DNA of 64,000 bases, taken from positions 13,699,950-13,763,949 of the forward strand of contig NC_037596.1 in the NCBI RefSeq assembly GCF_003073045.1, read 5' to 3'. The first letter of the stretch is position 1. Each line of letters opens with the position of its first letter. This DNA comes from Pomacea canaliculata. Its lineage: Eukaryota; Mollusca; Gastropoda; Architaenioglossa; Ampullariidae. Below, piece by piece: positions 1-64,000 of the stretch. Both the position numbers and the translations under genes were made by a program. The notes under the pieces were generated by a model that had not been told where the DNA came from, did no database searches, and saw nothing but the letters and a program-made list of their open reading frames with translations.

Positions 1-219
1 CGCCACCACTGGTGCTTGTATGACATCTGCAGCACACAGACTCAGTCCTACAGTCACACTGCACAATGACATTTGTATTGATGGAATACATCGTCGTACC
101 ATAATCATATCGTGAAACCGAAGAAACCAAAGATTTAAGCGAGAGACCTCGCGCTGTACTGTGCTTTGCTTCCAGAATTAACAGACCATTTATGTACGAG
201 GAAAACTAAAAAAAATTAC

Positions 220-409
220 CTTTGGGCTATAAGCTCCATTTTGATCATCTCCTTGTTGGCGATGATCTTTCTTAAAGTGCTAATGCCATAATTGGCGGGG
301 TGTTTCAAGTTAACACCCTCTGGCATCCCTGTAACTATGACTACAGGTACCAGAGAATGTTTCTTATAAGGGAAGCGGATGTTGCATTCTTCCTTCCCCA
401 ATGCTCTTC
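220..409 (-). CDS. Internal exon with GTF2I-like repeat signature
   Basis: A 190-nt open exon bounded by a good acceptor (TTTGATTTCAG) at 410 and donor (GTAATT) at 219 on the minus strand. The translation contains GMPEGVNLKHPANYGI followed by a basic helix (STLRKIIANKEMIKMEL). This matches the core pattern of the TFII-I (GTF2I-like) repeat, [GL]PEGxxxxxPxxxGIxxLxxIxxxKxxIKF, a domain proposed to bind DNA in transcription regulators. The repeat is best known from vertebrates, so an invertebrate copy is notable. The rest of the gene is not visible: lower coordinates leave the window, and a decayed retroelement and other repeats lie on the 5' side. The splice sites are seen directly; the family call is by motif memory only. 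Confidence 0.5.
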
Positions 410-637
410 CTGAAATCAAACATTCACACATCAGATACAGTGGTATAAAATTATCGGAACAATACAATAAATACATATTACCTACTTAAAATTCTTCTAG
501 GATGTTTGACATTAACTCATTTCCTCAAACAATTGAGTACTCTAATACTGTACATCTCATACCATCAAATTGCAAATGTCACCAAAAAGTAGCAAATAAC
601 CACTTAATAAGCAGCCTCTGATTTAGATTTACTTAAA

Positions 638-1549
638 ACACCTTATCGCGTGGCCCTCCCGACCACAATGAAAACACATCGGCTTCCTCGGGCTTGGTTC
701 CGAGTGGATGCTGTGCTCGCCTTCTCCCCTCACTCCTCTTCTTGGGTGTGCAAAGAGGGAGGTTCGCGATAATGCCACGCCGCCTCCCTGGCCTCCGAGA
801 ACTGCTGGGCCAAAGTCACTGCCTCCATGCTTTTAGGCATGCGCTCGCGGATGGAGGCTCACACTGCCTGAACTGTTCCATCACGACCAAATCTCGGAGG
901 TCTTCGACCATAGTGGTCTTTCCAGCCAGCTCAACCCAGCGTGTCAAGTATAGCCGGGCCCTGGCTACATATTGCTGGAAGGTCTCTCCTCCTTTACACG
1001 AGGCACAAAGCTTCCGCCTATATGTTTTGGCTGTCAATCGGAACCTAGTCAGAAGGGCAATTTTCAGCTTTGCATAGTCCTCGGCGTCTTCGTCACTTAG
1101 CCCCACGCATACGTCCCTGGTCTTCCCTTTGAGCAGCATACCCAGCCTCACCGCCCATGTGCTGATGTCCCACCTCTGCAGTTTGGCACAACGTTCGAAC
1201 TGGCAGAGGTAGGTCTCCAGGTCATCGTCCTCTTCGAATGGCGGCATCTTAAGGCGCATCGGTTTATATTCCATGCCTGATGCATTCCGCCTTTCGACAT
1301 CGTTACTTATTTTAGCTACTCCATCTCCTTGCGGAGTTTCCTGCTGCCGAAATTCTCTCCGCTCTCTCACCCTCTTCCTGTCGGATTTCTCTCGCGGGTC
1401 CTTTCCTCCCTTTCAGCCTCTTCTCTCCCCGTGGCGAGCTCCACCAGTTCCATACCCGTCAGGCCTGTCTCCCTACCAATGCGCAAGTACATTTCAAAAA
1501 CCGTCTCCCCAGTCTGACCTCCGGGCATCGCTGACGGAGAGGGTGACAC
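638..1549 (-). mobile_element. Decayed Ty3/gypsy-type gag with zinc knuckle
   Basis: Retroelement capsid/nucleocapsid remnant. The longest intact piece (816-1370) carries a SCAN-like capsid region: an acidic FEEDDDLETYLCQFE segment, then GKTRDVCVGLSDEDAEDY, LLTRFRLTAKTYRRK and GETFQQYVARARLYL. An N-terminal Glu/Arg-rich piece lies in another frame at 1367-1549. Near 845 the frame shifts again. Further on, at 638-676, is a complete CX2CX4HX4C zinc knuckle (CFHCGREGHAIRC). At least three frame changes mean it cannot make protein. No protease, RT or integrase follows: the coding sense ends just past the knuckle. It is an inserted and truncated element, not a host gene. Confidence 0.8.
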
Positions 1550-1739
1550 ACGACGTTCAGACTAGAGGCACAGGCCAACCTCCGCGCAGTCCGACCCGTC
1601 TTAGCAGCAATTCTGAAACCACAACAAGCTCTTTTCTTGGTGTGACAAACACAATTATCTACAAAGGTGTCGACTTTTGTTTGGTCTAAGAAGTAATGCC
1701 CCTGCGAAAAGGCTCACAGGGGCTTTGTCCAGTACGTAA

Positions 1740-2060
1740 TTATGCTCATTTGTATGGAAACAAATTCTTATAAGAATTTGTTTTTATTTTATGAAATGTA
1801 TTTTATCATCTCGCGATGCAAATGTCAAGCAAGCAGAAAGTATATATAGTATAAGAACAGAAGTGTGAATGTTTCAGTCATTGACAGTTAACTTATTTTG
1901 TTCTTGTGCACGATAGCTATGACTTTTTGTCATGAACAGTTTAAACTGTCTGGCTTCTCCTTCCACCTAGTCAACTGGATTTTCAATATCTACTATGATT
2001 TGCTCTATTTTGTGAGAAAACTTCATGGTGAACATGTACCATTAAACTTCAGTTTTAAAA
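1740..2060 (+). repeat. Duplicated repeat, copy 1, left part
   Basis: Matches 41640-42030 collinearly with many small indels. Shared landmarks are the AAATTCTTATAAGA-like start, AGTATATATAGTATAAGAAC, GTGCACGATAGCTATGA and a CTTCATGGTGAA block. The match stops near 2060 and resumes at about 3880. It contains a TATATATAG box that would suit an LTR or promoter, but no coding sense is visible. Confidence 0.65.
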
Positions 2061-2092
2061 AATAGATTTGATGAAAGTGGCCTGCACCTGTG

Positions 2093-2688
2093 TGTAATGG
2101 ATGTTATGTGGGTCCTGCGGGCAACGGTTAACTTTACTAGCATGCACTCATCCAGCTTGCGCCCACACACTTATTACAACACATTCCTTAAATATAGAAA
2201 CTTTAGTATGAATCAAAAGAGTATAATTACACAAAAAAGTGCATATATATATATAAAGGAATGGTTACAAGTATCATTCAGATCTTATCTTAATGCTTAA
2301 CTTTCTGGCTCTTCTCCTCACTGGTAATCCAGGTGATAGTTCCAAGGTTTACAAGTTCATAAGCCAAAGTTCACACTTTCACTAATAAATTCCACTGGGC
2401 ATACGTCCATCAGTTACAGTTCACGATTCGCCAATAAATTCCTTACATCCAGATACAATAATATTTCAAGTCCGTCAGAACTTTTTTACGTCTTACACCA
2501 GACGGACCTCCGTCGGCTGTTCGCTACCACGCCACCCGAAAAGTGAAGTTTCATTCTGTGTGTATCACTTGGTTCGTTTCCAGTGGGTTTTTCCTTTCTG
2601 TAGAACATGGCGTAAAGCCATTACTAAAGGGGTGTTGGTTGCCTCGTGCATTGTCATTGCTGGAATATTTATCTCCCCTGGCCGTACA
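2093..2688 (+). repeat. Solo-LTR-like block, copy 1
   Basis: Begins TGTAATGG and ends GGCCGTACA, so it has the TG...CA ends of an LTR. It is matched by 60877-61548. Shared stretches include GTCCTGCG, CGCCCACACAC, GAAAAGTGAAGTTTC, the AAACCATTACTAAAGGGG-like segment and CTCCCCTGGCC. The two copies are 58 kb apart with no internal retroelement genes between them, so each is read as a solo or truncated LTR. No convincing target-site duplication was found. Confidence 0.55.
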
Positions 2689-2902
2689 CAAGCACGGCCG
2701 TCCACGTTAGATCAGAGATCTGTAGGGATATATATATCTATATCATTAAGTGATTGATTTCCTTTTTCTGTGTATTTGATTTCTGTCTTGAAAAATTTGT
2801 CAAAAACAGTACTAATCATAATATTCAAAGCTTCAAAAGAGAGCCATGGTGAGACAGCTTAAGTGACCATCTCATCAAGTGACCGAAGGTTGTCTTGATC
2901 TT

Positions 2903-3632
2903 TCATTGCCATGTGGAATTTTGTCCACACTTTTTCCTTGCTGCTGTTCTTGAAACAGGTCTTAGACAGTTCAAAACATCTTTCCAGGAACTGCATTCGA
3001 GACACAAGTTCTTGTCTAAGAAAATATACAGAGGATTTCTGTTTATACATGAGAATAGCGTGTGTCACAATTATACTTCAACACAAGCAACGGCTATTTT
3101 TAAATTACCTGAAATTGAACTGGTAAAGACAAAAGTATTCACCCCACACTTTTACCAGGACACATTCTGCCACTAAAAAGTATATTTGTTATGCAATGAT
3201 ATAATAAGAATAATAAAAAGTAGCACATAAACTTACTGTCAACACTCCTGCAAGCTTCATGTACCTCTGTAGGCATGCAGTTATCAGCAATCAGTTTCTC
3301 ACAGACTTGGTCTACCAAATCAATGTTCACCTGAACGTTTTTGAAACCAAAATTAACAAACTAAACAGGCCTGAGTCCCTTTACCAGGTGCAACATTCTA
3401 TATACAACTTCCACAAAAATGCAAATTAAAAGATAAATAAGTAATGATTCTACTTCAGACATTTGGAAAAAAAACTGCATGCAATCACACAGAAAATGAT
3501 ACAAATATTCGAACGTGCGTCGCAATATTTAACAGACAGCTTTTTTTGTGCACTTACTTTGATATTTTTGTCATGTGGTATCTTTCCACAAACATCACTC
3601 TCAGAATCAACGAATAGATCTTCTTCCACATC
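2903..3632 (-). CDS. Candidate exons of an unidentified gene
   Basis: Three open segments with splice-like borders. Exon a, 3558-3632, lies between CTATCGCAG and GTAAGT and encodes an acidic 25-residue piece (DVEEDLFVDSESDVCGKIPH...). Exon b, 3237-3330, lies between AACGTTCAG and GTAAGT and encodes VNIDLVDQVCEKLIADNCMP... . A possible exon c starts at 3015 after TTTTCTTAG. The a-to-b phase is consistent. The b-to-c phase puts c in a frame that stops at 2903, whereas a longer frame of c with a helix-like sequence (to 2859) needs a different phase, so an exon may be missing. Upstream and downstream exons are unresolved. These may belong to the same gene as the GTF2I-like exon, but nothing proves it. 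Confidence 0.35.
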
Positions 3633-3879
3633 CTGCGATAGAAATAGATTAAACATGAGAACAAAATCAACACGAAGCATTGTTCCCTAGAAACAGCGAT
3701 TTACAAAAAAATTATAACAGTTATCAGAATGCTGGCTTTTTAACTACTACCATAATCGGTGGTTACTGTTGTAAACAGCATCGTACTAAATCCTTCATTT
3801 ACATACTTAATGGGTTTCCTATCACGCACAAAATTTTTAAATCAACCTTTTTCTTTCAAGAATAGACGAAGAAGCATAG

Positions 3880-5480
3880 TCTAAATATTTTACAAAAACT
3901 TAAGTATTTTAGGAACAGATCATTTTTTTGAATCATTCTTTAAGAAAACTGGTAGTCTTTCACCCATAAATGATGAGAAAAGACTAGATATATGGCATCT
4001 GGCAAGAGAAAAAAAACTGATGGCGTTGCACATTCCTAAACATCTCAGACTGCAAACGATCAGAACAAAATACTTTGCACTTCGATGTAACGAAGGTTAT
4101 TGTTCAGGACCAGTACTGTGTTTATCTAACTGTGGGTTACAAAGCTTTCCTAAATGGATCTGATGATAACATGAAAGTGGTGCATGTACCACTTCACATT
4201 GATTAAGGCTCTTTTTTTTAAATGTATTTGTCAACATTGTAATCACGTCACTAAGCTTATGCTTTGTAAATCCTTTAATGAAAACTTTATCATTTATCTT
4301 AAGGGTTACCCTTATGTGTAACACATTGTAATTTAATTAAAGATGTATTTTTTGCTTGATTGGATTTTAAATAAATATTTCTTCAAATGTGGCTAAAGTT
4401 CTTCATGTTGATCGATGGATGAGTATGTTCTGAGAGGTATTTACAATTTTACTATTTTTACTTACAAATATAAAACTTTGAATTGTCAGTTGGTGCAGAG
4501 GTTTTTCTCCCATAAGATTTGTTCATATTGTATGAATATATTTATGGTCAGCAATTCTATTTAGCATACTTATATTTTAAATGCATAGCTCGCAACTCTG
4601 GACTGCAGCTCTTCCTCCTAAAGGGTGTTGCCAAAAGACCATTTGTTTTGGCAATAAAATATAAAGCAGACCTTTCTGAAATTATGCACATGAGACTAAA
4701 GTACACTAAAAAGTTTGGGGGATATGGGTACAACTACTTTTTTTTGCATGTGCTGTCCATTTAACGTCTCACATGATGAGCGGCATTCTTTACCATAAGA
4801 AGTTCCAGAATAATCGTGAAAACATATCTGAGATGCTGACCAATACCAAAGTTTTGTACTTAGTAACATTTTGAATTAAAACTGCAACAACTTCCTGTTG
4901 ATACATCACCTATAACACTTTTGGATACATACTAAAATTGCATACAGATTCCTTCTGGAAATGGTGAGATTATCTATTGATGCAATCGAATGCACTACTG
5001 GAGCTAACCATGTTTACAAATGAAAAAGTTGTGGGATCCGCGCTCTTTTCGCCTGTAGCAGAAGTTTTTCGTTGAACTCGGTGAAATCTTCAGTCTCTAA
5101 ATTATACAAGTTCATGCACTCGAACACAATCATAGATGAATTGGTTCATCAGAAAATGTCTTCCATCCTTCTTATGGGAGGGGAGAAAAACCTCGAGAGC
5201 CGGTCCTGTGAACAGCCATCACATACAAAAGAGTGTCCCGACGCGAGATCTGAACCCAGGACCTTTTCACTGCTGTGGTGACAAGCGTTTTTACTACTCT
5301 CTACCGGGCGGCCCAGGAGTAAGAAATCACGAGGTGGCGAAAGATTTTTTGAGTTTTTCCTATCAGAAGACATTCAACCCAATCAACAGTCTGCTTTCTT
5401 TTGCGTGTGTCTCTTAGTACTTTCATGATGTCGAGTTTACTTCTGATAAGCTCCTGCAAAAAAAAAAAAATATCTTCATT
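3880..5480 (+). repeat. Duplicated repeat, copy 1, right part
   Basis: Collinear with about 42080-43490: shared GGCATCTGGCAAG, AAAAACTGATGGC, TTATCTAACTGTGGGTTA, TGTGCTGTCCATTTAACGTC, and then the SINE near 5150-5290. Copy 2 has many one-base deletions relative to copy 1. A 1.8-kb stretch of copy 1 (2060-3880, holding the LTR-like block and candidate exons) has no counterpart in copy 2. No gene is seen in this part. Confidence 0.6.
5140..5330 (-). repeat. tRNA-like SINE
   Basis: On the minus strand the block reads GCCCGGTAGAGAGTAG (box-A side), then GGGTTCAGATCTCGCGTCGG (box-B side), then TGTGATGGCTGTTCACAGGA and CCGGCTCTCGAGG. The same B-box and CACAGG(A/G)CCGGC tail recur near 43340, 44370, 46065 and 49455, which defines a dispersed short family. 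The tRNA origin is inferred from the internal promoter-like boxes. Confidence 0.6.
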
Positions 5481-8400
5481 AAGAATTTTTGGTATATAAA
5501 CATTTATGGGGAGATGAAGTGGTTAACGTGTAAGACGAGGACAACCATGTCGATGTTTCATAATCACCTGTTTTGACGATGACAGGAAGCAGGTGCTGCT
5601 CAGTATCTCCAACTATTCTCATCTGTTCAGCATACGAGAAGTCACATTCGTACTTTCGGTTCTTCTCTTCCGGTGGCACCGGAAGTAAACAAGCGAACCA
5701 CGTGCGCGAGAAACTGCGATGGAGTGTCAACAATCTTTTTTTTTCCCCTTCTCTACTCCTTTCCTCCGCACTAGAAATTAATGGGTTAGGGGTGTAATGT
5801 CGGGAAGAGTAACTTAAGATAATAATAATAAAAAATCCTAAAGCCTCACCAAGTGTGATCTGAAAAGTGAAGTTTACTTGTCCAACATCGTTAGTGATTT
5901 GAATCCCGTACAAACCAGTCAGGTACAAACGGTCTGTGACGGACAGCATGCACTGAGACATGTGACGCTTCACTGGATACGGTGCGCACGTGACAGTCGT
6001 CGAGGAGTCCAGCTCGTGCTGCGTGGAATTTCCTTTTACATCCTCTGCTGATCTCATGAAGAAAAGGATGTAACTAGTAGGCGGAGGATAGGAAATGACT
6101 TCAAACTGGAGAACTTGTGGTTTGTCACCAACTTTGACAGTTCCAAGATGCAAAGACGAAACATTTCTTGGTTTACCTGTTGTAAACAAACATGCGACCA
6201 GTTTCACAAAACCCTTAAATTATGTCTGAAATAATTACATATCAGTTGAAATATTTGTAGGACATGAATAAAGCAGTCCTGAAAAGTTTTTAAAAATTCC
6301 TGAGCCGATTTTTTTTTAAAGTGCAGTGCAGCCAATCATAAAATTTCTCAGAGCCAAATACACGAAACTAACGAACTGACAGAAAACGGTTAGTAAAAGA
6401 AAAAAAAAGTGACACCCCAGTATGGTACATAAATTTGGTATCAGGGACGCCGTCAGCTCAAGAAGTAGGAAAGTTTGGAATAAGTGTGAACAGAAATCTC
6501 AGAATAAAAAAAAAGATTTTATCGAGAACTTTGGTGTACTGACAGGTGACATCCAGTCTGGAGGTTTTCTGCACTTTTCCGGGAAGCTGATTGTTTGCGG
6601 AGCACGTGTACAGGTCTGTGACGTCACAGCGCGCGGTTGTTGAGTGGCGGAGGGGGGAGAGGCCTTTCTTCACGATCCGGTTGTCAAGGATACGCTCCAG
6701 CTTCATCTCGGGTGTGGGTTGTCCGTCCGCTTCGCACCTGATGGTCAAGGGATCCCCTTCTGACACCGTCATGTCTTCGCTGTCATCGTTGATTGTCATT
6801 TTTAGCGATCGAGGAGAATCTGGTGACAACAACTCGGTATTCATGAAGCTGATGACAATAAAAGTGAGCTGCAGTCAGGGTTAGGGTTAGTGTATATATA
6901 GAATATAGTGCGAACTATAACCAAAGATACTATATACTATCTGCTATAACTTACAGGCCACGCTTGCTGTGTAGACCTCCCATTGAATAACATCTTGCCA
7001 CACGACATCACACCTGATCCAGGTGTTGTTATGATCTGCAGCTGCTAACGTCTTCTGATAACGAAGTTCCAGTGGACTGCTTCCCTTTTCTCCAAAGAAT
7101 TCGATCCCAGTAGTGATCCGATTTCCAACAATCCACTTCAGAGATCCTGAGGGAAAGCCGAGGTCAGAAATGATGCACGTGCAGCTGATGTTTGTGTTTT
7201 CTTGTACGAAGGGCTGCGGACTACAGGTCACGTGTGGGTGGGTGGGTGGGACGTTTTCTTTCTGCTGCAATAATAATAATAGTTTTAATAAGGCATTGTT
7301 TGCTTGGTATGCATTCCATAAAGATTGGCAAACACTCAGATGCAGGTGAATTCGACTAAAAATGAAAAGTTTACACGGAGGATAATTAGAGACTGTTGAG
7401 AAAATTAACTGGGTCTGAAGTGCCTGACTGTTGATTCGCAATACTCACGTAGGACAGTGATGTTGATCAGTTTGCTAAGCGATGGCTTATCAAACAACCG
7501 AAAGAGCAACTGTCCCGTGTCCTCAACTCTAAAAGTCTTGGTCAGGCTGAAGTGGTCAGGATTCAAGCACTGGCACACCTGGTCATTACTGCTGGTGCAG
7601 GTATCCTGTAATCTCCATAATCTACATATTTGGACGAAATGGTTCAAGTTCGTGGGTTTGCGAAGAACAAAAACCCTATAAGGTGCGGTGAGGTTTTGCC
7701 ATGAAAACTCAATCTCTGACATCAGGCCCTCCTTCACGATGATGGACCCATTGTAGTTGTCAAGAGAAACCCCTGAAGATCCTGTTACAAAGACATTTGT
7801 AGTCTGTCGTCGCTGATCAAAGGATCGATAACAATGAAAATATATAAAAATATACATTCAAATCTCCCTACTATGCCACCCCTCTACTATGCCACTCTCG
7901 GTATTATGCCACTTTTGCTCGGTCCCGACTATAAATTCAATGTAAAAAAAAAATTTACTATGCCACCCCCTACTCTCTCTACTATGCCACTTTTGTGTGA
8001 TTGTTAAAAGACACAAGTTGTGAAATTCCGCGCAGTGCTCGATTACTATACTCTATGGTAGTGTGGGACATCGCAGTTAGGTGGATGGAACATAGCACGC
8101 ACACAGGGAGGGTGGAGGCTGGCAATGTGGGGGGTGGTGGTCGCTGGCCGGGTGACAGCCACGTGACAGAGGGAGAGCGGGAGGGGGTCGACTAGAGACA
8201 GGATGCAGGTGCAAGGATGTGGTTGGGAGGGGTGGAGGATGAAGAGGTGAGGGGGAGAATGAGAGGAGACAGCTAGTGCCAGCAGACGATTCTTGAGAGC
8301 TTTGGACTGACGGGTAACTTGAGCAAATAAAGCCGTTTTTACGAACCCTCCGTATTATGCCACTCTCGCTACTATGCCACTTTTGCTCGGTCCCGGTAGG

Positions 8401-8798
8401 TGGCATAGTAGGGAGATTTGACTGTATACACATTTCTCATTATAAATGGACTCAGTACTACACAGAGGCAGACACATAAAAAGTAATATCTACAGTGATA
8501 TCTAGTGAATATTATAAGACTTTAATTCCATTACTTAGGAAAGTACATTATGTGTAGCAGCACGAATTCTTCATGTGGCAATAACTAAAACTCAAAATAG
8601 TAAAGTTTGTCACGCATAAACCTTAGTTTTTTCTGAATAGTAAACAAATACACACGTTCACTCGTCATGTCAAGCATAGTTATCTATATTTGTGTTTATC
8701 AACTTACCATCTGTGAAATGGAAACAGAACGTGGCGAAAAAACACAGTTTGGAAAAGAGGACGAGGATACTGAGAGGACATATGACCCGACCTTCCAT
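5479..8798 (-). CDS. Multi-domain immunoglobulin-type surface/secreted protein (gene A)
   Basis: Six exons with matching phases. Exon 1, 8708-8798: ATG plus a hydrophobic signal peptide (MEGRVICPLSILVLF...). Exon 2, 7449-7781: a 111-codon domain with four cysteines, paralogous to exon 2 of gene B. Exon 3, 6955-7257: an Ig-like domain (ISCTC...LKWIV...IRCDV). Exon 4, 6544-6819: an I-set-like domain (IRCEADGQPTPEM, then DVTDLYTCSANN). Exon 5, 5850-6176: a further Ig-like fold (LTGLYGIQITNDVG). All internal introns are phase 1, as usual for shuffled Ig exons. The 3' end is uncertain: either a 183-nt intron (5667-5849) or read-through leads in the same frame to a stop at 5479, giving a Tyr-containing tail. 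No full-length TM segment was found, so it may be secreted or lack an exon here. A pogo-type MITE sits in intron 1. Function is inferred: recognition or adhesion, possibly immune. Confidence 0.72.
7855..8424. mobile_element. pogo/Tigger-like MITE
   Basis: A 570-bp element inside intron 1 of gene A. Its ends are inverted repeats: left CATTCAAATCTCCCTACTAT... and right, reverse-complemented, CAGTCAAATCTCCCTACTAT..., with 23 identical bases from TCAAATC on. It is flanked by TA on both sides (7853-7854 and 8425-8426). The CAGTcaAAtCTCC start with TA duplication is the pogo/Tigger pattern of the Tc1-mariner superfamily. Both arms contain several spaced copies of ACTATGCCAC. There is no transposase; the centre is GA-rich filler. 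Confidence 0.8.
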
Positions 8799-10180
8799 TA
8801 CACTAGTCACTCGAGCCTTGAAAACAGATAGAACCCAGTTATCTACTGATGACTTCTCGTCTGATTTAGAACGAAGGCAGTTAGATGGCAAACGATTCTT
8901 TAAATGAGAAATGGTTTTGCCTGCTCTGTGTCTCTTCAGGAGTCAAGTAATCATCCTCAGTCAAGGAAGATTACCTACCAAGGGGGAAATATTGTTTAAA
9001 CACTATTACAATGGCTTACAAACAGGGAAATGGTTGAAAATGAGGATGTTTATTTTTAATTTTATATTTTAAATGGTTGACGTTAATTAACTTGACAACC
9101 CCTCGTTCAGTTTTTACGAATTGCTTTTAGAAATTGTTTAAAGGCCTTGCTGGGCGCAATTTATTTTCCTCACTACTAGGTAAAGGTCAGTCAGTGCAGG
9201 ATAATGTTTGCCCAGATTCCGTTGCTCAGATACATATCTACACATATCTCCTTGCTGGAGAAGAGATCAACAACACGGACATCCGGGGTCAGTTATGAAG
9301 TGAGGGTAGACGTCTGTCCTGGGGCAACTTGGAAAAGTCAAGAACAATGGTCTTGTTTCCGATGTTACAAAGCCGTGTCCAGATCCTGTAGATGTTTTAC
9401 TCCTGAAGCTGTAATCATAAAGTGGTGGCAAAGGTGTTTAGAAAATTAAAAAACATGAAGAAATGTCCGAGAGGCATGAAAACCATTTTATAACTTAAGA
9501 AAAAAGAAGCTTTTTATTTTGTCCCAGAGAAACGACTTACTCTCGCTTTACAAATGTGGACCAAGGATGGTGCATGGAAACGTTTATCTTGTGACGACCT
9601 CAGCCAATGGGAGAACTCGGATCAAATTTATTTGTGTACAAACGTGACGTCAAGAGTGTGAACTCTTTCTGTGCATGGTCTTTTGTAGGCCTGCTTTTCA
9701 AGAATGGTAAGGATGTGTGGATGTGTTCATCAAGATTTTGGAAAGTAGTAATCTGTACCCACCCATAAAAAATTGCTCGCCACCAGACCTTTAAAGAAAG
9801 TTGTTGGATAGAAAGAAAGGTAGATGTCCGCAACATTGAAGGAGCTTGTTTTAAACAAAAGCTTTTCTCCTTAATTGTAACAATGGGCGCTGCTTGTATT
9901 CTTTCCTTTCATTGCTCCCATCTGCACCTCCATGAATACTTTTATTGATTAAAACACTTTCTTCGTTTTATTTGTTTCAAGAACAAATCACCTTAAACAT
10001 ACTTGTATTTAAACACGCATAAAAATAAAATACAAATAAATAAATATTTATTATAATATTTCAGTAAACCACTCGTCCTCATTAGGAGTTTGTTGTTCTA
10101 AAAAGCAGCAGTCCTGTGAACATCTTCACGCGGAAACTGTGTTCACATCTGAAGTTACTTGAAAACATTCTCATAAGACT
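8799..10180. other. Intergenic, nothing supported
   Basis: AT-rich sequence between the start of gene A and the SINE at 10185. Short open frames show no splice structure, domain or codon pattern that I can support. The 5' UTR and promoter of gene A must start here, but no clear TATA box was identified. Confidence 0.5.
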
Positions 10181-10184
10181 TGTG

Positions 10185-10372
10185 TTGAGTGCGGAAGTTG
10201 ATAGTTACAGCACTGAATTCCGAGACCCGCCAGTTCGATACCCGTGTGGGCCAGCAAGCTTCACCCAGATGTCGGGGATATAACGAGTACCTGGATGTAC
10301 GGAGGTTGGGGAAGGTATAGCGCAGGGAGGGGAAGATAAGTGCGGTCTCTATTACCTCCCTTCCAACGACCT
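10185..10372 (+). repeat. tRNA-derived SINE-like element
   Basis: The head reads GATAGTTACAGCACTGAATT, then GAGACCCGCCAGTTCGATAC and CCGTG, resembling a tRNA D-arm to T-arm with a box-B match (GTTCGATAC). A G-rich tail follows (GTACGGAGGTTGGGGAAGG) and the block ends near CTCCCTTCCAACGACC. It is not a functional tRNA: no acceptor stem pairing was found. Confidence 0.5.
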
Positions 10373-10770
10373 AACAAGATGAGTGGACGATGAAACCTTT
10401 CTTGTGTTTCTCAGTTCGGATATTTTCTTCATTGTATCAAAACAGTCATGTAAATATCTTTGCATAAAACCCCGTGATGTCACAAGACCTACGAACATCT
10501 TTGCTTTAAAAAAAAAATTAGTAGTAGGACATTGTAGCGGGACTGTAAACATCTCGGTACACAGGGAGAAAGTTGTTGTTTATTATAAAATGTTTCTTCA
10601 GTAGGAGGAAATCATTCCTTTGTTGCAACACTCCTTAAATATCTTCACACACACGTGGTCTGCACCAGGAAACAGTTATTTAAATTAGGTAGCTGCTATG
10701 TAAACATTGTCACATTTTCTACATCTCACAACTTCAACAGAGAAGTAGAGATTTCCTTTTTGTCTTTCTC

Positions 10771-10817
10771 GTCGGTTTGTTTGTTTGCTTGTTTGTTTAT
10801 TTGTTTGTTTGTTTGTC
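10771..10817 (+). repeat. (TTTG)n microsatellite
   Basis: A run of TTTG/TTTA tetranucleotides just downstream of gene B. Read on the minus strand, the TTTATT at 10797-10802 supplies an AATAAA about 65 nt past the gene B stop codon, so it may serve as its polyadenylation signal. Confidence 0.7.
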
Positions 10818-10866
10818 CTACAAATGTTAAAGCTGGAATAAGGTCTGGATTGATCATCGGCGCTTG

Positions 10867-12346
10867 TTACGAGTGACCAGGGACATCGAAAGTGTCATCC
10901 TCCTGCTTCAAGTCTCTCGCCTGCTGACGGAGGGACCTCAGACGGTAACCCATGACGACGGACGACACGATGGCGACCGCACTGACGCACAACATGGCGA
11001 CAGTAACCGCGATGATGGCACCGGCGTGTTGCGCAGTCGCGCTGACGTCATTTCCGCTAGAGGAACTCATCGGTTTTCTGGTAGTGGATGATAAGCTCGA
11101 CTTCCACTTCTCCACTGGTGTGGATTGTGTGGATGATGAGAGACTCGTCGTCCTGCTCGGATGTGGGATGACCGTAGTGGTAGTCGTGGTCTTCGCTATT
11201 TGACAAAAACAACACTGTTATAAACTGTTTTTTCTCTTCTTTCTTTCTTTCCTAAAGGAAGATTTTTTTTTAAACTTCCGGTCAAACTTTTTTCTTGGTG
11301 GCCCTCACATACCTCAGTTTTTCTCTCAATGCCTCTAAAATGGATAGATGAAAGGCGATTAAAAAAAATTAACAGGTCACCAGACAGAAAGATAAAGGAG
11401 AAAGATATGAGATGTATTTTCAATGGTTAGATATAGATAAAGCTAAAGGGTTTCTACTATGATTCGACAAACTAAGTAGTCACAAAGACAATACTCACGT
11501 ATGACAGAAATATTAACGAGTTTGTTGAGCGATGGCTTATCAAACAACTGAAAGAACAACTGCCCCGTGTCCTCAACTTTAAACGCCTTGGTCAGCATGA
11601 AGTGGTCAGGATGCAAGCACTTGCACACCTGGTCATTACTGCTGGTGCAGTTATCCTGTGATCTCCATAATCTACACATTGTGACATAATGTTTCAAGTT
11701 CATGGGTTTGTGAAGAACAAAAGCTTTATAAGGTGCGGTGAGGTTTCTCCATGAAAACTCAATCTCTGACAACACACTCTCCTCCACGATGATGGACCCA
11801 TTGTAGTTGTCCAGAGAGAGCCCATAAGATCCTGTAATAAAGAGAGATAAATTTGGGGTCAGAGGTCACTGAGATAAATAATGCACAAACATTTGGTTCT
11901 GATCAAAAGCGTCTCTCTTTCTTTCTCTCTCTCACACACCTCAACCCATATCTATGGAAACGTAATACAACCCACGAATATACTACGACATTATGAATTT
12001 ATTAAGTAACATCCCCGCTACACCAACACTTCTACAACCACACCATCATATTATCATCATCTTTATTCTTCTTCTTCATCGATGTCCTGTTTCTTTCTGA
12101 CCAACACACGCTCTGTATGACAACCGCTAGTTAACCCATTGATGCCTTTCTTGCAGAACATTTCTACACCATGAACACTAATGATGAACTGATCGTTAAC
12201 AAAGTTAACAGGTTCTAAGTCAAGATTAGAGACAGACACTAAACTACTCTAGCAACATTTTTTCTTACACACTTACCCCATTCTGAAGCACAAGGCAGAA
12301 GGATGAACAATGACAAACCTAACAAAGTGTTGACCCGATGCTCCAT
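10867..12346 (-). CDS. Single-domain Ig-family type I membrane protein (gene B)
   Basis: Three exons with consistent phase-1 introns give a 243-aa protein. Exon 1, 12277-12346: signal peptide (MEHRVNTLLGLSLFILLPCA). Exon 2, 11499-11831: a 333-nt domain of exactly the same length as gene A exon 2 and clearly paralogous (SLDNYNGSIIV, EIEFSW.NLTAPY, FDKPSL.KL.NI). Exon 3, 10867-11195: a Ser/Thr/Pro-rich stalk with a run of six threonines, one TM helix (AGAIIAVTVAMLCVSAVAI...), a basic stop-transfer segment (GYRLRSLRQQ) and a short tail ending DVPGHS. It is a cell-surface protein with a mucin-like stalk; ligand unknown. It lies head-to-tail with gene A, so the pair probably arose by tandem duplication and then gained or lost Ig exons. 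Confidence 0.75.
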
Positions 12347-12544
12347 TGCGCTCAGAGGTTCATCTTGTCATCAATATTATACGATTTTATCATCTCTTGC
12401 CAGTCTGCAATGACTACTTTTTGCCAGACTCTTTTTTTTTTTTTACAAAGTAAGCTGGACACATCACTAATGAACTTGACATAGCTTGAAGATATTGGGA
12501 AAACCCTTGTGACGCCTTGTTTACATCCGGGTCACGTTATACTA

Positions 12545-12697
12545 ATGGTGACGAAGGAAGATGCTCGGATTTTTTTTGCGGTGGAGGAGTAGGGAAGCTG
12601 CAAACTCTATGATGACAGTGAAGTTCACATTCTCTCCTCCTCAGCATCTTTTTTAAGGAGGAGGCTGACCCTTCCCTCCTCGGTTCCTCCGCCACTG
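12545..12697 (-). mobile_element. Short CAGTGGCG-ended MITE copy
   Basis: Read on the minus strand it starts CAGTGGCGGAGGAACC and ends GAAGATGC... / GCATCTTCCTTCGTCACCAT. It belongs to a small family in this window with ends CAGTGGCGTAG and CTACGCCACTG and an internal GCATCTTCCT motif (others at 25461, 48215 and 51589). No coding capacity. Superfamily (hAT-like) inferred from the CAGTGG ends. Confidence 0.5.
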
Positions 12698-12699
12698 TA

Positions 12700-13855
12700 A
12701 CATGAAGAATGAACGACAAGTTGCTGAATACGAGGTTACGGAAAACTTGGCTACTTGTTTAGATGCTTCCTGAAAAAATCCAGTAGCTTCCTGAAAAAAT
12801 CTGGATGCATCACATAATGAATGGGTGAACGTCAATAAGAAAGTATGAGAAATGAGGAAGTTTTCTCACTTGAAAGAATTGATACAATTCGTAACTTACT
12901 TTCATTTCATATGCAGAAAAAAACAAAAAAACTTTGAAGCCTTAAACATTGACAACAACATAATGTGAGAGAGTATCTCAGGAGAATGAGACACGGGAGA
13001 GAGCTAAGGAGGGGAAGACAGCCCTTGTTTAGTTCCTGTTGCTTTTAACCTGTGCTTACGGAAAGGACAGCCATTGCGGGAAAGAATGATTGAATCCTGG
13101 GGATGCCAGCTATTCTAGTGGTAATGACTGGCGCTACCATCACCCCCTCTTCCCATGAATCCCAAAACTCTCGGTGAACATGCTGTTTGACCGGAACTGA
13201 TGGTCCATCCAAGAGGTCAGAGTTGAGACAGACTAAACTCTGGCCCTAAATGTTTGAGACAGGGTTCATTGAACCTCCAACCTATTGTCATGGCATGAGC
13301 AAATTTAGAGTAAATATTACATGAAATGTAGGTGGTTATATTAGCATACAAAATATCTGTATTTCAGTTTTAAACCAGCATTGACATTATCTTTTTAGTA
13401 AGATTTGTTGACAAGTTTTGTTTTCCTTATCAATTTAATTTTTTAAGGTCTCAGTCCTGCAAAGTAATTAAGAAAATGAAAGAAATATGTCTTCACCGGA
13501 AACTAAATATCAGCTACACTGTATGCAGGAACCAACATCTCTTTTCTTCCTCCTCTGTACCTGTCCATTTTGCCTCATTCTCGTTCTTTCTCTCTCTCTC
13601 TGTTTCTTTAACCCCCACCTTGTGTGTGTACTTGGTACATAGAACATATGAATGAGTTAATGAATGCATACATTTGTGTATTCAGACAAAACTGATGATT
13701 TATTCTAATTGTTACAAAACCTGGTGTTCTTGTGTGCAAGATATTCTTTCCTAATTATTTCTACTCATTATTTCTCAGTATTTCAATTTTATCAACCCAA
13801 GTTTCTTAACCAGTGGTCAGTTAAACGCTCGTCTCATTTAAAGCAGTTCGATTAT
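12700..13855. other. Intergenic, nothing supported
   Basis: Sequence between gene B upstream DNA and the arylsulfatase unit, with a short (CT)n tract at about 13590. No gene, RNA or classifiable repeat was recognised. Confidence 0.5.
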
Positions 13856-14023
13856 TAAGATGATTGAAGTTCCATGATTACAGGTTTATAAATGCTTAAT
13901 GGTGTAACACTTGGTCCATGCAACACTACAAACATGCAAACACACACACACACTTGCATAATATCACACACACACAAGTGTGCATAATCACAGCACTGAC
14001 AAGCCAAAACATTTCAGAGGAAC

Positions 14024-14029
14024 TTTATT
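14024..14029 (-). promoter_or_regulatory. AATAAA polyadenylation signal, arylsulfatase copy 1
   Basis: TTTATT on the plus strand, AATAAA in the sense direction, about 100 nt past the stop codon at 14129. Confidence 0.7.
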
Positions 14030-14128
14030 TTTTTCGGTAGGCTATCATCAAGTTCCATTCACGTGCGTTTCCGCTGTTGCCTCGTCACTGCTCGTGCGCA
14101 GGCGCGGGACTGCCGGAAGTCCTCATGG

Positions 14129-14519
14129 TCAGCACCATCCGGGTGTCCAGGCCCCACCCCAGTTTGTTGGATCTCCCTCTTTGAGCTTGGGTGGGTGCAG
14201 CTGTGGAGGCATGGTGAGTCTGAGGCTGTCCAGCTTGCTCTTCATGTGCTTGTAGACCTTCTTCACTTGTCGCCGCGAGCTGATGTCCGTCGTCTCCGTG
14301 GGGTCAGTGTCAAGGTCGAACAGCATGTACTCTGAGGTGTAGTTCCACTCCGGAGGCTGGGCCACCCCAGGTGGAGGGTTGTACCAGCCATCTTAAGCAC
14401 ACGTCATTTATGCAAACATGTCAGGCCAACGACACAAATAGCTACAATTAGAAAGAAAGAAGAGGGAAAAGAAAAGGGAAGACCGCATAGATTCAGATAT
14501 CTTTGTTACCTGAATGCTT

Positions 14520-14552
<33 letters not shown>

Positions 14553-16214
14553 AACACACAGAAATACAGAGAGCAATCAATACCTGGGTGGCCTGGTTTG
14601 TTCCACGTCATCTTGTAATTTTTGTAACGGAGAGCAGCACGCTGTTTGTCATCGTTGATGTCGTAGACAAACTCCTGTCGTGGGCTGACTCCATTGGTGG
14701 AGATGCTTTCCCAAAGGTCAAGGCCATCTATATTCGGAATGTTCTTCTTTGCACCCGCCAGCCGTAAAAGAGTCGGGTACCTGTGTTTGTACCCAGGTTA
14801 TTGACCATCAGGATGAGGTTGTAATTAAATCCCTTCCCTCCTTCTATTTCTTCTTTGAAAAAATTAGCAACTATCGTCAGGAACGGAAGTCCGAATTTGT
14901 TCCTCTAGACTGATTCTGCAGCCTGCTGCTCATATTTTATGATCATTTCAACTTATTTCTGTAAGCAAATCTTGTAATGTCATCTGGCACCTTTTAACTT
15001 ATTGTTCACAGCTGACAAACAACTCAACACAAAGGACATCACTGTAGGGAAAAAGTAGGAAGATAATTGGGAGTGGGGGGGGGAGATAACTATCAAACAT
15101 AGGTTTTTAAATGTATAGAAAAAATATACAAATTTATATTTGCTGCTGCACTAGTACTCCAAAAATAAAATAGCTTACATGAAAAGATATTAAAAATACT
15201 GCTATAAAACTGAGAATTGGTGAATCATTTTCTAACGAAACGCAGAACGTACCAGTCGACAGCGTGGACAAGACCATCGTAGGACGTGTTGCCCCTCAGC
15301 AGTGAGCTGCTGTAAAGAAAACTTGTGACTTTGGTTCCTCCTTCCCACAGAGTCAGCTTAGAGCCTCTCAACGGCCAGTTGCTGGAGCCAGTGTGTACTG
15401 GCCCGCCGTTGTCCGAGGTGAAGAAGATGAGGAGGTTGTCCATGTAGCCCAGCTCTTCCAGCACGCGCGTGATGTTACCGATGCCCTCGTCCATGGCCGC
15501 CCCCATCCCACAAAGCAACTTCCGGTCTTCAGACGCGGTGACGTCAGCGCAAAAATTGCTGACGTAGTGCTCAGGCACTTGGTGTGGGCCATGAACGGCC
15601 TGATAAGCCAGGTAGATGAAGAGAGGCTGTGAGCGGTTGTGGGTCTTAAGGATGTCGATGGTTCTCTGTGTGAACAGGTGTGTGGAGTAGGTGCCATTGG
15701 CGGACCACACCGGTGTGTCGTTGAAGACCAGGTCGTAGCCGTCCCTGTGTTCAGTGTGGGTGAAGTAGTCGGCGTAGCCGTTGTACATGCCGTAGAAGGA
15801 GTCAAACCCTCGTCGTGTGGGTGTCATGTCCCAGCGACAGAAGCCCAGATGCCACTTGCCCACCATGTGAGTGGCGTAACCGAGCTCCTTCAGACTCTGC
15901 GGCAACATCTTCTTGTCGAGCGGCACGGAGATGTTTTCGAGTTCTTCAAACACAGAATTTTGGATACCCATGCGAAACGGGTAGATACCAGTGAGGAAAG
16001 CAGCTCTGGAAGGGGTGCAGGATGGTTGTGCATATGCGTTGGTCAGCTCCACCCCCTCCGCCTTCAGTTGCTCCAGGTTCGGGGTGTACATGGAGGAGTC
16101 TCTCCACTGAACGTCAGCCCACCCCATGTCGTCAGCGACAATGAACAAGATGTTGGGAGGTGAGGCTGTCAACGACGATGTAAATACCAAGATGAAAAGC
16201 GCAGGCAGTAGCAT
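14129..16214 (-). CDS. Arylsulfatase B-like sulfatase, copy 1
   Basis: Three coding exons (15253-16214, 14584-14780, 14129-14391; phases 2 and 1) give 473 aa. A signal peptide (MLLPALFILVFTSSLTA) precedes SPPNILFIVADDMGW, the metal-binding N-terminal motif. The sulfatase signature CTPSRAAFLTG follows, with Cys66 as the residue that is converted to formylglycine. GKWHLGF, TSDNGG and LWEGGTK supply further active-site positions. The C-terminal exon ends WGGAWTPGWC, like the WGxW end of ARSB. The family hydrolyses sulfate esters of N-acetylgalactosamine-4-sulfate glycans in lysosomes or outside the cell; for this protein that is inferred. All key residues are intact. I start at the ATG giving the signal peptide; the frame is open further upstream (to 16328), but an acceptor (CTCGCTCCAG) at about 16245 shows this is 5' UTR intron. 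Human ARSB is longer (533 aa). Confidence 0.92.
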
Positions 16215-16584
16215 TCTAGTCCCACTAGTTGTTCCCTGGAGCGAGAATATTTGTGTACCATGTACGAGGAGAATGTTATTCAATAACATCTTTCTGATTG
16301 GCTGTAATAATAAGAAAGTAGCTCCCAACTATACTTAGGACTCTTGCTCTCAGAGATTTATCATTCGTCATGAAAGTAGGAATAAATCCCGTTTGAACTT
16401 CACCCTCCTGCTTATTGGCAAAAGCTGTCTCTGTGAATTTTAGTAATCAATTTATCAAATTATTATGATTTGTCATATTTCCTGTATTCAAACGGATAAA
16501 AGATAACCCATAGCTATATTTGAGCTTTTTCTCTGCAACAATCACTGTAACAATGGGCGTAACAAACAGACTTACCTTCATACA

Positions 16585-16665
16585 GTAGGACTTACCTGTG
16601 TTACCTGTGGGTGCTGTGTAAGCGATGAGGGAGTGCTATATAAGCTGCTAAACGCGACAGCTGAA
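16585..16665 (-). promoter_or_regulatory. Promoter and noncoding first exon, arylsulfatase copy 1
   Basis: On the minus strand, TTATATAGC (near 16637) is followed about 40 nt later by ACACAG and a GTAAGTCC donor. It pairs with the acceptor CTCGCTCCAG upstream of the start codon. The same layout recurs in copy 2, where the intron is only about 45 nt. Confidence 0.5.
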
Positions 16666-16834
16666 TAAATAGGACCCCATGCCCTCCACTAAAATACTCC
16701 TGCCTCCCTGACACTTGACTCATCATCTTGACTTCCTTGAGCAACATCCCATCTTTTGAGATTAATTACATTTCTCTCTCTCTTTATTTTTCTCTCTCCC
16801 TCTATCTCTGTGTCCATCTGTCTTTCTCCTATCT

Positions 16835-17072
16835 CTCATATGTTTAAGAGGGATATTCCTCTATAATTATCAGGATTATTTCTATCTCCTTTTTATGCAA
16901 TGGCTGAATAACTGCCTCGGTCCATACGTCTGGGAATTGACCGCTATTAAAAAGAAGATTAAAGAAGGACATTAAAAGGGTTTACTGAGTGTTTAAAAAT
17001 TTCCCTTATCAGTGTGTCAGGTCCAGGTGCTTTACTGTCTTTTAATGATTTGACTGCCCTTTTCTTAATAGA
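16835..17072 (-). mobile_element. LINE reverse transcriptase fragment
   Basis: Minus-strand translation gives KDSKAPGPDTLIREIF in one frame and, after a frame change, FPDVWTEAVIQPLHKK and NPDNYRGISLLN. These are the SKAPGPD and P-x-HKKGD-x-x-x-NYRGISLL motifs of non-LTR retrotransposon RTs. It is a short, frameshifted relic present in unit 1 of the duplication; I did not find it in unit 2. Confidence 0.75.
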
Positions 17073-17089
17073 AAAATCAAATTAAAATA

Positions 17090-17530
17090 ATCTGTTGCTA
17101 GTATTAAGACTAATAATTCCCACGTTCAAGCCTCTGCCCTGCCAGCTCACACCTGTTCATGTTACTCCATCTTCCCATACTTCCTTTTCTCGTCCTGTTT
17201 GTATCCAATCAAGGTACTCAAGATTGTCAACTGAGCTCTCAACCGAATTGTTTGGCATGTAGATGTGGTTCTATTCATGTCATCTCCTGTAAGATGAGGA
17301 CGATGGAGCCACACGGGTGTATCGATCGAAGACCGATGACTGAACTTCTCGTGTACATTTCGATATGTACTGACAATACACTTACTATGATAAACAAATT
17401 AGATGAGTCATACAGTTCCTTAGAACAATTTCCTCCTTTCGTCCTCCAGCTGTACTTCTAGTGGACTAAATTAAGGATAAGAAGATATGGCCTGGAAAAT
17501 TATAGCCTTAAAACCATCAAGTTAAATTCC
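17090..17530. repeat. Conserved upstream block of unit 1
   Basis: Near-identical to about 21085-21540 (AATAATCTGTTGCTAGTATT through GCCTGGAAAATTATAGCC). It has open frames on both strands (about 100 codons on +), kept in both copies. That is expected from recent duplication alone, and no domain, signal peptide or splice pattern supports coding. It may include distal regulatory sequence of the arylsulfatases. Confidence 0.5.
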
Positions 17531-18144
17531 AACTGACAGTAAAGAACCTCTGTGAGCGCGAAAGACAGAGAAACAGGAAGAGAACTAGGGAGAAGAAGAG
17601 AGTCCAACTGCCGAACATTAGCGGCAACCTGTCGAGTTAGGAAAGAAACTTAAAGAGTATACTAATTATATTATTTTAGCTACTCTATAATTGCTTCTTT
17701 TAAATAAATTTTCTACTGTCCTCAGCAAATTTAGGAGATTTTTTTTTGGGGTGGGTGGGGTGGGGAGATGGATTTAAAAAAAGTTTTTGATTGAAATGGT
17801 AGTGGCTCGTTCACATCTCGTGAACAAAGAATTCATAGGAAGAAGTTTTTAAAATTGCTTAGAACGATTCTGATTAGTAACAACTAAATTTCTGTGCATT
17901 TTCAAGTAAAAATCAGTCTTCCTGTCCGTCCGTCTGTTTCAACTATTCACTCTGAGCATCTTAACCAGCCACATGTTATGTAAAGCGCAGATTTTTTTAC
18001 ATCCTATGAAATCGCTTATAAAAATATGTTACACTTGGCCCATGAAAAAAAAAACCACTCACACACGCACACCCACCCACACACCCCCACACACACACGT
18101 GTGCATAATCACAGCACTGAGAAGCCAAATCATTTCAGTGGAAC

Positions 18145-18150
18145 TTTAAT
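18145..18150 (-). promoter_or_regulatory. ATTAAA polyadenylation signal, arylsulfatase copy 2
   Basis: The site aligned with AATAAA of copy 1 is TTTAAT on +, giving the common variant ATTAAA about 100 nt past the stop at 18247. Confidence 0.6.
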
Positions 18151-18246
18151 TTTTTCGGTAATCTATCAAGTTCCATTCACGTGCCTCTCCGCCGTTTCCT
18201 CGTCGCTGCTCGTGCGCAGGCGCGGGACTGCCGGAAGTCCTCATGG

Positions 18247-20748
18247 TCAGCACCATCCGGGTGTCCAGGCCCCGCCCCAGTTTGTTGGATTTCCCTCTTT
18301 GAGCTTGGGTAGGTGCAGCTGTGGAGGCATGGTGAGTCTGAGCTTGTCCAGCTTGCTCTTCATGTGCTTGTAGACCTTCTTCACGTGCCGCCGCGAGCTG
18401 ATGTCCGTCGTCTCCGTGGGGTCAGTGTCAAGATCGAACAGCATGTACTCCTTGGTGTAGTTCCACTCCGGAGGCTGGGCCACCCCAGGTGGAGGGTTGT
18501 ACCAGCCATCTTAAGCACACGTCATGCATACAAAAATGTCAGGCCAACGAAACAAATAGCTACAATTAGGAGGAAAGAAGAGGGAAAAGAAAAGGGAAGA
18601 ACACATAGATTCAGACATCTTCGTTACCTGAATTCTTTCTCTCTTTCTCTCACATACACACACACACACGCACACAAACACACAGAAATACAGAGAGAGT
18701 AATCAATACCTGGGTGGCCTGGTTTGTTCCACGTCATCTTGTAATTTTTGTAACGGAGAGCAGCACGCTGTTTGTCATCGTTGATGTCGTAGACAAACTC
18801 CTGTCGTGGGCTGACTCCATTGGTGGAGATGCTGTCCCAAATGTCAAGGCCATCTATATTCGGAATGTTCCCCTTTGCACCCGCCAGCCGCAAAAGAGTC
18901 GGGTACCTGTGTTTGTACCCAGGTTATTGACCATCAGGATGAGGTGGTAATTAAATCCCTTCCCCCCTTTTATTTCTTCTTTTAAAACATTAGCAACTAC
19001 CGTAAGGAACGGAAGTCCGAATTTGTTCCTCTAAACCAGTGATGCCCAACCTTTTTCGGCCTGCGGGCCATATCCATTTCGGACAGCCGTGTCGCGGGCC
19101 ATATCCATTTCGGACAGCCGTGTCGCGGGCCATATCCATTTCGGACAGGCGTGTCGTGGGCCACTTCGCCGCAAAAATACAAAAAGGAAAAAAAAAATAG
19201 AGCAGATACCATTTTTTTATAAGAAACAAGTTGTACTTACCATTAATTATGTAGTAATTAGTGGGATATTTGAAGTTGTTTTCCCGAAACCAACTTCTGA
19301 ATGTCCGGCCTCATCGTAGAGACACCAAGTCGGAGCACTGAATCGAAATGTTTGTCTATCGAAAAAAAGATTGAGAGAAGCCCCTACGTGGGGATAAATA
19401 CTTCTTCTTCCTTTTTTTCGTTTTTTTAAGGTCTTCTTTTATTACTAACATGCCGATTTCCTGCACTGTGGGCAAAAGTTTCGCGGGCCGGATGGCACCG
19501 CGTCGCGGGCCGATATGGCCCGCAGGCCGTAGGTTGTGCATCCCTGCTCTAAACGGATTCTGCAGCCTGCTGCTCATATTTTATGATCATTTCAACTTAT
19601 TTCTGTAAGCAAATCTTGTAATGTCATCTGGCACCTTTTAACTTATTGTTCACAGCTGACAAACAACTCAACACAAAGGACATCACTGTAGGGAAAAAGT
19701 AGGAAGATAATGGGAAAAAGCTATCAGACATAGGTCTTAAACGTATAGAAAAAAATATACAAATGTGTTTTTGCTGCTCCACTTACCAGTCGACAGCATG
19801 GACAAGACCACTGTAGGATGTCTTGCCATTCAGAAGAGTCTTGCTGTGTAGGAAACTTGTGACTTTGGTTCCTCCTTCCCACAGAGTCAACTTGGCCCTT
19901 CTCAGCGGCCAGTTGCTGGAGCCAGTGTTCACAGGCCCGCCGTTGTCCGAGGTGAAGACGATGAGCAGGTTGTCCATGTAGCCCAGCTCTTCCAGCACGC
20001 GCGTGATGTTACCGATGCCCTCGTCCATGGCTGCTCCCATCCCACAACGCAACTTCCGGTCTTCAGACGCAGTGACGTTCGCGCAGAATTTGTTGACGTA
20101 GTGCTCAGGCACTTCAAGTGGGCCATGCACGGCCTGATAGGACAGGTAGATGAAGAGAGGCTGTGATCGCTTGTGGGTCCTGAGGATGTCGATGGTTCTC
20201 TGTGTGAACAGGTGTGTGGAGTAGGTGCCATTGGCGGACCACACCGGTCTGTCGTTGAAGACCAGGTCGTAGCCGTCCCAGTGTCCAGTGTGGGTGAAGT
20301 AGTCGGCTTTGCCGTTGTACATGCCATAGAAGGAGTCGAACCCTCGTCGTGTGGGTGTCATGTCCCAGCGACAGAAGCCCAGGTGCCACTTGCCCACCAT
20401 GTGAGTGTTGTAACCGAGCTCCTTCAGACTCTGCGGCAACATCCTCTTGTCTAACGGCACGGAAATGTTTTCGAGTTCTTCAAACACAGAATTTTGGATA
20501 CCCATGCGAAACGGGTAGATACCAGTGAGGAAAGCAGCTCTGGAAGGTGTGCAGGACGGTTGTGCATATGCATTGGTCAGCTCCACCCCCTCTGCCTTCA
20601 GTTGCTGCAGGTTCGGGGTGTACATGGAGGAGTCTCTCCACTGAACGTCAGCCCACCCCATGTCGTCAGCGACGATGAACAAGATGTTGGGAGGTGAGGC
20701 TGTCAACGACGATGTAAATGCCAAGATGACAAGTGCAGGCAGTAGCAT
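18247..20748 (-). CDS. Arylsulfatase B-like sulfatase, copy 2
   Basis: Coding exons 19787-20748, 18710-18906 and 18247-18509 match copy 1 in length and phase and give 473 aa. The signal peptide (MLLPALVILAFTSSLTA), IVADDMGW, CTPSRAAFLTG, GKWHLGF, TSDNGG, LWEGGTK and the WGGAWTPGWC end are all intact. The copies differ by scattered substitutions, for example YADYFTHTEHRDG in copy 1 against KADYFTHTGHWDG here, and LYSSSLLRGN against LHSKTLLNGK. Intron 1 holds a 510-bp hAT element absent from copy 1. The donor of exon 1 (GTAAGT) is stronger than that of copy 1 (GTACGT). Probably the same enzymatic role as copy 1, with possible substrate or expression divergence. Confidence 0.92.
19037..19546. 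mobile_element. Non-autonomous hAT element with 8-bp TSD
   Basis: Starts CAGTGATGCCCAACC and ends GGTTGTGCATCCCTG, imperfect terminal inverted repeats continuing into GGCCTGCGGGCCATAT on both sides. The flanks are CTCTAAAC on both sides (19029-19036, 19547-19554), the 8-bp duplication of hAT transposons. The left arm holds three ~31-bp repeats containing GGGCCATATCCATTTCGGAC. No transposase. The sister arylsulfatase intron at about 14905 reads TTCCTCTAGACTGATTCTGC, the empty site. Confidence 0.92.
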
Positions 20749-20789
20749 TCTAGTCCCACTAGATGTTCCTTGGAGCGAGAATATGCTTG

Positions 20790-20870
20790 TACCCTATACA
20801 GTAGGACTTACCTGTGTTTTCTGTGGGTGACAGTAGGGACTGTTACAGAAGTTGTTAAACGCTACAACTA
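20790..20870 (-). promoter_or_regulatory. Promoter and noncoding exon, arylsulfatase copy 2
   Basis: Aligns with 16585-16665: ACACAG followed by GTAAGTCCTACTGTAT. The acceptor side reads CTCGCTCCAAG at about 20775, so the 5' UTR intron has shrunk to about 45 nt. The TATATAG of copy 1 is not conserved here (AACTTCTGTAACAG), so expression may differ. Confidence 0.4.
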
Positions 20871-21544
20871 AATAAATAGGACCCCCTGCCCTCCACTTAA
20901 GTACTCCTTTCCATGACCTCATCCAGGAAACTGTGGCAGGGGTCGTCTTATTTGTCTGAGGTCTTACCAAAGCCGGGTCACTGTTTGTAGGTGAAATGCC
21001 ACTAGCTGTCGCATGGTCAATCTCTAGTGTTGAGTTGTTTGTACACCCGAGATCTTTGCTCGGTTCAGCAGTTTCATTTTTTTAATAGAAAAAATCAAAT
21101 TAAAATAATCTGTTGCTAGTATTAAGACTAATAATTCCCACGTTCAAGCCTCTGCCCTCCCAGCTCACACCTGTTCATGTTACTCCATCTTCCCATACTT
21201 CCTTTTCTCGTCCTGGTTGTATCCAATCAAGGTACTCAAGTTTGTCAACTGAGCTCTCAACAGATTTGTTTGGCATGTAGATGTGGTTCTATTCATGTCA
21301 TCTCCTGTAAGATGAGGACGATGGAGCCACACGGGTGTATCGATCGAAGACCGATGACTGAACTTCTCGTGTACATTTCGATATGTACTGACAATACACA
21401 TACTATGATAAACAAATTAGATGAGTCATACAGTTCATTAGAACAATTTCCTCCTTTCGTCCTCCAGCAGTACTTCTAGTGGACTAAATTAAGGATAAGA
21501 AGATATGGCCTGGAAAATTATAGCCTTAAGACCATTAAGTTAAA

Positions 21545-22200
21545 TTCAGTCTCAACCTTGTCGTGTAGTTACAGGACATTTCAGTTTGGGAGAATGACTG
21601 TCGGAAGGTAGGAAACAGTTATCATTTGCCAGTGTGAATTTTTTTTATTTATGAAATAAATAAAGTTTTAAAAACTATTACGTTCAATAAATTTTTCAAT
21701 TCTTTATCTTTTTTAAATAAAATATTTGAAATTATGTAGTTACATTGTTTATAATCGGAAATATAAATTGAAATTGCATAATATTTATCACGCATCTGTG
21801 AAATGTAAACATAACATCAGGGCTTCTGTTTACGCAAAAAATTGCGTACAGTACGCATTAAAAGTTCGGAGGACCCCTTCAATTTTCGTCAATGGGGTCC
21901 CAGGGGACCCTTCAAATTTGGGCGAAGAACAGATACAAAATTGGGTAAGTGTAGTGTCTGACATCGTAGCTCAATCTATTGTCGTCTGCTACAAGGTGAG
22001 AGTTACTTCCCTTGCACTGAGTTTTTTTTTTTTTTTCCCCTTACCGGGAAGAGTTCCAAGATGTTGACAGCGTGGTTAGGATCATCGTCTCAGAATCGGA
22101 AAGAAAGTGAGCACCCCAAGTACAGTGAGCATAAACTCATCACAGATGCTTGCACACTCTTCATGGCACAGAGATCTCGCCATTTCTGACTAAACATTAC
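21545..22200. other. AT-rich intergenic, nothing supported
   Basis: Contains T-tracts and a short segment around 21870-21930 (GGACCCCTTC...GGGTCCCAGG) that looks repeat-derived. No gene supported. Confidence 0.4.
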
Positions 22201-22211
22201 AGTGCTTTGTG

Positions 22212-22694
22212 CAGCGGCGGCGTTAGGGGGTGGCAAATGGGGCGGCCGCCCCAGGCCCCGCTCTGGAAGGGGCCCCGCGCTTTAGCCCCGAGGTCATCTG
22301 TATGACTTATTGCTACATGTAGCTGTGGTAAACAAGTTGTGACAAAAAAAATGACGTTCAGAAAACACTTCTAAGTTCTAATTAAGCAAATTATTGAACC
22401 CATGTCTTCACGTTAAACCCGACAATAATAACAAGCAGTTTATTAAGTTATCGTCACCATATTATTTCGCTTTAAGAAAAAACCGCTTCTGTCATAAACG
22501 GTTACGAACAATTAAAACACTATATTCATTCGTTATTTCGCGAAATTAATCCAACCTATCTAACTGTATATAAATCAGTGCTTCCGGCATCACATCAATA
22601 GGGATGTTGATACACGTACTCCATTACCCAGGCCCCGCGCGGATGGTCGGCCCCAGGCCACGCGTGTTCCTAACGGTTCCTAACGCCGCCTCTG
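22212..22694. mobile_element. hAT MITE with 8-bp TSD
   Basis: Ends CAGCGGCGGCGTTAG and CTAACGCCGCCTCTG form inverted repeats. They are flanked by GCTTTGTG on both sides (22204-22211 and 22695-22702). A second inner pair (GGCCGCCCCAGGCCCCGC against GGCCCCGCGCGG / GGCCCCAGGCC) makes the ends GC-rich around an AT-rich core. Non-coding, 483 bp. Confidence 0.9.
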
Positions 22695-22768
22695 GCTTTG
22701 TGTGTCTGAAAGGCAGTTGAACAAAGTAGTTGATTTGTTGTTTTTTTGTTTGGTTTTTTTTTTTTGTT

Positions 22769-22975
22769 GTCCGTTCGTCTGTTTCAACTATTCATTTTGA
22801 ACATCTTAACTGGCCACATGTTATGTAAAGCGCAGTTCTTTTATATCCGATGAAATCACATAAAAATATATAACACTTGGCCCATGAAAACACACACGTA
22901 CACACACAAATCCCAGCACTGACAGGCAAACAAACTTTATTAGAACTTCGCTTTGTCTTTGAGTAGTCTATCAAA
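22769..22975. repeat. Third fragment of the arylsulfatase 3' flank
   Basis: Matches 17922-18165 (GTTTCAACTATTCA, CCACATGTTATGTAAAGCGC, CACTTGGCCCATGAAAA, CAGCACTGA.A.GC.AA), including the position of the polyadenylation signal. Homology stops near 22975, where the 3' UTR of the small peptide gene takes over. No arylsulfatase exon remains. Confidence 0.8.
22936..22941 (-). promoter_or_regulatory. AATAAA polyadenylation signal of the 85-aa peptide gene
   Basis: TTTATT on +, within the fragment homologous to the arylsulfatase 3' end, about 180 nt past the stop at 23121. This suggests the peptide gene uses an arylsulfatase-derived poly(A) site. Confidence 0.55.
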
Positions 22976-23120
22976 TGGCAAGTATATTTTCATAATTCAG
23001 TAAAAAAAAATGAATCATTAATAACCAATTTGAAAGGGTTGTCTTCCTATAATAAACGACTGGCATTATGTTTAGTCACCATCGATGTGGTCACCACAGG
23101 ATGACGGACTGCCTGTCCAC

Positions 23121-23714
23121 TCAGTAGGGTAAGAAGTAGTCCGAGTCGTAGTCTCCCCTCCAACGTCCCCCAATGCCTCGGGTGTTTCTCACAGACACCC
23201 CGTCGTGGCGTCTCTCCCTACCCGACATCTCACCTGATTCTTCCTTCGAAAGAAGCTGTTGGTCGAAAGGCTTCTGCTTCTCTGAGATTAACATGTTTGG
23301 AGCCTCATTGGTCGCTGCAAGAGATCATCGTCGTTGTCATCGTTGCCATCACCTCCAACCACCTACCCACTAGTATGCACGTGATCTGCTAACAATTTAT
23401 CTACAAACATTGAAATACTATTGTAATGCTTAGCTATCTTTTCTTAACTGATATTAATTTAATTTAAAATTAATATTTATGAGTTGAAATAAAGTATTAT
23501 CTAGGCTTACACAGGGACAGTGATTACTGTCGCGGTTTGACTCGTGAGCAATGGAACGAAAATGTCCGAAAAAATAAACATTGCGACATATAGCGTAGTT
23601 TAAAACTGAAGGATTAGATATATATATTTTTTGCTTAATGCAACGCTTACCATGATTAAACTTTACCATGATGACACCAAGGAGCGCAATAACGATGCAG
23701 ACTCTAGTTTCCAT
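23121..23714 (-). CDS. Small secreted peptide precursor, 85 aa
   Basis: Two exons. Exon 1, 23651-23714, encodes a signal peptide (METRVCIVIALLGVIMVKF) and ends with a GTAAGC donor. Exon 2, 23121-23314, starts after TCTCTTGCAG; both sides are phase 1, and the joined length is exactly 86 codons with stop. The mature part is an acidic/Gln-Lys stretch, then a multibasic site (GRERRHDG), then an Arg-rich and Tyr-rich end: RGIGGRWRGDYDSDYFLPY. The RERR could be a proprotein-convertase site, and the C-terminal segment holds an RGD tripeptide. There are no cysteines after the signal peptide. I do not recognise the family; a neuropeptide, cytokine-like or defence peptide precursor are all possible. 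A stronger upstream donor-like GTAAAG was rejected because it breaks the frame. Confidence 0.6.
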
Positions 23715-23729
23715 CTTGTGTTTCTTCCA

Positions 23730-24610
23730 CTGACGATTTTAGAAGGATTCAGGTCGCTTGTCACCTCAGCCGTCATTTACTGCGACACGTGTTCCTCTCG
23801 TTTTAATTACACTCTTTTGCTTTGTACAATAACGGCATAAAGTAAACAGTAATATACATAGTTTTGTTGTCCATTTTTTTTCAAATATCTACATTTCTCA
23901 TTAGTGTGTACATTATTGACGTGCGGACTGTCTTCACAAAACTCGATTTGAGCTTGCCATCAGATTTATTGGCAACAGTTCCCAATGTTGTTATTGGCAA
24001 AGAGACAGTATTTGTGAAAGCAGCTGTATGTGAAGTATGGTACTTTTGTAATAAAATGGAGCATTGTTTCGGATAATGAAAGGAAAACTCGCTGCTGACA
24101 TGCTCTGTGGATCGAGTAGTTTATAAAGTTAGGCGCAGAAACGGTATGTCACACGTGAAGCAATGTTCTTTTTATTGCATCCGCTTGTCAAACATCAGAA
24201 TATTGCTCATTTCAGAGCTGCAGCTACACTTAGTGACATGACACTTTTGTTCTGATATTAAAGACTGAAAAAAATTGTTCCTATCAATCCAACGTCCTGC
24301 ATTATTAAAATGTAGTAAAAACATTTTATTGTTCATATTTTTATTTTTAAAAAATGACTAAGGGTGTCTCCTAACCTATTCTATTCCTGGTTCCCGTTTC
24401 TGTTCCTGATGGGTAGACCTTAGGAAGCTTGCTGCGCCAATATAATTAATAACTTTGACCAAACAAAGCAGGAAGTGGTTGAGTTCCTTTTAAAAAATGA
24501 GCACAAAGATTTGATTGGAAACGTTAAATTTATATTAAATGAATCATTATTAATAAGGTAAATTTTGAGGGACACTCAAGTACCGTCTATTATGGGATAG
24601 ACAGGATACA
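23730..24610. other. Intergenic, nothing supported
   Basis: AT-rich DNA upstream of the peptide gene; no gene, repeat or clear promoter element recognised. Confidence 0.4.
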
Positions 24611-24619
24611 GACAAGTAC

Positions 24620-24752
24620 CTGATAGCACAGACTTGTATTTTTCTCGCTGGTTGCCTGTGTCGTGTGCCTCAACATCTGGGACGAAATGACAGTCTTGGC
24701 ATGGTCTACCCATGCTCATAAAGACAAATTTCATTAATGTTCTGTACATCAT
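24620..24752 (-). CDS. Isolated candidate exon
   Basis: A 133-nt open segment between a good acceptor (TTTTATTGTGCAG) and donor (GTACTT). It encodes 44 residues including MGRPCQDCHFVPDVE and GNQREKYKSVLSG. No partner exon was found in either direction and no family is recognised, so it may be a chance splice-like segment. Confidence 0.25.
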
Positions 24753-24759
24753 CTGCACA

Positions 24760-25455
24760 ATAAAACAAGCTGTCAACAACAGTTTAAATGCATATAGCGA
24801 TCAGGTTTCGCTGGAGGCAAAGAAAATTGGCAAGGACTAAATGGTGAGACACATACAAGCTAAAAAGAGAGAGAAAGAAGTAATGAACTGTGTCTGCAGC
24901 CTTTCCACCCTTGTTGCGGTGAGTACAGTCAGTACCAAACATCCTTGGAGAGTTAACACACTGTGGCTAAATTAGGGCTTTATTAAATACACTGGGATAA
25001 TTTTTAAGTTTCTAATTTTGTACAATCCGTGAAAGATGTTATCAATATTAAAATGTCCCTTGGCAGAAGAAAAGTTCCCCACCCCTGGTTTATCCCATCA
25101 GTGTCAAAAATTGTTCTGCGCTTCCTTACAAAAATTACAAACTGACAAGGAACAATCAGATATTAATGAGTGCGTGCGTGTGTGGGAGAATAAGACAGAC
25201 CTGTCTGTCTAGTGCCTTCACCATACAGTGCAGATCAAATGACCACCAAAGGCTAAGAAGTACTGGTACTTAAGTTTACATCTTGATGACAGCAAGGAAA
25301 CGTGTTTAAGGCGCATATGACTATATCACTCTGTGTCAAGCGCCCTTATCACCACCTCTGAGACAAACTGCAAATTCTACTGTGCAATGCTTTGTCAGTA
25401 TTCCTAATCAAGGTGGCATTAACTATGGATTGTAGAATACAAACCTTAATTGGTT
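24760..25455. other. Intergenic, nothing supported
   Basis: No recognisable feature. Confidence 0.4.
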
Positions 25456-25460
25456 GTGTT

Positions 25461-25606
25461 CGGTGGCGTAGCCGCGAAGGAACCAAGAAAAAGGGGAAAG
25501 GGAGGCAGCTGGCCCTCAAAAAAGATGCCGAGGCGAGAATGTATATGTTGTTTATTGTCAGGAGTTTACCCCAACCCCCAAAGCAGAGCATCTTCATACA
25601 TCACTG
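25461..25606 (+). mobile_element. CAGTGGCG-family MITE, degraded copy
   Basis: Starts CGGTGGCGTAGCCGCGAAGG and ends GCATCTTCATACATCACTG, aligning with the ends of the 51589-51738 element. Non-coding; the ends have mutated away from perfect inversion. Confidence 0.5.
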
Positions 25607-25614
25607 GTATTCAG

Positions 25615-26950
25615 AAAGGAATTTATGTGCTTAGTTGATTGCACACCTCAAGAAAAATGATAATCTAAAGGTTTACATAACCTGTTTTAGTATTGTTTAA
25701 ACATTATTCACAATAATAAAAGTACTATTTAGGTATTGCTTCTGCAGAAATTAACCTCTTCACAACCACAGGAACTTGTTTGCACTTTAATGTAAACTAG
25801 GTAGTGTCACTTAACACAGCGGTGTGCGATAAATAAGGGAAGAAACTGTTGGATTCTTCAGGTATTGTACTACCATGAATTACTTCCCTTGAGCTGACTA
25901 TTTAAACTAGGTCTCGCGAGATAGCTGCCGGGTACTCAATTTGACATGGAATTGTGCTCTCAAAACCAAAAACGACAGTCTAATAGGTTATATTAGAAAT
26001 CTAGTAAACCTTCTAGTGAATCTAGAGTAATTAAAGTAGGCTAAGAGGCTCGTGAATGATCTATTTTTAACAGAAGTGTAACATTGGACTAGGGTAAGCA
26101 ATCAGAAATCACAAGGTTTAAGCACTCTCCCTTCCAAAATCAACTGGGATATGGAGTCTGTCACACCACTGTACTGGCAAAGCTTCATGTAATGGATGTT
26201 GACCGTTACTTTTTTAAAATATTCATTTTCTCTCATAGACTATTTTCTTTTTGTATATTTTGTGCAAAAAAATCTGTTACAGCTTTTCTCAACAGTTGGG
26301 TTCCATAAGCATCTTAGCCTAGCAACAAAATGATTACTTGCAAAGTGTCTTTTTTAAAACGGATATCAATGTTTGTCTTTGTGTATTTTAATAGGTGTAA
26401 ATATTTTAACAGGTATTACTTTATGCAACCACTACTTTTTTCAGAGCCAGCCGGTGTTTTCTGCCCACACTTGAGGCTCTCCTTATTGTCTATATAAGAT
26501 TCCACACTTCCTAGTTGGTAATTTTGAAACAGATATAGTCCAGCACTAAGCATGCAGGAATAGATTGGGACATCATTTCTAAGATAACTACACTGAATCT
26601 CATGCAACATAGCTTTATATTTGTCATGTGGAACTCATTGCTATGTACACTGTACTTTTTTAAACCTCATGAAGGCAATACAATCATGGCCTATAAAGTT
26701 GAAACCCATGAGCATATGAAGTTCACCCTATTTGTAGTGATATTTAGACGATACAACACTATTTGATCCCCAATCCACCACCTTGACAAACTAAGCTAAA
26801 AGTAGAATAAATTTGTGAGAAACCCTACAAAGGCATTTTTCAACCAACATTCTATGGCGCTGCCACAAGTGGTCAATTCTTCAGGCATAACACAATCAGA
26901 CAACCCTTAAGCAACTTAAAAAAGAGAGAAAAAAAAACAACATTCAATTC
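25615..26950. other. Intergenic, nothing supported
   Basis: AT-rich sequence downstream of RPS19 (on its strand) with no recognisable gene or repeat. Confidence 0.45.
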
Positions 26951-26956
26951 GCAGGC

Positions 26957-26962
26957 TTTATT
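26957..26962 (-). promoter_or_regulatory. AATAAA polyadenylation signal of RPS19
   Basis: TTTATT on +, 23 nt past the RPS19 stop codon, typical of the very short 3' UTRs of ribosomal protein genes. Confidence 0.8.
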
Positions 26963-26984
26963 TGTAGTCACTTAATGTCCAGTT

Positions 26985-29900
26985 TCAAACAGCGACAGGT
27001 TTTTTGCTTGTGGCAGCACGAGACCCGATCTGAGATGCAATACGATCCAGGTCACGACGTCCCTGTGGTGTCAGACGTCGTCCTCTGAAACAACAGAAAA
27101 AAAGACATTTGGATGACTTCAAGAAAGCTGCAAACAGGAATATGTATGAAAGTATCTCAAAATTAAAAAACAACTTTAAACCAAATGATAAGCCAACTTT
27201 TCCAACACCTAAATGTACATCTTAAGGAAAACTCACGGTTAGCTCTGTTCAGAAATCGGTAGCTCAATGTGTCTAAACCCTACTTTATTGGCAGAATTGT
27301 TGAATTCAAATGGCCGACTTTAAAATCAGCATGTTTACTGATGCTTTAAATGACTATAAGCTTTGCTATCATAACCCCGCTAAATAGAAATTAGTCGATT
27401 TCACGACATAAGAATTTTTAGTATCAAAAATCTCATTTTCATCAAAAGACCTTATATCAAATTAGAGCAGGCCACACCAAAACTATTTTTCAAGCCAGCA
27501 CTCACACTAAAAACTGTTTAAAAAAAAGCAATGTAATGTGACATCTAAAAAGCAATGTGATGTGACACACTAAAGTGTTTTTGTCTAAATGAGTTGAAAA
27601 TGTGCTTCTTGATATGGTGGTGTAACAATAGCACAGATGTCATACTGATGCTATACTGGAAGATCTGCACAGCCAAAAAGAGAAGTGAATATATCAAAAT
27701 AAGTTGTCTAATTCCTCACCCTGTGTTGGGGTCCTTTTCTACCATCTTCAGACCTTCTAGGGACTGAAGGATTTTGCGAGCAACTGACCGTGAACCCCGG
27801 CAATTGTGGCTTGGAGTTGTGCCATTCCTTTGCTTTGCTGAAAAAGTGTAGCACTTTGTAAACATAAAGTATAAAGCATTTCTTGAACACAACAAACTAC
27901 ATAGGCTACCTGCTTTCATCAAAAACATTGCCAAAAACCTACCTCCATCACAGGAGCAAATGTAATGGCTTAAACATTTTAAAAATTGTTAGCAACAGTT
28001 TCCTAGCCTGTCACCAACAAAGCTTTCCTCTGGGAAATCACTAGATGAGCCACTTATTTTATTAAGAGAAAAATAGCTCAGAATAAATCCGAATTTGAAG
28101 GAGACCTGAGAACAGAAACAAACTTTCTGATTGGATCAGGAGAACTTTCCTTGGGACACACAAGCAAAACCAAGTGGCCAATCAAGTCAAGCTGTCTTGA
28201 AGAGCACTTCACTACCCTTAAGCAAAAGCCACACCAGGCTTAAAAATGCATCAAAATTTTTAAAAGCCACTAAAATTACTTCACAAGAAACCAGTATAAA
28301 TAAAGAGACACAGCACATAAATATCAAGTAACAGTTAATGAAAGCCATTGAATAGTTCAATAACACGACATCAAGGACAAACTGAAAAGTGCCATTCACT
28401 CTGAGATTAGAGGCGGTTCAAATAGTGATTTCTTTTATACCAAGGTCGATATAATCTTTAAATTGACGATGAAATTATGTGGCTTAAATACAATAACTAT
28501 ATGTTTTGATTTTACATAACTTTATGACAAACCTACTGAACTGCATGAGCTGGTAATAAAGATCGTTCACGTTTAAGCCTCAATTACTAACATGGTTGTC
28601 ATTCTAAACCATGCACACGTCATATCAACAAATCGATAATTTCATAATTAGTGGACTTTTTCCCCTTCTTAATTTCAGAGAGAAAATAACCTTTATAATG
28701 TGGAAATACTGTCAAAGGCACAGTTTTGAAAAGATGCAGACCTAAAATATGGCTAAAGACCAGGAAAACAAAGTGATGCAAAAGAGATCTTGGCAAAGCT
28801 TCACTTCCACCAGCAATTTATAAGCATTGGCAAGCTGAACTGAGAACTATAATGGTTGTTAATAGGTAATACATTTTTTAATGCCATTTTATGCAGGATT
28901 ATTGGGGGATACTGTATGAACAGAAATCCTTAAAACAGCATTTACTTTGACCCTAAAGATAAAAAAAATATATGGCATAGGCTTGTCTTATCCACCGCAT
29001 CCTGTGACACCGAACAACAAAGAAAAAATTCCTGCTGCATTGAACTGGAACACAAGAGAGTGGTTTCGCCGACACACAAAAAGGGGGATGGTTTGAGGGC
29101 AAATGTCAGAAAGTTGACAATTTACAAGCAACCAATCCATACATTACCATAGTATAAAATTAACTAAGCGTGCTATTTAAAAAACCCCGAAAGTATACAT
29201 ACAGCCGTAAATTTTTGTGAATGCTCCAACACCAGCTGGACAGCGTATGTACAAGTGTCGAGCAACTGAGGCTGCAAAAAAAAAAAGTCAGATGTCACAA
29301 AGTTTCTAAGCATTAAATTTTTAACAATGACTGGCATACTTTCATGAGTCCAAATGAATGTCACATCAGACCAGCGAAGAACACACCAAAAACATTTTAT
29401 TGATCCTAGCCTTTCTTAATCTCACACTATGTACATGATTTGAGCTTTCGCCCAGGCTGAACTATTCAGATATATTTGGCTTTTCCAGATTCCCAATGCT
29501 TCATATCAGCTTGGCATAATGCAATAACGACAGTGAATTATGAACAGAAATCTTTGTGCAAAGTGCTGTTGACAGGTGAGGACACTTATTAAATCAAATC
29601 CCTAACCCAAAAAATATATAACAAATTACCAGCTCTGGTATAGTACCAGTCCTCATCATATGGCGCAAGCTCGTTAAATCTGCCCAGTTTGACTATATCA
29701 GCCCATTCAGGCACCTTCAGTTTTCCTGACCTGAAAAACAAAGTGGAACTTGCAAATGCTGATGGTGAATTGAAATCTTATACAAATGTGGTTAAGCCAT
29801 AAATGTTCATGACTATAAGTCAGGATTTAACCTTTATCATGCAGAATTGAATTGATGGTCCTGTTTACAGACCGGCTGGGTATTGAGTAGCTTTCTTTAT

Positions 29901-30131
29901 TAATTTAAACATTATTTCGTTAAGAGAGTCAATTTAAGAATTTGAAGCACTAGAACAATAGTCAACATAAAAGATCACAATCAAACATAATACGAAACAA
30001 TGCTAATCAATTTTACTGCTGTTGCCCCGTAGTATAGAAATAAATATATCGAATAGAACTCACTTCTTCAAGAAGGCAGCAAGAGCCTTGGTAAAGTCAT
30101 GCTGGTTAACGTCCTTTACAGAGATACCCAT
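26985..30131 (-). CDS. RPS19: 40S ribosomal protein S19 (eS19)
   Basis: Five coding exons with phases that join exactly: 30064-30131, 29630-29730, 29203-29271, 27720-27837 and 26985-27084 (456 nt, 151 aa). The protein begins [20 protein letters not shown] and continues [68 protein letters not shown] and [19 protein letters not shown]. This is the eS19 fold of the small ribosomal subunit head, needed for 18S rRNA maturation. Human RPS19 has 145 aa; this one has a slightly longer Ser/Lys/Val tail. The ATG is the first three bases of the second exon (acceptor ATTTTGCAG directly before it), as in vertebrate RPS19. An extra noncoding exon lies at about 30607-30640. No frameshifts: a functional single-copy-looking gene. 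Confidence 0.97.
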
Positions 30132-30606
30132 CTGCAAAATTACATTAAAATTAAGAAAATTTTATTCTGAAATCTGAATAGTAAGGAAATGGTATAATGC
30201 ACTTTAATATTCGGTACATGCTGAATCAGATCGGAAAACCCTAAATTAAAACTACCGCATCTTTCCGACACTTCCACTGAAAAGATCAGCTGCTCTTCCT
30301 TATTTAATATCGGATCAGTGCGCACAAAAATTACTAACAATTACAAATTATTCTTAATTATGTGACGAAATGTCATAAGTGTGAAATATCAGATTCGAAA
30401 ACTAGGAAAAGCCAACTGAAAATGGCTGCCAGCAACACATGCTACTGGGTATTTTATTAGTAGAAAATGTGTAATGCCTGTGAATAAATAACTTTTTTCT
30501 AAAAATCCACACTTTAATCTTTAAATCGTTACAACTGTAGGTTGTACAAAATTGCGAATGTACAGAGATATCAATAAAATGTTCAACCTTAAACCCACGT
30601 GCATAC

Positions 30607-30642
30607 CTTCTTGTATGATGATGGCCGACGAGAAAGAAAGCG
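30607..30642 (-). promoter_or_regulatory. RPS19 noncoding exon 1 with 5'TOP tract
   Basis: On the minus strand, CGCTTTCTTTCTCGTCGGCC begins a short exon that ends ACAAGAAG before a GTATGC donor. The pyrimidine run after a C is the terminal oligopyrimidine motif used for mTOR-dependent translational control of ribosomal protein mRNAs. The exact start site is inferred. Confidence 0.75.
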
Positions 30643-30664
30643 CCACCTCGCCTGCTAGGGGACG

Positions 30665-32410
30665 ACACTGCAAGTAACAAAATGATCTCCCTTGTTTTGA
30701 ACTAAAAATGTAAGGGAGGTAAATGGTAATTATTTAACACGACAAATCATTAACTGCATTATTAATTTACCAACAATCCTTTATTTCTGTTGAATTAATA
30801 AAATTACACGATTTTAAATCATAAAAAATTCTTGAATATATTAGTTTTAAAGTAAATGTAACAATTTCAGTTTTAAAAAAAATACACCGGCCCCTTTTTT
30901 TAAACCACGTTGACTTGCTTCTATTGTGTATGAAGTAAATCTTTATGGTGGTCTAAAGCCCAAAGAGAAATAAAAGGAGTATTTCATCAAGCAATGTATG
31001 AAGCATGTCTACTTGCAAATAAACTGGAGACACAAGAGCATAATAATTTAAAGTTAATAATGAAATGACCGATCTCGTTGTCGACTGTGGACATTGCAAA
31101 AATAAGTTTATAAAATGAAATTTAATGTATCGAAATAATAGCATCTCGTAATGTGTTACTTTTATAAAAAAAAAATAAAATAAATAAGCATGTTTAATGC
31201 TATACTATTTTGAACGGATCATATAGCATCCTGAACAAGCCATTCTTCTCTCGTCATCTTTCTATAATGGGGCAGTACCCTGTATTCTTCCTTTCTGTAG
31301 TACGAATGTTTAACTCCCTTGCTAAAGCGACATCGAGCTTTCACACGCACGAATAATGTAATAATGCTTACTATTGTTGAAAGAATCATTAATTTGAGCT
31401 GGACAGAATAACATCATTTTATAACTTACAAACATAAAAAGAAGTCTTTCATGTCCACACTTGAAGCAATCAAGACCACGTCCCATTTATGTGACACGTT
31501 GTTGTTTACCGATTTAGAAAAAAAAAAAGAGAAAAAAAAAAATCAAAATTGCAAAGGTGCTGCAGTAAAAAAAAGTAAAGGTTACATAATATAAACAGTC
31601 GACTAATCTGTGCCTAGGTGGAAAAGGAAATGTAAGTGCTTTGTCCCATAAGTATCAAATCAGATACTGCGAGAACCGCTAGTCTGTAACCACTCTGCTT
31701 CCCCGAGATCAGAATACCTCGATTTTATTTTGGGGTATTCCTAGATTTCTACAATGTAACACATATTTACAAGAAGCTACTCAGTGGATGTGAGGATTAG
31801 TTATCTAATGATGGAGAAGAGGACTGAGAAGTTAACATATATAATGCTCATTGAGTAAAATGACAAGATCCAAGATTCTTTATTATTCTTTCACCCTCTA
31901 AGGGAGATATATATATATTCGTGAGAGTCAGTTTTAGACCAGTCAGTGTTTGTCTTTTGAACGTTGCTGAAACGGACATTTTTTAATGGTGTTGAATGTT
32001 ATGGATGTGGGTATGGATAGATTTTCAGGTAATGAGTGTCAACAGATGTTTTTGTGTGTGTGCATGGTGGGTGGGATATGTGAACATCCGTGAAGACGAC
32101 GGTCCTGTACATAGATAGGCAATATAATAATTATAATTATCTCATCAGCATCCGTTTAGCACATATGTTTGGCGTAAGGAAGGGGTGCTTTATAAACTGG
32201 GGTAACTAGGGTAACTTTGGAGAAAGATGTTTATGGCGAGAAGCGGAGTTGATGAGAGAAAGGCGAGTTGAGATTATATTCAACATATGTTGCATACATG
32301 TACCTTGAGCAAAAGAAGAATTGAAAGATCTGTCCTTGTACCTAAAAAAAATTAAGCCAATGGGTGCAAATGTGTTGATAAAAGACATGAATTCTGTTGT
32401 AGCAGCATGC
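30665..32410. other. AT-rich intergenic between RPS19 and the CpG island
   Basis: Long A/T tracts and a TATATATATA at about 31909; no coding or RNA gene recognised. It presumably contains the RPS19 promoter at its left end. Confidence 0.4.
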
Positions 32411-32419
32411 ATCTTTTAA

Positions 32420-33950
32420 TTATATGAACACGTAAGCCCCAACCATCTTCAATCGCCAAGATGGCGACGAAGAAAGATATTTACACATCATTTTCTTCTT
32501 GTTCTTCGCTGGGCGAGATGGCGGGGTCAAGGTCGTGGGTCTGTCAGCGTGTCAGCAAAGGTCAGCGCCAGTCGCGGTACACCATGGCTTTGCACTGGAG
32601 CAGTCAGCAGGCCAGTGCACACGTAAATGCAAGTGGAGTATGGTGGTGAAAGTACCACCCTGGTTACAGACTAAGACCACACAAATTGTGCGCGTGCTGT
32701 CGTGCTATCCATCGATCAGTCTTAGACCGGAGTGGGAGTCAGCCAGCGATACTGCATCACTCCAGCTCCAGACGAATCGATGAACCACAACGCCACCAAG
32801 TAATTATCCTCCAAGCTTACAAACAAGAAAAACATCCAGATTCTATGCTGCCACCCGTCCTTACACGAACTATTTTAGACAGCATTGCGATTCGAACAGA
32901 CGCCTGCAAGATTTCGTCTGCTAGCCACGGCGGCCGCCATTTGCGGTGGTCAAAGGGAAGCGACTCTTGCTAGCCTGCTTCATTATCCAATCTGCCGCCG
33001 GCGCGCGGGCGAGCAGGACCCGCCGAGCGCGGAGAACGCAATCGAAAGAAAAATAATTATCGTCATGTAAGGCGAGACCGTGGAATCCGTTGCCGGTGCC
33101 CTGGTGGTGTCCATGCTGTTGACGAGCTGCACGGCGAGACAGAGGAAGTGTCCATCTGGTGGGCGACAGGAGAAACATCGACATTTCCAGGAGAGTGAGT
33201 GACACGGTGCGGGTCTTGTGGTGCGTCACAGTACCTACAGGCTGCTGCTGCTGCAAGAGCAAGAGAGATCACTCCCCTCCCGCCCAGCCACCTCCTCCTG
33301 CACTGCCGCGCACACACACGTGCATGCACACCGCTCTACGCGCACTGACCGATCGACCGCACGCACGCACGCACAGACACACGCACGCACGTGTACACAC
33401 GCCTGCGCGTGAGAGGACGGGTGACGGAGAAAAGGGTGGTGGGGGAAGGAGGACAGTCTCTGCAAGTGGTAGTGGTGTTGCCGGTGGTGTCGAGTGTGGT
33501 CACCGTCGTCGGTCCGCGAAACAGATGGATGGCCGAGTGAAATGTGCAGCGTTGTCGAGGCGGCGGCACCAACAGCAGCAGCAACAGCGGCGGTGGTGGT
33601 GGTGCTGGTCGTGTAGTCGTTGCAGCAGCAGCGGCGAACAGCTGCAAGCAACAAAAAGCAAAAAGCAGCAAGCGGCGGTGTTGGTGGTGGTGGTGGAGTG
33701 TACGCGCCTGTTGTGGTGTCGTGGTGGTGGTGTTAGTGGACGGAGCAGATTCCTGGCGTCGTGTCAGTATGAAGGCCCTGCCGGGTGCTGGCGGTGTCGC
33801 GGGACATATGTGCTGCTGTGTCGTCTGGCCTGTGGAGTACTGTCCATCGCCTGAGCCTGGACAAGGGGACGACGGCTACTACAACACCAACATCAACAGC
33901 AACAGCGGTAAGCAAACAGTTCACACCTCCCTCTCCATTTCTTTCTTCTC
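32420..33950 (+). promoter_or_regulatory. CpG-rich island / probable promoter and first exon
   Basis: Marked shift to GC- and CpG-rich sequence: GGCGGCCGCCATTTGCGG, CGCCGGCGCGCGGGCGAGC, (ACGC)n at 33358-33395, and CAG/GGT trinucleotide runs at 33550-33760. A splice donor, AACAGCG followed by GTAAGC, occurs at 33907. An ATG at 33769 stays open to this donor (46 codons, phase 1) but the peptide is low in information, so this may be 5' UTR. It fits the 5' end of a + strand gene with a long first intron. The long open frames here on both strands are compositional. Confidence 0.45.
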
Positions 33951-36900
33951 TACTTCCGGGTGCATCCTGCACCATTTGTCATTTACCCTGGTACCACAGA
34001 CTAGCCGATTCTCCTTCCACGTCCTTCATTGATCGGAATTCCATCTGTAATCAACAACCCACCTCTTGTGTCCCTCCCCCCACTCCACCCACCCCTGTCT
34101 CCTTCCACTTCCCCTCTCCAACTCTCCTTCCTCTTCCAACTCCCCTTATCTCCGGAATTCCCTTTTCCGACGACTTTCATCAATCTTTCAAAGTCTGCAC
34201 AAGTGTGCGTGTTTGTGTGTGTGTGTGGAGAATTCTGTTCTGTACTCGCCGTCGACGGTTCTTAGAAAAACACCCTCGATGGTGGCTCCTAATGAAGCGA
34301 CAGGTCTGCCACGAGTCGGGGGTGGAAGCCAGAGACAGGTCGACTGGGCTGTCGTGTAACCCTCCCGACCTCACTGGGTCACGATCTAGAGGCGTCACCT
34401 TAGGATCGATCGGCTTTCGCGTGAGGCTCGTCAGATATGGAGGAGCGGGACAGACGGGGAGTGAGAGTGCTGACAGTTTGGCTTGCCCTTACTCCTTACT
34501 TTTTTTTTCTTTTTTTTTTTCTTTGGAGCAAAGGATGCGCCAAAGGGAGTCTGTTCCTGAAACCTCTGAAAGGAAGTTCGACACTAATCATTCTGTGGGC
34601 AGACGACGTCAATCACGTGACATTTATGCTTTCCTTGTCCCTCTCTTCATCTTCTTCTCTCCCTCTCTCTCTTTCTCGCGAGATAAATCATATCGTTCAG
34701 TCAGAGTCTTCTCCCTCGCGCAAGCATAAACAAGTTTAGTGTTTTCTCCGCCTGGCACGCACACATACAGAGGAGTAAGAGAAGGTTCCAGATTTCGATT
34801 CAAAGAAAACTGTGACAACCTTTTTTTCAGGAAAAAAAAAAGCAAGACACAAAAGACCCATACTCTTAAAAAAATAAATAAACAACAACTCATCATCTCT
34901 AGTTTGTGCAAGCCGACACTTTCAGAGACATGCATCCAGGCGTGATGATTTAAATTTTTTTTTTATTAAAAAAAACCCAGTTATGATGTAAGTACTGTAT
35001 GTTCTCAGTGTGTAAAGTGGTTTTCGAGAACATTCGAGCCGCATGTACAGATGTTGAACCTTGCCCGACTCGCCATATTGCTGTGTTGAAGCAGCGGTCA
35101 GTGCTGTTGTGGCTGCCTTCCAGCAAGAGCAGAACTAACGGTCTAGAGCGCTTCGAGTTTTGCTTGCTGAGGCTCAATCAATAATTTCAGTTATCTACTT
35201 TTTTTCAAAATTTTAATAAGGCGCAGAAATCAGCCACACCCAGCTTTCGCATCTCTGCTCGGGCTGGATGGCAGTCCCCGGAGAGTTTCTATTTTAATTT
35301 TCTTATGAAGTCAGAAGAACCCCGTGGTCTGGTTAATAGTAGGTTAGCAGACTGGGTAGCTGGGTAGGTAAGTGGGTAGACTGCTAGCAAATCACCAAAT
35401 GTGTCCTCGTTTTCCATGGATCTGAGGTTTTATTGTGTTTATTTGGGTCGTACAGCTTCTACTGTTCATATTGCTCATATTGCTGAGAGGATAATACTAA
35501 AATTGTAGGATAGTCGATATAATATGGCATCATCATCATCATGATCATCATCATCATTGAGTACTTCATAAAATATATCTGAAAATTTAAATAACTATAG
35601 AATTTCGATGTGTATTGCGCGTGTGTGTTTTTTTTTCTTTCTTCTCCTTGTCTGTGGAATCGGTTAAAACCAAAAATAAAGTAAGTGAGGGAAAATAGAT
35701 ATCGGTGTATCATCTTGATATGCGAGTTGGTGACTATTAGTGAACAAACAGGTGGATGAATAAATCAAGCTAAATGAGGTAAGTTACAAAAAGGAAAAAG
35801 CGCAATGAAAGGAAAAAGCAGAACAAGTGAAAATGAGAGAGTGAAACGGCAGCAGAGAGAACAGAAAGACAAGAAATGTAATGAGACATCGCAATCATCG
35901 ATGTTCACCTTCCGTGAAGTTTTAATTTCCGTGTTTTGAATGAAAGTACCATGAGCTTAATGACGCATTAACGTGCAGATAAGATGCTTCCACACAACCC
36001 ATCCTGGCGAGCATCAGGCATCTCCATCAGACTTGAACACATTATTTGATTGTAGAATTATAACCATGGCAGACATTTTTTTTCAAGCTTTTATGTGACT
36101 GCACTTGATCAAATCGTCCTCCGTGACACAAACGTTGTTTTACAGCAGAATGAGAATAAAAAGTGTGATGCTTACGAGCGCGCGTCTGCAGTGCCTTGCC
36201 TGCGTGCGTGCGTGCATGCGTCGCGTCGTGTGTGCGTTGTGTGTAGGTGTGGTGTCTGTTCGATTACTTCACCTCCTGCCTACATCTTTCAGTTAGTTTC
36301 CATGCAGGGCAGCTGGTTAAAGGCATAATGTATCAACTCCTAATGGGACTTCCGTTCTCTTCTCCTTTGAGCATCATTATTCATCACTCACTCAACAAAA
36401 GCCGTATTCAGCGAAGTATGATCTTTGTAACAATGAAACGAGTTATCCGTTTCTTTTTCCTTCCCACCGTAGATACCATCGGTTTGAGAGCAAATATATC
36501 TCAAACATCAATCGTTCAGGATTCAGTTCTTACATCTTTGACAAACCCAAACAACTCGATGTAATGTTAATAATGATATTTTTTTCTTTTCAGTCTCTGG
36601 ATAAGACGCTTTATTCGTGTATTTCTGAAATATTTAAATTGTATGTAAATTTGCTGTCAACCAGTCAACCTGTGAAAAATATGATCATGGCGTTAGTTTA
36701 AAATCAAAAGTGTTTAACTCACAACTCATTCATCGCTATTCATTCATTTTTCTTTCCACCCGGTATCTCACAATAATTTCAAAGTGTCCTCCAGTTTCAA
36801 CTGTGGAACACCTGTCCTTGTTGTTAATCGTGACTCGCTTTTACGCAACTGTCATGCGCACTGTGCACTTCCGCTCGGCGCGTGGGGAGCAAAGATCAAG

Positions 36901-38433
36901 CCGCACATCCTTGTCAAATAGTCGGGAGCTGTTGCTGCTGTAGACAGGAAGCGCAGAATTGAGGCCATCTCGGTCCTTGATTCCGAAAACACGTCGACGA
37001 CCTGGTTCAAGACTCATTTTTTTGTTCTGTAAAACGAGAGAGGGCGGGTTGTCCATGTTTTCCAAGCGACCTTTGTGCATGTTCGCTCTCTTCTTTGATG
37101 ATGCTGAAAAATTTAAATGCACATTCGGACTAGTTCAAACAGTTTCAGGAGACGGTCTATTGCCATTAAATGTTAAAATAATCTCTATGTATTTCAGCTC
37201 TATGTAGATTTTTCACCAGTCTTGAATGCTCATGTGATTTTAATCTTAGTGCTGTTGTCCTTGGCAATATTTTGACGCAAGAAAGTTGTTTATATTCGGT
37301 CAACCACTGGAATTGAGTTCGCGACATCGATTGCGCTGTATAGTTTAATGAGTCTCTTCAAGATGAACATTCCGTAGAATAAATATTTTTCTCTTCTTTG
37401 TCCGTGTCTTTTAACATCTCTCTACTCTATGAAATTCTTTTTGTGCTTTCTTCTTTTATTTTTCTCCATCTCCCCCTCTCCACAAAGGACATCTTTATAC
37501 ACGAATGTTTTGCTATGTAAAAACACTGATGAAAAGTCAGAAACGACATGTAATGTTTGTATTGTGATAGTTACTGCATGAAAAACTGTGGTAATCATAT
37601 CTGCTGCTTGCCTCTTTTGTATCTCTGTTCTGTCATAACCCAGTTTCACAACCTAGTTCAACACCCAGACCCCAGACAAGTTTCTTCTCACAACGTAGGA
37701 CTATCGTAGACTTAAAGTGCTTCATTGTACAGAAAGATGTCATCACTCTTAAAGTACTCCACAAACAAGTTCACTCAGTTTTTTTTTTTTTTTTATAGTC
37801 GACCCAAATCGTTGATCCTCAAAGTAATATCAATACTTATTACTCGAACCCGACTCCAAACATCCAGCAACTATCTAGCTATCTGCAAAAACAAAACAAT
37901 AATTTAGCTCTATGGCCCCTAAACACATGCACGCACGCACAGACACACATGCTTACGACTCTCGTTTACTCGTTGACTGTTCATCAAGTGTGAATGTCCG
38001 AGGACGCGAGAAACTGTCACTCTGTGGCACTAGAGTTCCGGTGGGGAATTTGTGTTTTACGCCGTGTCAGCAGCTAATGCTTTTATACGCAAGCAGCAGC
38101 CCTTGAACAGATTGCCACGGCAGAGAAAAGAACAGCTGCTAGACGAGAAATGACTCAGGGAGCCAACCTTCACTGTATTGTACAGGCGCTAACAGCGTAA
38201 CCGTTCGCCACCACGCTCTATAGTTCCGGTACCAGAGATGATGATTTGGTGTGATGATGATGCTGCATGTGGTGGTTGTTGGGGCGGGGCATGGTGGATC
38301 TCATAGTGTGATAATAATGTAGAAAAAGTTAAGCACTCAAAAACACTCGGAGGCGGAGGAACGAGTGAAAGCGCATCGACCTTTGACAGAACATTGTTCA
38401 TCATCAAACCGATCTCTTTAGTGAGACACAGGA
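33950..38433 (+). other. Presumed intron or intergenic; no exon recognised
   Basis: Pyrimidine-rich at 34060-34180 and 34490-34690, an (ATC)n tract at 35524-35560 and AT-rich elsewhere. I found no convincing exon, so the putative gene starting at the CpG island cannot be followed. Confidence 0.4.
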
Positions 38434-38533
38434 NNNNNNNNNNNNNNNNNNNNNNNNNNNNNNNNNNNNNNNNNNNNNNNNNNNNNNNNNNNNNNNNNNN
38501 NNNNNNNNNNNNNNNNNNNNNNNNNNNNNNNNN
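38434..38533. other. Assembly gap (100 N)
   Basis: Exactly 100 undetermined bases, the conventional size for a gap of unknown length. Order across it rests on scaffolding. Confidence 0.99.
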
Positions 38534-39900
38534 CGTTGTGTCTCCATTGAAGCATATTGTTACACATTGTTTTTCCTGTGCATTTTCCACAGAATCATTT
38601 TTTTCTCTCATCTAGTATTTCTTGCTTTGGCGGTGGGCATCATCATACAAACTTGGGTCATAACTTCGATAATCTAGTACTAAGACGCTGTCAAACTTGC
38701 TATAATATTCCTACTCCGTGGACTGAAATGAATCCTCTTGTGCAGAGTTCAACAAATCTGTATACATAAGAGGGACTTTTGCTTGTGCAGCATTTTCATT
38801 ATTAACTCATTTCTATTTCCATCAGTGCATGCATAGTAATATTGTTGCGTCAATAGTATTATCATCAACATCCGTTGTCATTAAGACCTAACAGTCACAT
38901 TTATAACAGTAGTGTTTAAATCAGCATAAACATAAGCTCAGATTCCAAGATGCACGCATCAAAGTTTTCACGCACATCAATTAGCTGTGCAAAATTCTTG
39001 TTTAATTGGAAAGTGTAATTTCATGCATCAAAACCTGCCAACGTTTTCTTCATGTCCTGTTATTGCAAACGGAGTGTTGTTTGGCAATATAGGCTATTTT
39101 CACAGTTGCGTTAACATGTCTTGAATAACCATCATCATATCCCAAGGAAAACATGTCCAATTGGTTAGCGAACATTCAGGACAAGTGAAGAAAAGAACAT
39201 CATTAAAGATTCTCTAACTAACAAAACAACGTTCTTTATGGGGTAAGCCAGTTCGGTCTCATAATTTTCAATTTGAAAAGTTTACAAGTGTACTAGTTTC
39301 GTCGAACAAATGGGTGTCAAAATAGCAGGTTCGTAGAAGTGCTTGCCGATTCGACAATATCGATAGCCATGTGACTTTAATCGGGATTTAGCGTCTTTTA
39401 GCCATCGTGCGTCAAGCGGCTTTTGACACGTAGTCTTTCAGACAGGTGTCTCTAGCATAAGGCGATTCTCTCACTTCATATCATATGCTCTGTCCTCCGT
39501 CTAGGAGAAGTAGGAAAGAGGATGTGGTTGATAAAATGACTTGCAGTAGCTGCTTCAACTTTCAAAGGTGCTTCTGTAGCGTGCAGCCTATCTGTTATGT
39601 ATATTATTTTCTCTGACTGTCTGAGATCTGGTAATTTCAAAATACTGCATGCTGAGAGGAAACGTTAAAGCTAAGGTGCTGGAAGGTGTTCAACATTGCT
39701 ATAGGCTGTTGTTAGTTGGGATTAGCAATTTATTTCTGTTGTTGAAGTTTTTAGAAAATCAGTCGATTGCTGATTTTCTTGGCACCTCCTGTATGCAAAT
39801 AAATACTCAACATTTAACAGTAAGGAAACATTACTTTCAGCTTGCTATACTATAGATTATAATATATACTGTGGTCGTATTTCCATATAGTCTAGCATTG
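38534..39900. other. Intergenic or intronic, nothing supported
   Basis: AT-rich; no gene, RNA or repeat recognised. Confidence 0.4.
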
Positions 39901-39907
39901 TTCTCCA

Positions 39908-39931
39908 TGTGTCATATTGGCAGTGTTGCGT
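39908..39931 (+). repeat. Direct repeat shared with 41600-41623
   Basis: GTGTCATATTGGCAGTGTTG followed by CGTG occurs at 39908 and again at 41600. The TGTCATATTGGC start resembles an LTR 5' end, so the 1.7 kb between may be a decayed LTR element. No coding domain was recognised inside. Confidence 0.4.
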
Positions 39932-39964
39932 GATGATGTGGTTGTTTTTGGATGTTTGTTGATG

Positions 39965-40145
39965 CTGTGGGTGGCGCCTTGCGGCCACCACCTCTGACTT
40001 CAGTCTGTCGACCACTCTTAGTCTGGTCTCTACCCTTACGACCTGTCACATGGGTGACTGCTAGAGCTGATGCTCTGGTCGGCATAGCTTATTAGGTATC
40101 GAGACACGCAACCCCCGACCGCGGCAGGTGGTGATCAACAGGGGA
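39965..40145 (+). mobile_element. Probable LINE 3'-end relic
   Basis: CACATGGGTGACTGCTAGAG ... GGTCGGCATAGCTTATTAGG ... GAGACACGCAACCCCCGACC ... GGCAGGTGGTGATC resembles the 3' terminal segment seen on many animal non-LTR retrotransposons (GGGTGAC...CATAGCT...ACACGCAA.CCCC). Identified from memory of the pattern; no ORF remains. Confidence 0.4.
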
Positions 40146-40149
40146 TAGT

Positions 40150-41600
40150 TACAGTAGTAAAACAAAATCTATGTGAATTTTACTATACTGGTACATACGT
40201 TGCTGCGAGTGGCATCAAGCTGTTCCTTCTTCTGCAGCAACAGCCCTGAGCTTGCTGATATGGGTCTGCGGTGGTATCACAGCTACTGACAAGCCTGCCT
40301 ATACTTTCACTGCCACTCGCATCACCTCATGCATTCACTTGATGGACTCGTGAACTTTTCAGCAAGCCTGTTGACAAAATACAGCATGTGTTGTAGAAAG
40401 CAAATATTTATATTAAACATATAAGTATATTATAAATATACATTATCTGTTTTTATATTAAGTTTGACAATCACTAGTACTATTAACAAAACTGCACAGG
40501 AATTTGACGAAAAATGATTAGGCATGTTACATCTCTGATAAACAAATCATTCTATTAACGCAAATGTGATCATGCAGAAGCTCATGAAACTGCAGACTTA
40601 AAGCACCTTTAAAACTTCAGATTTTTCAGATCACTAATATAAAATGCTGGTTTTGCGTTAAAAAGAAAGATTAATTAACAAACGCAGTCTGTTCTAAGAA
40701 GATTCAGACACCAGTTTCTTTCGCACTTTGATAGCTATATGCAACAAGCATAAGTTAATAGTCACTTGGTCTAAGCAGTCATTTGCTGGTGGAGACTTTG
40801 TAAAGTAAGACCTAAGTCTCTTTGTGGTCCATCATTTAATCATTTGATCTTTTCTTGGGCCATACTCAGCTTACAGCATTAAGTGTACTCTTATTTATTC
40901 ATGATGCAATTTTTTTTTCGCAGGTGATCCATACGCTGGCATCAATTCTAATTTTTGAAGTATTTTTCGGTTAAAAAGAGGTCATGGAACGAGATTGAAT
41001 AGTTACTGCCGAAAGGCACAAGAATAGTGAAAACAATTATGCAAAAAACATAAATGCTAAACAATTTTTAAAAATTTTATGTTTCTCCAGAATATGCCTG
41101 TATTTAATTACGCATTTCATATTTGCTGCAATTCAATGTTGTCTATCTTGTCAAACGTGGCCAAACGATGAGAACTGTCATTCTTCAATTCTATTGGAGC
41201 AAAAGTTTCATTTATTTTGGGGAAAGACATTGTGAAAACATGTACATTATCATCATATTTGCAAAATTATCAAATTCTGCATAAGCATCATGCTGATCAG
41301 CAGTTCAGCGGATGTTGGTGAGTTTCCTGTATGGCAGCAGATGTTAGTGCTGTTCTGGTGCAGGAACTGTTCAGTTCTATTTCTGTTGGTAACCTTCTGC
41401 ATTCCAATGCATGAGTTAATGTTGAGGTTTTCTTGGCTTTGGTGGTATACTGGCAGTCGTTTCCTTCTCGTCCCTGGTTCCCGCGAACGAGTTGGAAGGG
41501 ACCTCCAGTGCTGAGAGTGCTCCTTTGAGTCGGGAGCGGCACTGCGCTGCCTGGCGGATCCTTCACAGGGCGAGCACCATTTCTGTCAATTCTGTCTCAA
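40150..41600. other. No gene recognised
   Basis: AT-rich except for a more GC-rich stretch at 41290-41590, which is open on the minus strand for 89 codons but matches nothing I know. Confidence 0.35.
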
Positions 41601-41619
41601 GTGTCATATTGGCAGTGTT

Positions 41620-43490
41620 GCGTGGTGAATAGTGTTTTTTCGGAGTGCGCTTTTTGCCAGTATGTAACAGTGCTATGTGTGTGGGAAATCTTTATAAGAT
41701 TTTGTTTTTATTAAAGAATACTTTTTTTATGAGCTTGCATTGCATGTCGAGCAAGTAAGAAAGTATATAGTATAAGAACAAAGTGTGAATGTTCAGTCAT
41801 TGATGTTTATTATTTGTTCATGTGCACGATGGCTATGATTTTTTGTCATGAACATTTTGAACTGTCCTGGCTTCTCCTTCACGCAAAGTCAACGGGATTT
41901 CCGAAGGATCCATAAGGTTGATTTGAAATGTCTACATATGATTAGCTTTTTTTTTTTCTTTTCTTTTTTTTTTTTGTGAAAAAACTTCATGGTGAAACGT
42001 GTATAAGTATATTGTTAATACTACTTTCAGTTTAAGAAAATAATTATCACTGCGAAAATTTTAAAGTGTTAATCACATTTGACAACAGATGATTTTTTTT
42101 AATGTGCTTCAAGAAATTGGTAGGCTTCACCATATGATGGTGAGAAAAGAAGATAGATGTGTGTGCCATCTGGCAAGGACAAAAAAACTGATGGCATTGC
42201 ACATTCTAAGACATCTGTATGTACAAGATGGGATGATTATTGAGTCTCTTCGATGAAACAATCTGACCAATTACTTTGCATCTCGATGTAAGCAGGTTAT
42301 TGTTTCAGGAAAGTCTGTGTTTATCTAACTGTGGGTTATAAAGCTTTTCTAATGGATCTGATGGTAGCCTGAAAGGGTGCAAATGCCATTTCACGTTGAT
42401 AGGCTCTTTTTTTTATGTATTTGTCACATTGTAATCAATCACTAAGCTATGCTTTGTAAATCCGTTCATGAAAACTTTATCATTTACCTTATGTGTAACA
42501 TTGTAATTTAGTTATTAAGATGTTTTTTTTGCTTCATCGGATATTTAATAATATTTCTCCAAATGTAACTTGCTTTTGGCTCAAGCTCTTGGGTTGATTG
42601 GAAGATGAGAGTTGTTGTGAAAGGTGTTTTACAGTTTTACATTTTACTTACAAATATAAAACTTTGAATTGTAGTTTTGGTGCAGAAGCTACTCTCCATA
42701 AGATTTTTTCACATTGTATGTATAATATTTATGGTCGGCAATTCTTTTAGGCATACTTATATTTTAAAAGCATAGCTCTAGCTCTGTTCTCCAAACGGTG
42801 CTACAATAAGACCTTCATTGTTGTTTTTTGGCATCAGTATGAAAGACTTTCTGAATTATGCACATCAGACTAAGTACTTAAACACTAAAGAGTTTGGGGG
42901 GTATGGTGTACAACTACTTTCTTTTGGCATGTGCTGTCCATTTAACGTCTCACATGTTGACGGCATTCTTTACATAAAAAAGTTCTAGAATAGTCATAAA
43001 ACACACCATGAGATGCTGACAATACCAAATTTTCATCTTTTTTATAGTAAATTTGAATCAAAATATATTTAACTACAGTTTCCAGGGGGGGGGTGTTGAT
43101 TCATCACCTATTACCCTTTTGGATACAGTACTAAAATGGCATACAGATTCCTTCTGGAAATGGGTGGGATTATTGTTTGCCATCGAATGCAGTATCTGGA
43201 GCTACCATGTTTACAAATGAAAAAGTTGTGAGCTCTTTCTCCTGTACAGAAGTTCTTCATGTGAACTCTCGAAATCTTCAGTTTTAAATTATACCAAGTT
43301 CGTGCATTCAAACAACATCACAGAGGAATTGGTTCTATCAAAAGTGTTCTCGCATGCCTGCGCACTATGGAAGGAGAGAAAATCCTCGAGCCGTCCTTGA
43401 ACAGGCATCACATACAAAGAGTGTCACAAGACGAGATCTGAAAGAGAAACCTTTTACTCATGATGTCGAGTTTATTTCTCAAATCGAAAA
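41620..43490 (+). repeat. Duplicated repeat, copy 2
   Basis: Collinear with 1740-2060 plus 3880-5480, without the 1.8 kb that separates them there. It includes a partial SINE (43340-43450, ACGAGATCTGAA, CACAAAGAGTGTC). It carries many one-base deletions relative to copy 1, and no gene. Confidence 0.6.
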
Positions 43491-43494
43491 AAAA

Positions 43495-44365
43495 ATATTC
43501 TTCATTTTAAAAAAAAATTATGGAGAGGAAGGAATGGTTTATCGTCGATATTGTAATCACATCAAGAGATGCAACAACTTGCGCCTTACTGTGGTATTAC
43601 TTTTGGAATATGATAATATTGGTAATTACAACGAGGAGGGTAAAAAATCAACGTAACATAATATGGAAGCAGCTTAAAATCCATCTTAAAACCGAGAAGA
43701 TGTCAAACGGTTTGACGCAAGTTTGGCAATTGTAAGTGTACTTCCAAAGTCATCCTTTTTAAAATATTTTGAAATGCTGACTTTAACAGAAATGATCAAT
43801 TTTTTTTTAAATGTTCATTTAGGAAGTTTAAAAAGCTGTTTTTATATGAAGCGGCTAAAACGGTCAACCTCGTGATGTTCTCCAGATTTCTGTCTGACAT
43901 TTTCGGACAAGAAACTAGACTAGCATGTGGCATCCACACAAACTCACACACACTGCAACAGTGATTATGTTCAAAAACGGATCAGTGCAGAGCTGGGAGT
44001 TTCTCGACTGGTTAAGACTGAAAGACAGAGGTTACTACAAGCATGTTAATAAAACAGAAAATGTAAACCGTTCGCATGATTCTCCACAATCATTACTCGA
44101 AAGAAGTAAGCTACATAAAGCCTGGCACGACCTGGGATATTGCGCTAAATTAAAATGTGTGTAAACATTCGGTCGAGGCTCCATGCTTTCAAGTATGAGT
44201 GATAAAAAAAAAACCCGAAAAAATAAATTATTAATGTGTAAATAAGCCATTTGAGTTCTTTTTAATTTAAATCATCTACTACTGATTTGTGTGTGTGTGG
44301 TGCTCATATATTAGAAGTGAACTTATTACCCTTTGCTCGCATCAAAACGTTCCGGTTTATCGTCG
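43495..44365. other. Intergenic, nothing supported
   Basis: Open frames of up to 80-100 codons exist (e.g. 43925-44164 on +), but without a signal peptide, domain or splice context. Confidence 0.35.
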
Positions 44366-44369
44366 AATG

Positions 44370-44600
44370 GCAACATGGTTGATCACATGCAGAAAAAAAA
44401 ACAAAAAACAACAGCGTGCTCGAAGACGAAGATCTGAACCCAGAAACAGCTATTAAGGTTACCAGCTGTTAAAATGCAGACACAATGTATGATTCCGCTC
44501 TAGGCTTTGTTTTTATTTTACAATGATTTGTACCTACCCAGGGTACCTGGCTCGCCTCAGGTCGATGTCTGCTACTCAGCGTAGAAATAAAACTCACTTT
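44370..44600 (-). repeat. SINE-like copy
   Basis: Minus strand carries CTGGGTTCAGATCTTCGTC, the box-B-like motif of the SINE at 5140, preceded by CCAGGTACCCTGGGTAGGTA. Closely related copies lie at 46065-46350 and 49455-49750. Confidence 0.5.
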
Positions 44601-46064
44601 TCAATCTTTCTCCCTTGCAAAGCCCTCACCTCTGTGTATCTGCTACATCTAGATGACGACGTCTGTTATTCTTAATAATCTAAAGCTTTAACGTGTACGG
44701 AGAAGAAAAAAACTAAAATCGCAAAAAGCATCAAAATAAGCATTCTCTGGTGAAATGCACACCATCTAAACATTGTCCCAGACCTAGACATATTTCAAAA
44801 ACTGCTTAAAATTCTCTTACCTGGTGTCAGTAAACTTTGGTGGGATTTATTGTTTCAACTTTTTAACCATCAAAGTGGGATACCACGGTCTATTTCGCTT
44901 GTAAAGTGGAGAACACCTGGATAAGTTTACAAACTTATTCAATAATAAAATAAAAGGAGTTCAGAATAAGGAGAAAACAAGCAAACGACGTCTTTCCTTT
45001 TTTCTGCATTCAGGTGTTCACATCTTTTTACGTTTTAATTGGCTGCCACAAAGACAGAATACATTTTCTGTGAATATGTTTAACATTGGAACATATGTGA
45101 GTTTAAGTTGATCATATTTTTAAACCTAAAGCCAGAACAAGGCAAACCACCATAAACACATATGAACTTAGATTATTAAACTACAGAAATACACTCAAGA
45201 CATGGATAATTACTTTTGGCATTACTTACCAAACAAAGTGCACTTAATGGTGTCCCACCACAGTTGCCGACAACATGAATAACCCATTGAAGTCTGCGAG
45301 TTTTGTAATTAAATGTCGGACAACTAGAACTGCACGCGCACTGCCCACAGACGCACTGCTACATCGATGACAAATAATGATAACAATTATTATGTGGAAG
45401 TTCCAGTCAATGAGACACTAACAGCAGTAGGTCGAAATTGCTCCTGGAAAAATAAAAGCCTCAAACACCATATGTAGTTCTATCAAAGAATGCAGAGAAA
45501 TAACTATCTAAAAGTACCAACGGCTTTAATTACTAACAATTCTTCTCTCGTTTTGTGAAAATAATATGTTAACTAGGTAGTACATTTGCTTGACAGTCGT
45601 TATGACACTGGTTTGAGTACAGCTGTCTCTTTAGTCCCATGTCTTTTGATTGCAGCTCAAAGACCAAACTGAATGGATGCCAAGTGCGAATAGAGTACTT
45701 TGCTGGCGGATAATTAATGAATGGATAGGTTTTTGATGCTGAAATTTACGTATTAGTTTTATATCGCATATATCTACTGATATTTTAAAAAACGCAAGCC
45801 GTTCGGGTTGATCTTCAATGTCAAAAGCGGATTAAACGAAACCTGAATATCATATGATCTCTTTTACATTGTTTGCCTGTAGTCGCAATTACGAGCTTTG
45901 TGTCTATCAACCTTCATATAACCAATATTTGGCAGGAAAGGTCCAGCAGATTGAAAAAGGTGCGGTTCAAAATTAGAAGTCATTGTTTGGACAGCAAACT
46001 AATTTCTGCTGCCAACTGGTATTTTTCATTTATTGCTTTAGTTACGATATACTAAAACTCACAT

Positions 46065-46350
46065 GAGGATTTCACCTATTTCCCCTTCCGAAGTAACCAT
46101 GGCTATATCACAGACAGTCTGCCGGCCCTGTGAAACAGATGTCACTTCCAGAGAAAAAAAAACAACCAATGTGTTCGAGATACGATCTGAACACAGGAGA
46201 GCTCTTAACAGTTACCCCGCTGTTAATATACAGACACAAGGTGTGTTTCCAGTCTACTTTGTTTTTATTCTACAATCATTCGTAGCTAACCAGCTGGGGT
46301 ACCTGGCCGCGCCCCGAGGTTGATTTTTGCTACTCACAGTGGAAATAAAA
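46065..46350 (-). repeat. SINE-like copy in unit 1
   Basis: Minus strand: CCTGTGTTCAGATCGTATCTC then TGACATCTGTTTCACAGGGC CGGC, matching the tail of the 5140 SINE (TGTGATGGCTGTTCACAGGA CCGGC). Confidence 0.5.
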
Positions 46351-47171
46351 CTTTTATTCTTCTTACAGCTGAAGATGAGTCTTATTTTCTAAGTTCTTTC
46401 CTTAATATTTACTTACCAGCAGCATAGTGATCATTTTCGAACAATATAATATTAATATATATATATTTTGAAACGCCTGATGGTAATCTTGCTTTGAGAA
46501 AGTACTTCTAGGTCATTTATTTAACTCAATCCTACCGAAGTCGTGACTATTCAAGACTCTAAAGTTTCCTTCCTGCTGAATTTTAAGAATTCAAACTAAA
46601 CCAAATTAATGAATGTTAAATACTACTATGGTCAAGTACCTGCGCCTGGTCATTTTGTAGAATAAAGATGTGTGAACGTAAAAGGTGATGTTGATGCCAA
46701 CACAGTATCGCACTTCTGTAAAATGTATTTTCTTTACACACGAAAGGAACCAATAAAGATACTCATTGGGAAAAACTGTGGAATTTGACACTAATCTTGA
46801 CGACCAGCTACATTTGCGCAGACTGTCAGAAGTTCCGTGGTTCTGACACGCAGAACAGCTAAATAACAGTCCAGTATTAACTTTCCTAAACCAGAGACAT
46901 TTCTATACAGATTTTTGCCTAAACATCGACTCTTTCATATGAACAGTTTCTAATGATATTGCTAGCCTAAAATATTTTCTAGAAGACTACCGCAACAGCA
47001 GTTTATTCAAAGGGTTCAATTAATAAGCATACGCTTGGTCGTAATTAAATAAAAATAGAAAGATCAAAAGTAGCACGATGTCTGTATATTTTGCGCCGTT
47101 TCCTTTGTTAAACGGGTGTTTATTGATCAGATGATTTTGTCGCAGATAGGTGACTAATTAAAAAAAAAAAG

Positions 47172-47179
47172 TATAAAAA
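47172..47179 (+). promoter_or_regulatory. TATA box of peptide gene 1
   Basis: TATAAAAA 86 nt before the ATG at 47258, followed by GGTAGGTTGGGTCTTTGAGC and TTCATTCTGAATCC, conserved in gene 2 and partly in gene 3. Confidence 0.75.
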
Positions 47180-47257
47180 AGGTAGGTTGGGTCTTTGAGC
47201 TTCATTCTGAATCCTGAAGTCTTCTGACTGGTACAGAAAATTAGTGAAAACTGAAAC

Positions 47258-47954
47258 ATGAAGGTTTGTGTTATTCTGGTTGTCGTCGGCATAGCCATGG
47301 CGAGTGCGGAATACGGTAAGAATTTTACGATGAGTTTAGTTAATTGTTCTGGTGGTCGGGAAGATTTGATACCTGGAGCACCTAACAGTGTTCTCCATAA
47401 CGACCTTTGCTAAAGGGCAGCATAAAGGTCCATCGTGATAAGCTCTGTTCATTGTTCTACGTTTGCCATACAGGTTTTTCTAAAATATCCAGTTTGGCTG
47501 GTGAAGTTTCTGCTTTTTTCAGTTCATGCTAAAGATTTTTTTTATTTGTAAGAGTTGTTATCATTGCATTCCGACACTGAATTTTGTTGTTCTTAATGTT
47601 TGTTGCTAGTGACTACCGTAAGGTCATTGTCGACTGAGAGGTGAATGTTTGAAATAAGTCTACCGATGGAGAGAGTGTATTCTTAATGAAGAGTTTCTTT
47701 TGGTGTGTTCAAAAGATCGCAGGGAGGCCTCTCCAGGTTGGGTCCGGGACGCCGAAGAACGCAGAGAAGCCTCTCCAGGTTGGGTCCGGGACGCCAAAGA
47801 ACGCAGAGAAGCTTCTCCAGGTTGGTACCCGGTCGCCCAAGAACGCAGAGAAGCATCTCCTGGTTGGGACCGGGACGCCCAAGAACGCAGAGAAGCCTCT
47901 CCATGTTTCAGCCCGGTCGCCGAAGAACGCAGAGAAGCTTCTCCAGGTTGTTGA
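47258..47954 (+). CDS. Secreted repeat-peptide precursor 1 (RREASPGW family)
   Basis: Two exons. Exon 1, 47258-47315, encodes a signal peptide (MKVCVILVVVGIAMASAEY) and ends TACG before GTAAGA. Exon 2, 47716-47954, follows TTCAAAAG. Phase 1 on both sides gives 98 aa. After the signal peptide the protein is six repeats of 14 residues (42 nt), each starting RREASPGW (the fifth RREASPCF, the last RREASPGC then stop), followed by a variable acidic/polar end: VRDAEE, VRDAKE, YPVAQE, DRDAQE, SPVAEE. RR before each unit is a natural convertase site, so the precursor could release several short peptides starting EASPGW. Neither GKR amidation sites nor a cysteine framework is present. All three forward frames are open across the repeat, but differences between units are synonymous in the core only in this frame. 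A 3' UTR with AATAAA follows. Family unknown to me. Confidence 0.72.
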
Positions 47955-48155
47955 CCATAGGCCTCCGAAAGGCACAGGCTTGTTGGTGTTGTCAAATGCA
48001 ACAGTTAGCCTGCATGCAAAGCATTCCATTTCACGTGAAGGCTCTTTTCTAGATTTAAAACAAAAATCAGTCGTTAAGTTGCTAAATGTAGACTATCCCT
48101 TTGTCCTCTCGACACGAAAAGTAACAATGTCATTGAAAAATCCAGTAAACAAATC

Positions 48156-48161
48156 AATAAA
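48156..48161 (+). promoter_or_regulatory. AATAAA of peptide gene 1
   Basis: AATAAA 200 nt past the stop codon, within a 3' UTR that is well conserved in gene 2. Confidence 0.65.
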
Positions 48162-48214
48162 AGTAGTGACATGTATGATTTGTGAATTACTTTTTTTGTG
48201 AGATGCTGTGTGAA

Positions 48215-48243
48215 CAGTGGCGTAGGAACAGGGGACAGGGCAA
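48215..48243 (+). mobile_element. Truncated CAGTGGCGTAG MITE at the duplication junction
   Basis: Only the first ~28 nt (CAGTGGCGTAGGAACAGGGG ACAGGGCAA) remain; unit 2 sequence starts immediately. The full element survives at the equivalent place in unit 2 (51589-51738). Confidence 0.75.
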
Positions 48244-49454
48244 AGTTGGATACCAATGTTTATTACGCTTGTAAAGGAAGACCCATGGATAAAGTTTCCA
48301 AACTTATTCAATAATAAAATAGAATGAGGTCAAAATAATTAGAAAACAAGCAAATGACGTCTTTCCTTTTTCTGCATTTAGGTGTTAAGACCACATCTTT
48401 TAAATGTTTTAATTGCTGTCATATAGACAAATACATTTTCTGAACATTTTTTGTGAAATGTTTAACATTGAAACATATGTGAATTTTAAGTTCATCATCA
48501 TATTTTTAACCTAAAGCCAGCACGAGGCAAACCACTCTAAACACATATAAACTTAGCTTATTAAACTAGAGAAATACACTCATGACATGAATAATTACTT
48601 TTGGCAATACCTACCAAACAAGCTGCACTAAATGGTGTCCCCACCACTAATGTCGAAAGCGTGAATAATCCATTTAAGTCTGCGATATTTTTAATTAAAT
48701 GTCGGACAACTAGAACTGCACGCGCACTGCCCACAGAAGCACTGCTACATCGATGACATAAATAATAATAATTTGGAAGTTCCAGCCAATGAGACACTAA
48801 CAGCCGTACATCCAAATTGCTGCGGGAAAAATAAAAGCTTCAAATACCATATGTGGTTCTACAAAAGAATGCAGAGAAATAACTATCTAAAAATTACCAA
48901 CGGCTTTAATTACTAGCATAAAGAATTCTTCTCTCGTTTAGTGAAAATACTATGTTAACTATGTAGTACACTTGCTTGACAGGCTTTATGACACTCGTTT
49001 GCATACAGCTGTCTCTTTTGTCCCATATCTTATAATTGCAGCTCAAAGACCAACCTGAATGGACTCAAGTGCGAATCGAGTACTTTGCTGGCGGATAATT
49101 AATTAATGGATAGGTTTTTGAGGCTGAAATTTACATATTAGTTTTATATCACCTATATCTACTGATATTTTAAAAAACACAAGCCGTTCATGTTGATCTT
49201 AAATGTCAAAAGCGGATGAAATGAAACCTGAATATCATATAGTCTCTTTTACATTGTTTGCCTGTAGTCGCAATTAAGAGCTTCGTGTCTATCAAGCAGC
49301 ATATAACCAATATTTGGCAGGAAAGGTCCAGAGGATGAAAAAGCTGCGGTTCAAAATTAGAAGTCATTGTTTGGACAGCAGACTTATTTCTGATGCCGAT
49401 TGGTACTTTTATATCTATTTGTTTAGTTGCGATATAATAAAAACTCACACGAGG

Positions 49455-49750
49455 AGGATTTCACATAGTTGCCCTTCCAAAGTAACCATGGCTATATCAC
49501 AGCCAGGCTGCCCGCCCTGTAAAACAGATGTCACATCCAGAGAAAAAAAACCCACAACAACAATGTGTTCGAGATACGATCTGAACACAGGAGAGCTCTG
49601 AACAGTTACCGAGTTTTTAATATCAGACACAACGTGTGTTTCCAGTCTACTTTGTTTTTATTCTACAATCATTCGTAACTAACCAGCTGGGTTACCTGGC
49701 CGCTCCCCGGGGTTGATTTTTGCTACTGTGAGTGGAAATAAAACTATTAT
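49455..49750 (-). repeat. SINE-like copy in unit 2
   Basis: Counterpart of 46065-46350, duplicated with the unit; carries GTGTTCAGATCGTATCTCG on the minus strand. Confidence 0.5.
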
Positions 49751-49838
49751 TCTTCTTACTGCCGAAAATGAGTCTTTTTTTTCTTAGTTCTTTCCTTAAT
49801 ATTTACTTACCAGCAGCATAGTGATCATTTTCGAACAA

Positions 49839-49839
49839 G

Positions 49840-49874
<35 letters not shown>

Positions 49875-49875
49875 G
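49839..49875 (+). repeat. (GTT)12 microsatellite
   Basis: Twelve perfect GTT triplets, not present at the aligned position of unit 1. Confidence 0.95.
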
Positions 49876-50580
49876 CCTGGTGGTAATCTTGCTTTGAGAA
49901 AGTACTTCTAGGTCATTTATTTAACTCAGTCCTACCGAAGTCGTGACTATTCAAGACTCTGAAGTTTCCTTCGCGCTGAATTTTCAGAATTCAAACCAAA
50001 CCAAATTAATGAATGTTAAATACTACTATTGTCAAGTACCTGCGTATAGACATTTTGTAGAATAAAGATGTGTGAACGTAAAAGGTGATGTCGATGCCAA
50101 CACAGTATCGCGATTCTGTAAAAAGTATTTTCCTTACCCACGAAAGGAACAAATATAGATACTCATTGGGAAAAACTGTGAAATTTGTCACTAATCTTTA
50201 CGACCAGCTACATTTGCGCCGACTGTCAGAAGTTCTGTGGTTCTGACACTGCAGAACAGTTTAATAAAACTAATAACAGTCCAGTATTAACTATCCTACA
50301 CCAGATACATATCTATTCAGATTTCTACCTGAACACTGACTCTTTCATATGAACAGTTTCTAATGATATTGCTAGCTGAAAATATTTTCAATAAGACCAC
50401 CGCAACAGCAGTTTATTCAAATGGTTCAATTAATAAGCACACGCTTGGTCGTAATTAAATAAAAATAGAAAGATCAAAAGTAGCACGATGTCTGTATATT
50501 TTGCGCCGTTTCCTTTGTTAAACGGGTGTTTATTGATTGGATGATTCTCTCGCAGATAGGTGACTAATTAAAAAAGTATG

Positions 50581-50588
50581 TATAAAAA
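50581..50588 (+). promoter_or_regulatory. TATA box of peptide gene 2
   Basis: TATAAAAA 85 nt before the ATG at 50666, with the same downstream GGTAGGTTGGGTCTTTGAGC. Confidence 0.75.
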
Positions 50589-50665
50589 GGTAGGTTGGGT
50601 CTTTGAGCTTCATTCTGAATCCGGAAGTCATCTGACTGGTACAGAAAATTAGTGAAAACTGAAAC

Positions 50666-51334
50666 ATGAAGGTTTGTGTTATTCTGGTTGTCGTCGGCAT
50701 AGCCATGGCGAGTGCGGAATACGGTAAGAAATTTACGATGAGTTTAGTTAATTGTTCTGATGGTCGGGAAGATTTGATACCTGGAGCAGCTGACAGTGAT
50801 CTCCATAACGACCTTTGCTAAAGGCCAGCATGGAGGTCCATCGTGATAAGCTCTGTTCATTGTTCTACGCTTGCCATACAGGTTTTTCTAAATAATCCCA
50901 TTTGGCTGGTTAAGTTTCTGCTTTTTCCGTTCATGCTAAAGATTTTTTTACTTGTAAGAGTTGTTATCATTGCATTCTGACACTGAATTTTGTTGTTCTT
51001 AATGTTTGTTGCTAGTGACTACCGTAAGGTCATTGTCGACTGTGAGGTGAATGTTTGAGATACGTCTACTGATGGATAGAGTATTCTTTATGAAGACTTC
51101 CTTTTGGTGTGTTCAAAAGATCGCAGGGAGGCCTTTCCAGCTGGGGTCTGGGGCGCCGAAGAACGCAGAGAAGCCTCTCCAGGTTGGGACGACTGGGCAG
51201 CCAAAGAACGCAGAGAAGCCTCTCCAGGTTGGGACGACTGGGCAGCCAAAGAGCGCAGAGAAGCCTCTCCAGGTTGGGACGACTGGGCAGCCAAAGAACG
51301 CAGAGAAGCCTCTCCAGGTCTCCAGTCACCATAG
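50666..51334 (+). CDS. Secreted repeat-peptide precursor 2 (RREASPGW family)
   Basis: Exons 50666-50723 and 51120-51334 (phase 1) give 90 aa. The signal peptide is identical to that of gene 1 (MKVCVILVVVGIAMASAEY). The first repeat is divergent (RREAFPAGVWGAEE). Three near-identical 15-residue repeats follow (RREASPGWDDWAAKE, 45 nt each), and it ends RREASPGLQSP. Thus the repeat number, unit length (15 against 14) and variable part have changed, while RREASPGW and the following acidic E-RR junction are kept. The three central repeats differ by only one synonymous base (GAA/GAG), suggesting recent homogenisation. Same likely role as gene 1: a precursor of several short secreted peptides with different tails. 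No known family recognised. Confidence 0.72.
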
Positions 51335-51528
51335 GCCTCCGAAAGGCACAGGCTTGTTGGTGTTGTCAAATGCGACAGTTAGCCTGCATGCAAAGTATTT
51401 CACTACACGAGAAGGCTCTTTTCTAGATTAAAAAAAAAATCAGTCGTTAAGTTGCTAAATGTAGACAGTCCCCTTCTCATCTCGACTCGAAAAGTAACAA
51501 TGTCATGGAAAAATCCAGTAAACAAATC

Positions 51529-51534
51529 AATAAA
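51529..51534 (+). promoter_or_regulatory. AATAAA of peptide gene 2
   Basis: Aligned with the signal of gene 1, about 195 nt past the stop codon. Confidence 0.65.
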
Positions 51535-51588
51535 GGTGAGAGACATGTATGATTTGTGAATTACACTTTTTGTGAGATGCTGTGTGAG

Positions 51589-51738
51589 CAGTGGCGTAGA
51601 AACAGGGGACAGGGCAATGGGGACAACCACCCCCTCAAGAAAAATACTAAAGAGGCAAGAATGTGAATGTCGTTGACTGTCAGCATGAAGTTTGCCCTAC
51701 CTCCTCTCCACAAAGCTGAGCATCTTCCTACGCCACTG
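51589..51738 (+). mobile_element. CAGTGGCGTAG MITE, most complete copy
   Basis: 150 bp, starting CAGTGGCGTAGAAACAGGGG and ending GCATCTTCCTACGCCACTG, so the outer 11 bases are perfect inverted repeats. The flanks do not show a clean 8-bp duplication. Non-coding. Confidence 0.7.
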
Positions 51739-51744
51739 GTGAGT

Positions 51745-52880
51745 GTGAGGTGTAAGCAGGCTGGTGAAGGGAAAAGAAATAAAAACTAAGTAAAGCTTTA
51801 ATGTAACCGGGAATGTCTGATATAAAATACAACTCATGCATTTCAACGAAAAAAAAACACCCTACCGCCATACACTCCACCCGACAAATGTTAAATGTGT
51901 TACAAAGAAAATAGTCCGTCTGTTTTTAAATCAAAACTTTGTCACCAGTGCCTGTCTCTTTGGGAGTCACAGCCTATCTCTCATTTTAATTACACTATAG
52001 TTTCTGTAAAGCCAGTGTTTCATTGAGACAAATCTTTATCTGGCATATGTATCATATCTATCTAATATAAACATTCACATTATTTCTAAATAATAAAAAT
52101 ATGACTAATTAATGCAATTCAATTTAATATGCACATTCACAGTAATTCTAAAAAAACTTAAGTAATACTAATTAATTCAATTAATTTTAATTAATATAAG
52201 TGTAAGTAATCAATTCCAATTAATATAAACAATAACATTCATGTAGTAGACTCTGCCGACGGTTATTAAGACCATTTGATGTTAGCTGTTCAGCCCTGTA
52301 GCGATGTTATGAAAAGATTAATTTTTTCTCTATTTTTCATTAAAAAAAAATAAGTACACACAATTCTATTCTCTTTTTTTTCGTCTGTAATTGAGTCAGA
52401 TTCCAAGTTGAGCTATGTATGCAAAACACTCGATGTAAGTTGTGTGATGAGATCCACTGCTAAGAATTTCTGATCCAACTCATTCTATATATATATACAC
52501 ACACTGTAATCATTTTTAAAGGGTAACCTAAAAATATTCCTTAGAACATTTTAAATTACCTGTGTGATCTTCTTTGTTACTATCCTATTTTCTCTTTGTG
52601 ACAACTTACCGGAGCTGTATTTTTCTAAATCTTTTTTTATGAAACGCTCCATCTTCCGTAAGACACATGTCAAGCGTTTTTAGCCACCCTTTAAACAACA
52701 ATCAAGGAAAAAGCTCTATAAGTGTTATCTCAAACGAAGCTTTCTATGATACCAATGTGAAACCAATGGTCATCCAGGGATGTGCTTAACAAAACTATAA
52801 TGCCCAATCCTAGCCTCAAATCCAATAACCGAAGTCGTTTGAGCTTCGCACTGGAATAACGAATCCCAAAGTTTGTCTAA
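51745..52880. other. AT-rich spacer, nothing supported
   Basis: Rich in TTAATT-type sequence (52080-52240) and without recognisable genes. Confidence 0.45.
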
Positions 52881-52889
52881 GGTTTGTAT

Positions 52890-53270
52890 GGTTTCAAAAT
52901 GCACGCACTTGCTGATGCTGTTCAATGCAGCAGGTAGCTGCATGCACAGCATTCCACTTGAAACGACCATCTTCCCTCTCAACCCAATCTCTCTAAAACC
53001 ACGAACTTGTATAACTTGACGATTTTGCCAGACGATTTTTTTCCAGCAAAATTAATTACATATGCCACCCTTCCCGGTCTTTCCGACAGTCTTCCTTCGT
53101 GCCATTCTGTGAGCTGGAGGAGGTTGTTCCTGCTAGATTAAAGTTAGGACACATGCTCCTATGTCACGCAAGGACTCCTCTTACATGGCGTAATGTTATG
53201 ATTGCTTGTCCTACACATTTCCATGCTAAAACGTTGTCGAAAAATCCAGTAAATCTGTGTGGTTCATGAA
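52890..53270 (+). pseudogene. Relic 3' end of an RREASPGW-family unit
   Basis: GCAGCAGGTAGCTGCATGCA CAGCATTCCA and CGAAAAATCCAGTAAA with GGTTCATGAATAAC align with the 3' UTR of genes 1 and 2 (GCAACAGTTAGCCTGCATGC AAAGCATTCC; GAAAAATCCAGTAAAC; GATTTGTGAATTAC). No signal exon or RREASPGW repeats are detectable, so this is the remains of a lost family member between genes 2 and 3. Confidence 0.55.
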
Positions 53271-53522
53271 TAACTGCTACCGATTTGACATTCTATCATT
53301 ATTGGTCTGCGCAGAAAGTGTATTTTATCTTGGTCGTGATGCTGCGCGCTATAAGTTTATATTATTATGTTACTGGTGTCTTCAGACCCCTGGACGAGAA
53401 GTAACTCTTCCAAGAGCAATATCAACTACTAGTAGTGACCTCCCTTTGATTGCGAGGTATACAACCCACAAGAGAGTGTTATCACAAATTCTTATACACG
53501 TACTGGCTGTTATAAAGTAGAA

Positions 53523-53530
53523 TATAAAAG
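53523..53530 (+). promoter_or_regulatory. TATA box of peptide gene 3
   Basis: TATAAAAG 90 nt before the ATG. Downstream TCTTTGTG, TTTCAT, GAATTCTGACGAAG echo TCTTTGAGC, TTCATTC, GAATCCTGAAG of genes 1 and 2, showing a shared promoter origin. Confidence 0.65.
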
Positions 53531-53612
53531 ATATCCGAATCTTTGTGTTTCATCGAGAATTCTGACGAAGCCTTCAAATCTATATCGCTGTATTAGAAGC
53601 AAGAAAGGAAAC

Positions 53613-54099
53613 ATGAAGGTCTGCATCATTGTGGCTACCATGTGTGTGGCTGTCGCTGTCGCCAGTATGTGGCCTTATTCAGTTATTGTAATAAACCTTT
53701 TGAATGTGATTTTCGTATCTTAACGGAGACGGTTTTGAAATGATGAGAAGTAGTTCCTTATTATTTATGCTTCAAAAAGCTCAAGGGAACTAAAAAGAAT
53801 TCCCCTCTGGGATAAGTCTTATAAACAAAATATGCATTTACAGTTTTGGAGATCTATAATGAACTTGAATTATATACGTCTGTGCTCCTAGTTTTCATAA
53901 AATGGACTACTATTTGGTTCTCTCCTCAACAGGGATTTTGCTTTTTATCGCGCATTTGACATTTGAAGTCGGGACACCGATTTTCAAATACGAATTCAGC
54001 GCGTGGCAGTACGGGCGCTGGCCATTGGTCGGGCCAAAGGCTGTTCCGACCCCTGCAAGGCCTTCTGGGAACTTTCTGGTGTCACGTTGCGCTCGTTAA
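53613..54099 (+). CDS. Secreted peptide gene 3, divergent second exon
   Basis: Exon 1, 53613-53664, encodes MKVCIIVATMCVAVAVA and ends before GTATGT in phase 1, like genes 1 and 2. A second exon at 53933-54099 follows a good acceptor (TTCTCTCCTCAACAG) and keeps frame to give 72 aa. It has no RREASPGW repeats: it reads a hydrophobic start, then FKYEFSAWQYGRWPLVGPKA, a Pro-rich PTPARPSG and a basic end (SRCAR). Promoter and signal exon are clearly homologous to genes 1 and 2, so this is either a family member with a replaced second exon or the true second exon is elsewhere. I regard the first exon as well supported and the second as tentative. Confidence 0.45.
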
Positions 54100-54104
54100 G
54101 ACGC

Positions 54105-54700
54105 CATATGCATATGGAAAGGCCTCGCTGGTCAGAGTGGACAGAGCATTGTAATATAGAATCTAGTTCTGTCTGAAAGTGATTAGCAAAGAAAACAGAA
54201 TGTCGGAGAGCTGTGGCCGAAATCTCGAGATTACTTTCAAGCTGTTGAGTACGATTCCTGCATTTAACACGCGGGACGCTAGTCTAACATGGCTGCTGTG
54301 GTTCGTGATCCTTATTGCAAAAGAAATATTTTTACGGAATATTTCGGGTCTAGACAAGCCCACTCGATGCTTTGGACAACTAACAACTGTAGCAAAGATT
54401 CCGATTTGGTCGGCAGGATTCTCTGGAAATAATGAATGATAAAATAAGAGTCTGCTTCCAATTGTGTATCTCGGATGGAGCATCATTCTGAAGACATGCA
54501 TAAGAATTAAATTTCCGAGGAGCCTTGAATCTCTGGAGAAAGGAATGTTACTCAATTGATGCCCAGGTAAAATTTTAATAAAATTTTAAACTTTGTTGCT
54601 GTGTATATTATTGTCCCATTAAATGTCTGTTAAGGAACCGTGCTATTAAAGTTCATAAGCAATTAGTCATAGTTGCACGTGTTTTCTGTAACAGGAGGAA
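54105..54700. other. Nothing supported
   Basis: Open on both strands for up to 130 codons but without a domain or splice pattern; possible old repeat sequence. Confidence 0.35.
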
Positions 54701-54708
54701 GTGCCTTA

Positions 54709-54800
54709 GACCGGTGGTTCTCAAAGTGTGGTCCGCGGACCCCACTAGTGGTCCGCAGCCTTGAGTCTTGTGGTCCGCGGCTGACAGTCGTCATATGTCA
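54709..54800 (+). mobile_element. hAT-type terminal fragment
   Basis: CCGGTGGTTCTCAAAGTGTG GTCCGCGGACCCC and two further GGTCCGCGG copies are typical of the end of many animal hAT MITEs (CAGTGGTTCTCAAAGTGTGG). The opposite end was not found; the LINE at 54958 inserted close by. Confidence 0.6.
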
Positions 54801-54957
54801 GCAAAGTGATGTTTAAAGTGATGTATTCCTGGCATTAACATTTTAATTACAGAGAACGAGGTACGTAGTTTTATGTCAACTTACTACTAGACTACTGTCA
54901 CAAAGTACATTTAGTTTTGAATTGTAATGAAACAAATGCGGCAAATTAAATTTAAAT

Positions 54958-57900
54958 CCACCACCAATTGGTGCAACTTACCTTGTAGTGGTGTGGTGGC
55001 TTGTGTGCCTCGTCGACCCACAGAGCTATGTCGGCGGGAGCCTTGTGCTCCTGGCAGGTCCAACCAAGCCGAACAGGTCTGTCAGGGTAGAGGCCAGACT
55101 AAAGTGTTGCACCCGGCCAGAGGATGGTCGTTAGCCTTGGACGGCAAGTCTCTCTACGAGAAAGACACTCGGAAAAGAAAACTGACGCCGAAGACGGATG
55201 TGCTGGGCCATCGTGCGCTTAACGGCAGCACAACGCACTGACACTCGCATGGAATGGACAACGCTCACTCTAAACGATATGGTGCTTTGCCTGTGGGGTC
55301 CCGCCAGGCGGGCGAAGTGCCGGGCCCTGCGCCTCAACAGGGCCCACCCCATGATACTGGTGGTCACCACGCCCCGATGCGAGGAGCCAGGCTTCGGAGG
55401 CGGAGGGAAATGGCTACTGGCCGAAAAGGAACAACAACCACAGAAGAGACCCTGAGGCCTCTCAACATCCTACAGTGGAACGCCGAGGGCGTTTACAACA
55501 AAAAATTAGCCCTCACCGAAAGACTACATGCTGAAAAAATAGATGTGGCCTGTATTCAAGAAACACACCTGAACCCCAACCACAGATTTACCATCAGAGG
55601 TTACCAAACCTTCAGGATGGACAGAGAAGGAAGACACAAGGGAGGTGTGCTGATTCTTGTAAAGAATAACATCCCAGCAAGAGATTTCCAAGTGGACACG
55701 AATCAGCAAGCTGAAATAAATGGAGTCAAGATTACAGTAGACAGCACTGTGCTCACTATCTTCAACCTGTACTGCCCACCCGACAAAGAACTTTCCCTGC
55801 AGACTCTTGATATCCCTGCCGAAAACTGCTTGGCTGTCGGCGACTTCAACAGCCACTCAACCTGCTGGGGCTACGACGAGACGGATAATAGAGGAGAAGA
55901 AGTGGAGGACTGGCAGATCGATAGCAAGATGATCCTGTTGAACGATCCAGAAGACCCACCGACTTTCTTCTCGCGCAGATGGGTCTCCTCAACGACCCCT
56001 GACCTTGCTTTCGCCACTGACGACCTCTCCAAGAAAACAACCAGAGGGGTACAGAACCAGTTAGGCGGCAGCGACCACAGACCAGTCAAACTGGCCATCA
56101 ACTTGCAGTACAGGCCCCAAGATTCAAAGACATTTCCCAGGTGGAATTACAAGAAAGCCAACTGGGATACTTTCGTCTCATTGTCAGACCAGTACACCAA
56201 AGGAATACGTGTGGCGGACCAGAACATCAACCGTGCCATCGATGCATTCAACAAGGCGATCTTAAAAGCTGCCTCAGAAGCAATACCAAGAGGCGCACGA
56301 AAGAACTATAGGCCATACTGGACAGAAGAACTCCAAGAACTAGAAGATGAAGTCTCCAAGATCAGGGAAAAGGTTGAGAATGACCCCACCATAGAAAACA
56401 CATAGCACTGAAAGAATCAAGCGCCAAATACAGAAAAGCCTGCAACGAAGCTGCAAGAAAGAGATGGAGAGAAAAGACAGAGGAACTAAATCTAGACAGA
56501 GAAGAAACAAGTTATGGAAGCTGGCAAGGGCGATGAATGATGAAGATACTAGAAGTGCACCGATCGTCATACAACAAGCACAAGATATGCTAACAGGTAG
56601 AAAAGCAGCAAACGCTTTCATTGACAGCTATGAAGAGGTCAGCAACATCACAGTACCAGAAGAAAAGAAACAGCAAGTTCATGAAGAAAGAAGAGAATTC
56701 AACCAGCGAAAACACCAGGAAGAATATATGAACAAACCATTCAACATGAAAGAGTTTGAAGAAGCAGTCAAGACCCTAAGTCAGAAGAAATCCCCTGGAC
56801 CAGATAAGGTCACCAATGAAATGCTGCAACACCTGGGCCCACGAGCCAAGACCAAACTCCTCGACCTCTTCAACAACAGCTGGAACAGCGGCCATGTCCC
56901 ACAAATCTGGCGAGAGGCAGACATGGTGCCCGTCCACAAGAAAGGCAAAGACCGAGCGAAGGTGGACAGTTACAGACCCATAAGCCTCACCAGTGCGTGG
57001 CAAGTTAATGGAGCGCCTCATCAACACCAGATTATCATGGCACTTGGAAAAGAACAACATCCTTACACCAGAACAAGCAGGCTTCAGACAACATCGCTCA
57101 ACTGAAGACCAGGTTGCATACATTGCCCAGAAGATCGAAGATGGTTACCAGGACAAGAAGCACACGCTGACGGTGTGGATAGACATGGAAAAGGCCTTCG
57201 ACAAGGTCTGGAAAGATGGACTGAGGTTGAAACTCCAGAAGTGTGGCGTAACCGGCTGTATGTACCAGTGGATCTCTCAATACCTGAAAAATAGGAAGGC
57301 CAGAGTCCACGTTGGTGGAACATACAGCCGAAAGAAGACGCTGAGAGAAGGAGTTCCTCAAGGGGGAGTACTCAGTCCTACCCTGTTCCTTGTCTTCATA
57401 AACGACATCATCAAGGACCTCCCCCGAAATGTCCAAGGAGCCATCTATGCAGATGACCTGGTCCTTTGGTGCACAGAAGAACACCTGACAACTGCCAACT
57501 ACCGACTCCAAGAGGCGCTTAATGTCCTGCAGGACTGGACGAAAAGGTGGCTTGTCAAAGTCAACCCCAAAAAGACCACCTACACTATCTTTAGTCTGTC
57601 CACTAGGGAACAGAAGGCCACTCTGAAGTTCGATGGACAGATTCTCCCACTGGAGGACAACCCTACCTACCTTGGGGTAACCTTCGATAAGAGACTTACA
57701 TGGAAGCCTCAGACCAAGAAGGTCGAAGCCAGAGCCAAGGTGCGACTTGCAATTATGAAGAAGTTGGCTGGCACGAACTGGGGCGCGGATGACAGAATCC
57801 TCAAGAAGCTGTACACCGGAAGGGTCAGACCAGTCCTAGAGTATGGCATGACAGCATGGGGCACAGCAGCAAAATCCAACTTTGAGAAGGTTAGCAAGGT

Positions 57901-59142
57901 TCAGAACCAAGCAGCCAGACTCATCACTGGAGCCATGAGGTCTACGCCCATACAAGAACTGGAGACAATCACAGGGTTGGAATCACTTGAGGACCGACGT
58001 GACACAAAGATGCTCGTCCAAGCCGCCAAGTTCAAGAGACTTCCAAATCACCCCATGAGAAACAGACTGGCTCAGCCGACGAAGGGAAGGTTGAAAAGGG
58101 GAAGTTTCATCCACCAGGCTAGGATCCTTGAACGAAAACACCGAGACATCTTGGAACACGACCTCAGAGAGATCCCCCTGTGCCGGACAAACCCAGCATG
58201 GAATGAAACTGCTTTCCCCCCTGATTCACTGCAGCATCCCTGGTGTCAGCAAGAAAGACTCCCTAGACGCTGTGAAGAAGTCCTGTACTATGGAGTATAT
58301 CCACAACAACTTCCCACAAGATCAATGGACTCACGTGTTCACTGACGGGTCAGCCGAACAAGCCGTGAAAAATGGTGGCGCCGGAATTTACATCAGGTAC
58401 CCAGGAGGAAGAGAAGACCGTCTTTCTCTCGCAACTGGCCTCTACTCCACCAACTTCAAGGCTGAAGCAGTTGCCATTCAGACCGGTGCCACCCACGTTG
58501 AAAACAGTCCAGACACCTCCAACAACGTCGTCTTCTTTACGGACGCACTGTCTGTCCTGCAGGCCTTACAGACTGCCAGAGACAAGAAACTGAACGACCT
58601 GTCCACTGCTCTCTCCTCCTTATGCGGAGACTGCACAGTCGTCTTACAGTGGATTCCCTCCCACTGTGGGATTTTTGGCAACGAAGCCGCAGACACTCTT
58701 GCCAAGGAAGGATCCAAAAAAGAGCAGCAAGACAGGTCCACCACCTACAGCGAAGTCAAATCCATCATCAAGGCCAAACAGCACAACAAGTGGCTGCAGC
58801 AGCACCCACGTTTCAACCGAAACGACCCGTACTACCTGCTTACAAGAGCTGAGCAGGTCATTATTTTCAGGCTGAGGACAGGCCACAACCGTCTCAATTA
58901 CCACCTTTACACCAAGCTCCGGATCGGCCAGACAGACCAGTGCCCGTGCCAGACAGGCAGTCAGACAACAGCACATCTACTGCAAGAATGTCCTATGCAC
59001 GAAGAACTCAGGCACCGCATTTGGACTGATGAGACGCCAGTATTGAGGAAGCTACACGGCAGCCTGGAGGACCTGCGGCGCACAGCATCATTCGTGCAGG
59101 AGGCAGGCGTGTCCATTTGAGTGAACGACGAAGAAGAAGAAG
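54958..59142 (+). mobile_element. Non-LTR retrotransposon, EN-RT-RNase H, with TSD
   Basis: 4,185 bp flanked by AAATTTAAAT on both sides (54948-54957, 59143-59152), ending in (GAA)n. About 300 nt of 5' region precede an apurinic-type endonuclease (55450-56100: ILQWNAEGV, CIQETHL, GDFNSH, SDHRPV). The RT runs 56780-57900 (KKSPGPDK, SYRPISLTS, DMEKAFDKVW, GVPQGGVLSP, YADDLVLW). RNase H is at 58330-58730 (FTDGSA, FKAEAVAI, FTDALSVLQAL, WIPSHCGIFGNEAADTLAKE), followed by a Cys-rich LRTGHNRLNYHL...CPC...HLLQECP end. Such EN-RT-RNH elements belong to the I/Jockey superfamily (I- or Nimb-like groups). Frame changes near 56400, 56490, 56995 and 58200 break the single ORF. No separate ORF1 is visible. 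All catalytic motifs are present, so decay is recent. Confidence 0.93.
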
Positions 59143-59152
59143 AAATTTAAAT

Positions 59153-60870
59153 TTCATAGTACAGTCTCAGAGTGATTTACAGTCTAAGAGTGATTTTACT
59201 GTATGATTTAGCATACATTTTCTTGGTATTTTTTTATCATAACCAAAAATAAATTTTTAGTTGTATGTGTTTTCATGTCTCAGCAACACCAGAAGTCTTG
59301 CTACCCCCCCCCCCCCAAATTCTCTTTGTGTGGTTAATAGAAGAAAAAGTCATACTTTTAATGTTTAGCGTCACATCACCAATAACTTGACCATATTGAA
59401 ACATTTTGTTTTAGAATTTTTAAGATATTCACTAAACATTTGCACAATTTACTTTTATAAGCTGTATTCAAGTCACTTTCAGAAGCCACGCAATGCCTTT
59501 AAAAAGAAAAATACTTGGAGGCTATGATAGATGGGGGGAAAATATTAAGTTATGAATTGTTGTTTATTTCAACAGGTTATCTGCATTGTTCATTATGCAC
59601 AGATGAAGCACACTCAGAATCGCTGCTTTGAGGTTTACATAAGAAGAGGGTGGGTTATGGTGCCCACCTTTCATCCCACTATGAATTACAAGAATCTCTA
59701 TAATGCAGCAGACCAATACAGAGTGCACAGTATGTATGCAAAATACATTTTATTAGCAAATTGTTAATATCAGGACTGGTGTCAAAATAAAATACATCTG
59801 GCACAGGTATTTCATCAGCAGATAAATATTGTATTGTACATAGTGGAATTGCAGGACTGTAGCCACTACTGCTTGTTTTCCAATGTGAGATTAATAATAA
59901 AAGAGTGGGAAGGATTATAAACCTCTGAAATATTTATAGATATAGCACCTCTGCTCGTTGGGGGGGGGGGGACTCTGGAACATAACCCCTGCAACAAGTG
60001 AGGGATCACTAGTTTATCTTACATTCATTTGGTATATGGTGGTTATAGCTTGTTTCTCTTACAGATGTTGCCAAATGATGTCACTGTATCAAACCAGAAA
60101 AGGGATGCCATATTATAACAGTCTGCTTCGTGCCAAGCATCAAGGTGAAGATAATTGCTCACAATGAAGATAATGGTGTTTACAGGTACTTACTGACAAT
60201 GTATTTGTTTAAGATGTTCAACCAAAAGGACTTCTGTTACAGAAGGCCAAGGTGAAAGAAACATTTTTGTAGAGTGGTTGTTCTGAAGTCTGTAGCATAA
60301 TTTTATATACGTTTTAACCAGTATTGCCAAAAAAAAAAGTTCATGGTGGGGCTAAATAGCATGTGTAATTCGTTTACAGTAATGCAATACAATGACCAAC
60401 TTTATTTGTCCCAATGGGCAATTTGAATGGGAGGTGTGCTCTGTTTTATTATATAAAAAATTATTACAAGTATGATAGAGTGTAATAGAGAAATTAACAT
60501 TAATGAGAGCTATGGGCAAGACATTCCTATGCACACCTACAACATCTCGCACACACCGCTGACAGTTCATCTGTGGTTGAGCAGCTGGACTGCTGATGAC
60601 ACAAAAGATTTCAGATGCCTATTGCTCTTGCATACAGGCATGGCAAAGCGCTTACCTGAACTTAATAACACAAACACCCCCGTTAGCACATGTTCAGGTA
60701 TTGCCAGAATGCTGGGAGCTTTCCTTACTAGTTGTTAATCACAGAAGGATGTCAAGTCCCTCTGTTTGATACCAATTATCTTAGAACAGGTGTGGACAAT
60801 GCTATTCAAACCACGTTTAACAATGTATTCAGTGTTTAGATTCCATTTAAGCTGGTAATCAAATCAGTTC
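59153..60870. other. Nothing firmly supported
   Basis: Poly-C at 59306 and poly-G at 59959. An open segment at 59570-59767 follows an acceptor-like TTTATTTCAACAG but has no partner exon. AT-rich otherwise. Confidence 0.35.
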
Positions 60871-60876
60871 CCTGGT

Positions 60877-61548
60877 TGTAATGGACGAGTTGTGGTCCTG
60901 CGCGCAATGGATAACTTATGCATTCATGTAGCATTCGCCCACACACCTAATTACAAACACATTCAATAAAGATCTTAATAACAATTAAAAGAATGTAATT
61001 AAACGATATATGAATATATATATGTCATACAGTGGGCTACTACATAGATCATGAAGCTTATCTCACGGGTGTTTCTTCGTGTTGCTGTTCTCCTGGTGAT
61101 AATTCCACAGTCCATAAGTTCCCAAGTTAGAGCTCACAAATTCCAATGTTCAGCAGTTCACTTAAGATAACAACGTACTGTTAATTCCAACGTTCACAAG
61201 TTCACCAAAGTTCACAATTCACTGTTACTTCCAATGTTCAGCATTCTCTGCTTTATATACAATAATATCTGAAGACCCTCGGACCCTTTAACATCTTCTA
61301 TAAGGCGGACCTTCTGTCGGCCACTCACTCGCCAGCCGCCTGGAAAAGTGAAGTTTCTTTCTTTGTGCCCGACTATCTTGTTTGTTCCTTCCGGTGGATG
61401 TACCTCTGGTCCTCTTTCTTCTTTGAATATGTAAAGCATGGTCTAAAACCATTACTAAAGGGGGGTGTTGATCGCCTTAGCGCAATACCCGGATTTTAGC
61501 TGGACCATAAGGGGTAGGACTGTTATCCAGTTACCTCCCCTGGCCATA
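60877..61548 (+). repeat. Solo-LTR-like block, copy 2
   Basis: Counterpart of 2093-2688: starts TGTAATGG and ends near CTCCCCTGGCCAT. It lies next to the LINE relic; no LTR-element genes adjoin it. Confidence 0.5.
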
Positions 61549-61706
61549 GTTGAATCTCAGCCACTCACGTAAGATGTTTTCGCTAGCTCCAACTGGACAC
61601 CGGTGCTGAATGGGGCAGCCAGACGTTTGTCACGTCTGTCGGGCTGATGTGCTGCCAGCTTGCCCAGTTCGCCACGTATTGTCCCTATCATCAAAATCAA
61701 ATATAA

Positions 61707-62375
61707 TCAAAACTTTACCCTAACAAAGTAAACACACTGAAAGTAGAAAATAGATTTTCTACACAGGTACCTGGAAGAGGTAACGGTTTCAACAGGTTTG
61801 CTATGTATCACACTGGGAGCAACAAAATCTTTGATTCTTTTAAAATCTATATTCAATTCTTTTGTTTTGTCTACATTTAACTCAAAGTTCTCATCACATT
61901 CAGTACTATCGTCCGTCCAATGCTTTTCTGACTTAACAGGCTTCATATGTTGACACACAGGCTTATGCACTGGGGCCAAAAACACACGTTTGTAAGAAAC
62001 CCTGAAAGATGGTGTAGGCTTGGCTTTGTATGCTGCAGGGATTGTGCCATAACCTAAATCCAGTTTGGTATTATTCTGGGTTGTTGTGCAGGTCACATAC
62101 TGATTATACTTTTTGAGAGTCTTCGTCAGATCAAAGTTGTTAAAGTCGCCCAGAAAAAATGTTGGTGCATCTGGTGACAAGGAATTGAATCTGTGTCACA
62201 TCAGCAATGATCATCCAGGCAGACATAGCATTTGCTCTAGGGTGAATATACACTACTCTGAAGAACAGTCCTGGAAATTCCATAGGTAGGTAGAAAGGGC
62301 AAAGGGAGACTGACAACAATTCGATATCCGTGGTGCAGATTGATTCAGGCACTACTACAATTTTACAGTATCTTT
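61707..62375 (-). mobile_element. Internally deleted CR1/L2-like LINE relic
   Basis: Minus strand: VVVPESICTTDIELLSVSL and FFRVVYIHPRAN, then (after a frame change) FFLGDFNNFDLTKTL, YNQYVTCTTTQNNTKLDLGY and FRVSYKRVFLAPVHKP. These are the C-terminal half of a CR1/L2-type endonuclease. The sequence then jumps directly to LNVDKTKELNIDFKR and IHSKPVETVTSSRYL, which is the end of the RT domain. Most of the RT, including the active site, is therefore deleted. Confidence 0.8.
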
Positions 62376-62380
62376 CATTA

Positions 62381-64000
62381 ACATACAAACACCGCCTCCA
62401 ATTGATTTACTGGTGACCACTGCGGATTGGTCACAGCGATATGGAAGACGAATCCGGAAATAAACAGCTCATCACCATTGATAGTGAAGACTGGCTGTTC
62501 ATTAAATTTGGCATGAAGATCCCTTAGTTGGCATTCCACTTTAAGCTTACCTATGGACTTAATATGGTTTAAGGCACGGTCATATTGACTGACTAAGTCT
62601 GATGGCTGACATAACGACTCATTTTGCTCCATCAGCCACTGCTGTAATAGGCAAATATCATAAATGATTCGCTCTTCTTTTTCTTGCCCACGATTGTAGT
62701 CTGCGGCACAGTTGGCTGCCCTCACTTGCTCTGAATTCAGTTCTGGTGCTATACATGTGTACAGAGCTGACTCTGGGTCTCTAAATTCGGCTGCTGAAGT
62801 ATTTGGAAATACATTTTTTAGTAATCCAATGACAGACTGCAGCTGTGTGTTGGTTGTCCGAAGCTTCTTTGCAAATTTCTGGGCAATTTTTTAACATACA
62901 AACACCGCCTCCAATTGATTTACTGGTGACCACTGCGGATTGGTCACAGCGATATGGAAGACTGAATCCGGAAATAAACAGCTCATCACCATTGATAGTT
63001 GAAGACTGGCTGTTCATTAAATTTGGCATGAAGATCCTTAGTTGGCATTCCACTTTAAGCTTACTATGGACTTAATATGGTTTAAGCACGGTCATATTGA
63101 CTGACTAAGTCTGATGGCTGACATAATGAGCATTTTGCTCCATCAGCCACTGCTGTAATAGGCAAATATCATAAATGATTCGCTCTTCTTTTCTTGCCCA
63201 CGATTGTAGTCTGCGGCACAGTTGCTGCCCTCACTTGCTCTGAATTCAGTTCTGGTGCTATACGTGTGTACAGAGCTGACTCTGGGTCTCTAAATTCGGC
63301 TGCTGAAGTATTTGGAAATACATTTTTTAGTAATCCAATACCGACTGCAGCTGTGTGTTGGTTGTCCGAAGCTTCTTTGCAAATTTTCTGGGCATTTTTT
63401 TAACATACAAACACCGCCTCCAATTGATTTACTGGTACCACTGCGGATTGGTCACAGCGATATGGAAGACTGAATCCGGAAATAAACAGCTCATCACCAT
63501 TGATAGTGAAGACTGGCTGTTCATTAAATTTGGCATTGAAGATCCCTTAGTTGGCATTCCACTTTAAGCTTACCTATGACTTAATATGGTTTAAGGCAAC
63601 GTCATATTGACTAAGTCTGATGCTGACATAATGACGCATTTTGCTCCATCAGCCACTGCTGTAATAGGCAAATATCATAAATGATTCGCTCTTCTTTTTC
63701 TTGCCCACGATTGTAGTCTGCGGCACAGTTGGCTGCCCTCACTTGCTCTGAATTCAGTTCTGGTGCTATACGTGTGTACAGAGCTGACTCTGGGTCTCTA
63801 AATTCGGCTGCTGAAGTATTTGGAAATTCATTTTTTAGTAATCCAATGACAGACTGCAGCTGTGTGTTGGTTGTCCGAAGCTTCTTTGCAAATTTCTGGG
63901 CAATTTTTTAACATACAAACACCGCCTCCAATTGATTTACTGGTGACCACTGCGGATTGGTCACAGCGATATGGAAGACTGAATCCGGAAATAAACAGCT
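62381..64000 (-). repeat. ~509-bp tandem array, more than three units, runs off the edge
   Basis: Unit starts (ACATACAAACACCGCCTCC) at 62381, 62894, 63403 and 63911, so periods are 513, 509 and 508 bp. On the minus strand each unit is nearly open and reads, in pieces, LRTTNTQLQSVIGLLKNVF, EFRDPESALYTCIAPELNSE, AANCAADYNRGQEKEERIIY and VFTINGDELFISGFVFHIAV. Single-base indels put successive units in different frames. I do not recognise the protein; it may be a retroelement ORF1 segment, since it directly precedes LINE endonuclease sequence on the same strand. Confidence 0.8.

Follow-up and report, generated by a model that had tools for sequence, protein, structure and literature searches.

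Two neighbouring genes of one plan lie on the forward strand of the window, the whole stretch of 64,000 nucleotides of Pomacea canaliculata DNA that was analysed (Table 1). In each gene a 58-nt exon for the signal peptide is separated by a phase-1 intron, about 400 nt long, from an exon built of 42- or 45-nt units. Translation of 47258-47315 gives MKVCVILVVVGIAMASAEY plus one base, followed by the donor GTAAGA. Motifs that we take to be TATA boxes and initiator-like elements precede both genes, the TATA box standing about 85 nt 5' of each ATG, and AATAAA follows about 200 nt 3' of each stop. When the sequence was read again and repeats were detected, the coordinates, splice sites and repeat content of both genes agreed with those of an earlier sequence-only reading of this DNA. 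Tandem Repeats Finder reports a 42-nt array of 5.7 copies at 47713-47950 (score 322) and a 45-nt array of 4.6 copies at 51116-51319 (score 317). The N-terminal signal peptide reaches a hydropathy of 3.59 over its best ten residues, a call made by a simple hydropathy scan and not by a trained predictor. After the signal peptide and EYD, the precursor consists of repeats only, and there are two cysteines past the signal peptide in gene 1 and none in gene 2.

Table 1. Features of the gene cluster, in positions of the window.
Feature	Position	Strand	Remarks
Duplicated unit, first copy	44871..48243	+	87.9% identity to second copy over 3439 columns
Second longest identical run between copies	47031..47127	+	97 nt, upstream of gene 1 TATA box
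Gene 1 putative TATA box (TATAAAA)	47172..47178	+	from sequence; initiator-like TTCATTC at 47201
Gene 1, whole coding span	47258-47954	+	98 aa
Gene 1 exon 1	47258..47315	+	signal peptide MKVCVILVVVGIAMASA + EY + one base; scan for hydropathy and phase-1 donors
Gene 1 intron, phase 1	47316..47715	+	GTAAGA ... AAAAG; from sequence
Gene 1 exon 2, coding part	47716..47954	+	units: five of 14 residues, then a short sixth; TGA stop at 47952-47954
Competing CAG|G acceptor, end	47722 (gene 1), 51126 (gene 2)	+	joined to exon 1
In-frame TAG past gene 1 stop	47958..47960	+	aligns with gene 2 stop; alignment, translations
Gene 1 poly(A) signal AATAAA	48156..48161	+
Duplicated unit, second copy	48241..51617	+	same alignment as first copy
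Gene 2 putative TATA box	50581..50587	+	from sequence; initiator-like TTCATTC at 50609
Gene 2, whole coding span	50666-51334	+	90 aa
Gene 2 exon 1	50666..50723	+	signal peptide same as gene 1
Gene 2 intron, phase 1	50724..51119	+	from sequence
Gene 2 exon 2, coding part	51120..51334	+	units: one of 14 residues, three of 15, then a short fifth; TAG stop
Gene 2 poly(A) signal AATAAA	51529..51534	+
3'UTR relic of a further copy	52897..52959	+	78% identity to 47968-48031, E 4e-9; between genes 2 and 3
Gene 3 putative TATA box	53523..53529	+	aligned with genes 1 and 2; initiator-like TTCATC at 53549
Gene 3 exon 1	53613..53664	+	MKVCIIVATMCVAVAVA, phase-1 donor GTATGT; signal-exon scan, alignment
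Gene 3 second exon, candidate	53933..54098	+	acceptor CAACAG|G; 55 non-repeat residues; low confidence

The promoter, the signal peptide and the intron phase are common to both genes, as had been noted before, but they lie within one 3.4-kb tandem duplication. Because this single duplication explains all three, their sharing counts as one observation and not as independent support. Identity between the copies is complete in exon 1 (58/58) and high in the 48 nt just 5' of it (46/48), in the TATA-containing stretch (96/107), in 46800-47100 (280/301), in the intron (371/396, 93.7%, with the donor GTAAGA unchanged) and in the 3' part (218/234, 93.2%). It amounts to 1703/1916 (88.9%) in the distal upstream region and to 170/201 aligned positions (84.6%), plus 48 gap columns, in exon 2. 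The longest identical run, of 100 nt, spans exon 1 and the donor; its P value is 0.0005 against uniformly shuffled differences but 0.07-0.09 once local divergence is kept, so that it is only suggestive. The second longest run is possibly a control element. An element roughly 200 nt long that ends in AATAAAA occurs at 44400-44594, 46154-46352 and 49531-49745; the first of these copies, at 44400, shares 75-77% identity with one in each duplicated unit.

The pair described in the sequence-only reading is present, but the set is larger. A diverged third promoter and signal exon span 53523-53664. The promoter, leader and exon 1 of this gene 3 align to those of genes 1 and 2 with a local score of 62, as compared with a best score of 47 among 2641 random stretches of the window; without the TATA region the margin is thin (a score of 40, the best of 2655 random stretches being 39). 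The search for a second exon covered AG sites that passed a pyrimidine filter and opened a phase-1 reading of 30 residues or more. The best-looking acceptor among the candidates opens the exon listed in Table 1, for which no Pfam family was found with 53 of its residues, and no RR-repeat exon for gene 3 was seen in 53730-55300 and 58300-63990. A relic of a further 3'UTR stands between genes 2 and 3. Its longer local alignment scores 75, the best of 1273 random window stretches reaching 73; a separate match to the second half of the 3'UTR lacks significance, since as many as 221 of 1285 random stretches score as high. An exon-2-like array was not found 5' of the relic, where 496 of 675 random stretches attain the score of 30. 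The locus thus carries, in a row, three promoters of the same design and a relic.

The rest of the window holds other repeated and coding material. Neither a tRNA nor an Rfam family at its gathering score was found in the window. On the minus strand, two sulfatase genes (PF00884; 15225-16328 and 19783-20793) lie in repeated blocks and share about 92.5% identity over 1019 nt; the one at 19783-20793 has N-acetylgalactosamine-4-sulfatase as its best PDB sequence match. Also on the minus strand, 5479-12346 carries an Ig-domain exon (PF13895 at 6458-6874) and receptor-like exons, one of which is duplicated at 87% (7439-7793 with 11489-11843), and signal-like exons occur within this region at 12346 and 8798. 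A LINE retrotransposon on the plus strand, at 55242-59120 downstream of the third signal exon, encodes endonuclease, reverse transcriptase and RNase H domains over overlapping frames. A tandem repeat of about 510 nt, with copies 96-98% identical, runs from 62378 to the window end at 64000. A stretch of 1.4 kb that occurs twice, at 3914-5254 and 42084-43442 with 76.5% identity, is perhaps a mobile element.

The repeat units of both genes follow the plan RR-EA-S-P-G-W-(variable tail)-A-x-E. Eleven units are present, nine of them complete, and A-x-E stands directly before the next RR in all nine. The core had been described as a fixed RREASPGW. RR, EA and the P of EAxP indeed occur in every unit, but the exact core is found in only 7 of the 11. 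The S is present in 10 units (the motif RR-EA-[SF]P in all 11), and GW is present in seven and absent from four. GW, previously regarded as a conserved peptide head, is therefore less conserved than RR-EA-x-P, so that what is fixed may be a cassette for processing and not a bioactive head; the most constant stretch of the units is one that resembles processing signals. All nine distinct predicted peptides, two of which are short ends, are acidic (pI 4.05-4.94). According to the translations, a Gly that could serve for amidation before the basic pair is absent from all 11 units.

Exon 2 is open in all three plus-strand frames in both arrays, and two minus-strand frames across the gene 1 array hold open reading frames of 100 aa or more. 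Because several frames are open, openness is no evidence for any of them, and the frame was judged from substitutions among the 11 repeat units of both genes, with minimal changes counted site by site and without placement on a tree. In these units, which are related rather than independent and carry few changes, and with the boundary of RREASP set after the units had been viewed, pN/pS of the RREASP part is 0.05 in the proposed frame as compared with 54.9 and 2.5 in the other plus-strand frames. When GW is included, the values are 0.36, 1.03 and 1.13. When the preceding E is added and the two first units are omitted (nine units), pN/pS is 0.00 in the proposed frame and 22.9 in another, and the third plus-strand frame has no synonymous changes. 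Third positions make up four of the five variable RREASP sites but none of the five in the five complete gene 1 tails (Fisher's test by sites, p=0.048). Likewise, five of six minimal changes in the core are synonymous as compared with none of eight in those tails (p=0.003) or, when the first gene 2 tail is added, none of ten (p=0.001). The core by itself departs from the 28% expected (p=0.008), whereas the lack of synonymous changes in the tails alone is not unusual (p=0.11 for 0/8 and 0.06 for 0/10), and the gene 1 tails alone give a lower N/S elsewhere (0.31 in one plus-strand frame and 0.20 in one minus-strand frame), so that these counts do not demonstrate diversifying selection on the tails. 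One minus-strand frame, reading EASLRS, has a pN/pS of 0.30 in RREASP; a strict signal-exon scan found no signal exon of a minus-strand gene near the arrays. The substitution pattern supports the RREASP frame beyond its openness, and the gene model and reading frame proposed earlier are upheld.

The choice of acceptor bears on the same question. The acceptor AAAAG|A is weaker than a CAG|G that lies 7 nt downstream and comes closer to the acceptor consensus. Use of the latter would place exon 2 in another frame, giving secreted repeats that read KNAEKPLQVG..., and this joined frame is open in both genes (178 aa in gene 1 and 120 aa in gene 2). Such a product is improbable, since the pairwise differences in the conserved part, summed in that frame, are 0.5 synonymous and 91.5 non-synonymous and the two proteins stop at different places. 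In the RREASP frame both genes have an in-frame TAG at positions that align, two codons past the TGA of gene 1, and of the two joined acceptors only AAAAG at 47715 brings exon 1 into this frame. A still smaller probability is given to retention of the intron, by which the product would be a secreted peptide of 51 aa with two cysteines past the signal and the repeats would be 3' untranslated. This unspliced frame is open and of equal length in both copies, but the donor GTAAGA is identical in both and the repeats carry a coding substitution pattern. In the retained part all five differences are non-synonymous and give no sign of constraint, five being too few to exclude it.

Repeats of 42 and 45 nt can grow by slippage, and the three 15-residue units of gene 2 differ by a single base, as would be expected of a minisatellite in a copy that is dead or non-coding. 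Against this, none of the 11 units carries a frame-breaking change, the core is biased towards synonymous changes, and exon 1 and the donor are identical in both copies, so that a minisatellite is the reading to which the least weight is given. Both the pair of genes and the layout of a peptide precursor are real features of the sequence, and they are probably coding.

Comparisons with Pfam, PDB and prokaryote, viral and phage DNA returned no relatives. Both proteins were without a Pfam family at E values up to 0.1, and a PDB sequence search with the gene 1 protein gave no matches. A pattern search retrieved 51 stretches in prokaryote genomes and eight in viral contigs, none of them a relative, and phage records likewise held no relatives; animal genes are not expected in any of these three collections. 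Animal multi-copy prohormone precursors of the neuropeptide type consist of a signal peptide followed by many similar peptides between dibasic sites. Both genes resemble them in these respects but lack both an amidation Gly before the basic pair and spacer domains, and their tails vary. Molluscan APGWamide precursors carry PGW beside dibasic sites, with GKR after GW. The tripeptide and its dibasic neighbourhood are common to both systems, but GKR follows GW in none of the 11 units and a tail follows in the complete ones; APGWamide identity was rejected on this ground, as it had been in the sequence-only reading. Conotoxin-like families combine a conserved signal exon, a faster-changing mature part and clustered duplication with a cysteine framework. 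The first three are matched here, but there is no cysteine framework and each precursor would hold many peptides.

The reading that we favour, with a probability of roughly 0.6, is that the tandemly duplicated genes encode secreted multi-peptide precursors, cleaved at dibasic sites, in which a conserved cassette is joined to a changing tail. The repeat units, the RR present in 11 of 11 and the contrast between core and tail all support this architecture, which had been proposed before. The signal peptide would be removed after ASA upon secretion, an enzyme like a prohormone convertase would cut at each RR, and a carboxypeptidase would then trim the RR. The released products would be acidic peptides of 12 or 13 residues composed of EASPGW or a variant of it and a variable tail, with five complete peptides from gene 1 and four, of two kinds, from gene 2. 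Purifying selection would keep RR-EA-x-P, which is constant in all units, and the tail, which differs between units and between genes, would make a mixture of peptides from one precursor. Unlikely, by comparison, is a secreted repeat protein that stays uncut and serves a structural, mucus or matrix role, its RR and E pairing by charge. Only repeats follow the signal peptide and EYD, and RR flanked by E could form a charged repeat; however, units of 14 and 15 residues with varied tails are better suited to separate peptides, and every unit carries the dibasic site, both points being suggestive only. The genes are best called multi-peptide secreted precursors, a known kind, with an unusual fixed RR-EA-x-P cassette.

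The peptides released from such precursors could be used as neuropeptides, in defence or in a venom-like manner. An exocrine product, whether for defence, venom-like, mucus or mating secretion, seems somewhat likelier than a neuropeptide because the tails are variable, amidation signals are absent from all units and the genes sit in a duplicating cluster. In apidaecin-type antimicrobial precursors of insects, RR is followed by X-Ala and X-Pro dipeptides and then by a peptide starting with Gly, all repeated in one precursor. X-Ala and X-Pro dipeptides, like EA and SP or FP, are removed by dipeptidyl peptidases in some insect precursors. The genes described here share this order, RR-EA-[SF]P leading to a peptide that can begin with Gly, repeated within one precursor, a likeness in layout. 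They differ in having a single EA and a single xP dipeptide and in peptides that are acidic (9/9) instead of basic and rich in proline and arginine. It is a rather unlikely extension of the favoured reading that EA-xP is a two-step leader for a dipeptidyl peptidase, whose stepwise removal of EA and SP, following the cut at RR, would leave peptides starting at GW or its variants. The precursor would then be a small evolving library of peptides behind a fixed processing cassette, in a family without described members that had converged on the insect apidaecin layout.

Should these genes be expressed, they would yield short secreted peptides in which a constrained cassette can be compared directly with a changing tail, within a cluster that has gone through two or more duplications. 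They would also show how families of this sort can be discovered from one genome through the codon-level contrast between repeat units.
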